Part shown: in pieces, positions 1 to 64,000 of the stretch
How positions within the stretch are numbered: position 1 is the stretch's first letter
Layout of the letters: every line of letters starts with the position of its first letter
NCBI RefSeq assembly: GCF_003177035.1
Contig: NZ_CP029488.1
Coordinates: forward strand, 868,001-932,000
Direction of reading: 5' to 3'
Origin: Salinisphaera sp. LB1
GTDB taxonomy: Bacteria > Pseudomonadota > Gammaproteobacteria > Nevskiales > Salinisphaeraceae
DNA: 64,000 bases
Made by a program: the position numbers and the translations under genes
Notes under the pieces: generated by a model
What the model was told of the DNA's origin: nothing
The model's input: the letters and a program-made list of their open reading frames with translations, nothing else
The model's database searches: none

Positions 1-266
1 CTGGCCTTTTCGATCAGAGCCATCGACGAGGCCGCGTCCGGCTGGAGTGCCCGCTGCCCGATCGATGACACCAGTCGCTTCTTGGTCGCACTCCATTGCG
101 CAATCGCCATGACGTGGCCCGTGGCGATCGACTTGAGATTAGCGGCAATACTCTGGTTATTATAGGCGTTCATCACGCGCCAGGTGGCCGCGCCGATCAC
201 GACCAGTGATAACACAATGATCGCGATACAGATCGCGAGAATACGGGCGCGTAGAGAGTGTCGCAT
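1..266 (-). CDS. Cache-domain sensor or chemotaxis receptor, N-terminal part (cut by window edge)
   Basis: The first 88 residues read without a stop from an ATG at 266. They begin MRHSLRARILAICIAIIVL, a short basic segment followed by one hydrophobic membrane helix (about residues 8-28). A periplasmic stretch follows with NQSIAANLKSIATGHV and then a WSATKKRLV segment. This layout (helix, then an 'IA..W...K' motif) is typical of the first part of dCache_1 sensor domains in methyl-accepting chemotaxis proteins and some diguanylate cyclases. A purine-rich CGAGG lies about 6 bases before the start. The output domain is outside the window, so receptor versus cyclase cannot be decided. Confidence 0.7.
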   Translation of the reverse strand, partial: MRHSLRARILAICIAIIVLSLVVIGAATWRVMNAYNNQSIAANLKSIATGHVMAIAQWSATKKRLVSSIGQRALQPDAASSMALIEKA

Positions 267-555
267 CAAAACCTCGGGGAAACGTCGGAAAGCGATCGGG
301 TTAACGGCCGCTTGCAGCCGGTCTTTAGGGCGCGCCGTGGCGAGACACGCGCCGGTGAGCGTGGCTGGCCCCACGATCAAGGCGCGAACAGCGCGGCGGA
401 CGGGTTTCACGATGCTGGAAACGTTCGGGACAAGCCCTGAGGGCCCCGCAAATCAGGCCCATGTTGAATAGCAGTGCCAATAGGTCTGAAGCGCTTTCCA
501 GGGTGGCTTTTTGACAGCCGGCAAGCGCTGAGCGCTTTGGCACAATACGAGCCGG
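267..555. other. Intergenic stretch, no gene recognised
   Basis: This lies between the sensor start and the decayed acyl-CoA dehydrogenase. Short open frames occur but none shows a recognisable motif or a good ribosome-binding site. It should hold the sensor promoter (leftward). Its right part may be further degraded sequence of the neighbouring pseudogene. Confidence 0.5.
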
Positions 556-1111
556 GCGGTGCAGCTCGAGAGCGGCTATCGGCTCAGTGGGGCCAAGCAA
601 TGGATCGGCAATGGCCCGCTCGCCAGTGTGATCCTAGGGCGAAGCCCGATGCTTACAGCGGCCCCATCACGGGCTTTGCGGTTGGTCTGCCGGCAGCCAC
701 TTTCGATGTGGTCGCGATGCAATGCCGGCTGGCCATGGAAGCCACGATCATGCGCTCAACCAAGCGCCGTTCGGTCGGCCACTGGCGGCCAATCGGCTGA
801 TCCAGTAGAAGCTTGTCGAGGTGCCGAGCGGGAGCGCGCTCGGTCTGGCCGGTGCCCTGCAAATCGGCCGTCTGATCGACGCGGGCATCGACGCACCGGA
901 GATGATCTCGCGGATCAAGCGCGACGATTGCGCAAAGGGGCTGGGTATCGGCCGCAGCGCGCGACATGCACGGCGGCAACGGTATCCTGATCAAGTCGGC
1001 ATCGTGCATCCTGTGCACAACCCCGAAAGCGTGAACACCTATGACGGCACCCACGACGTGCATGCGCTGGTTCTCGGCCGGGCCCAGACCGGCATTCAGG
1101 CATTCCACTAA
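556..1111 (+). pseudogene. gcdH: Glutaryl-CoA dehydrogenase remnant (gcdH-like), frameshifted and with an in-frame stop
   Basis: Pieces of an acyl-CoA dehydrogenase of the glutaryl-CoA dehydrogenase type are scattered over the rightward frames. LESGYRLSGAKQWIGNGPLA (near 562) matches the usual 'GYRLSGSKTWITNSPIA' region. GRPLAANRLIQ then hits a TAG where the family has Gln, followed by KLVEVPSGSALGLAGALQIG, APEMISRIKRDD and, at the end, VNTYDGTHDVHAL and GRAQTGIQAFH. Between the RDD segment and the end, the expected 'RDMHGGNGI' is read in another frame, which indicates a compensated frameshift. The middle is also shortened. It stops 3 bp before the CoA-transferase start, the usual gcdH-CaiB operon order. 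The pieces are clear; the left boundary is approximate. Confidence 0.85.
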
Positions 1112-1114
1112 ACC

Positions 1115-2353
1115 ATGACCGATCAATCCACCCCCCGCCCTCTCGCAGGCATACGTGTGCTCGATCTATCGCGCGTGCTGGCCGGGCCCTGGTGCACGCA
1201 GCAACTGGCCGACATGGGCGCCGACGTGGTCAAGATCGAACGCCCGGGCCGCGGCGACGACACCCGCCACTGGGCGCCACCCTGGCTGGACGGCACCGAT
1301 GAATCGTCTTATTTCCTGTCGGCCAACCGGGGCAAGCATTCCGTCTGCGTGGATTTCTCACGGCCCGAAGGCCGGGATCTGGTGCGCCGGCTGGCCGCCG
1401 ATAGCGACGTACTGGTCGAGAATTTCAAGGTGGGCAGGCTGGCCGGATATGGGCTCGATTATCAATCATTGCGCGAGATCAATCCGTCGTTGATCTACTG
1501 CTCGGTTTCCGGCTTCGGTCAGACTGGACCGTACGCATCGCGTGCCGGCTACGATTTCCTGATCCAGGCGATGGGCGGGCTGATGAGTGTGACCGGCGAA
1601 CCCGATGGCGAGCCGATGAAGGCCGGCGTGGCCTTCGCCGACGTCTTCACCGGCCTGTACAGCGCCAACGCCATTCTCGCGGCCCTGCACCAGCGACACA
1701 CCACGGGCACGGGCACGCATATCGACATGGCGCTGTTTGATGTCCAGATCGGCGTCATGGCCAATCAGGCGCTGGCCTATCTCACCACGGGCGCGAACCC
1801 GCCGCGGCTCGGCAATGCCCACCCCAGCATCGTGCCGTACCAGGTCTTTCCCACCGCCGACGAACCGTTGGTGATCGCGGTAGGCAACGATGATCAGTTC
1901 GCGCGCCTTTGCGCCGTGCTTGGCGCGGAGGAACTGGCAGAAGACCAGCGCTTTGCAACCAACGCCGAGCGCGTGGCCTGTCGCGACACGCTCGTGCCGA
2001 TCCTGTCCGGGCACTTGCGCACCGCGCGGCGCGGCGAATGGCTGAAACGACTGGAAACCGCGGGCGTGCCGTCAGGGCCGATCAACACGCTCGAGCAGGT
2101 CTTTGACGACCCGCAGACTCAAGCCCGGCAGATGCGGATCCAGCGGCGCCATGCCAGCGGGCGCGACGTGTCGCTGGTCGGTAATCCGATCCGGTTCGAC
2201 GATCAACGACTCAACGCCGACCGTGCGCCGCCGATCCTCGGCCAGGACACCTTCACGATTCTGCGCGAACGCCTGGCACTGGACGACGCGACACTGACCG
2301 ATCTGCTGGAGCGGGATGTGATCGCCGGCGCCGACACGACCCAGCGCGCCTGA
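1115..2353 (+). CDS. CaiB/BaiF family (family III) CoA-transferase, probably glutarate-linked
   Basis: A 412-residue protein, the normal length of a family III CoA-transferase. It moves CoA between carboxylic acids. The N-terminus (PLAGIRVLDLSRVLAGPWCTQ, interrupted only by normal variation) and the ADMGADVVKIERPG..GDDTR segment are family hallmarks. The catalytic Asp should be the one in KAGVAFADVFTGLY (about residue 177). The gene follows directly on the gcdH remnant. In many proteobacteria this pair forms a glutarate/glutaryl-CoA unit, so a succinyl-CoA:glutarate transferase role is plausible. Substrate is inferred from context only. The gene itself shows no damage, although its partner is broken. 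Confidence 0.85.
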   Translation: MTDQSTPRPLAGIRVLDLSRVLAGPWCTQQLADMGADVVKIERPGRGDDTRHWAPPWLDGTDESSYFLSANRGKHSVCVDFSRPEGRDLVRRLAADSDVLVENFKVGRLAGYGLDYQSLREINPSLIYCSVSGFGQTGPYASRAGYDFLIQAMGGLMSVTGEPDGEPMKAGVAFADVFTGLYSANAILAALHQRHTTGTGTHIDMALFDVQIGVMANQALAYLTTGANPPRLGNAHPSIVPYQVFPTADEPLVIAVGNDDQFARLCAVLGAEELAEDQRFATNAERVACRDTLVPILSGHLRTARRGEWLKRLETAGVPSGPINTLEQVFDDPQTQARQMRIQRRHASGRDVSLVGNPIRFDDQRLNADRAPPILGQDTFTILRERLALDDATLTDLLERDVIAGADTTQRA

Positions 2354-2720
2354 CCGGACCCGATCGCAGCATCAGCGCGTTGCCGGCTGTTGAGCGCGAC
2401 GCAAAAAGCCGGCGCTGAATCCGGGCGCCGACCGCGACGCGCCCGCCAGGCGAAAACACCAGCAACATCGCTTATCGCCCCGCTCGTACGCTCGCCGACA
2501 GGCCGCACCTTGTAGCCGGGCCGGCGCGAACCCCGGCGGCGCAGACCATGACGCATAGATGCCGATGCATCGCTCCATGGACCTGTCCCGGAGCCACTGC
2601 AAAGTAGCACAGGTGATGGCCTGATAGGCCGGACCGGGCCGGGCCGAGGGCACGGCGAACGTGGCGTGGGCGCTCTCGGGCCTGTTGCCGTTTCGTGCGA
2701 GTCCGCACGAGGAGGCCTCG
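2354..2720. other. Intergenic stretch with one terminal-repeat copy, no gene recognised
   Basis: No frame here has a convincing protein motif. The only structure seen is the repeat end at 2678-2706 and GC-rich short palindromes. It lies between the 3' ends of two convergent genes. Confidence 0.5.
2678..2706 (+). repeat. Dispersed terminal repeat, copy 1
   Basis: The core CCTGTTGCCGTTTCGTGCGA is followed by GTCCGC. The same core occurs inverted at 4882-4904 and as both ends of the element at 51150-51437. Its inner part, CGTGCG-AGTC-CGCACG, can form a hairpin just after the lysE-like stop codon. Confidence 0.75.
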
Positions 2721-3338
2721 CTAACGCACCAGCGCCAACCGCAGACCCAGCGCCGTGAGCAACGCGCCCATGACCGTATCGATGCCGCGCCGGGCCTTGG
2801 CGTACAGCCGCTGTATACGCCCCAGAGAAAATGCCAATGCAAGCGCGATGAACCAACCGAAGGCCGTGCCGGCCGCCAGCGCGATGGTGGCGCCGTACAC
2901 CCAGGCCGGCGCGTGAGCCGGGAGAATGGTGGCGAACAAACTACTGAAGAAAACCGCCGACTTCGGATTGGTAATACCGATCAGAAAACCGCGCTTGAAC
3001 GACCCGTGCTTGGTGGCGACACGCGTCGGTGCCGTCGCTGCCGGCCCACCGTGCCAGGTCGAAACCAGGATGCGGATACCCAGATACACCAGGAATGCCG
3101 CACCAGCCAGCCGCACGCCCTCGTACAGCACGGCAACGCGTGACAACACAAAGGCCAGCCCGGCCACGCTCAACAGGGCCCATAACGTAATCGCCGCCGC
3201 GATCCCGCAGGCGATGCGCAGCCCGGAACGCCGATCGGCCAGAGAATGCGACGTGACCGCCACGAAATCCGGCCCCGGGCTGATGCAGCCCAGGAGCAGG
3301 ACGGTGCCGAGTGTGGCCAGTTCCGGGACGAAATGCAT
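2721..3338 (-). CDS. LysE/RhtB family amino acid exporter
   Basis: A 205-residue, strongly hydrophobic protein, the usual length of RhtB-type efflux carriers with about six membrane segments. The family signature LLGCISPGPDFVAVTSHSLA is at residues 17-36, with the GPG-like turn that marks the LysE fold. The glycine-rich second segment (RRSGLRIACGIAAAITLWAL) and AAFLVYLGIRIL also fit. A conserved ITNPKSAVFFSSLFA lies near the middle. It exports amino acids or related metabolites from the cytoplasm; the substrate is unknown. It is transcribed in the same direction as the aldo/keto reductase upstream, 78 bp away, and both lie between inverted copies of one repeat. Confidence 0.9.
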   Translation of the reverse strand: MHFVPELATLGTVLLLGCISPGPDFVAVTSHSLADRRSGLRIACGIAAAITLWALLSVAGLAFVLSRVAVLYEGVRLAGAAFLVYLGIRILVSTWHGGPAATAPTRVATKHGSFKRGFLIGITNPKSAVFFSSLFATILPAHAPAWVYGATIALAAGTAFGWFIALALAFSLGRIQRLYAKARRGIDTVMGALLTALGLRLALVR

Positions 3339-3416
3339 GCCCGACCGCGGTGGGATATTGTCAGTGGAAAGTTAGCCGAGTCTGTCGGCGACGCGCAAGC
3401 GTCGCCGACAGACCGA

Positions 3417-4481
3417 TTAACGCCCGTTCGACTCGGCCAGTTGCTCGCGGCGTATCGTGCCCTGACGCTCAAGCATCCAGCCCGGATATTCGGCCGGCAA
3501 CGCGCTGACTTCGTCCAGGCGCGCGAGTTCGGCATCGGACAACTCGACTTCGGTGGCACCGATATTGTCATCGAGCTGGTCGGGCCGCTTGGCGCCGATG
3601 ATCACGCTGCTCACCACCGGCTGGTGCAGCAACCAGGCCAGCGCGATGCGGGCCACCGAGACACCCTTGGCGTCGGCGATGTCGCGCATGACATCGATGC
3701 AATCGAAGCCGCGCTCGCGATCGACCGGCGGAAAATCGAAGGTCGTGCGGCGGCTGCCGGCCTCACCGTCGGTTTCGCGGTCGTACTTGCCGCTGAGCAG
3801 ACCGCCGGCCAGCGGGCTCCAGACCATCAGCCCCAGATTCTCGCTTTCCAGCATGGGCGCCAACTCGCGTTCCAGATCGCGCCCGGCCAGCGTGTAATAA
3901 GCCTGCAGCGATTCGAAGCGGTTCCAGCCGTGGCGTTCGGCGATGCCGAGTGCCTTGACGATCTGCCAGGCGGCCCAGTTGGATACCCCGACATAGCGCA
4001 CGTGGCCGTGCTCGACCAGCGTATGCAGCGCGCGCACGGTCTCTTCGATCGGCGTGGCCGGATCGAAACCATGGATCTGATACAGATCGATATGATCGAG
4101 CTGCAGCCGCTTCAGGCTGGCCTTGACGCCTTCCATGATGTGATAGCGCGATGCCCCCTGCGTATTGGCGCGGCTGGCGGCCCGCCCGCTGCTCTGGGTT
4201 GGACCGAACACCTTGGTGGCGACCACGACCTCGTCACGCTGCACGCCGAGATTCTTCAGCGCCTGGCCGGTAATGATCTCCGACTGGCCCTCGGAATAGA
4301 CATCGGCGGTGTCGATGAAGTTGATGCCGGCATCCAGCGCCTGGCCGACCAGCTTTTCGGCATCCGACTGCTGCAGATCGCCGATCTGGCTCCACAGCTC
4401 GCCCTGGCCGCCGAAGGTCATGGTGCCGAGACACAGCTCGGAGACGAACAGGCCGGTGTTGCCCAGTTTGTTGTAACGCAT
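3417..4481 (-). CDS. Aldo/keto reductase
   Basis: A 354-residue NADPH-type aldo/keto reductase of the YajO/Tas-like group. It starts MRYNKLGNTGLFVSELCLGT, followed by MTFGG. The catalytic tetrad is visible: Asp and Tyr in DTADVYSEGQSE, Lys in VVVATKVFG and His in YQIHGFD. Cofactor-binding elements SNWAAWQ and a late GAKRPDQLDDN loop are present. It reduces carbonyls to alcohols; the physiological substrate cannot be told. It precedes the LysE-type gene on the same strand. The region upstream of the ATG is AT-richer than its surroundings and probably holds the promoter. Confidence 0.92.
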   Translation of the reverse strand: MRYNKLGNTGLFVSELCLGTMTFGGQGELWSQIGDLQQSDAEKLVGQALDAGINFIDTADVYSEGQSEIITGQALKNLGVQRDEVVVATKVFGPTQSSGRAASRANTQGASRYHIMEGVKASLKRLQLDHIDLYQIHGFDPATPIEETVRALHTLVEHGHVRYVGVSNWAAWQIVKALGIAERHGWNRFESLQAYYTLAGRDLERELAPMLESENLGLMVWSPLAGGLLSGKYDRETDGEAGSRRTTFDFPPVDRERGFDCIDVMRDIADAKGVSVARIALAWLLHQPVVSSVIIGAKRPDQLDDNIGATEVELSDAELARLDEVSALPAEYPGWMLERQGTIRREQLAESNGR

Positions 4482-4881
4482 TGCGAACCTCGGTAATTGG
4501 AAATTAAAGGGTCGACACCTTCATTATGAAGCGATCAAGCGAACCATGCCGGTTCGATTCGGTCCGATCTATGCCCGATCGTCCAAACATCCGGCACCCC
4601 GAGAATCGGGCTATTCCCGTGCCAATCCATTTCATGGAAGCCCGTGGCAAGCGCTTTATTGACTATGTACGACACGCTGTGGGCTGGATAAGCCGGGGCA
4701 TTTTGTCCGCACTGGCACCGGCATCGTCAATGCCCCGACTGAACCTTGTACATAATCTAAGAGCACTTTTTACGATACGGCGGTGACCGCGACCGCGCTC
4801 CGGCAGGCGATGCGCAACCCCGAGCGGCTACAGCCGAGAAGCAAAGCGTCGCCGTGGGTGAGTCATCCTGCGCGGCATGGG
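4482..4881. other. Intergenic stretch, no gene recognised
   Basis: It contains the likely promoter of the aldo/keto reductase near 4490-4530 (leftward) and a small palindrome, GAACCATGCCGGTTC (about 4539-4553). An 86-codon open frame at 4526-4786 has no family features and looks like chance. Confidence 0.45.
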
Positions 4882-4904
4882 TACGAAACGGCAACAGGCC
4901 CTAG
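4882..4904 (-). repeat. Dispersed terminal repeat, copy 2 (inverted)
   Basis: Read leftward this is CTAGGGCCTGTTGCCGTTTC followed by GT, the same terminal sequence as at 2678 but facing it. It ends in CTAG, exactly where the IS481-type element is inserted. Together with copy 1 it brackets the lysE-like and aldo/keto reductase genes (2.2 kb). Confidence 0.75.
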
Positions 4905-5848
4905 TTGTGTAAAGCCACCAGGTTGTTCAGGCCGAGGGTGCTGATGGGTGTGTGGTAGTCGAGACTGGCATGGGGGCGATGCCAGTTATAGTCATGCAGC
5001 CAGTGGGGCAGATGGGCGGCACGCTGATCGGCATTGTCATAGGCGCGAGCATAGGCCCATTCGTGCAGCGCGGTCTGGATCAGCCGCTCGGCTTTGCCGT
5101 TGGTGCGCGGCCGGTAGGGCCGTGTCCTCTTGTGTTTGAGCCCGAGTCGCCGACAAGCCTTGGCGAAGACAGCCGACTTGTAACAGCCGCCGTTATCGGT
5201 CAGCACGCGGTCGAATCGTACGCCCAGGTGCCGGTAATAGCGCAAAGCGGCTATCAGGGCGCGAACGGCACTCGGTCCCGTTTCATCCGGCCAGATTGTC
5301 GCGTGACTGACGCGGCTGTGATCGTCGATGGCCACGTGGACATGGTCCCAGCCTGCGCCGCGTGAACGTCCGGCTTGTCGATTGCCGGTCACGCGGTGAC
5401 CGGGGCGCTCGAAGCGGCCGAGCTTCTTGATATCGAGATGCAGCAGATCGCCGGGTGCCTCGCGAGTATAGCGCTTGACCGGCGGCGCGGGATCCAGCGC
5501 GGACAGTCGGTTCAGGCCGGCTCGCTGAAGCACGCGTGCGATCGTGGTCACGGGCACGCCCAGTTCGCGACTGATCGCGCGATAGATACGCCGCTCACGC
5601 CGCAAGGCCACGATCCGCTGCCGGGTTGCCTCGGATAGCCGATGGGGGCAACGAGCCGGTCGCGAACTGCGTTCATACAAGCCGGACTGACCGTGCTCGC
5701 GATATCGGGCCAGCCACTTGTAAGCGGTCCGCGCGCTCACGCCCATGGCCTGCGCCGCTTCGACCGGGCGCTGACCCTGTTGAAGGATTCGACGGACCAA
5801 CAGGTCTCGACCATGAACGGTCAAACGCGCATTCTTGTGGGTGTTCAT
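4901..5848 (-). CDS. IS481 family transposase
   Basis: A 315-residue DDE transposase read from the ATG at 5848, which has GGAGT 9 bases upstream. A longer frame reaches 5917 but its first 23 residues lack a ribosome site. An N-terminal helix-turn-helix (about residues 8-60: QRPVEAAQAMGVSARTAYKW) is followed by a second helical region. The rve integrase core has the catalytic acids: Asp in LLHLDIKKLG, Asp in VLTDNGGCYKS and Glu in NGKAERLIQT. It cuts and joins the IS ends. The TAG stop codon lies in the flanking CTAG, so the element relies on its target duplication for termination. It appears intact. Confidence 0.93.
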   Translation of the reverse strand: MNTHKNARLTVHGRDLLVRRILQQGQRPVEAAQAMGVSARTAYKWLARYREHGQSGLYERSSRPARCPHRLSEATRQRIVALRRERRIYRAISRELGVPVTTIARVLQRAGLNRLSALDPAPPVKRYTREAPGDLLHLDIKKLGRFERPGHRVTGNRQAGRSRGAGWDHVHVAIDDHSRVSHATIWPDETGPSAVRALIAALRYYRHLGVRFDRVLTDNGGCYKSAVFAKACRRLGLKHKRTRPYRPRTNGKAERLIQTALHEWAYARAYDNADQRAAHLPHWLHDYNWHRPHASLDYHTPISTLGLNNLVALHN

Positions 5849-5935
5849 CCGGGTCACTCCTGAAGCTTGAAGGATTCGACACCCATCAGTTTCAGGGCGG
5901 TCGGCTCGGATGAACAACCTACTGAAAGATCACAA
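4905..5935 (-). mobile_element. IS481-family insertion sequence, complete, with CTAG target duplication
   Basis: Ends are TTGTG...CACAA with sub-terminal inverted matches: AGGTTGTTCA lies about 21 bases in at the left end and also, inverted, at the right end (5911-5922). Both ends are flanked by CTAG (4901-4904 and 5936-5939), a 4-bp target duplication known for IS481 relatives. The element is 1,031 bp, the normal size, and carries one intact transposase. It sits on the stop codon of the YdgA-like gene to its right and on the tip of the terminal repeat to its left. Confidence 0.88.
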
Positions 5936-7330
5936 CTAGTGAGCGCCGCTGGCAAACAGCCCCATGAGCAGCGCCCGGCGCATGCGGTCCGGCAGGGCGT
6001 GCCCATTGACGCGCATCGTCTTGTGATCCATGTAGAACGAACTCTCGATGGCGCCCTTTTGCATCCCGATCAGTCTTTCCTGCGCCAGATTCGCCAATGC
6101 CTTGCGCCCTTTGGCCGGTTCTTCGCTCTGCGCCAGCAGCCACTGCATCACCGGCTTGTCAACATGCGCCGAAGCCTTGACGGCGGCGCGCTGAAGCAAC
6201 CCCGAGAGGCGATCGGCGCGATCGGGATTCGACAGAACCGTGGCCGGCTGCAGCGAGGCCGTCACCTGCATGCCGGCCGCGCCGCGACCGGTATCCAGCG
6301 TCGGCAGGCCGATCTGCAGCACGCTGTCATCGGTAAGCAAGCCGGGCAGGCGCTTGAGCATCAAGGCACCGATCCGGGCGTTGATCCGCTTGACCTCATC
6401 CGCGTCGGCCCCGACGCGCTGTCGTTGGTATGGCTGGATGGCGTCCAACAGTGCCAGCACCCGGTGCGCGTTCAAGTCCTTGAACCCGGCTTCCAGCGTG
6501 GCCGCATGGATCTTGAGCGCCGCAGTCGAGGCATCGCGCGACGGTAGAGCCAAGTCGCGCAGCTTCAACGCCGTATGAAAGTTCCAGCGATTGGCTTTCG
6601 GCACGCTCGAGCGGCTTTCCAACGCGCCACTGAAGGTCATGTTGTGCCTGTTGCCCGGCCCACGAAAAAAGACCTGGCCGAACTCGACATCGCTGCGCCC
6701 GACCAGATCGCGGGGCTGCAACTCGTCGAGCCCACCGCTGCGCAGCCGCGCGCCCTGCGCGGTCAGCGTGAGATTCTTGTAGCCGCTCGTCACCCCGTCG
6801 CGCTGCAGCCGCAGGCCGGGCGATTTCAGCGTCAGATGCTGTTTATCGTCGACGCGCAGTTGACCGTCCAGGCCCTGCCACACGACATGCACTTGTCGGC
6901 CGTCATGGTCGGTGACGTCACCCTCGAGCTGCCCCGCGTGGATGGTAGTCGTACTGTCGCCATCGAAATCGACCGTGGTATGCGCGCTCACCACCGGCTT
7001 GTCGCGCCCCTTCGTCAGGGCGAGATTGGCGGCCGACCAATGTGTTTTGATGGTGGCGAGGTTGAAACCCGGGAGCGGCCCGTGGTGGATGGCGTAGTGC
7101 AGCGTGACCCGGCGCGTGCCAAGCCTGGCCGTGGTCGTCGCATCGGCCGAAAACCAGTGGCGACGATAGGCCGTCACGCGGATCGGAATATCCGTGCGCT
7201 GGCTGATGGCCGCCACCTGTGCCCGAAAACGGCTTTCCACCGTTTGACCTATGAAATACGGCGCCACGAGGGCCGCCCCGCCGACAACCACGACGACCGC
7301 AGCCGCCCCTAAAACGAGTTTCCTTGCCAT
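5936..7330 (-). CDS. YdgA-like DUF945 family protein
   Basis: A 464-residue protein of the DUF945/YdgA family, close to the usual length. It has one N-terminal membrane anchor (MARKLVLGAAAVVVVVGGAA and on to YFIGQ), then a long periplasmic or inner-membrane-facing part rich in beta structure. The early ESRFRAQVAAISQR..IPIRVTAYRRHWFSADA segment is the family hallmark. Function is unknown in the family. The C-terminus ends LLMGLFASGAH, with the TAG stop inside the CTAG duplicated by the IS481 element, so the insertion left the protein length unchanged. It stands alone, with about 130 bp to the next gene, which runs in the same direction. Confidence 0.85.
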   Translation of the reverse strand: MARKLVLGAAAVVVVVGGAALVAPYFIGQTVESRFRAQVAAISQRTDIPIRVTAYRRHWFSADATTTARLGTRRVTLHYAIHHGPLPGFNLATIKTHWSAANLALTKGRDKPVVSAHTTVDFDGDSTTTIHAGQLEGDVTDHDGRQVHVVWQGLDGQLRVDDKQHLTLKSPGLRLQRDGVTSGYKNLTLTAQGARLRSGGLDELQPRDLVGRSDVEFGQVFFRGPGNRHNMTFSGALESRSSVPKANRWNFHTALKLRDLALPSRDASTAALKIHAATLEAGFKDLNAHRVLALLDAIQPYQRQRVGADADEVKRINARIGALMLKRLPGLLTDDSVLQIGLPTLDTGRGAAGMQVTASLQPATVLSNPDRADRLSGLLQRAAVKASAHVDKPVMQWLLAQSEEPAKGRKALANLAQERLIGMQKGAIESSFYMDHKTMRVNGHALPDRMRRALLMGLFASGAH

Positions 7331-7460
7331 GAAACGGCCTCCCCCACTTGGTGCTCGCGGTTACAAACCCGGACTGTAGCAGCGCCCTTCGCCACCGGCC
7401 GGGCGGATGCGCTCGCCGCCATCGTTCAACGTTGCGGCGGCAATCCCGCCGCCGAGCGGG

Positions 7461-8639
7461 TCACAACAGATTCACGAGCCCGCCCGGATCGTACGCGATC
7501 CGTCCGCGGCACACAGTCAACCGGACGCGCAGATCGGCATCCAATATCACCAGATCGGCATCGAAGCCCTCGGCGAGCGATCCCTTGCGATCGGCAATAT
7601 CCAGATCGTGGGCGGCATTCGTACTGCTCATCGCGATGGCGTCGGCCAGCTCGCAACCGGTGAAATCGAGCAGATTGCGGAACGCGACATCGAAGGTAAG
7701 CACGCTGCCGGCCAGTGTGCCATTCGCGAGCCGCGCCTGGCCGTTGGCCACCGTCACCGGCTGCCCGCCCAGATCATAGTCGCCGTCGCCGAGGCCCTTG
7801 GCGCGCATGGCATCGGTGATCGCCATGAGCCGGTCGCGGCCGGCGGCGCGATAGGCGAGTTTGACCATGGCCGGCGTCACATGCAGCCCGTCGGCGATGA
7901 TCTCGCTGCGCGCGGCCGGATGCGTCAGCAGTGCGCACGCCGCGCCCGGTTCGCGGTGGTGCAGCCCGTTCATGGCATTGAACAAATGCGTGCCGCGGTT
8001 CGCTCCCGCCGCGATCGCCGCCTCGGCCTGCGCCGCGCTGCAACTCGAATGGCCGATAGACGCGCGCACGCCCTGACCGGCCAGATGCGCGACCATTGCC
8101 TCGCCGCCGGGTTGTTCCGGCGCCAGCGTGACCACGCGGATACGGCCAGCTGCCGCCGCCTGCCAACGATCGAACCGGGCGATATCCGGGGCGATAATGT
8201 GATCGACCGGCTGGGCGCCGGCCTTGTTGCGATCCACAAACGGGCCTTCCAGATGTACGCCGAGCATCTCGGCGGCGCCGGGCCCGGATTCGAAATGCGC
8301 CGTCACGCCAAGTGCGGCTTCGATTGTAGCCGCCGGCCCGGTCATGGTGGTGGCCAGAAACGCGGTCGTGCCCTCGGCCGGCAAATAACCGGCGATACGG
8401 GCCAGCCCGTCGGCATCGCCATCCATCACGTCGGCGCCCATCGCGCCGTGGATATGGGCGTCGATAAAGCCGGGCACGACATGCCAGTCGGCGGGCAGAT
8501 CGATAGCGGGCGCGTCCGAGTCAGGCGCCGCAATGCGCGTGCCGGCGATGGTGATCGCCTGCGGCTTCGTTGCCCCGCCATGAACCCGAGCCCGGCGCAA
8601 CTGCCAGACGCGCTGCTCCTCGTTATCGGATGAACGCAT
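7461..8639 (-). CDS. nagA: N-acetylglucosamine-6-phosphate deacetylase
   Basis: A 392-residue amidohydrolase that removes acetate from GlcNAc-6-phosphate. Metal and substrate residues are visible: HIHGAMGADVMDG (the H-x-H motif), the Glu in HLEGPFVDRNKAGAQ, the two His regions GHSSCSAAQAE and GTHLFNAMNGLHHREPG, and the catalytic Asp in AITDAMRAKGLGDG. The ATG at 8639 overlaps the TGA of the upstream deaminase by one base (TGATG), so the two are translationally coupled. A TTG one codon earlier is also open. It is the last gene of the nag operon. Confidence 0.95.
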   Translation of the reverse strand: MRSSDNEEQRVWQLRRARVHGGATKPQAITIAGTRIAAPDSDAPAIDLPADWHVVPGFIDAHIHGAMGADVMDGDADGLARIAGYLPAEGTTAFLATTMTGPAATIEAALGVTAHFESGPGAAEMLGVHLEGPFVDRNKAGAQPVDHIIAPDIARFDRWQAAAAGRIRVVTLAPEQPGGEAMVAHLAGQGVRASIGHSSCSAAQAEAAIAAGANRGTHLFNAMNGLHHREPGAACALLTHPAARSEIIADGLHVTPAMVKLAYRAAGRDRLMAITDAMRAKGLGDGDYDLGGQPVTVANGQARLANGTLAGSVLTFDVAFRNLLDFTGCELADAIAMSSTNAAHDLDIADRKGSLAEGFDADLVILDADLRVRLTVCRGRIAYDPGGLVNLL

Positions 8640-9688
8640 CAATACGTACTCGTGACCTTGCGGACATTGGGCGGCTGATCGGGATCGTAACCGAGCGCCA
8701 CCGCCCGGGCCTCCAACGCGCCGTAGCAGTCGAACGCCATCGCGATGGCATCGGTATACACATTACCGGTCGCTGGACGGCTCACGACCGACAGATACTC
8801 GGCCGGGGTCACATCCTCCAGGCCCGGACCGAGCAACGTGACGTTCGCTTCCAGTTCGGCCAGCCGATGGGCCGTGTCGATCAGGCCCGGCCGCGTGGCG
8901 TCATCCAGGCAGATAATGAGCACCGGCGTACCGCGCCCGACCAGCGTGAGCGGGCCGTGAATGAATTCGGCCGCCGAAAACGCCTCGGCCGGCGTGACAC
9001 AGACTTCCTTGAACTTGAGCGCGACCTCGCGGGCGATGCCGAGGCTCACCCCGCGCCCGAGCACGAAGCCGGCCGAATCGAAGGCGGCGAGCGCCGATGC
9101 ATCCAGCGGAGCCTGATTGTCACGCCGGTGGGCGAGTGTGGCCGGCAGGCGCTCGAGCGCGGCTTCCAGTTCGTGGTCGTCGGCCACGGTCGCGACCAGG
9201 CGGGCCGCGGCGGCCAGCGTGCCGAGATAGGTCTTGGTCGCGGCCACGGCCTTCTCGGGCCCCATGGCCAGATCGAGGGTGTGGGCCGCCGTGGCGGCGA
9301 GCCGGGATTCCGGGTCGTTGGTCAGCGCGAGCGTGAGCGCGCCGGTCGCGTTGGCCGCTTCCACCACGGCGTTGATGTCCGAGCCCGCCCCGGACTGCGA
9401 GATCGCCATCACCACCGCGCCGGCCAGCATGGGTTTCCGGCCGTAGACGGTGAACAGGCTGGGCGTGATCTCGCCGACCACGCGGCCAGCGCCCAGCCCG
9501 GCGGCCGCGGCAAAGAACGCCCCGGCGTGCGAAGAACTGCCGCGGGCCGTGACCCACCAGGGCGCATTCGGGCGCGCGGCCAGGTCGGCGGCGATCGCCG
9601 TGATCGCGTCGCGATTGGCGGCCCATTGAGCGGCCAGACGCTCGGGGGTTTCGAGCATCTCGCGCCGCATGAGAGTGGTCGAACTCAT
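8639..9688 (-). CDS. nagB-II: SIS-domain glucosamine-6-phosphate deaminase (NagB-II type)
   Basis: A 349-residue protein with two sugar-isomerase (SIS) domains, resembling the isomerase half of GlmS but without the glutaminase domain. TARGSSSHAGAFFAAAAGL and ISQSGAGSDINAVVEAA are the phosphosugar-binding loops, and FVLGRGVSLGIAREVALKFK with CVTPAEAFSAAEFIHGP marks the second SIS domain. In GlcNAc operons lacking classical NagB this protein converts glucosamine-6-phosphate to fructose-6-phosphate and ammonia. It sits between the kinase and the deacetylase, with ATGA overlaps on both sides. A ketosamine isomerase role (AgaS-like) is a less likely alternative. Confidence 0.88.
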   Translation of the reverse strand: MSSTTLMRREMLETPERLAAQWAANRDAITAIAADLAARPNAPWWVTARGSSSHAGAFFAAAAGLGAGRVVGEITPSLFTVYGRKPMLAGAVVMAISQSGAGSDINAVVEAANATGALTLALTNDPESRLAATAAHTLDLAMGPEKAVAATKTYLGTLAAAARLVATVADDHELEAALERLPATLAHRRDNQAPLDASALAAFDSAGFVLGRGVSLGIAREVALKFKEVCVTPAEAFSAAEFIHGPLTLVGRGTPVLIICLDDATRPGLIDTAHRLAELEANVTLLGPGLEDVTPAEYLSVVSRPATGNVYTDAIAMAFDCYGALEARAVALGYDPDQPPNVRKVTSTY

Positions 9689-10578
9689 GAACCGGTCTCC
9701 GGTGAAGGGATGAAAGCATGACGGGCCATCAACGCAGCGCCGTGCGCACCGTCGTGAACGGGCCGCGTGGATCGCGCCTGCAGATCGGCATCGAGCCGCG
9801 GTGCGATGGTAGCGGCCAGGCCGCCGGTGAGTGCCAGCAGGAGATCGCGACGCTCACCGATGAGCGCGCGCGCCACCGCCGACACATGCCGCCCGGCCGC
9901 ATCGAGCAACGCCTCCGCGCTCGCCTCTCTCTGGCTGGCGAGCTCCACCACGGCGCGTGCATAGCCGGCGAAATCGCCCGCCTGCGCGCTACACGCCCAG
10001 CCGGCGAGCGCGCCGGGGTCGTGGCTGAAATCCGCCAGCAGCCGATCGGCCAGCGCATCGTGCACCCGGCGCCCATCGGCCGCCGCCAGCGCATGGCCGA
10101 CCGCCTCCATGCCAAGCCAGGCGCCGGACCCGCGATCGTCGTGCGGGAACCCCCAGCCCCCGGCGCGCGCCGTGGCCTCGCCGTCGCGACAGAAACCGAC
10201 CACACCGGTACCGACCGACACGATCGCGCCGTTGCCGCCGTCGTGGGCGCCGGCACAGGCGATATGCGCATCCGAGACCACCTCGAGCGCGCCGCAGGCG
10301 GGTGCTGCCGCCACGAAGGCGCGATACGCCGGTGCGATCTCGGTACCGGCGATACCGACGACCACGCTCGCCTCAACCAGATCGAGCCCGGCCAGCGCAT
10401 CAATGGCGCGGACCGTCTCGACGATGGTCGCCCAGCTCGTATCGGCGCGCCCGTTAAGGGTGGCGGCCGCGCCGTTGGCGGTGCCCAGCACCTGCCCCGC
10501 GGCGTCCAGCGCGACGACCCGCGTCTTGCTCGCGCCGCCGTCGACGCCGATGAATACGCGCAGCTCACAATCAGCCAT
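9685..10578 (-). CDS. nagK: N-acetylglucosamine kinase, BadF/BadG family
   Basis: A 297-residue ASKHA-fold kinase. The first phosphate loop VFIGVDGGASKTRVVALDAA is at residues 8-27. A second glycine loop (VSVGTGVVGFCRDGEATARA) and the LLALTGGLAATIAPRL adenosine region follow. It phosphorylates GlcNAc after import. The start at 10578 (MADCELRVF) was chosen over an upstream frame because the phosphate loop comes right after it and it overlaps the transporter's last codons, as usual in compact operons. Its stop overlaps the deaminase start. Specificity for GlcNAc rather than glucosamine is from context. Confidence 0.87.
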   Translation of the reverse strand: MADCELRVFIGVDGGASKTRVVALDAAGQVLGTANGAAATLNGRADTSWATIVETVRAIDALAGLDLVEASVVVGIAGTEIAPAYRAFVAAAPACGALEVVSDAHIACAGAHDGGNGAIVSVGTGVVGFCRDGEATARAGGWGFPHDDRGSGAWLGMEAVGHALAAADGRRVHDALADRLLADFSHDPGALAGWACSAQAGDFAGYARAVVELASQREASAEALLDAAGRHVSAVARALIGERRDLLLALTGGLAATIAPRLDADLQARSTRPVHDGAHGAALMARHAFIPSPETGS

Positions 10579-11953
10579 GCGCTTCTCCCAGGAAATGGGT
10601 TTCGATCTCTTCCAGTTTGCGCCCCTTGGTCTCCGGCAAGGGGATGATCGCCACCAGCATGTAGACGAATACCGCGATTGCGAGCAATCCGAAGGCCCCG
10701 GCATAGCCGGCCACCGAGACGATATCCATGAACACCGCGGCCAGAATCGCCGACATCAGAGAATTGGCGAACAGTGCGACCGCCATGCCCTTGGCGCGGA
10801 TCGCCAGCGGCAGCACTTCCGAGATCGCCAGCCACACCACGATACCCGGGCCGATGGCGAAGAAGACGACAAAGCCGATCAACCCGGCCAGCGTGGCATA
10901 GCCCTGGAACGCGGAGGCCGTAGTCAGCAAATGGATGAGCGCCATGAACGCCAGAGCGACCGTCGCCCCGGCCGTGCCCAGAATGAGCAGCGGGCGCCGG
11001 CCGACACGATCGATCAGCATCAGGCCGACGATGGTGACCACGAAGTTGGTCAGCCCGACCGTCACGCTGCCCAGCACCGCGGTCGCGCCGCCGGACAGGC
11101 CCGACTGGTCGAGGATCACGGTATTGAACTGCAGCAGCGTGTTAATGCCGGTGAGCTGGTTGAGCAGACCGATCGCCAAAGCCAGAAAGAAAGCGCGACG
11201 ATAGCCCGGCGCCAACAACAGGGACCAGCGCGCGGCCACGCCTTCTTCATCGGTCTGCGCGGCCAGTTCGTTGAATGTGGATTCGGTCTCTGCGGCACTG
11301 TGCGTGCGGGCGAGCGCGGCGCGCGCTTCGCTCGGCCGGCCTTTCTTGATCAGCCAGCGCGGCGATTTCGGCAACGCCAGACCGAGCAGCACGAAGGCCA
11401 CGGCCGGCGCAAGCGCGGTGATGAACATGGCCCGCCAGTCGCCGCTGGCGTTGAAGAAATAGCCGACCAGATAACCGGCCAGAATGCCGAAGGTCAGAAA
11501 CAGCTGGAACAGCGTCACGCTGCGCCCGCGCACCGCCGGCGGCATGACCTCGACCAGATACAGTGGCACCACGATGGTCACCAGACCGACGCCAATGCCC
11601 TGAATCAACCGGCCGCCGAGCGCGCCGGCATAGCCGGCCGCCATGGCGGTCACGATCACGCCGATCGCGAATACGGCGCCCGAGATCAGCAGCGTCGCCT
11701 TGCGCCCGATCGCGTCGGCGATCGGGCCGCCGATGAGGGTGGCCAGCGAACCGCCGCCCAGCACCGCCGCCACAATCAGCGACATTTCCGAGGCAGACAG
11801 CGACAGCGCGCCCTTCATGAACACCAGCGCGCCGGCGATGATGCCGATGTCGTAGCCGTACAAAATGCCGCCGAGCGCGGCGATGGCGATCGCCAGCCAG
11901 GCCATGGCCGGCAGGCGGGTGGGCGAAAATGAGTCCTGTGTCGTTTCGATCAT
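10571..11953 (-). CDS. MFS sugar porter, probable GlcNAc permease
   Basis: A 460-residue, 12-helix major facilitator carrier of the sugar porter (XylE/GalP) family. Signatures: GGILYGYDIGIIAGALVFMK at the first helix, GGPIADAIGRKATLL in loop 2-3, the repeat VGLMLIDRVGRRPLLILG in loop 8-9 and the PLPETKGRKLEEIE tail motif that defines sugar porters. It is a proton-coupled importer in the inner membrane. As the first gene after nagR and directly before the kinase, it is the best candidate for GlcNAc uptake. It is not a member of the NagP/FucP carrier family, so the name nagP is not assigned. Confidence 0.9.
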   Translation of the reverse strand: MIETTQDSFSPTRLPAMAWLAIAIAALGGILYGYDIGIIAGALVFMKGALSLSASEMSLIVAAVLGGGSLATLIGGPIADAIGRKATLLISGAVFAIGVIVTAMAAGYAGALGGRLIQGIGVGLVTIVVPLYLVEVMPPAVRGRSVTLFQLFLTFGILAGYLVGYFFNASGDWRAMFITALAPAVAFVLLGLALPKSPRWLIKKGRPSEARAALARTHSAAETESTFNELAAQTDEEGVAARWSLLLAPGYRRAFFLALAIGLLNQLTGINTLLQFNTVILDQSGLSGGATAVLGSVTVGLTNFVVTIVGLMLIDRVGRRPLLILGTAGATVALAFMALIHLLTTASAFQGYATLAGLIGFVVFFAIGPGIVVWLAISEVLPLAIRAKGMAVALFANSLMSAILAAVFMDIVSVAGYAGAFGLLAIAVFVYMLVAIIPLPETKGRKLEEIETHFLGEAHG

Positions 11954-12088
11954 GTCTCTCCTCCGAGTACGAGGCGTTGTCGTTTCAGTTGTATCCGCGC
12001 TCTGTTTTGACGCGGTGTTCGCAGCCGCCGGGCCGCAACGCCCGACGCCGATGACAATCCGCCGCCCGCCGCGAGTGCGTCCGTTGGT

Positions 12089-12838
12089 TCAACCAGACGC
12101 CGGGCGCCGATGCAGCTCGACCATGAAGTCGTAGTAATGGGTACGGCAGTAGCTCACGCTCAGCTCCGCCGGCGAGCCATCGGCCAGATAGCTCGACCGG
12201 GTGACCGCGAGCAGCGCCTCGCCTTGGGGCACCGACACCAGTGCCGCGGTTTCGGCGTCGGCGTTGACCGCCGTGATGTGCTGCAACGCCCGCATGATCG
12301 GCCGGCCCAGATCCTCGAGCGTCTTGTACAGCGACGTCTCGACCGCTTCCGGTTCGGGCAAGACCGCCTCGGGCAGACAACTTTCTTCCACCGCCATGAC
12401 CACATCGTCGGCCAGGCGGAGACGTTTCAGCCGCGCGACACGCGCGTTGCTGTGCAATCCCAGGCGAAACGCTTCTTCGCTGGTCGGCGAATCGATCCGC
12501 CGCGACAACCAGCGCGAGCTCGGCGTGAAGCCGCGCTGGGTCAGCAGTTCCGTGAAACTGGCGAGCCGGGTCAGCGGCTCATTGAACCGCGGCGCGATGA
12601 ATGTGCCCGAGCCATGGGTGCGCCGGATCAAGCCGCGCTGCGCCAGCTGTTCGAGCGCCTTGCGCGCGGTGATGCGCGAAATATGCAGCACATCGGCCAG
12701 CGCCCGCTCGGATGGCAGCGCCTCGCCCGCCTGCCAGCGGCCCGCCTCGATCGCGTCGCCGAGTTGCCGCGAGAGTTGGTGATACAGCGGCGTCGCAATA
12801 TCGGCATCGAGCATGATTCGGGAAAGGCGAGGATCCAT
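12089..12838 (-). CDS. nagR: GntR-family regulator with UTRA domain, probable nag repressor
   Basis: A 249-residue regulator of the HutC/NagR branch. The N-terminal winged helix is at about residues 15-80, with the classical GEALPSERALADVLHISRIT and GLIRRTHGSGTFIAPRF. The C-terminal UTRA ligand domain starts at about 95 (LLTQRGFTPSSRWLSRRI) and ends with HYYDFMVELHRR. In other bacteria such proteins bind GlcNAc-6-phosphate or glucosamine-6-phosphate and lift repression of nag genes. It heads the nag operon, 135 bp upstream of the transporter, and a large palindrome lies directly upstream of it. It may therefore regulate itself and the operon. Confidence 0.88.
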   Translation of the reverse strand: MDPRLSRIMLDADIATPLYHQLSRQLGDAIEAGRWQAGEALPSERALADVLHISRITARKALEQLAQRGLIRRTHGSGTFIAPRFNEPLTRLASFTELLTQRGFTPSSRWLSRRIDSPTSEEAFRLGLHSNARVARLKRLRLADDVVMAVEESCLPEAVLPEPEAVETSLYKTLEDLGRPIMRALQHITAVNADAETAALVSVPQGEALLAVTRSSYLADGSPAELSVSYCRTHYYDFMVELHRRPASG

Positions 12839-12882
12839 GGCGCGTTTTCCAGGCGACGATTACGTACCAATATAAGCCCTCT

Positions 12883-12923
12883 AAAGGACCAGTAAAATAC
12901 CAATTGGTCTTATACTGGTCTTT
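12883..12923. promoter_or_regulatory. Palindromic GntR/NagR operator
   Basis: AAAGGACCAGTA on the left is mirrored by TACTGGTCTTT on the right, and the inner TACCA/TGGTCT half-sites flank the centre CAATTG. The TGGTC/GACCA half-sites resemble the TGGTCTAGACCA type bound by GntR proteins of the HutC/NagR group. It lies 45-85 bp before nagR and upstream of astC on the other strand, so it may influence both promoters. Confidence 0.7.
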
Positions 12924-13051
12924 AACCCGTCGGCGGCGACCTGATTGTCATGCGTCATTGCTTTGCCGGCATCGGCCGTGCGTGACCCGGGCGTTACAAA
13001 GCGCGACAATACGGCGCTTACGCACTGGCCCGAACACCCGGATATCAAGCC

Positions 13052-14266
13052 ATGGACTGGACGCCCTCCCGCGAAGACTTCGACCGCTACATGCTGCCCA
13101 ATTACAATCCGCAGGCCGTCATCCCGGTCCGCGGCGAAGGCAGCCGGCTGTGGGACCAGAACGGCGATGAATACATCGATTTCGCCGGTGGCATCGCAGT
13201 CAATGGGCTCGGCCATTGCCATCCCGCGCTGGTCGAGGCGCTGACCATGCAGGGCCAGCAGCTCTGGCATCTGTCCAATGTCTATACCAATGAGCCGGCA
13301 TTACGGCTGGCGAAGACGTTGGTCGAGTCCACTTTTGCCGACAAGGTGTTCTTTGCCAACTCCGGCGGCGAGGCCAACGAGGCGGCGCTGAAGCTGGCGC
13401 GCCGCTATGCCCACGACAAGTTCGGCGCACAAAAAGACAAGATCGTTTCGTTTCGCAGTTCGTTCCACGGCCGAACCTGGTTCACGGTCTCGGTCGGCGG
13501 CCAGGAGAAATACACCCAGGGCTTCGGCCCGGTGCCGGGGGGCATCGTCCACGGCGAGTACAACAATCTGGAATCGGCCCGTGAGCTGGTGGACGACCAC
13601 ACCTGCGCGATCATGGTCGAACCGGTGCAGGGCGAAGGTGGCGTGACGCCGGGCGATCCGGATTTCCTGGCCGGGCTGCGCCGGCTGGCCGACGCTCACG
13701 ACGCCCTGCTGATCTTCGACGAAGTCCAATGCGGCGTCGGCCGTACCGGGCAGTTGTACGCCTACATGGGTTACGGCGTGACGCCCGACATCCTCACCAG
13801 CGCCAAGGCGCTGGGCGGCGGTTTCCCGATCGGCGCGATGCTGACCATCGACAAGGTGGCCGAGGTGTTCGTGGTCGGCACGCATGGCTCCACCTACGGC
13901 GGCAATCCGCTGGCCTGCGCGGTGGCGCTGGCGGCGGTCGAAACCATCGGCCGGCCGGACGTGCTGGCCGGCGTCGAGGATCGCGCGGCTATCTTTCGCG
14001 AAGAACTCGACCGCATCAACGCAAAATATGACTGCTTCGCCGACATTCGCGGCAAGGGGCTGTTGATCGGCGCCGAATTCAACGCGCGCTATCACGAGCA
14101 GGGCCGGGCGACACTGGCCGCCGCGATCAAGGAAGGGCTGATGCTTCTGGTCGCCGGGCCGAACGTGCTGCGCTTCGCCCCTTCGCTGATCATTCCCGAG
14201 GCCGATATCCGCGAGGGTATGGCCAAGCTGGACAGGGCCATCGGCACGCTCGAGGCGACCTCGTAG
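13052..14266 (+). CDS. astC: Succinylornithine/acetylornithine aminotransferase
   Basis: A 404-residue class III aminotransferase. In the AST pathway it transfers the amino group of N2-succinylornithine to 2-oxoglutarate. Family marks: [39 protein letters not shown] (cofactor phosphate contacts), [15 protein letters not shown], the [13 protein letters not shown] loop, [15 protein letters not shown] (the Asp holding the pyridine) and [16 protein letters not shown] with the pyridoxal-phosphate lysine at about residue 252. It is the first gene of astC-aruF-aruG, with 6 bp to the next gene. The protein could also act as ArgD; context favours AstC. Confidence 0.93.
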
Positions 14267-14272
14267 CCTGGC

Positions 14273-15331
14273 ATGCTCATCGTTCGCCCCGGCCACCCGG
14301 ATGATCTCGAGGCGTTGATGGCGCTGGCCGCCAACGCCGTGCCCGCGCTCACCAACTTCCCGGCCCATCGCGAACGGCTGGGCGAACGGCTCGCGGCCTC
14401 GCGCCACGCCCTCGAGGAATCGATCGCCTCGCCGGGCAGCGAGGTTTACACGTTCGTGCTGGAAGACCACGCCGGCGAGTCGCCGCGCGTGGTCGGCACG
14501 GCCAGCATTCGGGCCCGCGCCGGCGCGCGCGAAGCTTATTACACCTGGCGTCGCGAGACGCTGATTCACGCCTCGCAGCAGCTCGACGTGCGCCGCGAGG
14601 TCTCGATTCTGTCGCTCTCGCACGAACTGTCGGAATCCAGCCTGCTTTGCGCCTTTTCGATCGACCCGGCCTATCGCGGCGGGCCGGGCGAGCGCCTGTT
14701 GCGACGCGCACGGCTGTTGTTCGTCGCCCAGCACCCGGAGCGCTTCATGACCAACCTGGCCGTGGCCATGCCCGGGCACCTCGACGCCAACGGCGCCTCG
14801 CCATTCTGGGAATCGGTCGGCCGGCATTTCTTCGTGCGCGATTTCGGCGAAATCAACGAAATCGCCGGTGTTCATTCCAAGAGCTTCATCGCCGAGGTCA
14901 TGCCGCCGTTTCCGCTCTACGAACCGCTGCTGAGCGAAACCGGTCGTGCCGCCATCGGCTCGATCCACGCCGCCCATGGTCCGGCGGCGGTCGATCTGCG
15001 CGATGAAGGCTTCACGCCGTCGCGGCACATCGATCTGTTCGACGGCGGGTTGTTGTTCGAAGCCCCCTTCCAACGCCTGCATTCGGTCCGCGGCAACCGC
15101 TGGCATCCGGTTCGGGTCGACAATCGCGTGGCGCACGGCGAGCACGGCGTGGCGCTGCTGGCGAATCAGGAAACATCCGCGTTCCGCTGTATCGCCGCAC
15201 CGCACGCCTTGACCGCGACCGGCCAGCTGCGGCTCGCACCCGAGGGCGCCGACCGGCTGCACCTCGATACCGGGCGCGCCGTTCTGGCCGTCACCCTGCC
15301 CACGCTGGACGCGGAGGCCGGCTCATGTTGA
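14273..15331 (+). CDS. aruF: Arginine N-succinyltransferase, alpha subunit
   Basis: A 352-residue AstA-family protein starting MLIVRPGHPDDLEALMALAA. It transfers succinate from succinyl-CoA to arginine, the first AST step. Family segments: YTFVLEDHAG, LDVRREVSILSLSHELSESS, GERLLRRARLLFVAQHPERF, SPFWESVGRHFFVRDFGEIN, FIAEVMPPFPLYEPLL and HIDLFDGGLLFEAP. It is followed by a second AstA homologue whose start overlaps its stop. This is the two-subunit arrangement of pseudomonads (AruF/AruG), not the single-chain AstA of enterics. Here it is labelled alpha because it comes first. Confidence 0.92.
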   Translation: MLIVRPGHPDDLEALMALAANAVPALTNFPAHRERLGERLAASRHALEESIASPGSEVYTFVLEDHAGESPRVVGTASIRARAGAREAYYTWRRETLIHASQQLDVRREVSILSLSHELSESSLLCAFSIDPAYRGGPGERLLRRARLLFVAQHPERFMTNLAVAMPGHLDANGASPFWESVGRHFFVRDFGEINEIAGVHSKSFIAEVMPPFPLYEPLLSETGRAAIGSIHAAHGPAAVDLRDEGFTPSRHIDLFDGGLLFEAPFQRLHSVRGNRWHPVRVDNRVAHGEHGVALLANQETSAFRCIAAPHALTATGQLRLAPEGADRLHLDTGRAVLAVTLPTLDAEAGSC

Positions 15332-16380
15332 TTCGCCCGATCGAAACCGGCGATCTCGACGCCCTGCATGCCATCGCCATCGAAACCGGCGCCGGTTTCA
15401 CCTCCCTGCCCGACAACCGCGATTTTCTGGCCCGGCACATCGCCGAAACCCGCGCCGCCTTCGACAAACCGGCCGACGATGCCAGCCTGGCCACCGACCC
15501 CGATCTGTATTTTTTCGTCCTCGAAGACGACAGCCTTGGCGATGCGCCGGTCGCCGACCGGATCGCCGGCTGCTGCGCGATCGAGGCCCGCGTCGGACTG
15601 GACGCACCGTTCTACAACTATCGTGTCGGCCGGCTGGCCCAGGCCTCCAAGCAACTCGATCTGAACCGCGTGATCGATACGCTGTTCCTGTCGTCCGATC
15701 ACACCGGCGACGCCGAGGTCTGCTCGCTGTACCTGCGCCCGGCCTGGCGCAGCAAGGGCCAGCGCAACGGCACGCTATTGTCCCGCGTGCGCTGGTTGTT
15801 CATGGCCGCCTATCGCATGCGTTTTCCGGAACGCGTGCTGGCCGAAATGCGCGGGCGATTCGACGATGCCGACGTCAACCCGTTCTGGCAGGCGCTCGGT
15901 CAGCATTTCTTCCCGATCGATTTCCGCGACGCCGACCGGCTGACCGGTCTCGGCCAGAAATCGTTCATCGGCGAGCTGATGCCGCGCTACCCGATCTGCA
16001 CCGCCATGCTGCCCGAGGCCGCCCGCGAGTGCATCGGCGCGGTCCACGAACAGACCAAACCGGCGCTGGCGATGCTCAACGCGCAAGGGCTGCGCTTCGA
16101 GGGCTATATCGATATCTTCGACGCCGGGCCGACGGTAGAAGCCTATCTCGACGACGTACGCGCCGTGCGCCACTCGCGTGAAGTCGAGGTCCGTATCGAT
16201 GCCCGGGCCAACACGCCGGCCGCCCCCGTCACGCTGGCCGCCACCACCGGCGCCTGCGCGGATTTCCGGGCCGGCTGGATTGGCCGGGCGCCGGAAGAAG
16301 ACGGCATCGCCGTGCATCCCGAGGAAGCGGCCCGGCTTTGCGTTGATGATGGCGCGCGGTTGCGTGTGCTGGGCGATTGA
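15325..16380 (+). CDS. aruG: Arginine N-succinyltransferase, beta subunit
   Basis: A 351-residue paralogue of the preceding gene (MLIRPIETGDLDALHAIAIE). It has the same ordered motifs: YFFVLEDDSLG, QLDLNRVIDTLFLSSD, GTLLSRVRWLFMAAYRMRF, NPFWQALGQHFFPIDFRDAD, FIGELMPRYPICTAMLP and YIDIFDAGPTVEAYLDDVRA. It forms the heteromeric succinyltransferase with AruF. The ATG overlaps the upstream stop by 7 bases. After it the operon is interrupted by a repeat-rich gap of 761 bp before astD. Confidence 0.92.
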   Translation: MLIRPIETGDLDALHAIAIETGAGFTSLPDNRDFLARHIAETRAAFDKPADDASLATDPDLYFFVLEDDSLGDAPVADRIAGCCAIEARVGLDAPFYNYRVGRLAQASKQLDLNRVIDTLFLSSDHTGDAEVCSLYLRPAWRSKGQRNGTLLSRVRWLFMAAYRMRFPERVLAEMRGRFDDADVNPFWQALGQHFFPIDFRDADRLTGLGQKSFIGELMPRYPICTAMLPEAARECIGAVHEQTKPALAMLNAQGLRFEGYIDIFDAGPTVEAYLDDVRAVRHSREVEVRIDARANTPAAPVTLAATTGACADFRAGWIGRAPEEDGIAVHPEEAARLCVDDGARLRVLGD

Positions 16381-16458
16381 TCGCATTGTCGGGCATGCGC
16401 GGCCAGCCAACGACTATGGCGACACCCATTGAACCGACATATCTTCGATCGCGCCGGG

Positions 16459-16949
16459 GTTTCGCGCTGATGCGCGAGTCACTTTCGTTTGCTTGTCCAA
16501 ACGAAAGTAACCAAAGGAAAGGACACCCTGTCTTGCGCCGATGCTTCGCATCGGTCCCCTGCGCGGCTCCGACCGAAAGCGGACCGCCGGAAACTCGCCG
16601 CGCTGCGCGCGACTCAGACATCCGGCGGTCTTTTTCGCTTTCGGCCTCCACTGCTCGGCGCTGCGCCCAAGGGTGGAATACAAACCCGTTACTCCCAGTT
16701 GCGGGTGGGTTTGCCTGTATTCCATCCCGTTACACGGCGACGCGGACGCGCAGTGGCGACGGGTGTCCGGCGCACTGCGCCGGTGCGGCCAGCCTGTTTG
16801 AGCGTCGCCAAAGCGACGTGAGTTCTGGCCGCATCCCGTCGTCGCGAGCATCGGAGTGCACCGGCGCAGCCGGCGCCGATGCGGGTGCCTTTTGTTTTGG
16901 CTTGTTAACGAGAGCAAGCCGAAAAGTGGCTCGCACATCAGTGCGAAAC
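16459..16949. repeat. Repeat element of about 490 bp with inverted ends, inside the ast locus
   Basis: The left end GTTTCGCGCTGATGCGCGAG is matched inverted at the right end (16930-16949, GTTTCGCACTGATGTGCGAG). Both continue inward with CACTTT, a GCTTG...AAGC stem and a purine tail. The stretch GTTTGCTTGTCCAAACGAAA followed by GTAACCAAAGGAAAGGACAC closely resembles intergenic repeats common in proteobacterial genomes. Long open frames inside it on both strands have no family features and follow from the composition. It separates aruG from astD, in a gene-free gap running from 16381 to 17141. Confidence 0.7.
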
Positions 16950-17141
16950 CCAAAGTTTCGTCCAACGCCCAAGCCCTTTCGCGCTCCATCACTGGAAAAT
17001 TGTCGCGCCGGAACATCCGCTCGAATCGCACGACTAACCCTGACTCAATTTCTCGCATCAACGCGAGCCCGGACCACAAGCACGTGCTCCAGCCTTGCTA
17101 GCCCTGTAGCCGAATAACCGACTGATCAAACCGGAGCCACC

Positions 17142-18641
17142 ATGCCACTCCAAGCCAAACAACAACTCTTCATCAATGGCGCCTGGCAGCCCGGCAACGG
17201 CATGCCCCTGAACAAGACCGACCCGATCGCGCACACCACACTCTGGCAGGCCAACGCCGCCGACGCCGATCAGGTCGGCGCGGCCATCGCCGCCGCGCGC
17301 GCGGCCTTCCCGGCCTGGGCGCGCCGGCCCTTCGAGGAACGCGTGGCCGTCGTCGAAGCCTTCGGCCGGCAGCTCGAAGCCCACAAGGAAGACCTGGCGG
17401 TCTCCATCGCCCGCGAGACCGGCAAGCCGCTGTGGGAGGCCCGCACCGAAGTTGGCGCGATGATCGGCAAGATCGGCATTTCCCAGACCGCATATCACGA
17501 ACGCACCGGCGAACGCGCCAAGGAGATCCCGGGCGGCCGGGCAGTGCTGCGTCATCGCCCGCATGGCGTGCTGGCCGTGTTCGGGCCCTACAACTTCCCG
17601 GGCCACCTGCCCAACGGCCACATCGTGCCGGCGCTGCTGGCCGGCAATACGGCCGTATTCAAGCCGAGCGAGCTCACCCCGGCCAGCGCCGATCTCACGC
17701 TCCAGTGCTGGGAAGCCGCCGGCCTGCCGCAAGGCGTGATCAATCTGGTGCAAGGCGAGAAAGCCGTGGGCCAGGCACTTGCGGGCCATGACGGCATCGA
17801 CGGCCTGCTGTTCACCGGCTCGGCGGCCACCGGCCAATCGCTGCACAAGCAGTTCGGCGGCCGGGTGGACAAGATCCTGGCGCTGGAGCTGGGTGGCAAC
17901 AATCCACTGGTGGTAGCCGAGGATAGCTACGACATTCCTGCGGCCGTGCTGACCATTATCCAGTCGGCCTATATTTCCGGCGGCCAGCGCTGCACCTGCG
18001 CGCGCCGCCTGCTCGTGCCCGAGGGCCGGACCGGCGATGCACTGATCGAAGCCCTCACGACCGCACTCGGCGATCTGTACGTGGGCGACCCGATGGACGA
18101 GAGCAATCCGCCCTTCTACGGCGGGCTCGCAACCCCGGCCGCGGCCGAGAAACTGGTGGCCGCCCAGGACGCTCTCGAAGCGCGTGGCGCCGTCGTGCGG
18201 GCCCGCGCAAATATCCTCGATCCCGGCACCAGCCTGCTATCGCCCGGCTTGATCGATGTCACCGGCCTCGAGACCGCCGACGTCGAGCACTTCGGCCCGC
18301 TGTTGACGATTCGTCGCACCAAAGATTGGGACGACGCCGTGGCCGAGGCCAACAACACGGCCTACGGTCTGGCCGCCGGCCTGATCGGCGGCGACGCCGC
18401 GCTGTGGGAAGACTTCCGTCTGCGCATCCGTGCCGGCATCGTCAACTGGAACCGCCAGACCACCGGCGCGGCCTCCGATGCGCCCTTCGGCGGCATCGGC
18501 GACTCCGGCAACCACCGCCCGAGCGCCTACTACGCCGCCGACTACTGTGCCTGGCCGATGGCTTCGATGGAGTCCGAGACCGTCGCGCTGCCGGAGAATC
18601 TGCCGAAGGGCGTGAACCTGTCGCGTATCGCCGCGCGATAA
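17142..18641 (+). CDS. astD: Succinylglutamate-semialdehyde dehydrogenase
   Basis: A 499-residue aldehyde dehydrogenase, the fourth AST enzyme, which oxidises N-succinylglutamate semialdehyde with NAD. AstD-type features: LFINGAWQPGNG at the N-terminus, FGPYNFPGHLPNGHIVPALL, VFKPSELTPASADLTLQCWE and FTGSAATGQSLHKQFGG. The general base Glu is in LALELGGNNPLVV and the nucleophilic Cys in ISGGQRCTCARRLLVPEG. A GGAGCC ribosome site precedes the ATG. It follows the repeat element, so it may need its own promoter or read-through from astC-aruF-aruG. Confidence 0.95.
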   Translation: MPLQAKQQLFINGAWQPGNGMPLNKTDPIAHTTLWQANAADADQVGAAIAAARAAFPAWARRPFEERVAVVEAFGRQLEAHKEDLAVSIARETGKPLWEARTEVGAMIGKIGISQTAYHERTGERAKEIPGGRAVLRHRPHGVLAVFGPYNFPGHLPNGHIVPALLAGNTAVFKPSELTPASADLTLQCWEAAGLPQGVINLVQGEKAVGQALAGHDGIDGLLFTGSAATGQSLHKQFGGRVDKILALELGGNNPLVVAEDSYDIPAAVLTIIQSAYISGGQRCTCARRLLVPEGRTGDALIEALTTALGDLYVGDPMDESNPPFYGGLATPAAAEKLVAAQDALEARGAVVRARANILDPGTSLLSPGLIDVTGLETADVEHFGPLLTIRRTKDWDDAVAEANNTAYGLAAGLIGGDAALWEDFRLRIRAGIVNWNRQTTGAASDAPFGGIGDSGNHRPSAYYAADYCAWPMASMESETVALPENLPKGVNLSRIAAR

Positions 18642-18765
18642 CCGATATGGCCGCCTTGCCGCCACGAGGACTCGGCTATCGGCCGCGCTCGAGCGGCGCG
18701 TGGCGCCGCGTTGAGCGCCACTCTCAGAGCGGAGATTCGCCCCTCCATTCCCGAAGGAGGCTTGC

Positions 18766-19659
18766 ATGTTCACCGGTCTGAGCGCTTTTCCGCTGACGCC
18801 GATGCGCGCGGAGCAACTGGACGAACGCGCCTTTGTCGGCTTGGTCGAGCGACTGGCGCAGGCCGGCGTCGACTCCATCGGCGCGCTGGGGTCGACCGGC
18901 AACTATGCCTACCTGGCGCGCAGCCAGCGCGCGCGGATCGCACGGCTGGCCTGCGAACACAGCGGCGATGTTCCCGTGATCATCGGCATCGGCGCCCTGC
19001 GAACCGCCGACGTACTCGCCTGCGCCGAGGACGCACAGGCCGCCGGCGCGCACGGTCTGCTGTTGCCGCCGATGTCGTATCAGCCGCTGCGCGAGTCGGA
19101 GGTGTTCGATCTCTACCGAACGGTCGCGGCATCGGTGTCGATACCGCTGTGCGTCTACGACAACCCGACCACCACGCGTTTCGCGTTCAGCGATCGGCTT
19201 TACGCACGGATCGCCGAGCTGCCGCGGGTCGGCTCGATCAAGATTCCGGCCGTGCCGGGCCGCGCCGACCAGGTGCGGGCCCGAATCGCGAATCTGCGCT
19301 CCGCTCTTCCGCTCGATGTGACCCTCGGAATCAGCGGCGACGCCTCGGCTGCCGCCGGCCTGAACGGCGGCTGCGATGCCTGGTATTCGGTCATCGGCGG
19401 CCTGTTTCCGGCCACCGCACAAGCGATTACACGCGCAGCTCTGGAGGGCAACGCGGCCGACGCAAGCCGTCTCTCTGAGGCACTCGCCCCGCTGTGGACG
19501 CTATACGCGCGCCATGGCGGCAGCCTGCGCGTGATCGCCACCGCTGCGGAAGTGCTCGGTCTCGTTGCACCAGACAGTCTGCCGCTTCCGCTCCAGAGCC
19601 TGAGTGGCGCCGATCGACAGGCCGTCGAGACGGCGCTGCAGGCACTCAATCTATGTTGA
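18766..19659 (+). CDS. DapA/NanA-superfamily lyase or aldolase
   Basis: A 297-residue (beta/alpha)8 protein of the dihydrodipicolinate synthase/N-acetylneuraminate lyase family. The Schiff-base lysine is in GSIKIPAVPGRAD and the tyrosine in LCVYDNPTTTRF. The usual substrate loop 'GTTGE' is changed to GSTGNYAYL, which argues against a genuine DapA. It starts after an excellent GAAGGAGG ribosome site and lies between astD and astB, 13 bp before astB. This makes co-transcription with arginine catabolism likely. The reaction is unknown: the lysine and tyrosine predict a pyruvate- or 2-oxoacid-type lyase or hydratase. Confidence 0.85.
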   Translation: MFTGLSAFPLTPMRAEQLDERAFVGLVERLAQAGVDSIGALGSTGNYAYLARSQRARIARLACEHSGDVPVIIGIGALRTADVLACAEDAQAAGAHGLLLPPMSYQPLRESEVFDLYRTVAASVSIPLCVYDNPTTTRFAFSDRLYARIAELPRVGSIKIPAVPGRADQVRARIANLRSALPLDVTLGISGDASAAAGLNGGCDAWYSVIGGLFPATAQAITRAALEGNAADASRLSEALAPLWTLYARHGGSLRVIATAAEVLGLVAPDSLPLPLQSLSGADRQAVETALQALNLC

Positions 19660-19672
19660 TGGACACGCCAGA

Positions 19673-21049
19673 ATGAACACATTCGCCCCGGACGCCACAC
19701 GCGAAGTCAATTTCGACGGCCTGGTCGGCCCGACCCACAACTACAGCGGCCTGGCCCACGGCAATATCGCCTCGGCCAGCCATCGCGGCCTGATCTCGAA
19801 TCCGCGCGAGGCCGCACTACAGGGCCTGGCCAAGATGAAGGCGCTGCACGACGCGGGTTTCGCCCAGGGCGTGCTGCCGCCGCAGCCGCGCCCGGCGATC
19901 GAAATACTGGCACAGCTCGGTTTCACCGGCAGCGCGGCGCAAATGCTGGCCGCGGCTCAGGCGGCCGATCCGGCCATCGTGCGCGCGATTTCCTCGGCGG
20001 CGGCGATGTGGACGGCCAATGCCGCCACCATCACCCCGTCATTCGATGCAGCGGATGGCCGCGTGCATTTCACCGCGGCCAACCTGCAATCGAGTTTTCA
20101 TCGGGCGATCGAGGCGCCAACCACGGCTGCAGCACTGGCCGCCATCTTCGCCGACGACTCGCACTTCGCCCATCACCCGGTCTTGCCCGCCACGCCGGCC
20201 TTTTCCGACGAAGGTGCGGCCAACCACAGCCGCCTGTGCACCGCCTACGACGCGCCCGGCGTGCATCTGTTCGTTCATGGCCGCGACGGGCTGGATCGCG
20301 GCGAGACCACTCAGGCCGGCGCGAAGCGCTTCACGGCGCGCCAGACGCGGGAAGCCAGCGAGGCCGTGGCGCGCCAGCACGGGCTGGGTGCCGGGCAGTG
20401 CGTATTCGCCCGGCAAAGTGCCGAGGCGATTGATGCCGGCGTGTTTCATAACGACGTGATCGCGGTCGGCAACGGGCCCGTGCTGCTGTATCACGAGACG
20501 GCTTTTGCCGACGAAGAAACGGTACTGGCAGAACTGCGCGAGAAGATGGGCCGACTCGGCGCGACGCTCTGCCCGGTGCGCGTCGGCCGCAAGGCCGTAC
20601 CGCTTGCCGATGCGGTGGCGACCTATTTGTTCAACTCCCAATTGCTGACCCGCGCCGACGGCTCGATGGTCGTGATCGTGCCGGCCGAATGCGAACGCAA
20701 CCGGGCGGTGGCCGCCGAGCTGGATCGCATCGTGGCGGATGAGGCCAACCCGGTCGCCGAATACCGCGCCTACGACGTCAAGCAGAGCATGGACAACGGC
20801 GGCGGCCCCGCCTGTCTGCGCCTGCGGGTGGTGTTGTCGGCGGCCGAGCAGGCGGCGATGGCGCCCGGGGTCATGCTCGATGCGGCGCGCCACACACAGC
20901 TGACCGAATGGGTCCAGCGCCACTATCGCGACCGGCTGGCCCCGGACGACCTCGCCGACCCCGCCCTGCTCGACGAAAACCGCACCGCCCTGGACGAACT
21001 CACCAGCCTGCTCGGGCTCGGCGCGATCTACGCTTTCCAGCGCGCCTGA
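19673..21049 (+). CDS. astB: N-succinylarginine dihydrolase
   Basis: A 458-residue enzyme of the guanidine-modifying superfamily that removes two ammonia and CO2 from N2-succinylarginine. The N-terminus VNFDGLVGPTHNYSGLAHGN is diagnostic. Other marks: SAAAMWTANAATITPSFDAA, the FTAANLQSSFHRAIEA stretch, FSDEGAANHSRLC, GVFHNDVIAVGNGPVLLYHE and the C-terminal MDNGGGPACLRLRVVLS with the catalytic Cys. The ATG at 19673 was chosen because the conserved N-terminus begins there. It ends convergently with the FAD oxidoreductase, 16 bp away. Confidence 0.95.
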   Translation: MNTFAPDATREVNFDGLVGPTHNYSGLAHGNIASASHRGLISNPREAALQGLAKMKALHDAGFAQGVLPPQPRPAIEILAQLGFTGSAAQMLAAAQAADPAIVRAISSAAAMWTANAATITPSFDAADGRVHFTAANLQSSFHRAIEAPTTAAALAAIFADDSHFAHHPVLPATPAFSDEGAANHSRLCTAYDAPGVHLFVHGRDGLDRGETTQAGAKRFTARQTREASEAVARQHGLGAGQCVFARQSAEAIDAGVFHNDVIAVGNGPVLLYHETAFADEETVLAELREKMGRLGATLCPVRVGRKAVPLADAVATYLFNSQLLTRADGSMVVIVPAECERNRAVAAELDRIVADEANPVAEYRAYDVKQSMDNGGGPACLRLRVVLSAAEQAAMAPGVMLDAARHTQLTEWVQRHYRDRLAPDDLADPALLDENRTALDELTSLLGLGAIYAFQRA

Positions 21050-21065
21050 CCGGGTCGCCGATACG

Positions 21066-22397
21066 TCACATCAGCTCGGGCTGCTTGAGCTTCGTGCCGT
21101 CGTAGAATCGATCGAGCCGGTAGGGCGAGGCCTCCAGCAACGGCTCGTCGCCCGCGGCCATATCGGCGATCAGACGCCCGGCGCCCGGCCCGATACCGAA
21201 CCCGTGCCCGGAAAAGCCCGAGGCGATGATGAAGCCCGGCAGGGTGTCGACCGGCGAGATGACCGGAATCAGATCCGGCGTGGTATCGATCGCCCCGGCC
21301 CACAGCGCCGCCATCTTGATATCCGCCAGCTCGGGGTATTCTTTCTGGCAGGCCGCCAGGGTATCGCGGGCCAGGCCGGCATCGGGTTTCGGGTCCAGAA
21401 TGCGTTCTTTCTCGAACGGCGACACCCCCTCAAGCGACCATGAGCCGAGCGCTTCCGGGCCGCTGAAAAACGGCTTCCCGAGGCGATAGGTGAGTTTTTT
21501 CTTCAGTTTGCGCTGATAGGCCGCATAGAACTTGCTCGCATAACGCAGGCCCAGCGGGGCAAGATCGATCCGCCCCCGGCCGGGCACGGCCAGCGTATAG
21601 CCGCCATCCAGACGTCGTCGCATCGCCACGGTCGGCGTAGTCAGGCAGCCCGGTGTGACCTCGGCCGCGGCGGAAGTCCGAAATGCCGTGCCCACCACGT
21701 TGGCCACCGGCAGACCGATGCCGTGGCGCCGGCACAGCCGTGCGCTCCAGGCGCCGCCGGCGCCGATGACAGTCTTCGCCCGGACCCGGCTACGCTCAGT
21801 GTATACCCCGCGTACGCGGCCGCCCTCGATGTCCAGACCACGCACCGCACAGTTCTGGTGCACACTGCCACCGAGCTTGAGCAACCCGCGTGCAATGGCC
21901 GGCGCCGCCATGGACGGCTCGGCGCGACCGTCGTCGGGCGAGTACAGGCCGCCGACCCAGTCGGTCGTGGTCCCCGGCGAACGCGCCTTGGCTTCGTCGG
22001 CATCAAGAATATGGCTGACAAAGCCGAGCTGGCGCGCTTCCTTTTCCCAGGCGCGCCATTTCTCGATGTCTTCTTCCTTGGTCGTGGTGTAGACGATGCC
22101 CTCACGACGAAAGCCGGTATCCTCGCCGATTTCCTTGGCCAATTCCCCCCAGCGGCGCAGGGCGTGCATCGCCATGGGCAGTTCAAACATATGGCGGTTC
22201 TGCTGTCGGCACCAGCCCCAGTTGCGCCCGGATTGCTCGCCGGCGACCACGCCTTTTTCGAACAAGGCGACCGTATGCCCCTTGCGTGCCAGTTCATAGG
22301 CGCTGCACACACCGATGATGCCGCCGCCGATGACGGCAAAATCGACCACCTCGGGCAGCTCGGGACTGTCGGGCACGGGGTCTACCTGGATGGGCAT
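21066..22397 (-). CDS. FAD-dependent amine/amino acid oxidoreductase (DAO family, PuuB-like)
   Basis: A 443-residue DAO-family flavoprotein. The FAD-binding beta-alpha-beta motif is VDFAVIGGGIIGVCSAYELA followed by RKGHTVALFEKG (residues 18-49), then AGEQSGRNWGWCRQQNR. A C-terminal flavin loop (ASGFSGHGFGIGPGAGRLIA) closes the domain. Such enzymes oxidise amines or D-/N-substituted amino acids to the imine. It is the last gene of a leftward operon: aldehyde dehydrogenase, cupin regulator, oxidase. Oxidase plus aldehyde dehydrogenase plus PuuR-like regulator resembles a polyamine-type pathway, but PuuA and PuuD are not beside it. The substrate is not established. Confidence 0.88.
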   Translation of the reverse strand: MPIQVDPVPDSPELPEVVDFAVIGGGIIGVCSAYELARKGHTVALFEKGVVAGEQSGRNWGWCRQQNRHMFELPMAMHALRRWGELAKEIGEDTGFRREGIVYTTTKEEDIEKWRAWEKEARQLGFVSHILDADEAKARSPGTTTDWVGGLYSPDDGRAEPSMAAPAIARGLLKLGGSVHQNCAVRGLDIEGGRVRGVYTERSRVRAKTVIGAGGAWSARLCRRHGIGLPVANVVGTAFRTSAAAEVTPGCLTTPTVAMRRRLDGGYTLAVPGRGRIDLAPLGLRYASKFYAAYQRKLKKKLTYRLGKPFFSGPEALGSWSLEGVSPFEKERILDPKPDAGLARDTLAACQKEYPELADIKMAALWAGAIDTTPDLIPVISPVDTLPGFIIASGFSGHGFGIGPGAGRLIADMAAGDEPLLEASPYRLDRFYDGTKLKQPELM

Positions 22398-22426
22398 GAC
22401 TTAACTCTCCTGGGCGTGGACGCCGT

Positions 22427-23047
22427 TCAAAACTGGGCCCGCTGCGGCTTGGTATGCATGATCCAGAGCAGGCGCACCGATTCGTCGGACTCGTTGGCCA
22501 CGCTGTGTGCCTTGCGGCTGTCGAACTGAAAACTGTCACCGGCTTCCAACACCGTCGCGCGCTCATCGACGGTCAGCGTCAGCCGGCCTTCGAGTACCAG
22601 GCCTGCTTTTTCGCCCGGGCCGATCATGACGTCGTGCGAGCGGGTGTGCGGCGGCACGCAGATGATCATGAACTGCAGGTCGTGATCGCCGCTCGGCGAG
22701 AGCAATTCCTTGCTCATGCCGTTGCCGCCGACCTGGAAGAACGGCCGTTGATCGGCCCGGCGCACGAGATCGGCCGCCGGCGTGGCGGGCGCGCCGTCGT
22801 CGCGATCTTCGAAAAAGGCGGTCAGCGGAATACCCAGCACCACCCGCAGCCGTTCCAGCGTACCGATCGAGGGGTTCGACAGGCCACGCTCGATCTGGCT
22901 GATCATGCCGGCCGAAACCGCGGCCTGCTCGCCGAGCGCGGCCACGGTCAGCCCCTGATTCTTGCGCATGCGCCGCAGCCGCCGGCCAACGCTGACCTCG
23001 GCTGGTGCCTCCTCGCTGACGTGGCCGGGCTGGTCGGTATCGCTCAT
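22427..23047 (-). CDS. XRE-cupin transcriptional regulator (PuuR-like)
   Basis: A 206-residue regulator with an N-terminal lambda-repressor-type helix-turn-helix (VGRRLRRMRKNQGLTVAALG then VSAGMISQIERGLSNPSIGT) and a C-terminal cupin (GEKAGLVLEGRLTLTVDERA ... AGDSFQFDSRKAHSVANESD). This is the layout of PuuR and related sensors of amines or amino acids. The ATG at 23047 has GAGGA 8 bases upstream; an ATG at 23095 overlapping the aldehyde dehydrogenase stop is also open and would add 16 residues. It lies inside the operon it probably controls. Confidence 0.88.
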   Translation of the reverse strand: MSDTDQPGHVSEEAPAEVSVGRRLRRMRKNQGLTVAALGEQAAVSAGMISQIERGLSNPSIGTLERLRVVLGIPLTAFFEDRDDGAPATPAADLVRRADQRPFFQVGGNGMSKELLSPSGDHDLQFMIICVPPHTRSHDVMIGPGEKAGLVLEGRLTLTVDERATVLEAGDSFQFDSRKAHSVANESDESVRLLWIMHTKPQRAQF

Positions 23048-23091
23048 GGTGGTTTTCATCCTCGGGGTCCCGCTTGGGTCGCAGACATCTG

Positions 23092-24579
23092 TCATGCCTC
23101 GAAATCCATCAACACACTCTTGTACCGCTGACAGGCCTCGAACGCCTGCCGGCCGAGATCCTTGCCGATGCCCGAGCCCTTGAAGCCGCCGGTGGGAATC
23201 GCGAGATCGCGGCTGCGCCCGTAGCGGTTGATCCAGACCGTACCGGCCTGAATGCCGCGCATGGCGCGCATGGCCTGCCCCACGTCGCGGGTATGTACGC
23301 CGGCGGCAAGACCATAGTGCGGATGATCGGCCAGCGCGATCCCCTCGGCCTCGTCGCGAAACGTCTGCACCGTGAGCACCGGGCCGAAAACTTCTTGCTC
23401 GACCACCGCCATATCGTCGCTCACCCGGGTGAGCACGGTCGGCCGATAGAAACGCCCGCCCGGGCCGCCGGCAAAGAATTCACCACCGGTCACCACCTCG
23501 GCGCCGTCGGCCCTGGCCTGGGCGACAAGCGTTTCGATCTTGTCGGCCTGGGTCGCGCCGATGATCGGACAATAACGGGTCGTCGCCGACCAGGTCGGCC
23601 CCGGTTCCAGCGCCGAGACGAGCTCGACGATGCGCTCGACCAGCGGTTGCGCCAGGTGCTCATGCACGATCAAACGGGTGCCCGAGATACAGGCCTGCCC
23701 GCCGTTGGCGGTGAACCCCCGGACCACGCACTGGGCGACGTGCTCGAAATCCGGCACCTCGGCGAACACCAGTTGCGGGCTCTTGCCGCCGAGTTCCAGC
23801 GTGACCGGCTTCACACCGGCGGCGCCGGCCTCGGCCATGATGCGCCGCCCGGTAGCGCTCGATCCAGTGAAACTGACCTTGCCGATATCCGGATGCCGGA
23901 CCAGCGCCGCCCCGGTGGTCGCCCCCGAACCCTGCACGACATTGAATATTCCCGCCGGAATGCCGGCTTCCACCGCCAGCTCGGCCATACGCACGGTAGA
24001 AAATGGCGTCAGCTCGGAGGGTTTCATGACCATGGCGTTGCCGGCGGCGAGCGCCGGCCCGCATTTCCAGGAGGCCATCGACAGCGGGAAATTCCAGGGC
24101 GTGATCGCGCCGATCACGCCGAACGGCTCGGCAGCCACGAAGCCCAGGCTATCGGCCCGGGTGGCCATCAACTCGCCGCCGGCCTTGTCCGCGTATTCGG
24201 CAAAGAACCGGATCGCTTCCGCCGTGAAGGGAATGTCCTGGACCTGCGCCTGACCGACCGGGCGCGTGGAGCCGACACACTCGATCTCGGTCAGCCGCCG
24301 GTCGGTATCGATCAAATCCGCCCAACGGCGCATGACCCTGGCCCGCTCGCGCGGCGCGCGGCGCGCCCAACCGGATTCGCGCGCGGCACGCACGGCGTCG
24401 GCCACGGCCGCATCAACGCCGGCCTCGCCGGCTTCCGGCACCGCGCCATACGTCCGGCCGTCGCTCGGCCGGGTCACCTCGATCGAGCGGTGGTCGAGGC
24501 ATCGCGCGACGCCGCCAACATAGTGCCCGGCGGGCAGTACAACGGCATCGGGATCGAAATCGCGGACGGTATCGGTCAT
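23092..24579 (-). CDS. Aldehyde dehydrogenase (PuuC-like)
   Basis: A 495-residue NAD(P)-dependent aldehyde dehydrogenase. Catalytic and cofactor residues: FGVIGAITPWNFPLSMASWK (oxyanion Asn), MVMKPSELTPFSTVRMAELA, SFTGSSATGRRIM, the base Glu in VTLELGGKSPQLVF and the nucleophilic Cys in ANGGQACISGTRLIV. It would oxidise the aldehyde produced by the oxidase encoded two genes downstream. It is first in the operon and divergent from the Lrp-type regulator across a 310-bp region. Substrate is inferred from context only. Confidence 0.93.
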   Translation of the reverse strand: MTDTVRDFDPDAVVLPAGHYVGGVARCLDHRSIEVTRPSDGRTYGAVPEAGEAGVDAAVADAVRAARESGWARRAPRERARVMRRWADLIDTDRRLTEIECVGSTRPVGQAQVQDIPFTAEAIRFFAEYADKAGGELMATRADSLGFVAAEPFGVIGAITPWNFPLSMASWKCGPALAAGNAMVMKPSELTPFSTVRMAELAVEAGIPAGIFNVVQGSGATTGAALVRHPDIGKVSFTGSSATGRRIMAEAGAAGVKPVTLELGGKSPQLVFAEVPDFEHVAQCVVRGFTANGGQACISGTRLIVHEHLAQPLVERIVELVSALEPGPTWSATTRYCPIIGATQADKIETLVAQARADGAEVVTGGEFFAGGPGGRFYRPTVLTRVSDDMAVVEQEVFGPVLTVQTFRDEAEGIALADHPHYGLAAGVHTRDVGQAMRAMRGIQAGTVWINRYGRSRDLAIPTGGFKGSGIGKDLGRQAFEACQRYKSVLMDFEA

Positions 24580-24640
24580 GGCTTCAGCACCCAGAGGTGA
24601 GACGAAAACAAAAGAGAGCGGTCAAACGAGCTCACGGGTT

Positions 24641-24667
24641 TATTCAATATATTACTAATTGTGAATA
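24641..24667. promoter_or_regulatory. AT-rich inverted repeat, possible operator of the aldehyde dehydrogenase operon
   Basis: TATTCA and TGAATA are separated by 15 AT-rich bases, in an unusually AT-rich patch of an otherwise GC-rich region. It lies 60-90 bp upstream of the aldehyde dehydrogenase start. Either the XRE-cupin protein or the Lrp protein could bind here. Confidence 0.45.
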
Positions 24668-24748
24668 GACGATGACCACCGCATCCAATTCAATCGAAGC
24701 TCTGGCAACGCTTAAAAATCAGATGGTACGGCGATTGCATGGAGCAAG

Positions 24749-24779
24749 GTGTCAGTTGCCCCGCGCGGGGAATTGACAC
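24749..24779. promoter_or_regulatory. 31-bp imperfect palindrome in the leader of the Lrp-type gene
   Basis: GTGTCAGTTGCCCCG is mirrored by CGGGGAATTGACAC around a CG centre. It lies 110 bp before the Lrp-family start. It could be a protein-binding site or an RNA hairpin in the leader. No run of T follows on either strand, so it is not a standard terminator. Confidence 0.4.
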
Positions 24780-24889
24780 GCTGTTTCAAGGCATGATTCA
24801 TTAAATTGAACGACAAGGAAGCGCAGATCGTCGCCTGACGACCCGACGCTGGTCGGTGTGTCGCACCGATACCCCACGGGAGGACCGCA

Positions 24890-25381
24890 ATGGACGCCGC
24901 CGTCAAACTCGACCGCATCGATATCGATATCCTGGCCACGTTGCAGGCCAACGGGCGCATGTCGAACGTGGATCTGTCGCAGGCCGTGCATTTGTCGCCC
25001 AGCCCCTGTCTGCAGCGCGTCAAACGTTTGCAGGCGGCGAAATACATCACCTCGTATCAGGCCCGGATCGACCTGACCAAGATCGCCGACAGCGTGACCG
25101 TGTTCGCCGAGGTCACCCTGGCCGAACACCGATGCGAACATCATCGCGCTTTCGAACGGCATCTGGAGACCATCGACGGCCTGCTCGAATGCCACATGGT
25201 CAGCGGCGGCTACGATTATCTGCTGCGCTTCGTTGCCCGCAACATCGGCCATTTCCAGCAGACCATGGAAACCCTGCTCGACTGCGCCGCCGTCGGTATC
25301 GACCGCTTCGACAGCTACATCGTCATCAAGTCGCCCATCATTAAAGACCAGGTACCGATCAAGGCCCTGCTGGCCTCGTGA
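24890..25381 (+). CDS. Lrp/AsnC family transcriptional regulator
   Basis: A 163-residue regulator of the usual Lrp length. The winged helix covers residues 1-60 (LDRIDIDILATLQANGRMSN ... VHLSPSPCLQRVKRLQ). The C-terminal RAM sensor domain includes VTVFAEVTL, LLECHMVSGGYDYLLRFVAR and SYIVIKSPIIKD. The LSPSPCLQRVKRL recognition segment matches the BkdR/Lrp subgroup. It reads away from the aldehyde dehydrogenase operon and converges on the M20 hydrolase with 23 bp between. Targets are probably the flanking catabolic genes. Confidence 0.92.
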   Translation: MDAAVKLDRIDIDILATLQANGRMSNVDLSQAVHLSPSPCLQRVKRLQAAKYITSYQARIDLTKIADSVTVFAEVTLAEHRCEHHRAFERHLETIDGLLECHMVSGGYDYLLRFVARNIGHFQQTMETLLDCAAVGIDRFDSYIVIKSPIIKDQVPIKALLAS

Positions 25382-25404
25382 CCCTGCGTCGGCACCAGAC
25401 GAGC

Positions 25405-26706
25405 TCACGGACCCGGCGCCAGCGCGACTTCGGCCAGGGCCCGCACGGCCACCGGCAGGCACGATTCGTCGATGTCGAAAGCCGGCTGATGATGGCCGGC
25501 CGGCAGATCGGAACCGACGATCATATAGGTAGCCCATCCCCCGCGGGCCTGCACGCGCGCCATGAGCGTGGTGGCGTCCTCCGAGCCCCGCGGGCTCCGG
25601 TCGTGCGCCAGCACCTGCTCGATACCCGGCAAACCGGCGATTGTCGATGCAATCCGAGCCACCCAATCCGGGCTAGAGGCGCACTCGACAGCTCGGCCCA
25701 CACACACCACATCGGCCGTCACCCCCTGGGCGAGCGCCGCACCGTGGATGATCTGCGCGGCGCGTTCGCGCATGTAGTCGTCGATGGCGGTGGTCGCACC
25801 GCGGGTCTCGATCTCCAGCTCGGCCCGGTCGGCGATCGCATTACGCGCCGTACCGGCCCTTAAACGCCCCACATTGAGTCGCGATGCACCCGCACTGTGT
25901 GGCGCGATCGAGTGCAGGCCGGTGACCGCGAACGCGGCGGCGAGCAACGCGTTACGCCCGATCTCCGGCTGGCCGCCGGCATGTGCCGAACGACCGTCAA
26001 AACGGATGTCGAGTTTGCTCGTCGCCAGGAAACCGTCGCAGCCACACAGCACCGTGCCGCCGGGGCAGCCCAGGCCCAGATGCACGGCCACGAACCGATC
26101 CACATCGTCGACGACGCCGGCCTCGGCCAGCGCGGCGGCACCGCGCACCCCCTCTTCGGCCGGCTGGAAGATCAGCTTGACCCGGCCGACCAGCTGATCG
26201 CGCCGCTCGGCCAGCAGCGTGGCCACACCCAGGCCGATCGCGGTATGGCCATCGTGGCCGCAGGCATGCATCCAGCCGGCATGGCAGGAGGCAAAACCTT
26301 CGGCGGCCGGGCAATGAGAGGCGGCTTGCGACTCTGCGATCGGCAACGCGTCGAGATCGACCCGAATCGCCAGCGTCGGCCCCGGCCGCCCGCTGTCGAG
26401 CGTTGCCACCACACCGGTCAGCCCGCCAGCCAAACGATCCAGCCATTTCGGGCTGACACCGGATTGGCGCGCGCGCTCGAACGCCGCCGAGAGCGTGGCG
26501 TCATCCGGCAGGCCCATCCGGGCTGGCGCATCCACGACCTCGGCGCCCGCGGCCACCGTCCAACCCAGGCCATCAAGAATCGCCGCCACGGTCGCCGCGG
26601 TGCGAAATTCGCACCAGCCCGGCTCGGGATGCCGATGAAAATCCCGACGCCACGCCGTCAGCTGCGGCGTGAGCGCCTCGATGCGGGCCGCAAGGGTTGG
26701 ACTCAC
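25405..26706 (-). CDS. M20 family metallo-amidohydrolase (AbgA-like)
   Basis: A 433-residue M20D peptidase/amidohydrolase. The di-metal site is visible in VDLDALPIAE (Asp), MHACGHDGHTAIGLGVA (Cys/His cluster) and IFQPAEEGVRGAAALAEAGV (Glu pair). SAHAGGQPEIGRNALLAA marks the dimerisation-domain His. The insert DAPARMGLPDDATLSAAFER between the first strand and the Asp motif resembles AbgA, the aminobenzoyl-glutamate hydrolase subunit. It starts with GTG two bases after the stop of the upstream acetyltransferase gene. It cleaves an amide in the cytoplasm; N-acyl amino acids or acyl-glutamates are the likely substrates. Confidence 0.88.
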   Translation of the reverse strand: MSPTLAARIEALTPQLTAWRRDFHRHPEPGWCEFRTAATVAAILDGLGWTVAAGAEVVDAPARMGLPDDATLSAAFERARQSGVSPKWLDRLAGGLTGVVATLDSGRPGPTLAIRVDLDALPIAESQAASHCPAAEGFASCHAGWMHACGHDGHTAIGLGVATLLAERRDQLVGRVKLIFQPAEEGVRGAAALAEAGVVDDVDRFVAVHLGLGCPGGTVLCGCDGFLATSKLDIRFDGRSAHAGGQPEIGRNALLAAAFAVTGLHSIAPHSAGASRLNVGRLRAGTARNAIADRAELEIETRGATTAIDDYMRERAAQIIHGAALAQGVTADVVCVGRAVECASSPDWVARIASTIAGLPGIEQVLAHDRSPRGSEDATTLMARVQARGGWATYMIVGSDLPAGHHQPAFDIDESCLPVAVRALAEVALAPGP

Positions 26707-26708
26707 GA

Positions 26709-27590
26709 CTAACCAAACGCCTGGGTGGTCAGCGCGAACTGGCGAGGCGTATCGGGGGCTCCGGGGTCCGGGATCGGCAACTCACCGCGGCTCATCTGAA
26801 TAATCCGCGCCACGCAGTCGAGGCCGCGTTCGGCCAGCCATTCGGGCGCCAACCCGTCAGCCAGAATATCCATACGCACGAATCGACCGTTCGCCTGCGC
26901 CAGCAACGCATCGACCAATGCAGCCGCCTGGGCCCGGGTATGCGCGACCACCGGCCCGATCACTTCGCCCTTGCCGAATGGGCGGCGCGCGGCAAAACCG
27001 GCTACCCCACCCTGGTCATCGCGATAAACCTTGACCGCCTCAGCCGAGACCAGGGTCGTTGCGAGCACCGGACCGCGGCCGCTACCAGCATCGGCAAGCC
27101 GTTCGATCGCGTCACGATCAGCCATGGTCATATCCGCAACGCTGGGGTCACGCGACGTACTGGCGGCAGCTGCTACACCTTGATACTGGGCCACCGGATT
27201 ACGGCTCACGAAACCGAACTTTTCGTACATCGGCGCGCCCGCGTTCGTGGCCACGAGCATGGTGGGCAGATCGCCGGCCAGGGCCATCACCCGGCTCATC
27301 ATCTGCCTGCCCAGACCAAGGCCGCGATAGGCCTCGTCGATCACAATCAGCGCGATAGTCGCCAGCGCACCCTGTGCGATACATAGGCCGGTGCCAATCA
27401 GCCGACCGTCGTGCACCAGCGCGATACCCTGGCCGACGTCGAGCAGCTGGGCCCAGTCCTCGCGTCGATGCGGCCACCCGAGCGCGGCGGACAGCCGGCA
27501 GGCATCATCCAGATCGGCGACGCCAAGATCGCGCCAGACATAACGATTGTCGACGTGACGGGAATGCGAGGCCGTGTCTGAAGCGCTCAT
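26709..27590 (-). CDS. GNAT family N-acetyltransferase with C-terminal Acetyltransf_18-like domain
   Basis: A 293-residue protein from the ATG at 27590, which has a strong GGAGAAAAGG ribosome site directly upstream. An upstream extension to 27761 reads open but lacks features. Residues 10-140 form a GNAT domain with acetyl-CoA signature DEAYRGLGLGRQMMSRVMAL and ATNAGAPMYEKFGFVSR. The second half (VLATTLVSAEAVKVYRDDQG, ending GLDCVARIIQMSRGELP) resembles the domain found after many such GNATs. It forms a two-gene operon with the M20 hydrolase and is divergent from the HAD-oxidase-importer operon over 271 bp. Substrate unknown. Confidence 0.85.
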   Translation of the reverse strand: MSASDTASHSRHVDNRYVWRDLGVADLDDACRLSAALGWPHRREDWAQLLDVGQGIALVHDGRLIGTGLCIAQGALATIALIVIDEAYRGLGLGRQMMSRVMALAGDLPTMLVATNAGAPMYEKFGFVSRNPVAQYQGVAAAASTSRDPSVADMTMADRDAIERLADAGSGRGPVLATTLVSAEAVKVYRDDQGGVAGFAARRPFGKGEVIGPVVAHTRAQAAALVDALLAQANGRFVRMDILADGLAPEWLAERGLDCVARIIQMSRGELPIPDPGAPDTPRQFALTTQAFG

Positions 27591-27861
27591 CCTTTTCTCC
27601 CTGACCATGATCCAAGAGCGTGCGAACTGGCCCGATAGTCGCACTGCGCCGGGGCAATCGCCACGCGAAACAACCGGAAAAATGCAATTCGAAAGATCGC
27701 GCTGCACGGCCTGTTCCTGCAGCAGAAAATGCTGCGCGACCGCACGATATGAGCGCCACATATCGCCACACCCTGCCTAAGATTGACGACGACGCCTACA
27801 AAGCGCATCGGCGACTCAGGCTTGCCGTTATCGATATCAGACCGGCTAAAGGATCGGATTT

Positions 27862-28536
27862 ATGAGCGACATCATGCGCCCCCAATACATCACCTTCGAT
27901 TGCTACGGGACGCTGACCAATTTCCAGATGACCGGACTGGCGAAAGAACTGTTCGCCGATCGCATCCCCGAGCCCGAGCGCATGGCGCGCTTCTGTACCG
28001 ATTTCGGTGCGTATCGCTTCGACGAGGTGCTTGGCCCGTACCGGCCCTATGATCAGGTGGTCCGGCGCGCGCTCGAGCGCACATGCCACCGCTGGGGCCT
28101 GGCCTACGACGATGCCGAAGGCATGAAATTCTACGACGCCGTGCCGAGCTGGGGTCCGCATCCGGATGTCACCGAGGGGTTATCGCGTATCGCCGGCAAG
28201 ATTCCGCTGGTGATCTATTCCAACGCGGCCGAATCCCAGATCATGTCCAATGTCGAGAAACTCGGCGTGCCGTTCGCGCATGTATTCACCGCCGAGCGTT
28301 TCGGCGTCTACAAGCCCCGCCTGGCGGCGTTCGAAGCGATGATCGACACGCTTGGCTGCGCGCCGGAGGATCTGCTGCATGTGTCGTCGAGCTTTCGCTA
28401 CGATCAGTTCAGCGCCGCGCTGATCGGCATTCGCGACAAGGCATTCGTCAACCGCGGCCACGAGCCCTACACGCCCGGCTATGGCGCGACCGAGATTGCC
28501 GATATTCGCGGCCTGCCCGGGCTGGTCGGGCTCTAA
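27862..28536 (+). CDS. HAD hydrolase, haloacid dehalogenase type II-like
   Basis: A 224-residue HAD-fold hydrolase. The nucleophile is Asp13 in YITFDCYGTLTNFQ. Motif II is in IPLVIYSNAAES, the lysine in FGVYKPRLAAFEAM, and the last motif is HVSSSFRYDQFSAALIGIRD. The DCYGTL/SNA combination belongs to the type II 2-haloacid dehalogenase group, whose members often act on phosphates or unknown esters. It is the first gene of a rightward operon, with AAGGA upstream and 6 bp to the FAD oxidase. A real dehalogenase activity is not implied. Confidence 0.9.
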   Translation: MSDIMRPQYITFDCYGTLTNFQMTGLAKELFADRIPEPERMARFCTDFGAYRFDEVLGPYRPYDQVVRRALERTCHRWGLAYDDAEGMKFYDAVPSWGPHPDVTEGLSRIAGKIPLVIYSNAAESQIMSNVEKLGVPFAHVFTAERFGVYKPRLAAFEAMIDTLGCAPEDLLHVSSSFRYDQFSAALIGIRDKAFVNRGHEPYTPGYGATEIADIRGLPGLVGL

Positions 28537-28542
28537 TCCGCG

Positions 28543-29817
28543 ATGAACTTCACGCCCTACTGGCTGGACACTGCCCCGGCGTTCCGGAGTGCCGCCGCCG
28601 GCGACGTCGAAGGACATTACGATGTCGCCGTGATCGGCGCCGGGCTGACCGGGCTGTCTGCAGCGATCCGGGCCGCGCGCGACGGCGCCAGTGTCCTGGT
28701 GCTGGAAGCCGGCCGCGTGGCCGGCGAAGCCTCCGGGCGCAACGGCGGGCAATGCAATACGGGTTTGGCCGCCGATTACGCCGGCCTGGTCGAGCGCTTC
28801 GGTACGACCGCGGCACGCCGTCTGCATGACGCCTACACCGCGGCCGTAACCGATGTGGAACATCTGGTCTCGGATGAGGCCATCGACTGCGACTTCCGGC
28901 GCTGCGGCAAGCTCAAGCTTGCCGCCAAGCCAGCGCATTTCCGGAGCCTGGCCGCGGCGCATACGCTCATGAACGATGCGTTCGGAGCGCACACTACCCT
29001 GTTCGACGCCAGCGGGATCCGCGACGAGATCGGCAGCGACACCTTTCATGGCGGACTGCTCATGCCAGACGCCGCCCAACTCCATGTTGGCCGCTTCGGT
29101 ATCGGTCTGGCCGAGGCTGCGGCCCGCCGCGGCGCGACGATCCACGAACACACGCCGCTGACCGGAATCGACAAAAACGGTACCCGGCATCGGCTCGCCA
29201 CGCCGCGCGGCAACGCCAGCGCGGATCAGGTCATCATGGCCACCGGGGCATCGCGCCACGGCCCGCTCGGCTGGTATCGGCGCCGTATTGTACCGGTCGG
29301 CAGTTTCATCGTGGTCACCGAGGTGCTGGGGCGGGAAACGCTCGACCGGCTACTCAAGAAACGTCGCAACTACGTGACCAGCCGTCTGATCGGCCATTAC
29401 TTCCGGGCCACGACCGACGATCGACTGCTGTTTGGCGGCCGGGCCCGTTTTTCGATGTCCGGCGGTCGCGCCGACGAGAAAGCCGGCGCTATTCTCAAGC
29501 ATGGCATACGGACGACGTTCCCCGAGCTTGAGGCGGTCGGTATCGATTACTGCTGGGGCGGACTGGTGGACATGACGCGTGACCGTCTACCGCGCGCCGG
29601 CCGGCACGACGGCATCCATTACGCCATGGGCTATAGCGGCCATGGCGTACAGATGGCGGTTTATATGGGCGGCGTACTCGCCGACCGTATTGCCGGGCGC
29701 GCGGATCGCAATCCGTTTCGCGAGCTCGCCTGGCCGGCGATCCCCGGCCATTTCGGAACACCATGGTTTTTGCCGGCGGTGGGGGCCTGGTACCGGCTCA
29801 AGGATCGATTCCAATAA
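28543..29817 (+). CDS. FAD-dependent oxidoreductase (DAO family, PuuB/OrdL-like)
   Basis: A 424-residue DAO-family flavoprotein. It starts NFTPYWLDTAPAF; the FAD motif is DVAVIGAGLTGLSAAIRAAR, then VLVLEAGRVAGEASGRNGGQ. This ASGRNGGQ-type sequence is typical of gamma-glutamylputrescine oxidase and other OrdL-like enzymes. A closing flavin loop IHYAMGYSGHGVQMAVYMGG is near the C-terminus. It oxidises an amine or N-substituted amino acid. It sits between a HAD hydrolase and a peptide-type ABC importer, so its substrate is probably brought in by that importer. It is distinct from the PuuB-like gene at 21066. Confidence 0.9.
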   Translation: MNFTPYWLDTAPAFRSAAAGDVEGHYDVAVIGAGLTGLSAAIRAARDGASVLVLEAGRVAGEASGRNGGQCNTGLAADYAGLVERFGTTAARRLHDAYTAAVTDVEHLVSDEAIDCDFRRCGKLKLAAKPAHFRSLAAAHTLMNDAFGAHTTLFDASGIRDEIGSDTFHGGLLMPDAAQLHVGRFGIGLAEAAARRGATIHEHTPLTGIDKNGTRHRLATPRGNASADQVIMATGASRHGPLGWYRRRIVPVGSFIVVTEVLGRETLDRLLKKRRNYVTSRLIGHYFRATTDDRLLFGGRARFSMSGGRADEKAGAILKHGIRTTFPELEAVGIDYCWGGLVDMTRDRLPRAGRHDGIHYAMGYSGHGVQMAVYMGGVLADRIAGRADRNPFRELAWPAIPGHFGTPWFLPAVGAWYRLKDRFQ

Positions 29818-29869
29818 CGCGCCATGATCGAACGAGACCTCAGGCGCAGATTTCCAAGAGGGCAAGAGT

Positions 29870-31483
29870 ATGAATGACGACGACCAGAATCCGGTTTCGG
29901 AACAACAGCTCTACGACCGGCTGACCCGCGGCACCAGCCGCCGTGAAGCGCTCAAGACCCTGGCCGCGGCCGGCTTTTTCGCCGCCGGCGGCGCGAGTCT
30001 GGTACTCGGGCCCAAGGCGCGCGCGGCGTCCAACCAGCCCAAATACGGCGGGCATATCCGGGTGGCGCTTTCATCCAGCTCCACCAAGGACACGCTGGAC
30101 CCGGCCAAGGGCGCCACCGCGATCGACTATTGTCGCGACTTCATGTTCTACAGCGGTCTGACCGAATACGACTCGCATCTGCAGCCCCAGCCGGCGCTGG
30201 CCGAATCGTTCCAAACGCCGGACCGGGGCAAGACCTGGGTCTTCAAGCTGCAGCGCGGCGTGACGTTCCATAACGGCAAGGCGCTGGCACCGGACGATGT
30301 CGTGTTTTCGATCATGCGGCACAAAGATCCCGCGACGGGCTCGAAGATCAAGCCGCTGGCCGACCAGATCGACAAGGTGACCGCCTCCGGCGATCACGAG
30401 GTCACGGTCACGCTGACCACCCCGAACGTGGATTTTCCGGCGATCACCGCGATCTCCCACATGCTGATCGTGCCCCACGGCACCACGGATTTTTCCCAGG
30501 GCATCGGCACCGGCCCTTTTACATGCGCCGAGTTCAAGCCGGGCGTACGTTCGGTGGCGCACCGCTATGCCGGCTACTGGAAACCCGGGAAACCCTATCT
30601 GGATACGATCGAGACCGTCGGCATCGGCGACAAGTCATCGCGCATCAATGCCCTGATGTCGAACGGCGTCCAGATGATCAACGATGTCGATCCCCATGCC
30701 GCCGAGCGCATCAAGAACGCGTCGAACACCCGGCTTTCGGCCGTCAACTCGGGCAATTACAGCGATCTGATCATGCGTCTGGACATGGAGCCCGGCAAGC
30801 GCCCGGCGTTCGTCGAGGGCATGAAGTACCTGCTCGATCGCGACCGTATGAAGCAGATCATTTACAGCGGCTATGCCGATATCGCCAACGATCAACCCCT
30901 GCCCCCGACCAACCCGTACTATTTCGACGGCCTACCGCAGCGCACATACGATCCGGATCGCGCGCGATCGTTGTTCAAGAAGGCCGGTGTGACGGGCGCC
31001 AAGTTGCAGGTCGTCGCTTCGCAGGCAGCCAACGGCTCGGTAGAGATGGCGACATTTCTGCAACAGGCGGCGGACCGAGCCGGGCTCAAAATGCAGATCA
31101 AACGCGCGCCCGCCGAAGGCTATTGGTCGAACTATTGGGCCAAGCAGCCGATTACGTTCGGCAACATCAATCCGCGTCCGACGGCCAATATCCTGTTCAG
31201 CCAATTCTTTACCTCGAGCGCGCCGTGGAATGAATCGCACTGGCACGATCCGAAGTTCGATCAGCTCGTGACCGCGGCCCGCCAGGAGACGGACAAGACC
31301 AAGCGCCAGCAGATGTATGCCGACATGCAGCGCATGATCCACCAGTCCAGCGGCATCGGCATTCCGCTGTTCATCACCGACCTGACCGGCTATAGCAGCC
31401 AACTCGGCGGCATGGATCACAAGATCCCCCTCGGCGCGATGCTGGGCCATCGCTTTGCCGAATACGTCTGGTGGAAAGGATGA
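29870..31483 (+). CDS. ABC transporter substrate-binding protein, peptide/opine family 5 (OppA/DppA-like)
   Basis: A 537-residue family 5 binding protein. Residues 19-50 look like a Tat signal (TSRREALKTLAAAGFFAAGG ... ARAASNQ), so it is probably exported folded. The mature protein opens with PKYGGHIRVALS and has the family stretch VFKLQRGVTFHNGKALAPDD, VVFSIMRH, followed by the C-terminal lobe with KYLLDRDRMKQIIYSGYADI. It captures the substrate in the periplasm for the following permeases and ATPase. A good GGGCAAGAG ribosome site precedes the ATG. The ligand could be a dipeptide, opine or amine conjugate. Confidence 0.92.
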   Translation: MNDDDQNPVSEQQLYDRLTRGTSRREALKTLAAAGFFAAGGASLVLGPKARAASNQPKYGGHIRVALSSSSTKDTLDPAKGATAIDYCRDFMFYSGLTEYDSHLQPQPALAESFQTPDRGKTWVFKLQRGVTFHNGKALAPDDVVFSIMRHKDPATGSKIKPLADQIDKVTASGDHEVTVTLTTPNVDFPAITAISHMLIVPHGTTDFSQGIGTGPFTCAEFKPGVRSVAHRYAGYWKPGKPYLDTIETVGIGDKSSRINALMSNGVQMINDVDPHAAERIKNASNTRLSAVNSGNYSDLIMRLDMEPGKRPAFVEGMKYLLDRDRMKQIIYSGYADIANDQPLPPTNPYYFDGLPQRTYDPDRARSLFKKAGVTGAKLQVVASQAANGSVEMATFLQQAADRAGLKMQIKRAPAEGYWSNYWAKQPITFGNINPRPTANILFSQFFTSSAPWNESHWHDPKFDQLVTAARQETDKTKRQQMYADMQRMIHQSSGIGIPLFITDLTGYSSQLGGMDHKIPLGAMLGHRFAEYVWWKG

Positions 31484-31519
31484 GATCGATCGCGCCCGAG
31501 CACTGGCATCGGGTATGCC

Positions 31520-32476
31520 ATGCATAGTCCGGTATTGCGACTGATCGTTCGCCAGCTGGTTTCGGCCCTGGTGACCCTGCTGCTGGTCTCGTTGATCATC
31601 TTCGCGATCACGTCGCTGTTACCCGGCGATACGGCGAAGCTGATCCTCGGCCAGTTCGCAACCCCGGATCAGGTCGCCGCTCTGCGCACCAAGCTCGGTC
31701 TCGATCAGCCGGCGCCGCTGCGCTATCTACACTGGCTGGGCGGGCTTCTGACCGGCCATCTGGGTACGTCGGCGGCCAACGATATGCCGGTGGCCACACT
31801 CATCGCCCAGCGCTTGCCGGCATCGTTACTGTTAGCAGCGGTCACCACGGCCGTATCGGTGCCGATCGCACTAGCCAGCGGCATTCTGTCGGCGATGTAT
31901 CGCGGCCGATTCGCCGACACCGCACTCAATGTGGTGACACTGGCCATGGTGGCGGTGCCCGATTTTCTGGTCGCGATCCTGTTGATTCTGTTGTTCGCGG
32001 TCGAACTCGGCTGGCTTCCGGCGTTGTCGTATACCTCGACCATTCACAGCGTGGCCGATTTCTTCGAAGTCTATGCGATGCCGGTGGCCACACTGTGTGC
32101 AGTGCTGGTCGCCCAAATGGCACGCATGACGCGCATCGCACTGATCAACGAACTGGACAGCCCGTACATGGAAATGGCGCGGCTCAAGGGCGTTGGGCCG
32201 GTACGTTGTGTGCTGGTGCATGCCCTGCCCAATGCCGTGGGGCCCATCGCCAACGCGGTCGCGCTCAGCCTGTCGTATCTGATTGGCGGCATCGTGATCG
32301 TGGAGACGATCTTCAACTATCCCGGCGTGGCCAGTCTGATGGTCGATGCGGTATCGAACCAGGATCTGCCGTTGGTTCAGGCCTGCGCGATGCTGTTCTG
32401 CGCCTTTTACCTGTTGCTGATCCTGCTGGCCGAGTTGGCCGCGATCCTGTCCAACCCCAAGTTGAGGTCGAAATGA
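31520..32476 (+). CDS. ABC transporter permease, DppB-like
   Basis: A 318-residue inner-membrane permease of the DppB/OppB type. The N-terminal helix (LIVRQLVSALVTLLLVSLII) is followed by the conserved LLPGDTAKLILG...TPDQVAALRTKLGLDQP region. About five more helices follow, and the EAA-type loop is ELDSPYMEMARLKGVGPVR. The end FNYPGVASLMVDAVSNQDLP is also typical. It pairs with the next permease, whose ATG overlaps this stop codon (ATGA). Confidence 0.93.
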   Translation: MHSPVLRLIVRQLVSALVTLLLVSLIIFAITSLLPGDTAKLILGQFATPDQVAALRTKLGLDQPAPLRYLHWLGGLLTGHLGTSAANDMPVATLIAQRLPASLLLAAVTTAVSVPIALASGILSAMYRGRFADTALNVVTLAMVAVPDFLVAILLILLFAVELGWLPALSYTSTIHSVADFFEVYAMPVATLCAVLVAQMARMTRIALINELDSPYMEMARLKGVGPVRCVLVHALPNAVGPIANAVALSLSYLIGGIVIVETIFNYPGVASLMVDAVSNQDLPLVQACAMLFCAFYLLLILLAELAAILSNPKLRSK

Positions 32477-33330
32477 GCGCATCGGAAATCCAGCCGAGCG
32501 CGCCGGCTCCGCCCAGCCGCCGGGCACGCCTGGCCCAGGCCCCGGCCACGCTGTGGATCGGCCTGGTGCTATTCGGCAGCTGGATATTCATCGCGATCTT
32601 CGGCACCTGGCTGGCCCCGCACGGCATGGGCGACATGGTCTCCGGCCAAGTGTTCGCCGGGCCCAGCAGCCAGTTTCCCCTGGGGACGGATCATCTCGGG
32701 CGCGACGTATTGAGCCGCATTCTGATCGCGACACGCTACACCGTCGGCATGGCGCTGGCCGCAGCCGTGCTGTCCAGTGCGATCGGCGCCGCCTTCGGAA
32801 TGATCGTGGCCCTGTCCCCGCGGTTTGTCGATCTGGGCGTCAGTCAGTTGATGGACGCGCTGATTTCGATTCCCAGCAAGATGATGGCGCTGCTGGTCGT
32901 CGCAGTCTTCGGCTCATCGATCCCACTGCTCATCGTGGCGGCCGTGGCCAGCTACGCGCCGGGCGCTTATCGCATCGCTCGCAGTCTGGCCCTGAATCAC
33001 GCGCAGATGGAATACGTGGCCGTTGCCCGTTGTCGAGGTGAACGCCGCGCCTATATCGCCATAGTCGAGCTGTTACCCAATATCTTCGGGCCCGTGCTGA
33101 CCGACATGGGCATGCGATTCGTATTCATCGTCTTGCTGCTCAGTGCGATGAGCTTCCTCGGACTCGGCGTACAACCGCCGATGGCCGATCTCGGTTCGAT
33201 GGTGCGCGAGAACATCAGCGGCCTCAATCAGGGGGCGCTAGCGGTGATCGCCCCTGCGGTGGCGATCGGGATGCTCACGGTTGGCGCCAACCTGCTCATC
33301 GACAGCATTTCGAGTCGCCGCAATGGATGA
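32473..33330 (+). CDS. ABC transporter permease, DppC-like
   Basis: A 285-residue permease of the DppC/OppC type. The N-terminus has a cytoplasmic leader and one helix (WIGLVLFGSWIFIAIFGTWL). The family motif FPLGTDHLGRDVLSRILIAT lies at about residues 68-87. The EAA loop is near VAVARCRGERRAYIA, and the end FLGLGVQPPMADLGSMVREN is characteristic. Its end overlaps the start of the ATPase gene by 8 bases. Confidence 0.93.
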   Translation: MSASEIQPSAPAPPSRRARLAQAPATLWIGLVLFGSWIFIAIFGTWLAPHGMGDMVSGQVFAGPSSQFPLGTDHLGRDVLSRILIATRYTVGMALAAAVLSSAIGAAFGMIVALSPRFVDLGVSQLMDALISIPSKMMALLVVAVFGSSIPLLIVAAVASYAPGAYRIARSLALNHAQMEYVAVARCRGERRAYIAIVELLPNIFGPVLTDMGMRFVFIVLLLSAMSFLGLGVQPPMADLGSMVRENISGLNQGALAVIAPAVAIGMLTVGANLLIDSISSRRNG

Positions 33331-34990
33331 TGCCGCACAGACGCCCGCCCTGGGCCAGCCGCTGACCGTTTCCGGCCTGCGCGTGGTCGCCCGGCCCGAG
33401 CCGGCCGCCGACGAGATCACGATCGTGGATGATATCGGTTTTGCGCTAGCGCCCGGCGAAGTACTCGCTCTGATTGGCGAAACCGGCTCGGGCAAGAGCA
33501 CGATCGCCCTGGCGCTGATGGGTCATGCCCGATGCGGCTGCCGGATCGTCGCCGGCCGCATCGAACTCGGCGGCGTATCGATCCTGGAACAGTCGCCACG
33601 CACGCTGCGGCGTCTGCGCGGCGACCGTATCGCCTATATCGCCCAGAGCGCCGCGGCATCATTCAACCCTTCCAAGACGTTGATGTCGCAGGTCATCGAA
33701 GGCGTGGTCATTCACGGACTGATGTCTCGCCGGAAGGCGCGTGTCAAGGCACGCGCGCTGTTCCAGGAATTGGCGCTGCCCGATCCCGAGCATATCGGCG
33801 AGCGCTATCCGCACGAGGTGTCCGGCGGCCAGCTGCAACGGGTCATGGCCGCGATGGCTTTGATCAGCGACCCGGCGCTGATCATTCTCGATGAGCCCAC
33901 GACCGCGCTGGATGTGACCACTCAGATCGAAGTACTGCAGACCTTCAAGCGGGTGGTACGCGAGCGCGGCGCGACCGCGGTCTATGTCTCGCACGATCTG
34001 GCGGTGGTGGCTCAAGTGGCCGACCATGTTCTGGTGCTCAACGATGGGCGGCAGCGAGAACTCAACGACATCCATTCCATTCTCGAACACCCAGCCGACG
34101 ACTACACCCGACACCTGCTGAGCGCAGCGCAGCCACCGGATGCCACTAATCCATTGCACCGCGCATCGCAGCAGGAACTGCTGCGGGTTGATCATCTGCA
34201 CGTCGGCTACGGCCACGCGGATGCCAGCGGCACTCCGAAGCACCCCGTGCTCCTGGATATCAATTTTCGTATCGACCAGGGGCAGGCGCTGGGTGTAATC
34301 GGCGAATCAGGCTCGGGAAAATCCACCCTCGCACAGTCGATCGCCGGCCTGGTGCCGGCCTATCAGGGCGGCGTGACCTTCAATACGCGCGAGCTGCCGT
34401 CGAACCTCGCCGAGCGCAGCGAATCGCAATTTCAAGGCGTACAGATCGTTTTCCAGAGTGCGGACAACGCGCTCAATGCCGCGCACAGCGTGCGCCGCAT
34501 CCTCACCCGACCACTCAAGCGCCACTTCCATTACTCGCGGGCACAACGCGAGACCCGCGTGCGCGAATTGCTGGACCTGGTCAAACTACCGGCACGCGTG
34601 CTCGACAGCCGTCCCGGCGCCCTTTCCGGGGGTCAGAAACAGCGTGTGAATCTGGCGCGGGCGCTAGCCGCCGAACCGTCGCTGGTGATCTGCGACGAAG
34701 TCACTTCAGCGCTGGACACCGTCGTCGGTGAAGCGATTCTCGATCTGCTGGTCGAACTGCGCCGCAAACTCGGCCTGTCGTACCTGTTCATCAGCCACGA
34801 CATCTCGACGGTACGCCGGGTCTGTGACGATATTCTCGTGCTCCATCAAGGTCATCCGGTCGAACAAGGGCCCTGCCAGCAAGTCATCGACGATCCCCGG
34901 CAGCCCTATACCCGGGTGCTGATCAATTCGATTCCCCAGCTTCGCACCGACTGGCTGGATACCCATGGCAAGCTCGCCGAGCATTGCTGA
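33323..34990 (+). CDS. ABC transporter ATPase with two fused nucleotide-binding domains (DppDF type)
   Basis: A 555-residue fusion of two ATPase domains, as in GsiA-like proteins. First domain: Walker A GETGSGKST, signature VSGGQLQRV, Walker B LIILDEPTTALD, plus the YTRHLL C-terminal element of peptide importers. Second domain: Walker A GESGSGKSTL, signature LSGGQKQRV and Walker B LVICDEVTSALD, then VEQGPCQQVIDDPRQPYTRV. It energises the two permeases. The start at 33323 (MDDAAQTP) overlaps the upstream stop. It closes the HAD-oxidase-importer operon. Confidence 0.93.
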   Translation: MDDAAQTPALGQPLTVSGLRVVARPEPAADEITIVDDIGFALAPGEVLALIGETGSGKSTIALALMGHARCGCRIVAGRIELGGVSILEQSPRTLRRLRGDRIAYIAQSAAASFNPSKTLMSQVIEGVVIHGLMSRRKARVKARALFQELALPDPEHIGERYPHEVSGGQLQRVMAAMALISDPALIILDEPTTALDVTTQIEVLQTFKRVVRERGATAVYVSHDLAVVAQVADHVLVLNDGRQRELNDIHSILEHPADDYTRHLLSAAQPPDATNPLHRASQQELLRVDHLHVGYGHADASGTPKHPVLLDINFRIDQGQALGVIGESGSGKSTLAQSIAGLVPAYQGGVTFNTRELPSNLAERSESQFQGVQIVFQSADNALNAAHSVRRILTRPLKRHFHYSRAQRETRVRELLDLVKLPARVLDSRPGALSGGQKQRVNLARALAAEPSLVICDEVTSALDTVVGEAILDLLVELRRKLGLSYLFISHDISTVRRVCDDILVLHQGHPVEQGPCQQVIDDPRQPYTRVLINSIPQLRTDWLDTHGKLAEHC

Positions 34991-35010
34991 CGCCCGGGTG
35001 ACGATGCCAT

Positions 35011-35255
35011 CAGATCGAAGACGATCTACCGGCTGAGCAATGGCGCGATGGGTTTGCTCCCCACGGCCCCCATGAGCCCGAGTGGCTGGAAGGCTCGAGC
35101 CCGTACAAGCTGATAGGTCGCGCGGCCCAGCCAGGCCGGCTCGGCCCGATGTTCGTGTTTCTGGCGAGCCCGGATCCGTCGTTCATCAGCCGCCAGACGA
35201 TTCCTGCGAATCGTCGGCATGGTCGTCAACGGCGGACCGGCCGGCCATACTGCGC
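35011..35255 (+). pseudogene. Short-chain dehydrogenase remnant (C-terminal part)
   Basis: One frame reads QIEDDLPAEQWRDGFAPHG, PYKLIGRAAQPGRLGPMFVF and LASPDPSFISRQTIPANRR. A shift near 35213 then gives MVVNGGPAGH in another frame. Joined, these match the C-terminus of short-chain dehydrogenases ('LIGRAAQPEE...FLASP.SSFISGQ.I.VNGG'). The catalytic core is absent and no start is available, so this is a decayed fragment. It lies between the ATPase gene and the AGE-family gene. Confidence 0.75.
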
Positions 35256-35285
35256 AGCAAACGATACCAACGCAGGAGTACGCTC

Positions 35286-36506
35286 ATGGCCGAGATCACA
35301 CGCTGGAGTCAGCGCGCCACCCACCGCCACTGGCTGGCGGCCGAAGGCCTGGACCTGCTCGAGTTCTATCGCGCGTCCTGCCGGGCCGGCGGCGGCTTCG
35401 GGCCGCTCGACCTCAATCGCGAGCTGGCCTCCGATACGGCGGATACATTGATCACGGCACGCATGACGCACTGCTATGCGCTCGCCACGCTCCAGGGGGT
35501 GCCCGGTGCGTCCACGCTCGCGCATCACGGCGTGGTCGCCCTTGCCGACCTGCTGCGCGACGACGCACACGGCGGCTGGTTCGCCGCCGAACCGACGCCC
35601 GGCTTCGACGATTCCAAGCAGTGCTATATCCATGTCTTCGTGGCCCTCGGCGCGGCCAGCGCCACGCGCGCGGGCATCGAGGGCGCCCGCGCCCTGCTCG
35701 ACGATGTGCTCGCCGTGCTGGAATCCCGCTTCTGGTCGGCCGGTGAACAAGCCTATGTGGAAGCATATGCACGCGACTGGACCGGGCTTGCGGACTATCG
35801 CGGCGCCAATGCCAACATGCACGCGACCGAGATGTGCCTGGAACTGGCCGACGTGCTGGATGACAACAGCTGGCGCAAGCGCGCGCTGGCGATCGTCACA
35901 CGCCTGATTCACAACGTGGCCGCCGACAACGGCTGGCGTGTGATCGAGCATTTCGATGCGAACTGGCGCATCGTGGCGGATTTCAACGCCGACAAGCCGG
36001 ACGATGATTTCAAGCCGTTCGGCGCCACCCCGGGCCACGGCTGTGAATGGGCGCGCCTGTTGCTGCATCTGGAAGCCGGCCTCGGCACCGAGGCGCCCGA
36101 GTGGCTGGCCCACGATGCCGCGCAACTGTTCGACAAGGCCATGGCCGAGGGCTGGGAGGCCGACGGCAATCCCGGCATGGTCTACACCGTCGACTGGGAC
36201 GGGGCCGCCTGCTCGCCCCGGCGGCGTCACTGGACCCACGCCGAGGCCGCCGCTGCTGCCGCCGCGCTGGGCGCGCGCACCGGTGAGGCCCGTTTCGAGA
36301 TCTGGTACCGGCGGCTCTGGGATTTCATCCGCGATGTGTATATCGACGACGATCGCGGCAGTTGGCTGCAGGAACTGGACGGCGAACTCGGCCTCGATCG
36401 CGACGATGGTCATCTCAAGTCTGATCTGTATCATGCGTATCAGGCCACGCTACTACCGCGTTTGCCGCTCGCGCCGACCCTGGCCGCGGCGGTCGATACG
36501 CTCTGA
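35286..36506 (+). CDS. AGE family sugar epimerase/isomerase
   Basis: A 406-residue (alpha/alpha)6-barrel protein of the N-acylglucosamine 2-epimerase family. It starts TRWSQRATHRHWLAAEGLDL. Barrel motifs: LITARMTHCYALATLQG, YIHVFVALGAASATRAG, YRGANANMHATEMCLELADV and FGATPGHGCEWARLLLHLEA, with the conserved His of the NMHATE and GHGCEW segments expected at the active site. Near the end, RRHWTHAEAAAAAAALGART is typical. It could interconvert mannose, fructose and glucose (YihS type), or epimerise an acyl-amino sugar. It has a GGAG ribosome site. The neighbours give no clear pathway. Confidence 0.88.
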   Translation: MAEITRWSQRATHRHWLAAEGLDLLEFYRASCRAGGGFGPLDLNRELASDTADTLITARMTHCYALATLQGVPGASTLAHHGVVALADLLRDDAHGGWFAAEPTPGFDDSKQCYIHVFVALGAASATRAGIEGARALLDDVLAVLESRFWSAGEQAYVEAYARDWTGLADYRGANANMHATEMCLELADVLDDNSWRKRALAIVTRLIHNVAADNGWRVIEHFDANWRIVADFNADKPDDDFKPFGATPGHGCEWARLLLHLEAGLGTEAPEWLAHDAAQLFDKAMAEGWEADGNPGMVYTVDWDGAACSPRRRHWTHAEAAAAAAALGARTGEARFEIWYRRLWDFIRDVYIDDDRGSWLQELDGELGLDRDDGHLKSDLYHAYQATLLPRLPLAPTLAAAVDTL

Positions 36507-36548
36507 ACCGGACACACGACCTCACCCTTATAACGCTGAAACCGGCTT

Positions 36549-36899
36549 ATGTCCGACCGCAATCCGAACGACCCCCGAACCCCCCGCGGCAGCCAGCGAC
36601 TGCCGCGCTGGGCCGGCTATCTGCTCATTGCCGCCGATGTCGTCCCCCGGCCGCTGTTTCTGACCTGCTGGCTGGCCACGCTCGTTGCGCTGTGGATGAC
36701 GCTGCCGACCGATTCGATCTGGATTCAGGTGGCCGTGCTGCTCGTCGCCTCGATCGCGACGCTGGCGGCCGTCACGCGCGCCGCCGCCACCCAGGCCGAC
36801 GCGCGTGGCGCGCTCGGCGCCTATGTCGCCCGGCTGGCCGCCACGACGTCGCTCGGGCGTTGTCTGACCGATTTCCTCGGCAACTCCAAGCGAGACTGA
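36549..36899 (+). CDS. Small membrane protein of unknown function
   Basis: A 116-residue protein with a polar start (MSDRNPNDPRTPRGSQRLP), two closely spaced hydrophobic segments (about residues 24-50, LLIAADVVPRPLFLTCWLAT, and 57-78, IWIQVAVLLVASIATLAAVT) and a C-terminal soluble stretch. No family is recognised. It lies 42 bp after the AGE gene on the same strand and may be co-transcribed. Composition is like its neighbours, which supports a real gene. Confidence 0.6.
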   Translation: MSDRNPNDPRTPRGSQRLPRWAGYLLIAADVVPRPLFLTCWLATLVALWMTLPTDSIWIQVAVLLVASIATLAAVTRAAATQADARGALGAYVARLAATTSLGRCLTDFLGNSKRD

Positions 36900-36904
36900 T
36901 GGAA

Positions 36905-36927
36905 CCACCATCGGCTCAAGCCGGTGG
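36905..36927 (+). terminator. Hairpin after the small membrane protein gene (possible terminator)
   Basis: CCACC-AT-CGGCT pairs with AGCCG-GGTGG around a CA loop, starting 6 bases after the stop codon. No U-rich tail follows, so a terminator role is only suggested. The rest of the gap to 37172 shows no gene. Confidence 0.35.
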
Positions 36928-37172
36928 CTTCAGGTTGTGGCTAAAACCGGACCGCTCGGTCATTCAGCCGACTGCCGTAGTTAATTCACGATGATCGAAT
37001 CTATATCCCGAACTTTTTTCCATGCCTTCAACAACAAAGGGCGGCGCATGTCTGTCTATTTTTGACGACTTCGCGGCCGACGGCCGCGGCGAGCATGCCG
37101 GCGCATACTCGTGCTGTTAATCCGGGATGAAGGTATTTTCATGCCGGATCGGGGCCTGGCCGAAAATCGGCC

Positions 37173-37898
37173 CTAGTTCGAGGCCGGAGGCCAGTTCTTG
37201 AAGCTCTTGGGGCGCGGCGGGGCATAGGTACGTACCTTCGAGGTTTTCAATCCCTGCATGACCAGCCCTTCGGCCAGTTTTATGGCGGCCGACACCCCGT
37301 CGATGACCGGCACACCGGTGCGTTCGACCACCCGGCTGGTGAGCCCGGCCATGCCGCCGCAACCGAGGCAGATCGCTTCGGCGCGATCGACTTCGACTGC
37401 GTGGATTGCCTTGTTGACGATCGCCTCGATGGCAGCCTCCGGGTCGCGTTCCAGTTCGAGCACCGCCAGGCCGCTTGCATGCACGGACGCGCAGCGTTCA
37501 AACAGCCCCGCCAGCCGCAGCCGGTCCTCGATCATCGGAACTGCGCGATCGAGAGTCGTCACGATCGAATACTTGTGGCCCACGAACAGGGCGGTGGCCG
37601 CTGCCGCTTCAGTGATATCGACGACCGGTACTTCGAAAAGCTCCTGCAGTCCCTCGCGGCCGTGTTCACCGTAGCCAGCTTGCACGATGGCATCGAATTC
37701 GCCGTCGAAGGCGCGGATCGTCTCCATGACAGACACCGCGGCGACATAGCTTTCGTAGTTGCCTTCGATGGATTCGGCGCCGAAGGCCGGTGTGATGGGT
37801 ACAATTTCCGTGCCTGGATTGGCAACGCTCCGTGCCTGACGCGCGATGGCGGTGGTCATCGAGGTTGTGGTGTTCACGTTGGCAACGAGGATACGCAT
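37173..37898 (-). CDS. Asp/Glu/hydantoin racemase family, probable allantoin racemase
   Basis: A 241-residue racemase. The N-terminus MRILVANVNTTTSMTTAIA is typical of hydantoin/allantoin racemases ('I.V.NPNTT..MT..I'). Two catalytic cysteines are normally required. The second is clear in AEAICLGCGGMAGLTSRVVE. At the usual place of the first, AIVQAGYGEHG carries a Gly-Tyr in place of the common Cys, which is unusual. It is the last gene of the ureide operon, 25 bp after the permease. It would interconvert (R)- and (S)-allantoin; hydantoin racemase is the alternative. Confidence 0.83.
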   Translation of the reverse strand: MRILVANVNTTTSMTTAIARQARSVANPGTEIVPITPAFGAESIEGNYESYVAAVSVMETIRAFDGEFDAIVQAGYGEHGREGLQELFEVPVVDITEAAAATALFVGHKYSIVTTLDRAVPMIEDRLRLAGLFERCASVHASGLAVLELERDPEAAIEAIVNKAIHAVEVDRAEAICLGCGGMAGLTSRVVERTGVPVIDGVSAAIKLAEGLVMQGLKTSKVRTYAPPRPKSFKNWPPASN

Positions 37899-37923
37899 GC
37901 TAAAGACTCATCAAATGGCGGAT

Positions 37924-39423
37924 TTATTGGGACGGACGGGCAATGGATTCGCCGTCCACGTGTTCATACGCCTGATTCTTCGGAGCCAGCGCCAGATGCA
38001 GTAATGCGGCGATACCCGCGCCGATAATCCAGGAGAAATCGGATACCGAGTGGAATAACGGAATCAAGGCAATCGCGAGGGAGGCCAGAGCGGCCGGCAG
38101 CAGCGCGTAAAAAGCGCGGATGTTGAAACCGTTGCTGTAGTAGTAGGCCCCGTCGGGCGCCTCGCTGTAGAGATCGGGGATATTCAGTCGCTGACGCCGG
38201 ATAACCCAATAATCCACCATAATCAGGCCGAAGAATGGACCAAGGATGGCGCCGAGCCCGCTGAGGAAGTAGTTGATGACCAAGGGGCTGTTATAAAGAT
38301 TCCAGGGCAGGATGATGAGGCCGATGATCGCGGTCACGAGGCCAGCGCGGCGGAAGGTGAGCCAGCGCGGGAACAGATCACACAGCATGTAGTTCGGCGC
38401 CACGAAATTGGCAACCAGATTGACCGCGATGGTCAGCACGATCAGGGCGACGGACGCGGCAATTCGCCAGGCGGGGTCTGTGATCGTGCGCACGATATCG
38501 GCCGGGCTTTCGATGATATCGCCGTTGATCTGGAATTGGGCCCCGGCCAGCACCACCACAATCACGGCGAACAGCATCATATTCACCAGTATGCCGGTGA
38601 AATTGCCGATCACGACGGCGCGTTTGGAGCCGACGCAGCGGGTGAAATCGCAGACGTTGAGTGCAAAGGTGCCGTAGATCACCACCCAGAGGCAGGCACC
38701 GGCGAAGATCATCTCCCACATGGCCATGCCCGTGAGCGGCTGATTGATCGATCCGGAAATCGTAAAACCGGCGCGTGCGAAGACCCAGAGCGCCATGGCG
38801 AGCATGGTGAACAGAATGATCGGCCCGGCGAAGGCAATGTAGTGGCGGACCATGACCATGCCATAGCTTACGATGACAATCTGGATCGCCCAAAGGGCGA
38901 CGAATGAAAGCCAGCCGAGTGCGGACAGACCGAGAAACGAAACCTGCTCGAGACCGCCCAGCGAGGGTATGAAACTGGTCAGCAGCGCGTTGAGGACGTT
39001 GGCGGCCAGATAGGTCTGGATCCCAAACCAGACAATGGCGATCCCACCACGGCAGATCGCTGAAACACGTCCGCCACGGATTCCGAAGGCGATGCGGCTG
39101 ACCACGGGAAACGGCAGACCGGTCTGCTCGCCCAGGAAACCGGACAACGTGAGCAGCGCGAACAGTATGCCGGCGCCGATGGCGAAGGTCAGCAAAATCT
39201 GCCAGGCGCCCAGGCCCAGTGCGAACAAGCCGATCGCGAAGGTGTAGTTGCCGAGACTGTGTACATCGTTCGCCCACATGGTGAACACGTGGTACGCGTT
39301 CCAATGCCGACCTTCCCGTTGGACCGGCGCGATATCGTCGTTGTACAGCCGGGGGTGCGGGAAGGGCGTCCGGGCGGCTTGGTCTGGTGTCGCGACCGTT
39401 TCGTCTAGGGTTTTAAAGGTCAT
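37924..39423 (-). CDS. NCS1 family permease, probable allantoin transporter
   Basis: A 499-residue, 12-helix NCS1 nucleobase/cation symporter. The N-terminal region contains NAYHVFTMWANDVHSLGNYT, typical of allantoin/hydantoin carriers (PucI, Mhp1). Further marks: PFPVVSRIAFGIRGGRVSAI, FGIQTYLAANVLNALL, the helix with VNLVANFVAPNYMLCDLFPR and a C-terminal DYWVIRRQRLNIPDLYSEAP. Its start overlaps the stop of the upstream AllA gene (ATGA). Context points to allantoin as substrate. Confidence 0.9.
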   Translation of the reverse strand: MTFKTLDETVATPDQAARTPFPHPRLYNDDIAPVQREGRHWNAYHVFTMWANDVHSLGNYTFAIGLFALGLGAWQILLTFAIGAGILFALLTLSGFLGEQTGLPFPVVSRIAFGIRGGRVSAICRGGIAIVWFGIQTYLAANVLNALLTSFIPSLGGLEQVSFLGLSALGWLSFVALWAIQIVIVSYGMVMVRHYIAFAGPIILFTMLAMALWVFARAGFTISGSINQPLTGMAMWEMIFAGACLWVVIYGTFALNVCDFTRCVGSKRAVVIGNFTGILVNMMLFAVIVVVLAGAQFQINGDIIESPADIVRTITDPAWRIAASVALIVLTIAVNLVANFVAPNYMLCDLFPRWLTFRRAGLVTAIIGLIILPWNLYNSPLVINYFLSGLGAILGPFFGLIMVDYWVIRRQRLNIPDLYSEAPDGAYYYSNGFNIRAFYALLPAALASLAIALIPLFHSVSDFSWIIGAGIAALLHLALAPKNQAYEHVDGESIARPSQ

Positions 39424-39965
39424 AGCGGATCTGCCGGGTCGTTTTCAGGAAGGTGGACCGCAACACGCGTGCCAATTTCAACCTCGTCACAATTCCGCTC
39501 CGGGCCCGCCCGGTGCACCTCGAGAAACTCGCAAGCGTTGTCCAGCGCGATCATGGGGTGATGCCACACGCCGCGGTGGTAATTGATGCCTTGATCGCCA
39601 TTCGCCACGAACGCCTGCAACGCCTCCGGCCCGGGTGGCTCACCGCCGGGCGCGACGACAACGACATAACGTTGTCCATCGACCGGTATGAACGCCTGGC
39701 TGCCCAGTGGGTGTCGCTCCATGAGCCGGAGCCGTACCGGGATTGCTTCCGGCACGCAGGCCACACGGCTGATCGCCGGACGGCCGCCATCGGCTGTGAT
39801 ATCGACTCGTGCAAGATCCGGATAGCGCCATCCCTTGCCCTGGTTGATCGGAGTAGCCGGGCCATGCGATGCGATGACATCGCCGTAGGGGGCGAAAGCC
39901 TCGGGCGACAAGGGCATGGCGGTCAGCCTCAAGGGCGCCGTTTCATCCAGACTTTGAGCCGGCAT
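39420..39965 (-). CDS. allA: Ureidoglycolate lyase
   Basis: A 181-residue AllA-type cupin that splits ureidoglycolate into glyoxylate and urea. Family features: LRLTAMPLSPEAFAPYGDVI near the start, VRLRLMERHPLGSQAFIPVD, then RYVVVVAP and the NYHRGVWHHPMIALD stretch with the active-site His pair. Length is slightly above the E. coli enzyme. It lies 45 bp after puuE and overlaps the permease start, which places it firmly in the ureide operon. Confidence 0.93.
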   Translation of the reverse strand: MPAQSLDETAPLRLTAMPLSPEAFAPYGDVIASHGPATPINQGKGWRYPDLARVDITADGGRPAISRVACVPEAIPVRLRLMERHPLGSQAFIPVDGQRYVVVVAPGGEPPGPEALQAFVANGDQGINYHRGVWHHPMIALDNACEFLEVHRAGPERNCDEVEIGTRVAVHLPENDPADPL

Positions 39966-40010
39966 TTTGTTCTCCTCCGAAATACATGCCTGATTGTTCT
40001 TTTTTTGCTT

Positions 40011-40940
40011 TCAGGCGCTGTAGGGGTGGGTGACCCGCCAGTGGCGGGCGATATCCTCGCGCCGGCAGACCCAGACATCGGCGTGCTGGTTCACATAGTC
40101 GAGAAAACGCGCGAGCGCGGCGGCGCGTCCGGGCCGGCCGGCCACACGACAATGCAGGCCGACGGATAGCATCTTCGGCTTGGTGGCGCCTTCGGCATAC
40201 AGCACGTCGAAGGCGTCTCGCAGATAAGCAAAAAACTGATCGCCGGAATTGAATCCCTGCGGCGCGACAAATCGCATGTCATTGGTATCCAGCGTGTAGG
40301 GCACGATCAGCTGCGGCTCGCCGTCGACCAGTTCCCAGTACGGCAGATCGTCGGCGTAGGAATCGGCGTCGTACAGAAAACCGCCGTGCTCGGCGACCAG
40401 CCGCCGCGTGTTTGGGCCACAACGCCCGGTGTACCAACCGCGCGGCCGCTGGCCGGTCATGCGCTCGATGGCTTCGACCGCGCGGACGATATGATCGCGC
40501 TCGGTATCCTCGTCGACATATTGATAGTCGATCCAGCGCCAGCCGTGCGATGCGATCTCGAAGCCAGCCTCGACCATCGCGGCCGCGGCTTCGGGGTTGC
40601 GCTCGATGGCCATGCCGACGGCAAATACAGTGGCGGTCATGTCGCGCTCGGTGAACAAGCGCAGTAAACGCCAGAAACCGGCGCGGCTGCCGTACTCGTA
40701 CAGCCACTCCATGCTCATGTGGCGAACGCCGACCCGGGCATCCGTGCCGACCATCTCGGATAGAAAGCTTTCCGACGCTGCATCGCCATGAAGGATGTTG
40801 TTTTCGGAGCCCTCTTCGTAGTTGATGACGAACTGCACCGCGATCCGGGCGCCGCCGGGCCATTGGGCGTGCGGTGGATGGGCGCCGTAGCCGATCATGT
40901 CGCGAGGATAGCCGGCGACAAAATCTTCGGTCTGGCTCAT
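40011..40940 (-). CDS. puuE: Allantoinase, polysaccharide-deacetylase type (PuuE)
   Basis: A 309-residue NodB-fold protein of the PuuE type, a cofactor-independent allantoinase that opens allantoin to allantoate. Diagnostic pieces: YPRDMIGYGAHPPHAQWPGG, ARIAVQFVINYEEGSENNIL, EWLYEYGSRAGFWRLLRLF, FEIASHGWRWIDYQYVDEDT and GWYTGRCGPNTRRLVAEHGG. The metal-binding Asp of true deacetylases is replaced by NYEEGSE, as expected for this group. It lies 36 bp after the GntR gene. Confidence 0.93.
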   Translation of the reverse strand: MSQTEDFVAGYPRDMIGYGAHPPHAQWPGGARIAVQFVINYEEGSENNILHGDAASESFLSEMVGTDARVGVRHMSMEWLYEYGSRAGFWRLLRLFTERDMTATVFAVGMAIERNPEAAAAMVEAGFEIASHGWRWIDYQYVDEDTERDHIVRAVEAIERMTGQRPRGWYTGRCGPNTRRLVAEHGGFLYDADSYADDLPYWELVDGEPQLIVPYTLDTNDMRFVAPQGFNSGDQFFAYLRDAFDVLYAEGATKPKMLSVGLHCRVAGRPGRAAALARFLDYVNQHADVWVCRREDIARHWRVTHPYSA

Positions 40941-40976
40941 ATCGGGATCCCCAGGATGAATACGGATGGATAACGA

Positions 40977-41714
40977 TCAGTTGCGGGCGCCACGCGCGCC
41001 GAGCATCTGGGCCAACTCGTTTTCGGCCGGCGACTCGGCCAAATCGAGCTCGTTTTCGCAGTCGTGCAGGTGCCGCCGCATGGTGTGCTGGGCCCCCGAA
41101 ATATCGCCGCGCTCGATCACCTTGATCAGTTCGCTATGCGCATGATGCGAGCAAGCGGCTGACGTATGCCTCTGATACATGGCGATAATCAGCGAAGTAC
41201 GGCCGATGAGCTGGTCGAGAAAGCCGCATAGCACCGTGTTGCCCGACATCGCGGCCAATCCACGGTGGAAATCGCCGGAGGCGCGGATCATGCGCTGCCG
41301 ATCACGGCTATCGTGTGCAGCGACATCGGTAGCAACGAGTTCACGCAGGCGCTGATGGTTGGCCGACGTCATGGCAGCAACGCTTTGTTCCAGCATGGCG
41401 GACTCGATGAGCCGGCGTGCCTCGAACACTTCGCGTGCTTCGCCGACTGTCGGCTGCGAGACGACGGCGCCGCGGTTGGGCCGCATATCGACCAGTTTGT
41501 CGCTAGCCAATCGAAACAGCGCCTTACGGACCACGGTCCGGCTGACTTCGTAGAGTTCCCCGAGGCGGGCCTCGGACAACTTGGTGCCCGGCGGCATACG
41601 CTGGTCGAAGATTGCATTGGCAATATCGCGCCGGATTTTCTGGTCGACGGTGTCGGGGCCGCCTTGCGCTGCCATGGCTGCGTCCATGCCGGCGGTTGCG
41701 TGAGCACTCGTCAC
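40977..41714 (-). CDS. GntR-family regulator with FCD domain, ureide operon
   Basis: A 245-residue FadR-type regulator. The winged helix spans about residues 22-90 (DQRMPPGTKLSEARLGELYE, VSRTVVRKALFRLASDKLVD). The FCD ligand domain follows, with FEARRLIESAMLEQ, the metal-type His in ASGDFHRGLAAMSGN and HAHSELIKVIERGD. It overlaps the ureidoglycine aminohydrolase stop (ATGA) and sits inside the operon it probably regulates, with a perfect inverted repeat just upstream of the operon. The ligand may be allantoin or glyoxylate, by analogy only. Confidence 0.9.
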   Translation of the reverse strand: MTSAHATAGMDAAMAAQGGPDTVDQKIRRDIANAIFDQRMPPGTKLSEARLGELYEVSRTVVRKALFRLASDKLVDMRPNRGAVVSQPTVGEAREVFEARRLIESAMLEQSVAAMTSANHQRLRELVATDVAAHDSRDRQRMIRASGDFHRGLAAMSGNTVLCGFLDQLIGRTSLIIAMYQRHTSAACSHHAHSELIKVIERGDISGAQHTMRRHLHDCENELDLAESPAENELAQMLGARGARN

Positions 41715-42556
41715 CGGATATCTCCGGACTGATGTAGCGCGAGCGAGGGATGCCGGTTGACATCCTTATAGAGCAGGTAACGGAACGGGCCAGGGCCGGC
41801 GGCATAGCACGCCTGCGGGCAGAAGGCGCGCAGCCACATGAAGTCGCCGGCCTCGACCTCGACCCAGTCCTTGTTGAGCTGATAGACCGCCTTGCCTTCG
41901 AGCACGTACAGACCGTGTTCCATGACATGCGTTTCGGAGAAAGGAATCACGCCGCCGGGCTGAAAGGTCACGATTGTGACGTGCATATCATGCGCGATGT
42001 CGTCGGCATCGACGAACCGGCTGGTCGCCCAGACGCCGTCGCAGTCCGGCATGGGCTCGGGGACGACATCGTCGTCGTGCGTGACAAAGCTGGCCGGGGC
42101 GTCGATGCCCTCGACGGGAATATAGCGTTTGCGGATCCACTGGAAACGCGCGGGCACGTAATCTCGATTATGCAGGGTCCAGCGGGTGCCCGGCCCGACG
42201 AACACATAGCTGCCGGGACGCAACTCGTAGGCCGTATTGTCAAGTGTCACGGTCGGTCGGCCGTCGAGCACAAACAACACGGCTTCGGCGCCGGGGTCAG
42301 GCTCCGGTGTGTCGCTGCCGCCGCCCGGCCCGACCTCCATGACGTACTGGGCGAACGTTTCGGCGAAACCGGACAGTGGGCGGGCGAGAATCCAGGCGCG
42401 TGTATCTCGCCAGTGCGGCAGACGACTGGTGACGATGTCGCGCATCACGCCACGCGGGATCACAGCGTACGCTGTCTCGAATACGGCGCGATCCACGGTA
42501 CGGGCCGTCTGCGGTGGCAGCCCGGCGGTTGGCGCGGCGTAAAAACGGTCGGTCAT
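41711..42556 (-). CDS. allE: (S)-ureidoglycine aminohydrolase
   Basis: A 281-residue bicupin that releases ammonia from (S)-ureidoglycine to give ureidoglycolate. Family marks: YAVIPRGVMRDIVTSRLPHW at residues 31-50, FAQYVMEVGPGGGSDTPEPD, and the second cupin with VTFQPGGVIPFSETHVMEHG, LYVLEGKAVYQLNKDWVEV and AGDFMWLRAFCPQACYAAGP. The His/Glu/Gln manganese ligands lie in the second cupin (ETHVMEHGLYVLEG). It is the first gene of the operon 42556-37173. Confidence 0.93.
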   Translation of the reverse strand: MTDRFYAAPTAGLPPQTARTVDRAVFETAYAVIPRGVMRDIVTSRLPHWRDTRAWILARPLSGFAETFAQYVMEVGPGGGSDTPEPDPGAEAVLFVLDGRPTVTLDNTAYELRPGSYVFVGPGTRWTLHNRDYVPARFQWIRKRYIPVEGIDAPASFVTHDDDVVPEPMPDCDGVWATSRFVDADDIAHDMHVTIVTFQPGGVIPFSETHVMEHGLYVLEGKAVYQLNKDWVEVEAGDFMWLRAFCPQACYAAGPGPFRYLLYKDVNRHPSLALHQSGDIR

Positions 42557-42565
42557 CAGGAATCG

Positions 42566-42584
42566 TTATTAAATGCCTTAATAA
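42566..42584. promoter_or_regulatory. Perfect inverted repeat, probable operator of the ureide operon
   Basis: TTATTAA-ATGCC-TTAATAA is a perfect 7-bp inverted repeat with a 5-bp spacer, 10 bp before the allE start. Its position fits a repressor site for the operon's own GntR/FCD protein. The following 60 bp are AT-rich and probably contain the promoter. The rest of the gap to 43010 has no recognisable gene. Confidence 0.6.
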
Positions 42585-43010
42585 TGGACGCTATATAAAC
42601 GCATAATTGGATACGATCCGACTTTAGTTGGGTACCCATTAATATCGATTGGCTTGATTAGCCAAACAAGCGCCCGGTGCGAGCTGTCGCGCAAGGCACA
42701 TGAAGTCCGAATACCGGCTCAGCCGGAGCCGCCGTCCGTTGGCCGAGTGGCCTTGCTTGCCCGGTGTGTCATTGCCGGCGGCGTGCGACGCTCGAGCGCG
42801 CCGGCCGCACGCACTGGCCATGCCAGCGGTGTCGATATCAGACGACGGTGACGTTCGTTACGATCTCCGCTTCGACCAAGCTCCGCCTTGACGACCTGGT
42901 TTCTGGCCCTTTATCCGATGAGTCAGCCCAGGAACTCACGTGTCGGCACCCGACGTTGCTCATGCTGTCCAGTCAGCGACACGATGCTGTGCTTCGAACG
43001 GATGGAAAGC

Positions 43011-43115
43011 ATGAGCAACGTCGAGGCCATGTATTCCGATTTTTTTAATGACTTCATCCGCATGCGTGGTACGACAATGCCAAACTGCTACTCGCCACAT
43101 CATCTTCCGGAGTAA
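43011..43115 (+). CDS. Possible 34-codon leader peptide upstream of hglS
   Basis: An ATG with GGAAAG 6 bases upstream opens MSNVEAMYSDFFNDFIRMRG and ends in TAA directly against the ATGATG of hglS, in the same frame. The encoded peptide has no known family. Position and ribosome site suggest a leader or translationally coupled peptide, but it may be chance. A longer open frame starting at 42888 contains it. Confidence 0.3.
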   Translation: MSNVEAMYSDFFNDFIRMRGTTMPNCYSPHHLPE

Positions 43116-44513
43116 ATGATGCCTTCGGCTCATTTCGTCGCGCCCGACACCATACGTTCTCGCTTCGCCGCCGCCATGTCTGAGATGTATCGGCAGGAAG
43201 TGCCGCAATACGGCACGCTGCTGGAGCTCGTGGCCGATATCAACGAGCAAACGCTCGCCGATAACCCAGCCCTGGCCCGGCAGATGACCGCGGCCAACGA
43301 TCTGGATCGGCTGTCGGTGGAGCGTCACGGCGCAATCCGTGTCGGCACGGCCGCTGAACTCGGCATGCTGGCGCGGCTGTTCGCCGTGATGGGCATGGCG
43401 CCGGTCGGCTACTACGATCTGGCGGCCGCCGGGGTGCCGGTGCATTCGACAGCATTCCGGCCGGTGGAGACCGAAGCCCTGGCGATCAATCCGTTCCGGC
43501 TGTTCACGTCGTTGCTGCGGCTCGATCTGATCGAGGATGACGGTCTGCGTCAGCGTGCCGCCGATATTCTCGCCGCGCGCGATATCTTCACGCCGCGTGT
43601 GCGCGAACTGATCGAGACCTTCGAAGCCGAAGGCGGGCTCACCGAGGCCGAAGCCGACACATTCGTCGCCGAGGCGATCGAGACCTTCCGTTGGCACGAA
43701 GACGCCACGGTCGATTACGCGACTTACGAGGCGCTGGCGTCAGAACACAAGCTCATCGCCGACGTGGTCTGTTTCCGCGGCCCGCATATCAATCATCTGA
43801 CACCGCGCACACTGGATATCGACGCGGCACAGGCGGCCATGCCGGAATACGGCATCACGCCGAAGGCCGTCATCGAAGGCCCGCCCCGGCGCGACGTGCC
43901 CATCCTCCTGCGCCAGACCAGTTTCAAGGCGCTGGAGGAGTCGATCCGCTTCGCTGGCGACACCGAAGGCCGACATACGGCGCGCTTCGGCGAAATCGAG
44001 CAACGCGGCGTGGCGCTCACACCCGACGGGCGTGCGCTGTACGATCGGCTGCTGGCCGCGGCCCAAACCTACAAGCGCGACGCCAACGCCGACTATCAGG
44101 CCGCGCTGCACGGCATATTCGAGGAGTTTCCGGACGACCTCGATACGCTGCGCCGGCGCGAGCTGGCTTATTTTCGTTATGAAGCGGTCGGCGAATCGAC
44201 GCTCGATGTCGAAGCATTCACCGACGATCACGGCGCCATCGAAGCCCTGGTGGCCTCGGGGCATGTCGTGGCCCACCCGATCGTCTACGAGGATTTCCTG
44301 CCGGTGAGCGCGGCGGGCATCTTCCAGTCCAACCTCGGCGACGACGACGACGCCGGCGAAGGCACGGCCGCCGCCAGCCAGCACGAACTGGAAGCCGCGC
44401 TGGGACGTGCGGTCATCGACCCGTTCTCGCTGTATGCCGAAATCGAAGCCGAATCCAAGCGCGCGGCACTGGATACGCTGATGGGCCGTACACCGGAAAA
44501 TACGCTGGCCTAA
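43116..44513 (+). CDS. hglS: 2-oxoadipate dioxygenase/decarboxylase (HglS/YdcJ, DUF1338 family)
   Basis: A 465-residue protein of the VOC-like DUF1338 family. In Pseudomonas putida HglS converts 2-oxoadipate to D-2-hydroxyglutarate in D-lysine/2-aminoadipate catabolism. Family features: MYRQEVPQYGTLLELVADIN near the start, DRLSVERHGAIRVGTAAELG (metal His), FTSLLRLDLIED, the VCFRGPHINHLTPRTLDID segment with the second His, and VVAHPIVYEDFLPVSAAGIF with the acidic metal ligand. It stands divergently from the ureide operon. The C-terminal YAEIEAESKRAALDTLM tail is normal. Confidence 0.9.
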   Translation: MMPSAHFVAPDTIRSRFAAAMSEMYRQEVPQYGTLLELVADINEQTLADNPALARQMTAANDLDRLSVERHGAIRVGTAAELGMLARLFAVMGMAPVGYYDLAAAGVPVHSTAFRPVETEALAINPFRLFTSLLRLDLIEDDGLRQRAADILAARDIFTPRVRELIETFEAEGGLTEAEADTFVAEAIETFRWHEDATVDYATYEALASEHKLIADVVCFRGPHINHLTPRTLDIDAAQAAMPEYGITPKAVIEGPPRRDVPILLRQTSFKALEESIRFAGDTEGRHTARFGEIEQRGVALTPDGRALYDRLLAAAQTYKRDANADYQAALHGIFEEFPDDLDTLRRRELAYFRYEAVGESTLDVEAFTDDHGAIEALVASGHVVAHPIVYEDFLPVSAAGIFQSNLGDDDDAGEGTAAASQHELEAALGRAVIDPFSLYAEIEAESKRAALDTLMGRTPENTLA

Positions 44514-44550
44514 GCGGGCTTCGCCGCCAGTCGCGAACTGGAAGAAAAAC

Positions 44551-44705
44551 AGTCCGCAAATGAACGCGAAGAACGCAAATGAAGCGGCGTGTCACGAGTG
44601 GCCAGGTTCCGGCTCTTTGCGACCGCCGGCCGGCTACGCAGAGATCGCACGCCCGACGTTACGCAATCTTATTTAATTTGCGTTTTTTGCGTTCATTTGC
44701 GGACT
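44551..44705. repeat. Inverted-repeat element, family AGTCCGC, copy 1
   Basis: The left end AGTCCGCAAATGAACGCGAA and the next 10 bases are mirrored at 44676-44705 with 28 of 30 positions matching. The element is 155 bp and lies between hglS and the binding-protein gene, whose transcripts converge. Related ends are at 45735-45870 and 52012-52051. No coding sequence is evident in the 44514-44780 gap. Confidence 0.7.
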
Positions 44706-44780
44706 CGGCTTCCCGATCCGACAACAAAAGAAGCGCGCTGGTGATCCCGGCGCGCTTTCTGAGCCCACTGCGCGTTCGCG

Positions 44781-45578
44781 TTATTTGTCCTTCGCGGGCG
44801 GCGCCTTGTGGAAGTACTTCTTGTAGATCCTGGCGTAGGTGCCGTTGTCCCTGACGGCCTTGAGCGCCTTGTCGAACTTCTTGGCCAGGCCCTGCTCGTT
44901 CTTGCGGAACGCGATACCGAAACCGTCGCCGAAGTATTTCTTCGGGCCGGTGATATCGGGACCGGCCTGGCGATACTTATCCGGATGCGGGTCGATCAGC
45001 GTGCTCTGCCCGGTGATCTGGTCGAAGAACGCGGCGTCGAGGCGGCCGGCGGACATGTCGACGGCGACGTCGTCGGCGTTCTGATAACGCTTGATGATGG
45101 CGATATTGCCGTACTTGTCGGTGACGTAGTTGTCCTGGACGGTACCGCGCTGCACGCCGATCTTCTTGCCCTTGAGCGTCGCGGCATCGATCTTGTGCAG
45201 TGAGCTACCGGTCGGCACGAAGAACGCGGACGGCACCACGATGTACGGGGTCGAGAACAGCACGTGCTTCTTGCGCGCGTCGTTGATGGTCATCGACGAC
45301 ATGATGGCGTCGTACTTGCGCGCCATCAGGCCCGGGATGATGCCGTTCCAGTCCTGCTGCACCCAGCTGCAGTGCAGACCGGCCTGCTTGCACAGGGCAT
45401 TGCCCAGGTCGATATCGAAGCCGGTGAGCGTGCCGTCCGGCTTGGTGTATTCCATCGGCTTGTAGGGCACGTTGGTGGCGATGCGAACGTTGTCACCCGC
45501 GGCACTCGCGGTCGTGGCGACGCCAGCGCCCAGTGCCACGCTTGCGGCCAGCACGGATACGGTGAGCAGTTTTTTCAT
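44781..45578 (-). CDS. Basic amino acid ABC transporter, periplasmic binding protein (ArgT/AotJ-like)
   Basis: A 265-residue family 3 binding protein. A Sec signal peptide covers about residues 1-26 (MKKLLTVSVLAASVALGAGV ... ASA). The mature part has PYKPMEYTKPDGTLTGFDID (the acidic side-chain contact), LCKQAGLHCSWVQQDWNGII and MSSMTINDARKKHVLFSTPY, all typical of lysine/arginine/ornithine and histidine binders. The start at 45578 is the first with a signal peptide. It is the last gene of the transporter locus and is separated from the permeases by a repeat, a common place for an RNA-stabilising hairpin. Confidence 0.92.
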   Translation of the reverse strand: MKKLLTVSVLAASVALGAGVATTASAAGDNVRIATNVPYKPMEYTKPDGTLTGFDIDLGNALCKQAGLHCSWVQQDWNGIIPGLMARKYDAIMSSMTINDARKKHVLFSTPYIVVPSAFFVPTGSSLHKIDAATLKGKKIGVQRGTVQDNYVTDKYGNIAIIKRYQNADDVAVDMSAGRLDAAFFDQITGQSTLIDPHPDKYRQAGPDITGPKKYFGDGFGIAFRKNEQGLAKKFDKALKAVRDNGTYARIYKKYFHKAPPAKDK

Positions 45579-45734
45579 GATCGATTCGGTCCTCGTGAAT
45601 GGGTGCGGCCGGAAGCGACGAGCGCCGCCGACACGACACATGGATTGAACCACGGATGTCGCGCCGTGAACATGCACAAAACGTGCAACATGGTGGATTG
45701 CCGGTTCTTCGCTGGTTGGCGGGATATTCATACC

Positions 45735-45870
45735 AGTCCGCCAATGAACGCGAAGGACGCGAATCAAGCCCCGGCCCGCTTAAGGCGGGGCGTCTTTCAA
45801 CGCAAGGATCGCTCGGGCTTGCGTGCTGAGGCCGGATTCATTTGCGCTTATCCGCGTTTATTTGCGGACG
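45735..45870. repeat. Inverted-repeat element, family AGTCCGC, copy 2
   Basis: AGTCCGCCAATGAACGCGAA is mirrored imperfectly by the right end GTTTATTTGCGGACG (45856-45870) and the GCGCTTATCCGC before it. The element is about 136 bp, in the 356-bp gap between permease and binding-protein genes of one operon. No gene is seen in the rest of the gap. Confidence 0.65.
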
Positions 45871-45934
45871 TATCGCTTGGCGTGAACGGCCATGCCAAAC
45901 CCTGCCAATGCGCAACGAGCCGAATTTTTACCCC

Positions 45935-46663
45935 TCAGGCCGGTTTGAGATGCCGCAGCAGGCGCTTCTCCGCCAGCCGGAACCCGCCCTGGATGGCGAA
46001 GCTCAAAACCATGTAGACACAGGCCACGAAGATGAAGGCCGGGAACGGCGAGTAGAAACGGGCATAGACATAGTAGGCCGCACCGGTCAGATCGGTGATC
46101 GTCACGGCCGAGGCGATCGAGCTGGCGTGCAGCATGAAGATCACCTCGTTGCCATAGGCCGGTAGCGCGCGCCGGAACGCCGACGGCAGCACGATTCGCC
46201 GATAACAGGTGAACGTCGACATGCCGTAAGCGCGGGCGGCTTCGATCTCGCCCCGCGGCGTGGCCCGGATTGCGCCATAGAAGATTTCCGTGGTGTACGC
46301 GCCGGTATTGAGCGCAAACGATAACAACGCCGGGTACAACGGATTATTGATGAAGAACGCGAACCAGCTCTGCTGCACACCGGGTATGAAGGCAAAGCCG
46401 TAATACGCGATGTAGAGCTGGATCAGCAGCGGCGTGCCGCGAAACACATAGGTGTAGACCCATATCGGCCCGGAGATCCAGATCCGGTTCGAGGCCCGGC
46501 CGATCGACAGCGGTACCGCCAGCACGATACCGACCAGCAGCGAAATAAAGACCAGTTGCACCGTGCTGACCAGCCCGTGCCAATACTGTGCGAACGTCGC
46601 CGGGGTAAAGATGTCGTTGTGCGACAAGAACGGGGCGACATGAGCGAGCCACTGTTCCATCAC
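45935..46663 (-). CDS. Basic amino acid ABC transporter permease (HisM/AotM-like)
   Basis: A 242-residue HisM/GlnP-type permease with about five membrane helices. Marks: TVQLVFISLLVGIVLAVPLS, VYTYVFRGTPLLIQLYIAYY (the FRGTPLLVQ motif) and the EAA loop GEIEAARAYGMSTFTCYRRI followed by VLPSAFRRALPAYGNEV. It overlaps the HisQ-like gene by 4 bases (ATGA). The two permeases form the channel with HisP. Confidence 0.94.
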   Translation of the reverse strand: MMEQWLAHVAPFLSHNDIFTPATFAQYWHGLVSTVQLVFISLLVGIVLAVPLSIGRASNRIWISGPIWVYTYVFRGTPLLIQLYIAYYGFAFIPGVQQSWFAFFINNPLYPALLSFALNTGAYTTEIFYGAIRATPRGEIEAARAYGMSTFTCYRRIVLPSAFRRALPAYGNEVIFMLHASSIASAVTITDLTGAAYYVYARFYSPFPAFIFVACVYMVLSFAIQGGFRLAEKRLLRHLKPA

Positions 46664-47373
46664 ACCCCCTTCTTCGACGTATTAAAACCCGCGTCATAAC
46701 GGCGCCGCAGCCAGCCGACGAACAGCTCGGATACACTGGTGATCGCCAGATAGCCCATGCCCACCGGCACCATGAACAAAAACGGCTGATGCGTGGCCTT
46801 GGTCGCCTGGTCGGCGATGCGCACCATATCCGACAGGCCGATGATCGAAACCAGTGCGGTGGCCTTGAGCAACACCATCCAGTTGTTGTTGATGCCCGGC
46901 AGGGCGTGGCGCATCATCAAGGGGAAACGCACGCGCCGGAACGCCAGCCACCCGCTCATGCCATACGCCCGCGCGGCTTCCATCTGGCCGGCGTCGACCG
47001 CCAGGAAAGCACCGCGGAACGTTTCCGACATGTACGCGCCATAGATCACGCCCAATGTGATCACGCCGGCCACGAAGGCGTTCACGTTGACGAAGATGTC
47101 GGTACCGAGCCAGGCGTTGACCTGGTCCATCGCCACATTCACGCCGATCTGGCCGCCATAGAACAGCAGCATCATCATCACCAGATCGGGCACCCCGCGA
47201 ATCACCGTGGTGTAAAGCAGCGCCAGGCCGCGCAGGACACGCGAGCGAGAAAGTTTCACGCTGGCCACCACCAGCCCGATCACCAGCGCCAGTACCAGCG
47301 AAAGCAATGCCAGCTCCGCGGTGAGCGCCGCGCCGCCGAGCAGGCGCCAGCCATACCCTTGGAAATCGATCAT
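46660..47373 (-). CDS. Basic amino acid ABC transporter permease (HisQ/AotQ-like)
   Basis: A 237-residue HisQ-type permease. It begins MIDFQGYGWRLLGGAALTAE; the FRGTP-equivalent is YTTVIRGVPDLVMMMLLFYG, and the EAA loop is GQMEAARAYGMSGWLAFRRV followed by RFPLMMRHALPGINNNWMVL. The VIRGVPDLV variant is characteristic of HisQ/ArtQ proteins. It is separated from the ATPase gene upstream by a 280-bp inverted-repeat element. Confidence 0.94.
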   Translation of the reverse strand: MIDFQGYGWRLLGGAALTAELALLSLVLALVIGLVVASVKLSRSRVLRGLALLYTTVIRGVPDLVMMMLLFYGGQIGVNVAMDQVNAWLGTDIFVNVNAFVAGVITLGVIYGAYMSETFRGAFLAVDAGQMEAARAYGMSGWLAFRRVRFPLMMRHALPGINNNWMVLLKATALVSIIGLSDMVRIADQATKATHQPFLFMVPVGMGYLAITSVSELFVGWLRRRYDAGFNTSKKGV

Positions 47374-47376
47374 CGC

Positions 47377-47658
47377 CAGTGTCCTGCCCTGGGTATTTTG
47401 TCGTATTCAGCGAGGCGGCGCGCGTTCGTGGCAAGGCGCGCCGCGCCGGCCAGGGCATCCCCCTGGCCAAGCGGCGCAACGCCGTCCACGGGCGCGCGCC
47501 GCCTCGCCCCACACCCTATATTCCGAAGGGAACGCCTGTGCGCGCCCATCACCGCGTTGCGCTCCTTTGCCATAGGCCCGCTATGGCGCAGTCGCGCGCC
47601 TTGTGCTGCGCGCGCACAGGCGTTCTGAATACGGCAAAATACCCAGGACAGGACACTA
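47377..47658. mobile_element. MITE-like element between hisQ- and hisP-like genes
   Basis: Left end CAGTGTCCTGCCCTGGGTAT (47378-47397) then TTTGTCGTATTCAG; right end read inward CTAGTGTCCTGTCCTGGGTA then TTTTGCCGTATTCAG. The ends match at about 31 of 34 positions. An inner inverted pair, AACGCCTGTGCGCGC and GCGCGCACAGGCGTT, lies in the right half. No transposase is present. The right edge CTAG contains the TAG stop codon of the hisP-like gene. The left edge is CCAG, perhaps a decayed duplicate. Confidence 0.75.
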
Positions 47659-48426
47659 GAATCGCGGCCCGAGGAACTGTCGCAGTCGCGGCGAGCTCGG
47701 GTTTTCCAGAACATCGCCGGGCTTGCCGGCCTCTTCCACGCGCCCCTGGTGCAGATAGATCACCTGCGACGACACGTCGCGGGCGAAATCCATCTCGTGG
47801 GTGACCACCACCATGGTCCGGCCCTCGTCGGCCAGCCCCCGCATCACCTTGAGCACATCGCCGACCAGCTCGGGATCGAGCGCCGAGGTCGGCTCGTCGA
47901 ACAACATGACCTCCGGGTCCATCGCCAGCGCGCGGGCGATCGCGCCACGCTGCTGCTGGCCGCCGGACAGCTGGGCCGGGAAATAATCGGCGCGCTCGGC
48001 CAGGCCCACCCGTTCGAGCAACGCCATGCCCTGCGCGCGGGCGTCCTTTTTCGACTTGCCCAGCACATGCACGGGCGCCTCGATGACGTTGCCGATCAAC
48101 GTCATGTGCGCCCACAGGTTGAAGCCCTGGAACACCATCGACAGCTTGGCGCGAATACGCTCGACTTGTTTCCAGTCGGCCGGCTCGCGCTCGCCGCGCT
48201 TGGTCTGGAACGCCACCGGCTCACCGTGCACGACGATATCGCCGGCATTGGGAATCTCGAGCAGGTTCATGCAGCGCAGGAACGTGCTCTTGCCCGAGCC
48301 CGAAGCGCCGATCAACGAGATCACGTCGCCCTCGTGTGCCTCCAGTGACAGACCTTCGAGCACCGGGTTGTCGTTGAAGCTCTTGTGCAGGTCCCGAACG
48401 ACCAGCGGTATCGCGTTATCGGCCAT
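47656..48426 (-). CDS. Basic amino acid ABC transporter ATPase (HisP/AotP-like)
   Basis: A 256-residue ABC ATPase. Walker A is [20 protein letters not shown], signature [20 protein letters not shown], Walker [21 protein letters not shown], and the switch His is in [15 protein letters not shown]. The extra segment [20 protein letters not shown] is typical of HisP-type proteins. It ends [27 protein letters not shown] with a TAG that is part of a CTAG at the edge of the repeat element. It follows astE by 66 bp on the same strand. Confidence 0.94.
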
Positions 48427-48492
48427 GCGCGTTCAGTCGCCCTCGCAAAACGGCAAACCAAATAGCTTAGCAGGCGCGTGATCACAACGACA

Positions 48493-49557
48493 TCACGCAT
48501 CCGTCGTAACAGGCGTGGGCACCGGCCGGGCCAGCAACGCAGCGCGGGCACCGCGTTCCACGTTCGCGTTGGGGAATACGATATGCACCGGCGCATCGGC
48601 GACGATCGTCGCGCCGGCCTCGCGGTCCCGGGCAATCACGGATCCGACGTCAAACGGCGTGAAATTGGCGACATCGTCGTCGAACCCCAGAGAAAAATCT
48701 TCGCTGACGCGACGCAGCTCGTCGATTACACGGAAGAACATCAGCCTCGTCGGCGGCGCTTCCGCGGCGGCCTCGCCCGCCACGCGCGCGGCCAGCCAAT
48801 CGGCCATCGACGCCAATGCCGTGATGTCGTTGGCGCCGAAGGGCGCCACCCGGCCGAGTTCGAGCGTGAAGGCCGCGACCCCGTGCCGGGCGCGGCTGTA
48901 ATGCGAGAAGGTGGGGCTCGCCACATGCTGGGACAGCACCGCCTGCAGCCCGGCCGCGGCCAGCGCGCGCCAGACCGGCGCCGGGGTCTCGACGGCCGAG
49001 AACGGCTCGACCGCGAACCGAGGATAACGACTGGCCCGGATCGCGGTGTGCATATCCAGATGCAAGGGCGTCCCGCGCTGGCCGCCGGCCGAGGCCCCGG
49101 TGGCGTGGGTGGCCCAGAAGGCATCGAGCGCGTCCATCAACGCACGCGCGCGCCGATGTTCACGGCTCTCGCCCACGGCGGCGGGACGCTCGAACAGCCG
49201 ATTGAGATTGGTATCGAGATAACGTCTCCCGGCCGCGATCGAGGCCGGATGGCCGACGACGAGCAGCACCGGCGCGCCGACCGTGACACAGCCATGATCC
49301 AGATCGCCGGCCAGCTCCAGCAGCAACTCCAGCGGTGCGGTTTCGTTGCCGTGAATGCCGGCGGAGATGACCGTGGCCGCGGCATCGGCGACCGGCGCCA
49401 TCGGCACCAGTTCGACGATACCCGGACCGCGATCGATGGCGCGGCCCCCGCCGGCCAGCTCGATGGCATGAAACGGGGCGGGCCGGTCGGCCATGGCAGC
49501 ACCGAGAATATCGCGCAGACGTCGCGGCGAACCGCTTGTCGGGTGATCCGAAGTCAT
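48493..49557 (-). CDS. astE: Succinylglutamate desuccinylase
   Basis: A 354-residue zinc carboxypeptidase-like enzyme, the last AST step, which splits N-succinylglutamate into succinate and glutamate. Zinc ligands: His and Glu in SAGIHGNETAPLELLLELAG and His in GTPLHLDMHTAIRASRYPRF. Catalytic Glu lies in AAFTLELGRVAPFGAND. The family run GHPASIAAGRRYLDTNLNRL is clear. The ATG at 49557 has GGGAGGGG upstream. It is 27 kb from the other ast genes but directly upstream of the basic amino acid importer, so uptake and the last step may be co-transcribed. Confidence 0.94.
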   Translation of the reverse strand: MTSDHPTSGSPRRLRDILGAAMADRPAPFHAIELAGGGRAIDRGPGIVELVPMAPVADAAATVISAGIHGNETAPLELLLELAGDLDHGCVTVGAPVLLVVGHPASIAAGRRYLDTNLNRLFERPAAVGESREHRRARALMDALDAFWATHATGASAGGQRGTPLHLDMHTAIRASRYPRFAVEPFSAVETPAPVWRALAAAGLQAVLSQHVASPTFSHYSRARHGVAAFTLELGRVAPFGANDITALASMADWLAARVAGEAAAEAPPTRLMFFRVIDELRRVSEDFSLGFDDDVANFTPFDVGSVIARDREAGATIVADAPVHIVFPNANVERGARAALLARPVPTPVTTDA

Positions 49558-49607
49558 ACCCCTCCCTTGAACATGGCACGGCAAAGCCGGGCCGAGCCCT
49601 TGATCCG

Positions 49608-50054
49608 TCAATAATCGCCGCCGACGCCCCGGGCGCCGTTCGATTCCGCGGTGACATCCACCAACCAGCGTTCGATGAGTGCCCGATTGCGGCGATTCGC
49701 CTTGTACGTCATGTCGAACAGATCGCCCGCGACCGGAATCAGACCGACCGCGAAATCCACGCCCACGTGGCTTCCGATGCGGATCAGCAAACGCTTCGGC
49801 GCGCCCAGACGCACGGCCTCGCCGATGATCAGGCTGGACAATACCAGCCCGGCGAAATCGCCGACGACCGGCAGGAGGCCAATGACACCGTCGATACCGA
49901 CGCGCTTGCCGATCATCGGCACACGCCAGGCGTCGTCGAGCCAGTGCGCCAGCCTGCGGATACGCGCCAGGCTGGCGCGACGTCTGGCCTGCAGATCGGC
50001 ATTGGCGTGCGCGGGCATGGACCGGTATGAATAGACAGGAAATTCGCAAGTCAT
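49608..50054 (-). CDS. DUF4112 domain protein
   Basis: A 148-residue protein with the DUF4112 signature: LAHWLDDAWRVPMIGKRVGI (residues 36-55), DGVIGLLPVVGDFAGLVLSS, then VDFAVGLIPVAGDLFDMTYK and ANRRNRALIERWL. The two GLIPV.GD motifs are in hydrophobic hairpins, so it is membrane-associated. Function is unknown in the family. An ATG at 50018 (MPAHANADLQARRR) is a credible alternative start that would drop 12 residues. It lies 50 bp upstream of astE on the same strand. Confidence 0.85.
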   Translation of the reverse strand: MTCEFPVYSYRSMPAHANADLQARRRASLARIRRLAHWLDDAWRVPMIGKRVGIDGVIGLLPVVGDFAGLVLSSLIIGEAVRLGAPKRLLIRIGSHVGVDFAVGLIPVAGDLFDMTYKANRRNRALIERWLVDVTAESNGARGVGGDY

Positions 50055-50254
50055 CCGCAGTATACGGGAACGATCGCCCGGGCCCGCCGCCGCGGTCGCG
50101 CACCGTGGACAATCGGCAATGTCGGTCGCTGTGATAGCGGGGTCGACACCCGGCGCCCAGGCCGGGAGCCTATCCCCCCGCCCTGCACGGGCCGCATTGA
50201 CAGTCCCGGGACCGGCTGCGGCAGTGCGGCTGTTCGGACAACGACAGATGAGAG

Positions 50255-50464
50255 ATGAATGTATTCAGGCATGATTTGTCCCGCTTTTCAGAGCGCATCG
50301 AGGCCGATCGCCAGAGCGCCCGGACCGCCCTATGCGTAGCGCGCGAGACGCCGCCCGAGGCCGCCGCGCCACCCCCGCTGGCATGCGTGATCGCCGGTGG
50401 CCAGGGGCCGCCTCCCGCCGGTCTGGCGACCCCGCTCATCCGGCACGTGGCGAGGCAGCCATGA
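50255..50464 (+). CDS. Possible small protein coupled to the downstream gene
   Basis: A 69-codon frame starts ATG after GAGAG and reads MNVFRHDLSRFSERIEADRQ; its TGA overlaps the ATG of the next gene (ATGA). The second half is alanine- and proline-rich without motifs. Only the overlap argues for it. The rest of the gap from 50055 holds GC-rich sequence without a recognisable gene. Confidence 0.3.
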   Translation: MNVFRHDLSRFSERIEADRQSARTALCVARETPPEAAAPPPLACVIAGGQGPPPAGLATPLIRHVARQP

Positions 50465-51153
50465 GCGCCGCCGCCCGTCCGCTCGGCGAAGCGCTGGCCG
50501 CCCTGCGCGATGCCCGCGGCGCGATCGCGACACGGCGCGATCCGCTGTTTCACCGGCGCCTGGCCGAATTACGGCACTGGCAGTCGGACCGGGTCGCGGC
50601 ATTTCATGCCGAGCGCGTCGCCGCCTATGACGGCGATGCCCTGCTCGAGTTTCTCACGCGTCGCTTTTATCGCGATGCCGATTGGTCGGAGCTGATCGGG
50701 CGGCCGGAAAAAGTTGCACGCGCGGTCGACCGCATCGTCGACCGCGATCGCCCGCTGGTGATCGCCATCGAACTCCAGGCCGCGGCGGAAAGCCTCGACA
50801 CCGCGATGACCGACGCGTTGCTGGCCGAAAACGCCCGCCTCAATCCGCACAGCTATGTGCGCGCGCTGCGCCGGGTCGGCCGGCGTGACGACCGGCTACA
50901 GCAGATTCTATGGCTGGAGGAACTGGTGGATCTGGTCGCCGACTATGCCGACAACCGGGCCGCCTGGTGGGCCTTCAAGCTGGCCCGCGCGCCGGCCCGC
51001 ACCTTCGGCCTCGGCCGCACCTACGATCTGCTGGCCGAGGGTTACGCCGCCATGCGCGCGACCACCGATCTCAAGGCCGGCACGCGCGAAGTGATTGCCG
51101 CCCAGCGCGCACGCCTGGAACGACTGATCGGGGCCGAACTCGAACAACACTAG
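50461..51153 (+). CDS. Conserved helical protein, distantly like FFLEELY-motif proteins
   Basis: A 230-residue, mostly helical, Arg- and Ala-rich soluble protein. It contains YDGDALLEFLTRRFYRDADW and later LQAAAESLDTAMTDALLAEN. These align in order with the motif region and 'AELHALSERLD.AM' region of the FFLEELY-motif family of proteobacterial proteins, but the name-giving motif is not conserved. There are no membrane segments, signal or catalytic motifs. The TAG stop at 51151 is inside the CTAG edge of the adjoining inverted-repeat element. Function unknown. Confidence 0.65.
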   Translation: MSAAARPLGEALAALRDARGAIATRRDPLFHRRLAELRHWQSDRVAAFHAERVAAYDGDALLEFLTRRFYRDADWSELIGRPEKVARAVDRIVDRDRPLVIAIELQAAAESLDTAMTDALLAENARLNPHSYVRALRRVGRRDDRLQQILWLEELVDLVADYADNRAAWWAFKLARAPARTFGLGRTYDLLAEGYAAMRATTDLKAGTREVIAAQRARLERLIGAELEQH

Positions 51154-51437
51154 GACCTGTTGCCGTTTCGTGCGAGTCCGCGCCAAGCGCTGTTTTGCGG
51201 CAAGACGAGGCGTAGTGCGCGCCGTGCAGTCACTCTGCACAAGCGTGCTACAACGCTGGATTGCCGCAAAACAGCACTTGTCCCGAGGGGTTGGGCCGCC
51301 CATAAAAAATTTACTAGGGGCGCCCGGCGGCGTTGCAAGTCTGGGTCGTGGCACGCCACGACACGGCGACTCGCGCCTTGCCGGACACGATTTGCGGTCT
51401 CCAACGCGGCGCTCGCACGAAACGGCAACAGGCCCTA
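51150..51437. mobile_element. MITE-like element with CTAG edges
   Basis: Left end CTAGGACCTGTTGCCGTTTC then GTGCGAG (51150-51176); right end read inward CTAGGGCCTGTTGCCGTTTC then GTGCGAG. The ends match except for one base. An inner inverted pair, GCTGTTTTGCGGCAA (about 51190) and TTGCCGCAAAACAGC (about 51261), makes a long secondary structure. It is 288 bp with no transposase. Matching ends occur at 2678 and 4904. CTAG on both sides suggests a 4-bp target duplication as used by IS5- or IS481-type transposases. Confidence 0.8.
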
Positions 51438-51512
51438 GGTCCGGCAACCGCTTGTGCCGATTCGGCGCATCATCGAAACTGCCGGCTTCGCTCAACCAAC
51501 GACAACGCTCCC

Positions 51513-51659
51513 ATGACGATTACCATCAGCAGCGGACATCTCGCGCCCGTCATCTCTCTGGTCGCCGGCGTGGCGATCCTGCTGGCGCCGCGGCTGCTCA
51601 ACTACATCGTGGCCGCTTATCTGATCGTGATCGGCGTGCTGGGCATCGTGCACTTCTAG
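51513..51659 (+). CDS. DUF3096 small membrane protein
   Basis: A 48-residue protein: MTITISSGHLAPVISLVAGV, then AILLAPRLLNYIVAAYLIVI and GVLGIVHF. It has two hydrophobic helices joined by a PRLLNY turn, which is the DUF3096 pattern. Function is unknown. It stands alone between two repeat elements. Confidence 0.8.
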   Translation: MTITISSGHLAPVISLVAGVAILLAPRLLNYIVAAYLIVIGVLGIVHF

Positions 51660-51748
51660 GCACGACATCGCGCCTGTACTCGGGCCGGGTGGCCTTTTCC
51701 ACGCCCAAGGCGCCGTTGTGCTTTCGGGCTTCGTTCTTTGAAGAAAAC

Positions 51749-51950
51749 GATCCACAGATGACACCGATTCACACAGATGCGGTCGTGCTTTCGTGACATA
51801 GCGGATTCGAGGCGCTAACCAGCGACGGCGTCGAACGAAGCTTGCAACTCGAATGATGCGTTCGGGAACAAAGCGTAAACCGCCCTTCGCACCTCGATCG
51901 AACTCGCACCTCTGAACCGCCATCTGTGTAATCGGCGAAATCTGCGGATC
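51749..51950. repeat. Inverted-repeat element with ACAGATG ends
   Basis: GATCCACAGATGACACCGAT then TCACACAGATG (51749-51779) is mirrored by CATCTGTGTAATCGGCGAAA then TCTGCGGATC (51921-51950). The ends match at about 24 of 30 positions. Such 'CAGAT...CAGATG' ends resemble repeats seen widely in bacterial intergenic DNA. The 202-bp element lies in the 406-bp gap between DUF3096 and sufT. No gene was recognised there. Confidence 0.65.
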
Positions 51951-52011
51951 ACTGTCTTAAGGAACGAAAAGGCCGGTCACAAGCGCCCCGAAACCAGCGG
52001 CGTCGCGCCTC

Positions 52012-52051
52012 CAGTCCGCCATTTGCGCCGTTTGCGTTCATTGGCGGACTG
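52012..52051. terminator. 40-bp hairpin after sufT, related to the AGTCCGC repeat ends
   Basis: CAGTCCGCCA and TGGCGGACTG are perfect 10-bp arms around 20 bases that include TTTGCGTTCA. It begins 15 bases beyond the sufT stop codon, so the hairpin could end or protect that transcript. It looks like a collapsed copy of the elements at 44551 and 45735. Confidence 0.5.
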
Positions 52052-52065
52052 AAACGCAATACGCC

Positions 52066-52617
52066 CTACAGCATGCCGACCTGGAGCTTGGCGGCGTCGC
52101 TCATCATTTCCATGCTCCAGGGTGGATCGAAGACCATTTCCACGTTCACCCGGACCACGGTCGGTACCATCTTCACCTTGGCGCGCACGTCGTCGACCAG
52201 GATGTCGCCCATGCCGCACCCCGGCGCGGTGAGCGTCATGTCGATATCGACCACACGATTGTCCGGGTCGCTGTGGTCGAATTCACAGCGATAGACCAGA
52301 CCGAGATCGACCAGATTGATCGGAATCTCCGGATCGAACACGGTCTGCATCTGTTCCCAGACCATCGCCTCGACATCCTCGGCGGTGGCGTTGTCCGGCA
52401 ACTTGAGCGGCTCCGGCATTTCCTTGCCGATGGCGTCGGCGTTCTCGCCCGCAATGCGGATGAGATTGCCGGCGATATAGACGGTAAACGAGCCACCCAG
52501 CGCCTGGGTGACGTTGCCGTGCGTTCCCACCGGAATCTCGACGGTGTCGCCGGCCGGGATGAGCACGGCCTCGCAGTCGCGCGTGAAAGTCACGGGTTCG
52601 TTCTGGGGCATTGACAT
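52066..52617 (-). CDS. sufT: Iron-sulfur cluster assembly protein SufT
   Basis: A 183-residue protein: an N-terminal beta-rich part (FTRDCEAVLIPAGDTVEIPV) and a C-terminal MIP18/PaaD-like domain. Diagnostic pieces are VWEQMQTVFDPEIPINLVDL and DMTLTAPGCGMGDILVDDVR with the reactive Cys. The end MVFDPPWSMEMMSDAAKLQV is typical. The start at 52617 has GAGG 8 bases upstream; an ATG two codons later is also possible. It helps mature iron-sulfur proteins in the cytoplasm. It is divergent from cbiX. Confidence 0.92.
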   Translation of the reverse strand: MSMPQNEPVTFTRDCEAVLIPAGDTVEIPVGTHGNVTQALGGSFTVYIAGNLIRIAGENADAIGKEMPEPLKLPDNATAEDVEAMVWEQMQTVFDPEIPINLVDLGLVYRCEFDHSDPDNRVVDIDMTLTAPGCGMGDILVDDVRAKVKMVPTVVRVNVEMVFDPPWSMEMMSDAAKLQVGML

Positions 52618-52815
52618 GTCGAACCTCGCCGAAATCGGCGGCGTTTGTCGATCGGGCGAGTATTCTATCAACTCGACCAAACGATGGCTTGCCCGCCCGT
52701 TCGGTACGGCCCTGTCCCACCGCCAGAGCGGGCCGCGTCTGGTAGCATCGAGCCGTCTTGAAACGGGTCGATGCTGAATGAGTATTCGACAACTCGCAAT
52801 ACCGGGAATCACTGC

Positions 52816-53208
52816 ATGACAAACGCTTTGCTCGTGGTGGCCCATGGCAGCCGCCGGGCCGAATCTAACGATGAGGTCCGCGGCCTGACCGACCGGGTCC
52901 GGACCACTGCCGGTGATCGCTTCGCGGCGATCGAGTGTGCCTTCCTGGAGCTGGCGCCGCCGAGCATTCCCGACGGGCTGGAAAAGTTGATCCAGGACGG
53001 TGCCACGCATGTCACGGTCCTGCCGTATTTCCTGGCGGCCGGGCGCCATGTGGCCGAGGACATTCCGGCCGAGGTCGCGCAGACCCGTGCCGCGCATCCG
53101 GACGTCACGATCGAGATCGCGCCCTATCTGGGCACCTCCGACGCCATGCCCGGGTTGTTGCTGGACACGGTCGGCGCCGCGCGCGGATGCGAGAGGCGCC
53201 TGCCATGA
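52816..53208 (+). CDS. CbiX/SirB-family chelatase-like protein
   Basis: A 130-residue single CbiX domain, about half the length of two-domain chelatases. It has NALLVVAHGSRRAESNDEVR near the start (metal-binding His at about residue 9), AFLELAPPSIPDGLEKLIQD and VTVLPYFLAAGRHVAEDIPA with the second His. Such small proteins insert cobalt or iron into tetrapyrroles (CbiX short form). No siroheme or cobalamin genes are nearby. Its stop overlaps the tspO-like start (ATGA), and both gene products are tetrapyrrole-related. Confidence 0.88.
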   Translation: MTNALLVVAHGSRRAESNDEVRGLTDRVRTTAGDRFAAIECAFLELAPPSIPDGLEKLIQDGATHVTVLPYFLAAGRHVAEDIPAEVAQTRAAHPDVTIEIAPYLGTSDAMPGLLLDTVGAARGCERRLP

Positions 53209-53681
53209 CCGGATCGCCTGCCGAACGGCGCTTCAACCCCGCGCGGGCCGCGGCCGTGTGCGGCATTCTGGTCGCGCTGACCTCGCTGTCGGGCGCGCTC
53301 GCGCCGCCCGGCGACTGGTACATCGCCCTCGACCAGCCGCCGGGCACGCCGCCGGATGCCGCCTTCCCGATCGTCTGGACACTGCTGTACATCGCCATGG
53401 CCGTGGCCGCCTGGCGCGTGTGGCGCGCCCGCGGACTCGGCCGCGAACTGGGCCTGTTCGTGCTCCAGCTCGCACTCAACGCGCTGTGGATGCCGGTTGC
53501 CTTCGGTGCACACGCGCTGGGCTGGGCGTTGCTGGTGATCGTTGTCCTGTGGCTGGCGATCGCGGCGACCACGGCGGCGTTCTGGCGCGCCGACCGCCTC
53601 TCCGGGCTGTTGTTCGCCGTGTATCTCGCCTGGGCCAGCTATGCGCTGTATCTCAACGCCGGCCTGGTCTGGCTGAACTGA
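53205..53681 (+). CDS. tspO: TspO/MBR family tryptophan-rich sensory protein
   Basis: A 158-residue membrane protein with five helices. The WYIALDQPPGTPPDAAFPIV segment and WTLLYIAMAVAAWRVW contain the family motif ('W...L..P...P....F...W..LY'). QLALNALWMPVAFGAHALGW and YLAWASYALYLNAGLVWLN are the last conserved helices. It binds porphyrins in related bacteria and may affect tetrapyrrole export or stress signals. It is coupled to the CbiX-like gene upstream. Confidence 0.92.
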   Translation: MTGSPAERRFNPARAAAVCGILVALTSLSGALAPPGDWYIALDQPPGTPPDAAFPIVWTLLYIAMAVAAWRVWRARGLGRELGLFVLQLALNALWMPVAFGAHALGWALLVIVVLWLAIAATTAAFWRADRLSGLLFAVYLAWASYALYLNAGLVWLN

Positions 53682-53786
53682 GCCATAGATTTGGCCGCGC
53701 CATACGGACCCGGGCCGGGCGACATACCGGCGCCCGGCCTTGCCCCAAAACGGAACACGCATCCCATCGACCATTCGGAGGAGACC

Positions 53787-54674
53787 ATGGCCGAATTGAA
53801 AAACCCCGCCGCGCCCAGTCTGGCGGGCAAGACGCTGTTCATCACGGGCGCCTCGCGCGGGATCGGGCTGGCCATCGCCAAGCGCGCCGCGGCCGACGGC
53901 GCCAACGTCGCGATCGCGGCCAAGACCGACAAGCCGCATCCCAAGCTGCCCGGCACCGTGCATACCGCCGCCGCCGAGATCGAATCCGCGGGTGGCCATG
54001 CCCTGCCCATCGTCTGCGATATCCGCGACGAGGATGCGATCGAGGCGGCTGTCCGCCAGACCGCCGAGCATTTCGGCGGCATCGATATCTGCGTGAACAA
54101 CGCCAGCGCCATTTCGTTGACCCAGACAACGGACACGCCGGCCAAGCGCTACGATCTCATGCACCAGATCAACGGCCGCGGCACGTTTCTGGTCAGCCAG
54201 GCCTGTATTCCCTATCTGCGGCAGGCGGAAAACCCGCATGTGCTTAACCTCTCGCCGCCGCTGGATTTTCAGCCCAAGTGGTTCGCCCCGCACGTCGCCT
54301 ATTCGATAGCGAAATACAACATGAGTCTGTGCGTGCTGGGCATGGCCGAGGAATTCCGCGAGGAGGGCATTGCCTTCAACGCCCTGTGGCCGCGTACCGG
54401 CATCGCCACCGCCGCCATCGACCTCATCGGCGGCGAGGAACTGCGCCAGCACTGCCGCACGCCGGATATCGTGGCCGACGCCGCGCACGTCATCCTCACC
54501 CGGCCGGCGCGCGAATTCACCGGCCAATTCTGTATGGACGACCGGATCCTGGCCGAAGCGGGCGTGACCGATTTCTCGGTCTATGCGGTCGACCCGAGCC
54601 AGGAACTCTGGCCGGACTTCTTCGTGCCGGACGATCTGCCACCGCCGCCCGGCTCGATGGGCGGGGTTGCCTGA
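53787..54674 (+). CDS. Short-chain dehydrogenase, HSDL2-like
   Basis: A 295-residue SDR. The cofactor motif is LFITGASRGIGLAIAKRAAA, and the NNAS motif is in DICVNNASAISLTQTTDTPA. The catalytic Tyr and Lys are in HVAYSIAKYNMSLCVLGMAE. The insert KTDKPHPKLPGTVHTAAAEI and the C-terminal FCMDDRILAEAGVTDFSVYA match human HSDL2-type proteins. It oxidises or reduces an unknown substrate. A GGAGGAG ribosome site precedes it. A GC-rich inverted sequence at 54690-54757 may form a hairpin behind it. Confidence 0.92.
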   Translation: MAELKNPAAPSLAGKTLFITGASRGIGLAIAKRAAADGANVAIAAKTDKPHPKLPGTVHTAAAEIESAGGHALPIVCDIRDEDAIEAAVRQTAEHFGGIDICVNNASAISLTQTTDTPAKRYDLMHQINGRGTFLVSQACIPYLRQAENPHVLNLSPPLDFQPKWFAPHVAYSIAKYNMSLCVLGMAEEFREEGIAFNALWPRTGIATAAIDLIGGEELRQHCRTPDIVADAAHVILTRPAREFTGQFCMDDRILAEAGVTDFSVYAVDPSQELWPDFFVPDDLPPPPGSMGGVA

Positions 54675-54831
54675 AACACGCCATCCCACACGGGCCAGCG
54701 CCCGCAGCGGCCGGGCCGGCCGCTTACAGCCGCTGCGCGGCCCGTGGGCGCTCGATGATACGGCCTCGGTGCAGCGCTGACCCGTTTTGCGTCCTGGTTT
54801 ATGCTGCGCCTGTTTTACCGACGGACCCGAC

Positions 54832-55305
54832 ATGGCCAAGCGCGACTACATCACCCGTGAAGGCTGGCAGGCGCTGGCCGACGAGCTGGATCATCTCTGG
54901 CGCGTGAAACGCCCGTTCGTGGTGCGCAAGCTGGCGGATGCCGCGGCCGAGGGCGATCGCTCGGAAAACGCCGAGTACATCTATCGCAAGAAGGAGTTGC
55001 GCGAGATCGACCGGCGCGTGCGCTATCTCGGCAAGCGGGTCGACGAACTGACCGCGGTGTCGCCGCGAACCGACAACCCGGACCAAGTCTTCTTCGGGGC
55101 CTGGGTCGATGTCGTCGATGCCGACGACTCGCGGCATTGCTATCGCATCGTCGGCGCGGACGAAACCAATGCCGCCACCGGCGCGATCAGTCTCCACTCT
55201 CCGGTCGCCCGGGCCCTGCTCGGCAAGCGCACCGGCGACGTGGTCGAAGTCCAACTGCCCGAATCGCGCCGCGAACTGGAAATCGAGGCCATCCGCTACA
55301 GCTGA
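54832..55305 (+). CDS. greB: Transcription elongation factor GreB
   Basis: A 157-residue Gre factor. The N-terminal coiled-coil hairpin (residues 1-75) starts AKRDYITREGWQALADELDH, with EGDRSENAEYIYRKKELREI and DRRVRYLGKRVDELT. The C-terminal FKBP-like domain holds FFGAWVDVVDADDSRHCYRI and ISLHSPVARALLGKRTGDVV. It rescues backtracked RNA polymerase. The basic tip and length (vs GreA) favour GreB. Confidence 0.95.
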   Translation: MAKRDYITREGWQALADELDHLWRVKRPFVVRKLADAAAEGDRSENAEYIYRKKELREIDRRVRYLGKRVDELTAVSPRTDNPDQVFFGAWVDVVDADDSRHCYRIVGADETNAATGAISLHSPVARALLGKRTGDVVEVQLPESRRELEIEAIRYS

Positions 55306-55342
55306 GGCACAGCCCACTGGACTATGCAACAATCCCGCGCTT

Positions 55343-56602
55343 ATGCGTGGCGCGTTGACTCCGGCGGCCGATAGCGTTCTGCGCGATTCGGCCTTTCTCA
55401 AACTGCTGACCAGCCGGCTGACGGCGGCCACCGCAGTACAGATCCAGTCTGTGGTGGTGGGCTGGCAGCTTTACGCCATGACCCACAGTGCGCTGACGCT
55501 GGGCTGGGTGGGGCTCGCCCAGTTTCTGCCGATGGCCGCGCTCGTACTGCCGGCCGGCGATGCCGCCGACCGCTTGCCGCGGCGCCTGCTGCTGATCGCC
55601 AGTGCCGCGATCATGACGCTGGTCTCGCTGATCTTCCTCGTACTCACGCTGTCCGGCACCCGGTCGCCCATCGGTTTTTTCGCAACGCTGGCGCTGTTCG
55701 GCGTCGCCCGGTCATTTTCGGGGCCGAGCCTGACCTCGCTGTTGCCGCAAATCGTCGGGGAAGCGCGCTTGCCCAAGGCGATCGCGATCAATTCGTCCGT
55801 TTTCCAGATCGCCGTCATCGGCGGCCCGGCCATTGGCGGCGCGATCTATCTGGCCGGGCCCAGCGTCGCCTATGCGGTATGCGCGGCCCTGTTCGGCGTT
55901 GCTGCCGCTTCGGTGGCGCTGATTCGCCGCCCGCTGCCGGCCAAGGCCGACACCACGACCCAGAGCGCCTTCGCCCGGTTTACCGCAGGCATCGTTTACG
56001 TGCGCTCCCGGCCAATCATTCTCGGCGCCATCTCGCTGGACCTGTTCGCCGTACTGCTGGGCGGCGCCACCGCCCTGCTACCGGTCTACGCCCACTCGAT
56101 TCTGCATACCGGCCCGGCCGGCCTCGGCGGCCTGCGCAGCGCGGTGGCCGTCGGCGCGTTCGCCATGGGACTGTATCTGAGCCGGGTATCGCTGAACCGC
56201 CGCGCAGGGCCGACCATGTTCGTCGCTGTGGCCGTATTCGGTCTCGGGACGATCGTGTTCGGCTTGTCCACCGACTTCGCCCTGTCGTTCCTGGCGCTGG
56301 CCGTCATGGGCGCGGCCGACATGATCAGCATGTTCGTGCGCTCGTCGCTCATCCAACTGGCCACACCCGATGCCATGCGCGGCCGGGTGAACGCCGTGAA
56401 CATGCTGTTCATCGGGGCCTCGAATGAGCTCGGCGAATTCGAATCCGGGGTCACCGCCGGCCTGCTGGGCACCGTGCCAGCGGTGGTACTCGGCGGTCTG
56501 GGCACGCTCGCCGTCGCCGGCGCATGGCTGTGGCTGTTCCCGGCGCTGCGCCGCGTCGATCGGCTCGAAGACGTCGGCCGCCCGCCGGGCACGGCCGGCT
56601 AA
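55343..56602 (+). CDS. MFS transporter, EntS-like (MFS_3)
   Basis: A 419-residue, 12-helix major facilitator carrier. It starts near FLKLLTSRLTAATAVQIQSV with VVGWQLYAMTHSALTLGWVG, typical of MFS_3/EntS-type exporters. LPAGDAADRLPRRLLLIAS is the loop 2-3 motif and ARSFSGPSLTSLLPQIVGEA follows. It probably exports a small metabolite or siderophore-like compound. It lies 37 bp after greB and ends convergently with the aae-like operon, 6 bp from the HlyD-family gene. Confidence 0.88.
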   Translation: MRGALTPAADSVLRDSAFLKLLTSRLTAATAVQIQSVVVGWQLYAMTHSALTLGWVGLAQFLPMAALVLPAGDAADRLPRRLLLIASAAIMTLVSLIFLVLTLSGTRSPIGFFATLALFGVARSFSGPSLTSLLPQIVGEARLPKAIAINSSVFQIAVIGGPAIGGAIYLAGPSVAYAVCAALFGVAAASVALIRRPLPAKADTTTQSAFARFTAGIVYVRSRPIILGAISLDLFAVLLGGATALLPVYAHSILHTGPAGLGGLRSAVAVGAFAMGLYLSRVSLNRRAGPTMFVAVAVFGLGTIVFGLSTDFALSFLALAVMGAADMISMFVRSSLIQLATPDAMRGRVNAVNMLFIGASNELGEFESGVTAGLLGTVPAVVLGGLGTLAVAGAWLWLFPALRRVDRLEDVGRPPGTAG

Positions 56603-56608
56603 GCGGCG

Positions 56609-57628
56609 TCAATGGTTGCCGTCGCCGTTCGCCCCGGCGGACGGCGACGATCGCCCGGCGTGATCTTTGTCGCCAAACTGCCCACGCCGGGCCGGCGACC
56701 AGCGCAGGTTGCCCTTGTGCGCGGAGGCCGCATAGCCGCCGGTGTCGCTGTCCTTGGGATGAACATGCACGGTCGCGGTCAGGCCTACGGACAATGGCAG
56801 CTTCTGCGGCCGCCGGTCGAAGGCGACCGTCACGGGCACACGCTGGGCCAGCCGTACCCATTGGAATGTCGGGCTCACGTTGGGCAGATTGCGCTCGCCC
56901 GGCGCATTGTTGCCGACCGCAATGCCGCGGCCAATACTTGCGACATGCCCCTTGAGATGGGTGTCGCCGGCCATGAGCGTGATGTCGGCCGGATCGCCGA
57001 CCGCAATCTTTGCCAGCTTGGTTTCTTCGAAATAAGCGGTGACACGGAAGGTTTCGGCGTCGACCAGGGTCATCGCCGACGAGCCCTGGGTGGCGTAGTC
57101 GCCCTGGTCGAGCAGCAGATGCGTGACATAGCCGTTGACCGGTGAACGCACCGTGGCCCATTGCAGATTCTGTTTTGCCTGCGCGAGTTTGGCCTTGGCC
57201 TGGGCGACCGAGGCGCGGGCGGATTCGGCATTCGACTGCGCCTGCTGCAGATTCTGCGTCGACACGCCGCCCGGCGAGAGTTTTTCGAGCCGACGGGCAT
57301 TACGCTGTGCGTAATGTTCCTGGGCCCGGGCCTGGGCCAGCGAGGCACGGGCTTCGGCCACCGCGTGCTTGAACCGTATTGGCTGAATCTTGAACAGCAA
57401 TTGCCCCTTGCGGACATAGCTGTTGTCGGCCACGGCGACATCGGTCACCGTGCCGGACACCTCGGGTGCGATGTTGATGACGTCGGCCTGCACCCGCGCA
57501 TCACGGGTCCAGGGCGCATAGACGTAGTGCTGCCAGGCGAACCAGCCCAGCACGCCCGCGATTGCCACGACCACGAGCGTGGCAGCCACCCGCGCCGTTG
57601 TTTTCAGAATATTCTTGGGATTGGCCAT
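56609..57628 (-). CDS. HlyD-family periplasmic adaptor (AaeA/EmrA-like)
   Basis: A 339-residue membrane fusion protein. One N-terminal helix (VAATLVVVAIAGVLGWFAWQ) is followed by the biotinyl-lipoyl motif APEVSGTVTDVAVADNSYVR. A coiled-coil hairpin runs over about residues 85-165 (ARASLAQARAQEHYAQRNAR ... QSNAESARASVAQAKAKLAQ), and NGYVTHLLLDQGDYATQGSS completes the lipoyl domain. The beta-barrel end is VGLTATVHVHPKDSD. It joins the FUSC pump, and DUF1656, in an AaeXAB-type aromatic acid efflux system. A TTG one codon upstream of the ATG is also open. Confidence 0.9.
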   Translation of the reverse strand: MANPKNILKTTARVAATLVVVAIAGVLGWFAWQHYVYAPWTRDARVQADVINIAPEVSGTVTDVAVADNSYVRKGQLLFKIQPIRFKHAVAEARASLAQARAQEHYAQRNARRLEKLSPGGVSTQNLQQAQSNAESARASVAQAKAKLAQAKQNLQWATVRSPVNGYVTHLLLDQGDYATQGSSAMTLVDAETFRVTAYFEETKLAKIAVGDPADITLMAGDTHLKGHVASIGRGIAVGNNAPGERNLPNVSPTFQWVRLAQRVPVTVAFDRRPQKLPLSVGLTATVHVHPKDSDTGGYAASAHKGNLRWSPARRGQFGDKDHAGRSSPSAGANGDGNH

Positions 57629-57669
57629 CAACTCACCAGGGCTTCACAAAATCATAAGCACGGCCACGC

Positions 57670-57873
57670 TCAGGGGCCGAACCAGAGCAGAAGGCAGGAC
57701 AACAGGATCACGAACACCGCCGCGCCCGCCAGCGCTGGATGCCAGAACAGGCGATAGAGATGCAGGCGCTGGGCGAACCAGCGCAGGATGAAATACACCA
57801 CGCCGGTTGCGGCCAGAAAACCCAGGAAGACCGGCAGATAGATGCCGCCGATGGTTATCGTTTCAGGTAACAC
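57670..57873 (-). CDS. DUF1656 small membrane protein (AaeX-like)
   Basis: A 67-residue, two-helix inner-membrane protein: ETITIGGIYLPVFLGFLAAT at the N-terminus, VVYFILRWFAQRLHLYRLFW in the middle and a final hydrophobic HPALAGAAVFVILLSCLLLW. It matches the AaeX/DUF1656 type. It starts with GTG inside the 3' end of the FUSC gene (overlap 11 bp) and precedes the HlyD adaptor by 41 bp. Its role in efflux is not known. Confidence 0.88.
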   Translation of the reverse strand: MLPETITIGGIYLPVFLGFLAATGVVYFILRWFAQRLHLYRLFWHPALAGAAVFVILLSCLLLWFGP

Positions 57874-59980
57874 GATCGGCCTCCCCGAGGCGAATTTGCC
57901 GACCCTCGGTATTCTCGCGTGCCTGCCCGTAATCGGCCAGTGCGGCGGCCATCAGTTCAGCCGAGACCGAGGCCCGAACGCCGTAGCGCATACGCTTGCG
58001 CGGCGAGAAGGTCAACGCCTCATCGAGCAGCCGCCGGGCCAGTCGATTGGCCTCGACCTGCATTTCGAACACCCGCTCGACGCGCGGGTAACCCCGCTTG
58101 AACAAAGATTCGAGCCCCACAAGTGCATCATGGATGGCGGCCCGGGTACGGTCACTGAAGCCAGCGCGATCGGCCAGCACACGCAGCGAGCGGGCCTCGA
58201 CCCCCATGTTGACCGCGGCAAAGGCCGCCTGGCGGGCCGAGACATGAAATTCGCCCTGATCGGCCGTCGTCGGCAGTTTGACCAGCCGGTCATAGACCCG
58301 GGTCTCGAAGCGTTCACGGGATTCGGCAAAGCCGGCGGCCAGCTCGCCGAAGATGCCGGCCAGTCGCGCACGCAACAGCTGCCTCGGATTGACCGGCAGC
58401 ACCAGTGCGAACGCGACCAGCGCCAGAATGACCGCCAGCTCCGCGCCCAGAAATGTCTCAAGGAAACCGACCAATGTCTGGCGGCTGCCGTCGTTGGCGG
58501 GATGCACGAATAGTGCAAACTGCACCAGGGTCACCCGGCCGATGAGCGCGGTGGGCGGATTGACCATTGCCAGCCCAGCGACGAATACACAGGGCATCAA
58601 CACCAGCATCAGCATGGCGAAGCTGTTCGCTGGCGGCAGAAAAACGAAATTCACGAAAAAAGCGGCCACCCCGGCAACAAGCCCGCCGATGCCGAAACCG
58701 CGCGCGCCGCCTGCCGGATCGTCCATCAGCGCGAACAGCGTCGTCAGCACCGACAGCAGCACCATGGTCCCGGCCAGTGCCGGCTCGTCGTGCGTCGCCC
58801 AGATTGCCGCGCCCGAGCCCATGGCCGCGATCGCCCGAATCGTGACCTTGACCGATTCCCCGATCGGGTTGGCGGTCGAGAACTCGCTACGACGGGATGC
58901 GTGGCGCGCGCCGGCGCCGCGTTCTGCAATCAGCATGCCGTGCTTGATCACCGCGGCGCGCATGCGGTTAGCCATATCCAGCGCGCGACTGAGTACCACC
59001 CAGTCGACCAACGAGCGTTCCCGGTGCCCCTCGTCGCCATCGAGACGGGCGTCGGCGAGCACATCGTTATACGCCTTGCCGAAGGCACGCTTGATGGCGC
59101 GCGTGTCGCCTGGATCGGCCTCCAGTAATGCCGCAGCTCGATCGAGCGCCGCGAGCGGGCGTCGGTCAACCGCGGGCCCGAGCTTGGCGAGATACACCTG
59201 CAGCGAGGCCATGGCGCTGACAATCGACAGCAACTCATAATCCAGGCGTCGTGCCAGCCGGTTATATTCGCCGAAGCCGGGCGCGTCGAAACGCGCGTAC
59301 TGGCGGGTATGCTCGAGCCTGAGCGTCTTTTCCACCAACGCATGCAACTGCGGGTGCGGCGTATTCGGGTTGCTGTCGCCATCGGCTTCGTCCGAGGGAC
59401 GATCGAGCACGCGGAACTGCCGCCCAATTGCCTTGAGCGCATCCACGCGGGCCTGGAAATACTTCCGCGCGGTTACGCTCGGGGCCAGCACCACGCTCAC
59501 GAACGCCGCCACCACCGCCGCCAGCGCGGTTTCGGACGAACGTGCCACCGCCACCGAAAACACCGTGGTCGGGTCCGACATCGCACGTACGCCGATGATC
59601 ACCGCCACATAGCCCGCCAGCACAAAGCCGTAGGACAGATTATTACGGAACAGGCTGGCACAGAACACCATCGCCGACACCCAGGCGACCAGCGCGACCG
59701 AGAACAGCGTGTAACTCTGGGCGAACAGTGCGATCAGCAGGATCGCGACACAGGCAGCCACGAAGGTGCCGGCCAGACGCGCAAAGCCGCGCACGACCAG
59801 AAAGCCCGGCAAGGGCTGAATGAGGATCGCGACATTGATGAACGCCCAGTAGGCGTTATCCAGTTCGAGATAGAACGCCAGCCACAGCGAAAGCGCCACC
59901 GAGACACAGCAACGGATCGCGAAGGATACATTTTCTCCGCTGGGCGCGAACAACCAGGCCAGGCGCGACATGCCCACCAT
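57863..59980 (-). CDS. FUSC-family aromatic acid exporter (AaeB-like)
   Basis: A protein of about 705 residues with two blocks of hydrophobic helices and a large cytoplasmic part between and after them, the AaeB/FUSC pattern. It has SFAIRCCVSVALSLWLAFYL then ELDNAYWAFINVAILIQPLP near the start and a repeat-like second block with WATHDEPALAGTMVLLSVLT and FVNFVFLPPANSFAMLMLVL. It is the pump of a p-hydroxybenzoate-type efflux system. The ATG at 59980 is used; a GTG at 59992 and an ATG at 59971 are also possible. It heads the operon, unlike the E. coli order. Confidence 0.88.
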   Translation of the reverse strand: MVGMSRLAWLFAPSGENVSFAIRCCVSVALSLWLAFYLELDNAYWAFINVAILIQPLPGFLVVRGFARLAGTFVAACVAILLIALFAQSYTLFSVALVAWVSAMVFCASLFRNNLSYGFVLAGYVAVIIGVRAMSDPTTVFSVAVARSSETALAAVVAAFVSVVLAPSVTARKYFQARVDALKAIGRQFRVLDRPSDEADGDSNPNTPHPQLHALVEKTLRLEHTRQYARFDAPGFGEYNRLARRLDYELLSIVSAMASLQVYLAKLGPAVDRRPLAALDRAAALLEADPGDTRAIKRAFGKAYNDVLADARLDGDEGHRERSLVDWVVLSRALDMANRMRAAVIKHGMLIAERGAGARHASRRSEFSTANPIGESVKVTIRAIAAMGSGAAIWATHDEPALAGTMVLLSVLTTLFALMDDPAGGARGFGIGGLVAGVAAFFVNFVFLPPANSFAMLMLVLMPCVFVAGLAMVNPPTALIGRVTLVQFALFVHPANDGSRQTLVGFLETFLGAELAVILALVAFALVLPVNPRQLLRARLAGIFGELAAGFAESRERFETRVYDRLVKLPTTADQGEFHVSARQAAFAAVNMGVEARSLRVLADRAGFSDRTRAAIHDALVGLESLFKRGYPRVERVFEMQVEANRLARRLLDEALTFSPRKRMRYGVRASVSAELMAAALADYGQARENTEGRQIRLGEADRVT

Positions 59981-60063
59981 TATCCGTTGCACAATGCATT
60001 CAGGCCACCCCGGACTTGCACTTCGCCGGCATCCCGAGCCATCAGCCCGGGAATACGATCGCC

Positions 60064-60097
60064 AAAAAATACCGGCCGGCGCATTTGCGCCGGCCGG
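60064..60097 (-). terminator. Rho-independent terminator after the thiolase gene
   Basis: On the leftward strand CCGGCCGGCGCA and TGCGCCGGCCGG form a 12-bp stem with a 2-base loop, followed by TATTTTTTGG. It lies about 200 bp past the acetyltransferase stop and ahead of the efflux operon promoter. The rest of 59981-60290 shows a second GC palindrome (60220-60239) but no gene. Confidence 0.75.
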
Positions 60098-60290
60098 AAG
60101 CCGCGATTACGCGGGTGATCGCGGGAAAGACAAGCGCGAACGCATTGGAGGAGGACAACACGACGCAAGATCACCCACGCAGCGCTACTGCTGCAAGCTT
60201 GGTGCCAACATCGGCGCTCCGGCCGGCACGCCGGCCGGGATTTCGCCAAGCCCATGATTGGCTTTGTCTACGCCAACACCGCGCTTGCGT

Positions 60291-61475
60291 TCATGGGCGC
60301 TCGACGGCCAGCGCAACCCCCTGGCCGCCCCCCACACAAAGGGTCGCGAGGCCACGCCGCGCTTCGCGTTTGCCCATTTCGTGCAACAGAGTCACCAGAA
60401 TGCGGCATCCGGATGCACCAACCGGGTGCCCAAGCGCAATCGCGCCGCCATTGACGTTGACCCGATCGAGCGGCCATTGCATCTGCCGGTTCACAGCAAT
60501 GGCCTGGGCCGCGAACGCTTCGTTGGCTTCGATCAGATCGAGATCGCGAACCGACCAGCCCACGCGTTGCAGACAAGCCTGGCTGGCCACCACCGGGCCG
60601 ATGCCCATCAAGGCCGGGTCCACGCCCACCGTGGCATAGCCGGCGATCCGCGCCAAAGGCGTCAGCCCGAGCTCGCGACAACGTGCCGCCGTGGTGACCA
60701 CCACCAGGGCAGCGCCGTCGTTCAAGCCGGAGGCATTGCCGGCCGTGACTGTACCGTCGTGCAGGAACGCCGGCTTGAGGCCGGCCAGGCTTTCGGCGGT
60801 CACGCCCGGCCGCGGGCCCTCGTCGCGAGCAAAGGCGATCGCATCGCCCGCCTTCTGCGGCACCTCGACCGGCAGGATCTCGTCCTCGAACCGGCCGTGC
60901 TTGGCTGCCTGTTCCGCGCGTTGTTGCGAGGCCGCGGCGAACTCGTCCTGCTCGGCGCGCGCGACGCGATACTTGTGGGCCACATTCTCCGCCGTGCGGC
61001 CCATGTGGTAGTCGTTGAACGCATCCCACAGCCCGTCATGGATCATGCTGTCCTGCATCGGCCACTCGCCCAGCCGGCGCCCTCGACGCGAGCCCGGCAG
61101 CAGATGCGGCGCCTGGCTCATCGATTCCTGCCCGCCGGCGATCACCACACGGACGTCACCGAGTGCGACCATTCGGGCCGCCTCGATGACGGCCGACAGC
61201 CCGCTGCCACAAACGCGATTGAGTGTCGCCGCCGGAACACGGTCGGGCAGGCCGGCGTGCCGCGCCGCCTGGCGCGCCGGATTCTGACCGCAACCGGCGG
61301 TCAACACCTGACCGAGTACGACTTCGTCGATCACATCGGGATCGATCTCATGACGGGACAGCGTATCGCGGATGAGCGCGGCCCCGAGCCGGCTTGCCGG
61401 CAACTCTGCCAATGTACCGGACAACCGGCCGATCGCCGTACGCTGCGCGGCGGCGATGACCACATCGTTAGCCAT
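60291..61475 (-). CDS. Acetyl-CoA acetyltransferase (thiolase)
   Basis: A 394-residue thiolase. The acyl-binding Cys89 is in LNRVCGSGLSAVIEAARMVA, the catalytic His in NGGAIALGHPVGASGCRILV and the second Cys in ATLCVGGGQGVALAVERP. The QESMSQAPHLLPGSRRGRRL loop fits biosynthetic or degradative acetoacetyl-CoA thiolases. It joins or splits acetyl-CoA units, as in ketone body or polyhydroxyalkanoate metabolism. It lies downstream of acsA on the same strand, but a hairpin with T-run between them suggests separate transcripts. Confidence 0.93.
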   Translation of the reverse strand: MANDVVIAAAQRTAIGRLSGTLAELPASRLGAALIRDTLSRHEIDPDVIDEVVLGQVLTAGCGQNPARQAARHAGLPDRVPAATLNRVCGSGLSAVIEAARMVALGDVRVVIAGGQESMSQAPHLLPGSRRGRRLGEWPMQDSMIHDGLWDAFNDYHMGRTAENVAHKYRVARAEQDEFAAASQQRAEQAAKHGRFEDEILPVEVPQKAGDAIAFARDEGPRPGVTAESLAGLKPAFLHDGTVTAGNASGLNDGAALVVVTTAARCRELGLTPLARIAGYATVGVDPALMGIGPVVASQACLQRVGWSVRDLDLIEANEAFAAQAIAVNRQMQWPLDRVNVNGGAIALGHPVGASGCRILVTLLHEMGKREARRGLATLCVGGGQGVALAVERP

Positions 61476-61536
61476 GTTGGATTCCTTGAACGCCGGAAAC
61501 CGGCATCATGATGGTGCACTGCAGCATCAGGCTAGC

Positions 61537-61585
61537 AAAAAAAAGGCCGGCACCGGTGGGCGCTATGCGCCTCGGCCGGCCCGGC
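61537..61585 (-). terminator. Rho-independent terminator after acsA
   Basis: On the leftward strand GGCCGGC...GCCGGCC arms enclose a GC-rich loop and are followed by TTTTTTTT (61544-61537). It starts 25 bp beyond the acsA stop codon. Confidence 0.75.
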
Positions 61586-61609
61586 CACCCCCTAACCCGA
61601 CCCCGGGGG

Positions 61610-63574
<1,965 letters not shown>

Positions 63575-63701
63575 TCATGTCGGTATGTTTAAGCCAGCAT
63601 ACGGAATCCCCCGCGGGGCATGCATCAGACGATAGCCTTATGGCCGCAAGGCACGACAACGGGTGCGGCGCGCAACGCGCCCGGGATGGCGCGGTGATCG
63701 C

Positions 63702-64000
63702 TTATCGCTGCCTGGCCGCTACTTCGGGCGCGAGGTTCTGCTTGACCTGTCGCGCATCGTAGACGTCGGGCCCCTGATCGGGCACGTTCGAGCCGATCTG
63801 GATCTGCAGCACGCATTCATAGCGTGTACGGCTCACACTGCCGGTGCTGTAACCAATGCCAGTGCCCCAGAACGGATAGCCCCAGCCATAGCCCACCACG
63901 GCGGTGGGGCCGTCATCGCTGTTCTCGGTAATCGGCGATGTCTGTTGCGATACCACGCGAAAATGATCGTCGCCGTGCGACAACGCCAGGTCCGCAGCCC
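63702..64000 (-). CDS. CC0125/CC1285-type lipoprotein, C-terminal part (cut by window edge)
   Basis: An open frame continues past the window end. It reads ALSHGDDHFRVVSQQTSPIT near the edge, then a Gly/Tyr/Trp-rich stretch (VVGYGWGYPFWGTGIGYSTG) and ends YDARQVKQNLAPEVAARQR. The 'G.D.F.VV' run, Gly-rich middle and final 'YDAR.V..NL' are the pattern of the CC0125/CC1285 lipoprotein family. The signal peptide and lipobox are outside the window. No role is known. Confidence 0.65.
   Translation of the reverse strand, partial: AADLALSHGDDHFRVVSQQTSPITENSDDGPTAVVGYGWGYPFWGTGIGYSTGSVSRTRYECVLQIQIGSNVPDQGPDVYDARQVKQNLAPEVAARQR

Follow-up and report, generated by a model that had tools for sequence, protein, structure and literature searches.

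A HAD hydrolase, flavin oxidase and importer operon of Salinisphaera sp. LB1 that may dismantle azetidine-ring chelators

Gene Organization

The window analysed here is a stretch of 64,000 nucleotides of the Salinisphaera sp. LB1 genome, and positions are counted from its first letter. Open reading frames and family searches place six genes, all on the + strand, between 27862 and 34990: a HAD hydrolase, a DAO-type FAD oxidase (DAO), a family 5 binding protein, two permeases (PermB and PermC) and a fused ATPase. Only 6 bp separate the HAD from DAO and 52 bp DAO from the binding protein, while the two permease genes overlap by 4 bp and permease 2 also overlaps the ATPase. In the list below, the ATPase start codon was taken from the translation (ATPase searches began at 33326) and the GNAT start codon was read from the sequence.

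21066..22397, - strand: second DAO-type FAD oxidase (DAO2); PF01266
22427..23095, - strand: XRE-cupin regulator; HTH and Cupin_2
23092..24579, - strand: aldehyde dehydrogenase (ALDH), from the family search; proposed to oxidize released semialdehydes
24890..25381, + strand: Lrp/AsnC-type regulator; PF13412, PF01037
25405..26706, - strand: M20 amidohydrolase, TIGR01891 type (333 bits, cut-off 153.75)
26709..27590, - strand: two-domain GNAT acetyltransferase, divergent from the HAD; PF18014, PF13508, PF00583
27862..28536, + strand: type II (haloacid dehalogenase-like) HAD hydrolase, 224 residues, TIGR01428 match; proposed azetidine-ring-opening hydrolase
28543..29817, + strand: DAO, 424 residues, PF01266; proposed secondary-amine oxidase cleaving a C-N bond
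29870..31483, + strand: extracellular binding protein of family 5, 537 residues, with a twin-arginine leader; PF00496
31520..32476, + strand: Opp/Dpp/Nik-type permease 1 (PermB); PF00528, PF19300; Opp2B-like, below cut-off
32473..33330, + strand: Opp/Dpp/Nik-type permease 2 (PermC); PF00528; Opp1C/Opp2C-like, below cut-off
about 33323..34990, + strand: importer ATPase, a fused double protein of about 555 residues; two ABC_tran stretches and oligo_HPY

The tightly packed six-gene operon of an earlier, sequence-only reading is borne out, with all six genes on the + strand and overlaps or gaps of up to 52 bp, as is its adjoining divergent pair, GNAT and M20, both on the - strand. The eight-gene neighbourhood that it described is present, but the conserved set is larger and also takes in the Lrp/AsnC-type regulator, ALDH, the XRE-cupin regulator and DAO2.

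Conservation of the Neighbourhood

Conservation was assessed in 80 genome loci, chosen solely by similarity to the HAD, plus 5 plasmid loci. All twelve window genes are kept in Salinisphaera sp. Q1T1-3 (L051) with 72-91% identity. The order HAD-DAO-binding protein-PermB-PermC-ATPase on one strand is found in 17 of the 80 genome loci, of which 14 belong to Halomonadaceae, 1 to Salinisphaera and 2 to Pseudomonas, and in two of the five plasmid loci, those of Acidovorax and Variovorax (L111, L113), where genes for a tartrate/D-malate-type dehydrogenase (tartrate-DH) and SSADH come next in the same orientation. In Alphaproteobacteria, the binding protein, if present, lies on the strand opposite to the HAD in 40 of 41 loci.

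At 35% identity or more, a homologous DAO stands near the HAD in 70/80 loci (any DAO-type oxidase in 75/80), and in 63/80 DAO lies on the same strand no more than 250 bp downstream. With the same threshold, the binding protein occurs in 62/80 loci, the full importer in 52/80, ALDH or SSADH in 74/80, a class III aminotransferase in 58/80 and tartrate-DH in 50/80, the last being 50 of the 54 alphaproteobacterial loci. When at least 50% identity is required, the numbers among the 80 loci are 69 for DAO, 52 for the aminotransferase, 59 for SSADH, 50 for tartrate-DH and 21 for the binding protein. GNAT is found in 68 loci, an M20 or ArgE-type hydrolase in 50, an Lrp homologue in 39 and an ALDH homologue in 57, including 16 of the 22 Halomonadaceae, in which ALDH mostly precedes DAO2-HAD-DAO directly and in the same orientation. 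DAO2 itself is present in 29 loci, lies upstream of the HAD on the same strand in 17/22 Halomonadaceae loci, and in 26/80 loci two DAO-type oxidases occur together.

The set is not uniform. DAO is absent from 10/80 loci and the binding protein, at 35% or more, from 18/80; one locus (L034) has an only distantly related importer (24%), and near the HAD of Variovorax SRS16 (L110) neither a window-type DAO nor an importer was found. In the stretches fetched from Halomonadaceae, tartrate-DH occurs in 0/22 and the aminotransferase in 5/22. The neighbourhood nevertheless spans Salinisphaera, Halomonadaceae, Pseudomonas, Burkholderiales and Alphaproteobacteria, and on this point the earlier proposal of a scavenging pathway holds.

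Metal-related genes, a hint in favour of a chelator as substrate, are present in few loci: a copper-type P-type ATPase gene lies between the aminotransferase and the HAD in two of them (L033, L037), and a siderophore receptor gene adjoins the Acidovorax cluster. A kinase-like gene is paired with the HAD in 6/80 loci; the azetidine scheme set out below has no place for a kinase.

The HAD Hydrolase

The HAD passes the cut-off of TIGR01428, "haloacid dehalogenase type II" (148.7 against 125.4 bits). This name cannot separate a dehalogenase from an L-azetidine-2-carboxylate (AZC) hydrolase, because AZC-hydrolase relatives carry the same annotation. When the HAD profile is run against all solved chains, scores of 94-98 bits go to the AZC hydrolase (3smv, 8yvw) and its relatives 8hp5-7, 43-60 to cis-epoxysuccinate hydrolases and 41-52 to dehalogenases; the PDB title of 8hp7 reads "trapped with (2R)-4-amino-2-hydroxybutanoic acid". 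Identity to the AZC hydrolases and their relatives is about 24-31%, a distance at which the substrate may differ from theirs. In fold comparison, a Zobellia dehalogenase (Z 26.0), 8hp7 (25.8) and 8yvw (25.4) are tied.

The nucleophile D13 and K151 are invariant in 22/22 aligned family sequences, and the corresponding Asp and Lys were mutated in 8yvw/8hp6 and 8hp7. Since the dehalogenase 2yml also has the Lys, these two residues do not set AZC hydrolases apart. The motif FDCYGTL is common to the window HAD, 3smv and 8hp5, whereas 2yml reads FDVNETL. Of the 22 family members, 7 (the window, Salinisphaera and Halomonadaceae) keep the C-terminal GYGAT of 3smv unaltered, and the others show a changed form. 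L-DEX has a halide-binding Arg near residue 41; no conserved Arg is seen near this position in the HAD family, where columns 41-44 read M, variable, variable, F in a weakly aligned region.

In a tree of 46 proteins, 3smv, 8hp5 and their relatives form one clade (97/92), which is joined with a second rhizobial HAD (HAD2) in one group (99/96). The window-type HADs form their own group (89/98) outside the AZC-hydrolase clade, and the dehalogenase-type sequences stand apart (94/88), although these number only three, the tool flagged long branches, and four of the six paralogues tried were left out as slices with stops. HAD2 might be the true ring opener in rhizobia.

These data bear on two other readings of the operon. 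In the first, some other secondary amine or aminopolycarboxylate, such as an opine, a conjugated polyamine, an ectoine-like compound or an N-carboxyalkyl amine, would be imported and oxidized, and the HAD would remove a halide, an epoxide oxygen or the like from C2. The TIGR01428 match and a fold equally near to dehalogenases and AZC hydrolases are in keeping with this somewhat doubtful alternative, as is the combination of DAO2, XRE-cupin regulator and ALDH, which resembles polyamine-type gene sets; profile scores and the tree set the HAD family apart from the dehalogenases. Dehalogenation, one of two HAD steps suggested by the sequence-only reading, is possible but not favoured, because both profile and tree put the HAD nearer to the AZC hydrolases.

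The other suggested step, dephosphorylation, is unlikely, because the HAD lacks the second Asp of the HAD-phosphatase DxD motif: 22/22 aligned sequences read D-C-Y/H-G, with no Asp at nucleophile+2. This makes it very improbable that an acylated amine or peptide is imported, its amide cleaved by M20 and the amine oxidized, with the HAD acting as a phosphatase. Even though M20 and GNAT adjoin the operon and stay linked to it, an M20/ArgE-type gene is missing from the fetched stretch in 20 of the 70 DAO loci, while HAD and DAO are adjacent in 63/80. The idea of an unknown scavenging pathway stands with the conservation, but amide cleavage followed by amine oxidation is not its best fit.

Flavin Oxidases and Importer

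The curated families nearest to DAO are the L-pipecolate oxidase AmaA and an aminophosphonate oxidoreductase, both far below cut-off (174 bits against 600 for the AmaA model). The nearest solved relatives of the binding protein are of the GsiB/YliB, DppA, NikZ, AgaA and NikA types, and these relatives bind opines, dipeptides, glutathione and nickel chelates, a range that would also suit import of another amine with a dehalogenase-like HAD. R24 and R25 of the twin-arginine leader are invariant in 20/20 aligned sequences. Three further family 5 binding proteins encoded in the fetched loci align at 22-24%. Binding protein and permeases of the window do not come near the Nik and Cnt cut-offs, while the fused ATPase is above those of NikD/NikE and CntD/CntF, a weak match because the score adds two ATPase halves.

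Loci of AZC-Hydrolase Relatives and the Host Genome

Twelve loci with AZC-hydrolase relatives, 47-62% identical to the A2C enzyme, were fetched for comparison. Close homologues of the window-type downstream genes occur among them: the aminotransferase in five (56-71%), SSADH in four (62-66%), tartrate-DH in two (49-53%) and Lrp in six (53-61%), with aminotransferase-HAD-Lrp-SSADH-tartrate-DH in one row in Leisingera. None of these common genes is found in four of the twelve (L135, L140, L141, L144). The common aminotransferase, SSADH-type enzyme and tartrate/D-malate-type dehydrogenase would carry (2R)-4-amino-2-hydroxybutanoate to D-malate and pyruvate. That several downstream genes match some AZC-hydrolase loci is not predicted by a haloacid or polyamine route.

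The same loci weigh on the possibility that the substrate is AZC itself, or a different small proline analogue with a strained ring, which would be imported, opened by the HAD and detoxified by GNAT, with DAO directly oxidizing the ring-opened or cyclic amino acid. The kinship of the HAD to AZC hydrolases agrees with this, L-pipecolate oxidase, the nearest curated family of DAO, acts on a cyclic imino acid, and in Thioclava an AZC-hydrolase relative adjoins an importer 45-53% identical to that of the window. In a fungal AZC pathway, an AZC hydrolase is likewise accompanied by an acetyltransferase (PMC8016842). However, an Opp-type binding protein is big for a four-carbon amino acid, and in Burkholderia ambifaria and Leisingera it is gabP or TRAP genes that lie close to the AZC-hydrolase relative. 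A window-type DAO (at least 35%) is found in 0/12 of these loci, and two DAO-type oxidases exceed what AZC needs. Overall, this possibility appears unlikely. Oxidases as such are not limited to window-type loci, because an unrelated FAD oxidoreductase (Roseomonas) and an NADH:flavin oxidoreductase (Thioclava) lie near AZC-type HADs.

In the Salinisphaera sp. LB1 genome, the best match to the linked aminotransferase is 36%, with no close homologue, a cyclodeaminase search gave no matches, and the tartrate-DH (46%) and SSADH (48%) matches both lie away from the operon. For these reasons the downstream half is only a candidate in this host. Salinisphaera is not known as an obvious plant associate.

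Proposed Pathway

Because the solved enzymes nearest to the HAD act by opening an unusual four-membered ring, the operon, a conserved set for uptake and dismantling of a nitrogen-rich compound, may digest plant metal carriers (nicotianamine, mugineic acids). We tentatively favour, at somewhat less than an even chance, import and dismantling of an azetidine-2-carboxylate-ring compound, most likely N-alkylated, with nicotianamine or a mugineic-acid phytosiderophore as the likeliest natural substrate. Sequence comparison supports the conserved linkage, the kinship of the HAD to AZC hydrolases and the common downstream genes; we infer the substrate, the order of the steps and the action of the window HAD on an N-substituted ring. 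The sequence-only reading saw no obvious place for the HAD in known polyamine pathways; the enzyme would have a natural one in opening the ring of an azetidine-containing substrate.

The family 5 importer would take the compound into the cell, free or metal-bound. Asp13 of the HAD would then attack azetidine C2, opening the ring via an ester with inversion, which would convert the ring nitrogen from a tertiary to an open-chain secondary amine and so weaken the chelator. The DAO-type FAD oxidases (the HAD-adjacent DAO and DAO2) would cut the secondary C-N bonds, and ALDH and SSADH-type enzymes would oxidize the freed semialdehydes (of aspartate or malate). In full-set organisms, the class III aminotransferase and SSADH would convert (2R)-4-amino-2-hydroxybutyrate to D-malate, which the tartrate/D-malate-type dehydrogenase (or a GhrA/FAD-FeS enzyme) would feed into central metabolism. 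The side functions of GNAT and M20 are possibly acetylation and deacetylation of a toxic proline-like intermediate.

A further-reaching proposal, distinctly doubtful as a whole, is that the operon achieves complete breakdown of nicotianamine-type chelators: a new HAD clade would open the ring of the intact chelator, disarming it and freeing the metal, paired flavin oxidases would unzip the chain, and the C4 unit would exit via D-malate. On this view, one module has been shuffled among rhizobia, pseudomonads, burkholderias and halophiles and would underlie the microbial degradation of phytosiderophores in soil.

According to PMC7946895, soil microbes readily degrade mugineic acids, the iron carriers secreted by cereals, and a chelator fertilizer was redesigned around this loss. 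Its authors suspected the azetidine ring in the instability of deoxymugineic acid; the proline-ring analogue persisted longer in soil and was still, slowly, biodegradable. A 2021 study in which Pseudomonas consumed phytosiderophores proposes only candidate genes (porin, transporter, monooxygenase/oxidoreductase) and describes the sole earlier report of degrading isolates as having no genetic information (PMC7786132). Apart from these candidates, no bacterial genes for nicotianamine or mugineic acid breakdown are named in the open-literature titles and abstract beginnings that the searches listed, a scope mostly outside subscription journals. If the preferred reading, an azetidine-ring chelator as substrate, is true, the question comes down to straightforward deletion mutants and enzyme assays, and the trait can be looked for in metagenomes. 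Should the compound be another one, an uncharacterized HAD clade is still placed beside ring-opening hydrolases and the label "haloacid dehalogenase" is questioned.

Comparison with Known Systems

The Puu (gamma-glutamylputrescine) and AmaA (L-pipecolate) pathways use a DAO-type FAD oxidase followed by an aldehyde dehydrogenase, as the window set would, and an XRE-cupin regulator is likewise found in Puu. However, the HAD is central in the window, DAO is far below the AmaA cut-off, and the PuuA-type glutamine synthetase family has no match among the twelve window genes. The nickel and staphylopine (Nik/Cnt) and opine importers belong to the same superfamily as the window importer, whose binding protein and permeases nevertheless score far under the Nik and Cnt cut-offs.

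EDTA catabolism in Chelativorans (EppABCD, EmoA/EmoB, IdaA), as described in PMC7312458, begins with uptake by a NikA/DppA/OppA-like binding protein and employs oxidases, IdaA later in the pathway, that cut aminopolycarboxylate C-N bonds. The window likewise holds genes for a NikA/DppA/OppA-like importer and a DAO-type oxidase in one operon. Unlike the proposed substrate, EDTA has no azetidine ring; the described pathway has no HAD, and no FMNH2-dependent EDTA monooxygenase (EmoA) is found among the families of the twelve window genes.

The AZC hydrolase of Pseudomonas sp. A2C (PDB 3smv, 8ywo, 8yvw) and the fungal AzhA share with the window HAD the type II-like fold, the Asp nucleophile, the Lys and FDCYGTL, although at about 24-31% identity the AZC hydrolase and the window HAD fall in separate clades. 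The A2C enzyme has been described as periplasmic, whereas the window HAD has no leader visible by eye. Window-type HADs are linked to DAO and a family 5 importer, the latter found in 1/12 AZC-type loci and the former in none. Some AZC-hydrolase relatives are linked to the aminotransferase, SSADH, tartrate-DH and Lrp, just as window-type HADs are.

The operon and its host genome

The operon lies in a 4.14 Mb genome made up of a single contig. All six genes named in the sequence-only reading are found, close-packed and on the same strand.

27862-34990, plus strand: six-gene operon encoding a HAD protein, an FAD oxidase (DAO), a family 5 binding protein (SBP), two permeases (PermB and PermC) and a fused ATPase (ATP)

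The GNAT gene starts, on our reading of the sequence, at 27590, and the divergent intergenic region is 271 bases long. The neighbourhood described earlier is borne out and is also wider, with genes for Lrp, ALDH, an XRE-cupin protein and a second DAO-type oxidase (DAO2) belonging to the conserved set. The locus of Salinisphaera sp. Q1T1-3 (L051) has the full neighbourhood, 12 of 12 genes with 72-91% identity, these four included. When 17 genomes were searched, a HAD of high identity turned up in only two, that of the window and a congener (G013, 88%), which indicates an accessory trait; the other genomes have matches of 22-33%, or no match in two cases. Scans for promoters (one promoter-like site, 2.9 expected) and terminators (eight terminator-like sites, 6.8 expected) gave no more than chance would, and literature searches found nothing on these genes.

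Three further stretches of the window are recorded here.

35082-36506, just downstream of the operon: D-mannose isomerase-like gene of the AGE family (527 bits, cut-off 600)
13052-21049, upstream of the second DAO gene: set resembling the arginine succinyltransferase pathway, by eye
37173-42556: purine/ureide block, by eye, with Asp/Glu (hydantoin) racemase, NCS1 permease, ureidoglycolate lyase, polysaccharide-deacetylase-type allantoinase, GntR regulator and ureidoglycine aminohydrolase

An AGE-family homologue (58%) is also located downstream in L051, and none is reported in the remaining 79 genome loci.

Family assignment of the HAD protein

The window HAD scores above the cut-off of the 'haloacid dehalogenase type II' model, a single name that covers several reactions. 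Its closest solved relative by sequence is the hydrolase of L-azetidine-2-carboxylate (AZC). In a 22-member HAD profile, the AZC hydrolase entries 3smv and 8yvw and the related 8hp5-7 score 94-98 bits, against 43-60 bits for cis-epoxysuccinate hydrolases and 41-52 bits for dehalogenases. The title of 8hp7 gives the trapped compound as (2R)-4-amino-2-hydroxybutanoic acid, from which we infer that 8hp5-7 also represent an AZC-type hydrolase, with the 2R (D) isomer as product. In the window HAD family, D13 (the nucleophile) and K151 are conserved, while the phosphatase-type Asp at +2 is missing. This makes a phosphatase unlikely, and the dephosphorylation once considered for this protein is rejected. 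In L-DEX, a type II dehalogenase, the halide-binding Arg lies near residue 41. Since dehalogenases and AZC hydrolases tie by fold, fold comparison is uninformative as a guide to function.

In a tree of 46 proteins, which carries a long-branch warning and from which four of the six paralogue rows tried were dropped for stops in their slices, the window-type HADs form their own group (support 89/98), a second, rhizobial HAD (HAD2) and the AZC hydrolases form another (99/96), and three dehalogenase-type rows stand apart (94/88). The tree thus rules out an AZC hydrolase orthologue. Judged by its sequence, the window HAD resembles AZC hydrolases but lies outside their clade; it is a variant that may act as they do, accompanied by an importer and flavin oxidases. 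The search of its own genome gave only one other match (26%), for which L-haloacid dehalogenases are the best solved relatives, and no separate AZC hydrolase. A 2021 paper on fungi describes Pseudomonas hydrolysis of AZC to 2-hydroxy-4-aminobutyrate, AZC as a nitrogen source for Aspergillus, and a fungal AZC pathway in which the hydrolase is paired with an acetyltransferase (PMC8016842).

Conservation of the neighbourhood

Neighbours of window-type HAD genes in 80 genome loci. The loci are the best 80 of 282 relatives, picked on HAD similarity alone, and are not independent (54 Alphaproteobacteria, 22 Halomonadaceae, 3 Pseudomonas, 1 Salinisphaera). Homologues have at least 35% identity and are labelled by the best-scoring reference protein; loci truncated at contig ends count as misses. 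Second figures, where given, are for at least 50% identity.
DAO: 70; 69
Any DAO-type oxidase: 75
Two DAO-type oxidases: 26
Binding protein: 62; 21
Complete importer: 52
ALDH: 57; 56
SSADH: 67; 59
ALDH or SSADH: 74
Class III aminotransferase: 58; 52
Tartrate-DH: 50; 50
GhrA: 52
GNAT: 68; 48
M20 or ArgE-type: 50
Lrp: 39

In 63 of the 80 loci the DAO match begins no more than 250 bases 3' of the HAD gene on that gene's strand, and the six-gene order is kept in 17 of the 80 and in two of five plasmid loci. In Halomonas (L036, L038 and L047), one strand carries ALDH-DAO2-HAD-DAO-SBP-PermB-PermC-ATP-SSADH-OCD-ThrDH, while the six-gene run of L111 and L113 (Acidovorax and Variovorax) continues into tartrate-DH and then SSADH. 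Because linkage is kept across groups despite the reshuffled gene order, it points to functional clustering. The alphaproteobacterial binding proteins in alignment A2 have 42-45% identity to that of the window. At the 35% threshold the binding protein is absent from 18 of the 80 genome loci and both it and DAO from plasmid locus L110; DAO is absent from ten genome loci (L030, L033, L037, L040, L042, L046, L081, L094, L104 and L105).

Some loci have distinctive features. In L034 the slot after DAO is taken by an Opp-type importer only distantly related to the window-type one (24% identity between binding proteins), suggesting that the route for the substrate can be refitted. Four loci from Pseudomonas and Burkholderiales (L061, L108, L111 and L112) have a 2Fe-2S protein, an NAD(P)/FAD oxidoreductase and a DAO-type subunit near or adjoining HAD-DAO, a trio that resembles opine oxidase. 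Look-alikes of hydantoinase/oxoprolinase HyuA and HyuB, identified by eye, sit inside two clusters (L029:3606-7659 and L112:5689-9946).

Candidate substrate

The importer gives little guidance to the ligand. The binding-protein model is moderate (mean pLDDT 78.4) and its structural neighbours variously bind glutathione, dipeptides, opines or nickel chelates, EppA not being among the 50 listed, so that the ligand is unreadable from the structure and this guide was dropped. The ATPase exceeds the NikD, NikE, CntD and CntF family cut-offs; since whole-protein scores sum two ATPase halves, these passes are discounted and set aside as a hint of metallophore import.

We propose, tentatively and at somewhat under even confidence, that the operon imports and dismantles a compound with an azetidine-2-carboxylate ring, most likely N-alkylated, with nicotianamine or a mugineic acid the likeliest. 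That these are the specific substrate is more doubtful. This ring-based logic replaces that of the sequence-only reading, amide cleavage followed by amine oxidation, and would supply a place for the HAD step, which had no obvious one in known polyamine pathways. Among natural products, N-alkylated azetidine-2-carboxylate occurs in nicotianamine, which plants in general contain, and in the mugineic acids, which are confined to grasses. Deoxymugineic acid opened at C2 would give open-chain products like avenic acid, each carrying two secondary amines. Bonds of this kind are oxidised by DAO-type enzymes, and two oxidations would yield C4 units.

There are some independent hints. Soil microbes are reported to degrade mugineic acids readily; the authors blame the strained ring for the instability of deoxymugineic acid, and a five-membered-ring analogue is longer-lived in soil, yet slowly biodegraded too (PMC7946895). 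A binding protein of the window protein's superfamily serves in uptake of EDTA, an aminopolycarboxylate (PMC7312458).

Metal genes adjoin a few clusters. Between the class III aminotransferase and HAD genes of some Halomonadaceae, L033:5868-8462 (called by family scan) and L037:3477-6041 (by eye) encode a copper-translocating-type heavy-metal P-type ATPase and a BenC-like FAD/2Fe-2S reductase; L040, L042 and L046 have gaps of similar size.

Several observations do not fit the azetidine scheme. In the 22 Halomonadaceae loci an adjacent aminotransferase is present in five and tartrate-DH in none. The host genome search gave no close aminotransferase homologue (best match 36%) and no cyclodeaminase match, an empty result that proves nothing here. 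Elsewhere in that genome (G000:C1:2848332-2850885), a class III aminotransferase-like frame, broken by a single internal TGA, comes after a tartrate-DH homologue (46%). HAD2, which occurs in 37 of the 80 loci (for example L109:10494-11207) and has about 27-31% identity to the window HAD, may be the real ring opener in rhizobia, with the window-type HAD doing a different job. A kinase-like gene alongside HAD in six of the 80 loci is unexplained by ring opening. Window-type HAD genes accompany phosphotransferase-like and class III aminotransferase-like genes in L064, L094, L104, L105, L081, L089 and plasmid L110, where both genes match parts of the PRK06148 model; such loci look like a kinase/phospho-lyase route. 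What GNAT and M20 do is guesswork, with the hydrolase-acetyltransferase pairing of the fungal AZC pathway as an analogy. A hydroxyaspartate branch (Thr/Ser dehydratase with an ornithine-cyclodeaminase homologue) would suit hydroxylated mugineic acids well but was not built on, because both genes occur together in only seven of the 80 loci at the 35% threshold and the dehydratase is under the hydroxyaspartate-model cut-offs.

Comparison with AZC-hydrolase loci

Searching a plasmid collection with the AZC-hydrolase stretch of Pseudomonas sp. A2C gave 442 records, and 12 loci were fetched from the 25 listed. Burkholderia ambifaria L133:8977-17496 has two tandem AZC-hydrolase-type HADs, then Lrp, with SSADH, an aminotransferase and a D-2-hydroxyacid-dehydrogenase-like FAD/Fe-S protein next on the opposite strand.

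Genes linked to window-type HADs have close homologues in these 12 loci: aminotransferase in five (56-71%), SSADH in four (62-66%), tartrate-DH in two (49-53%), Lrp in six (53-61%) and the importer in one (45-53%); L135, L140, L141 and L144 have none of them. In Leisingera, genes for the aminotransferase, HAD, Lrp, SSADH and tartrate dehydrogenase lie in a row on one strand. Such a set would convert AZC to (2R)-4-amino-2-hydroxybutyrate, then D-malate semialdehyde, D-malate and pyruvate. The tartrate-DH family includes D-malate dehydrogenases. Among the 54 alphaproteobacterial window-type loci, tartrate-DH is present in 50 and the aminotransferase in 52.

Relative to the AZC-hydrolase loci, the window-type loci have two extras, a DAO-type oxidase beside HAD and an Opp-type importer. 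DAO at 35% identity or more is found in none of the 12, two of which have other flavin enzymes nearby; since the two kinds of loci were drawn from different collections, the contrast is indicative only. An added importer for a larger compound, together with C-N oxidases, is what would be expected if the azetidine comes within a larger amine. This comparative evidence, the sharing of neighbour genes with AZC-hydrolase loci, is the strongest argument for the putative azetidine substrate.
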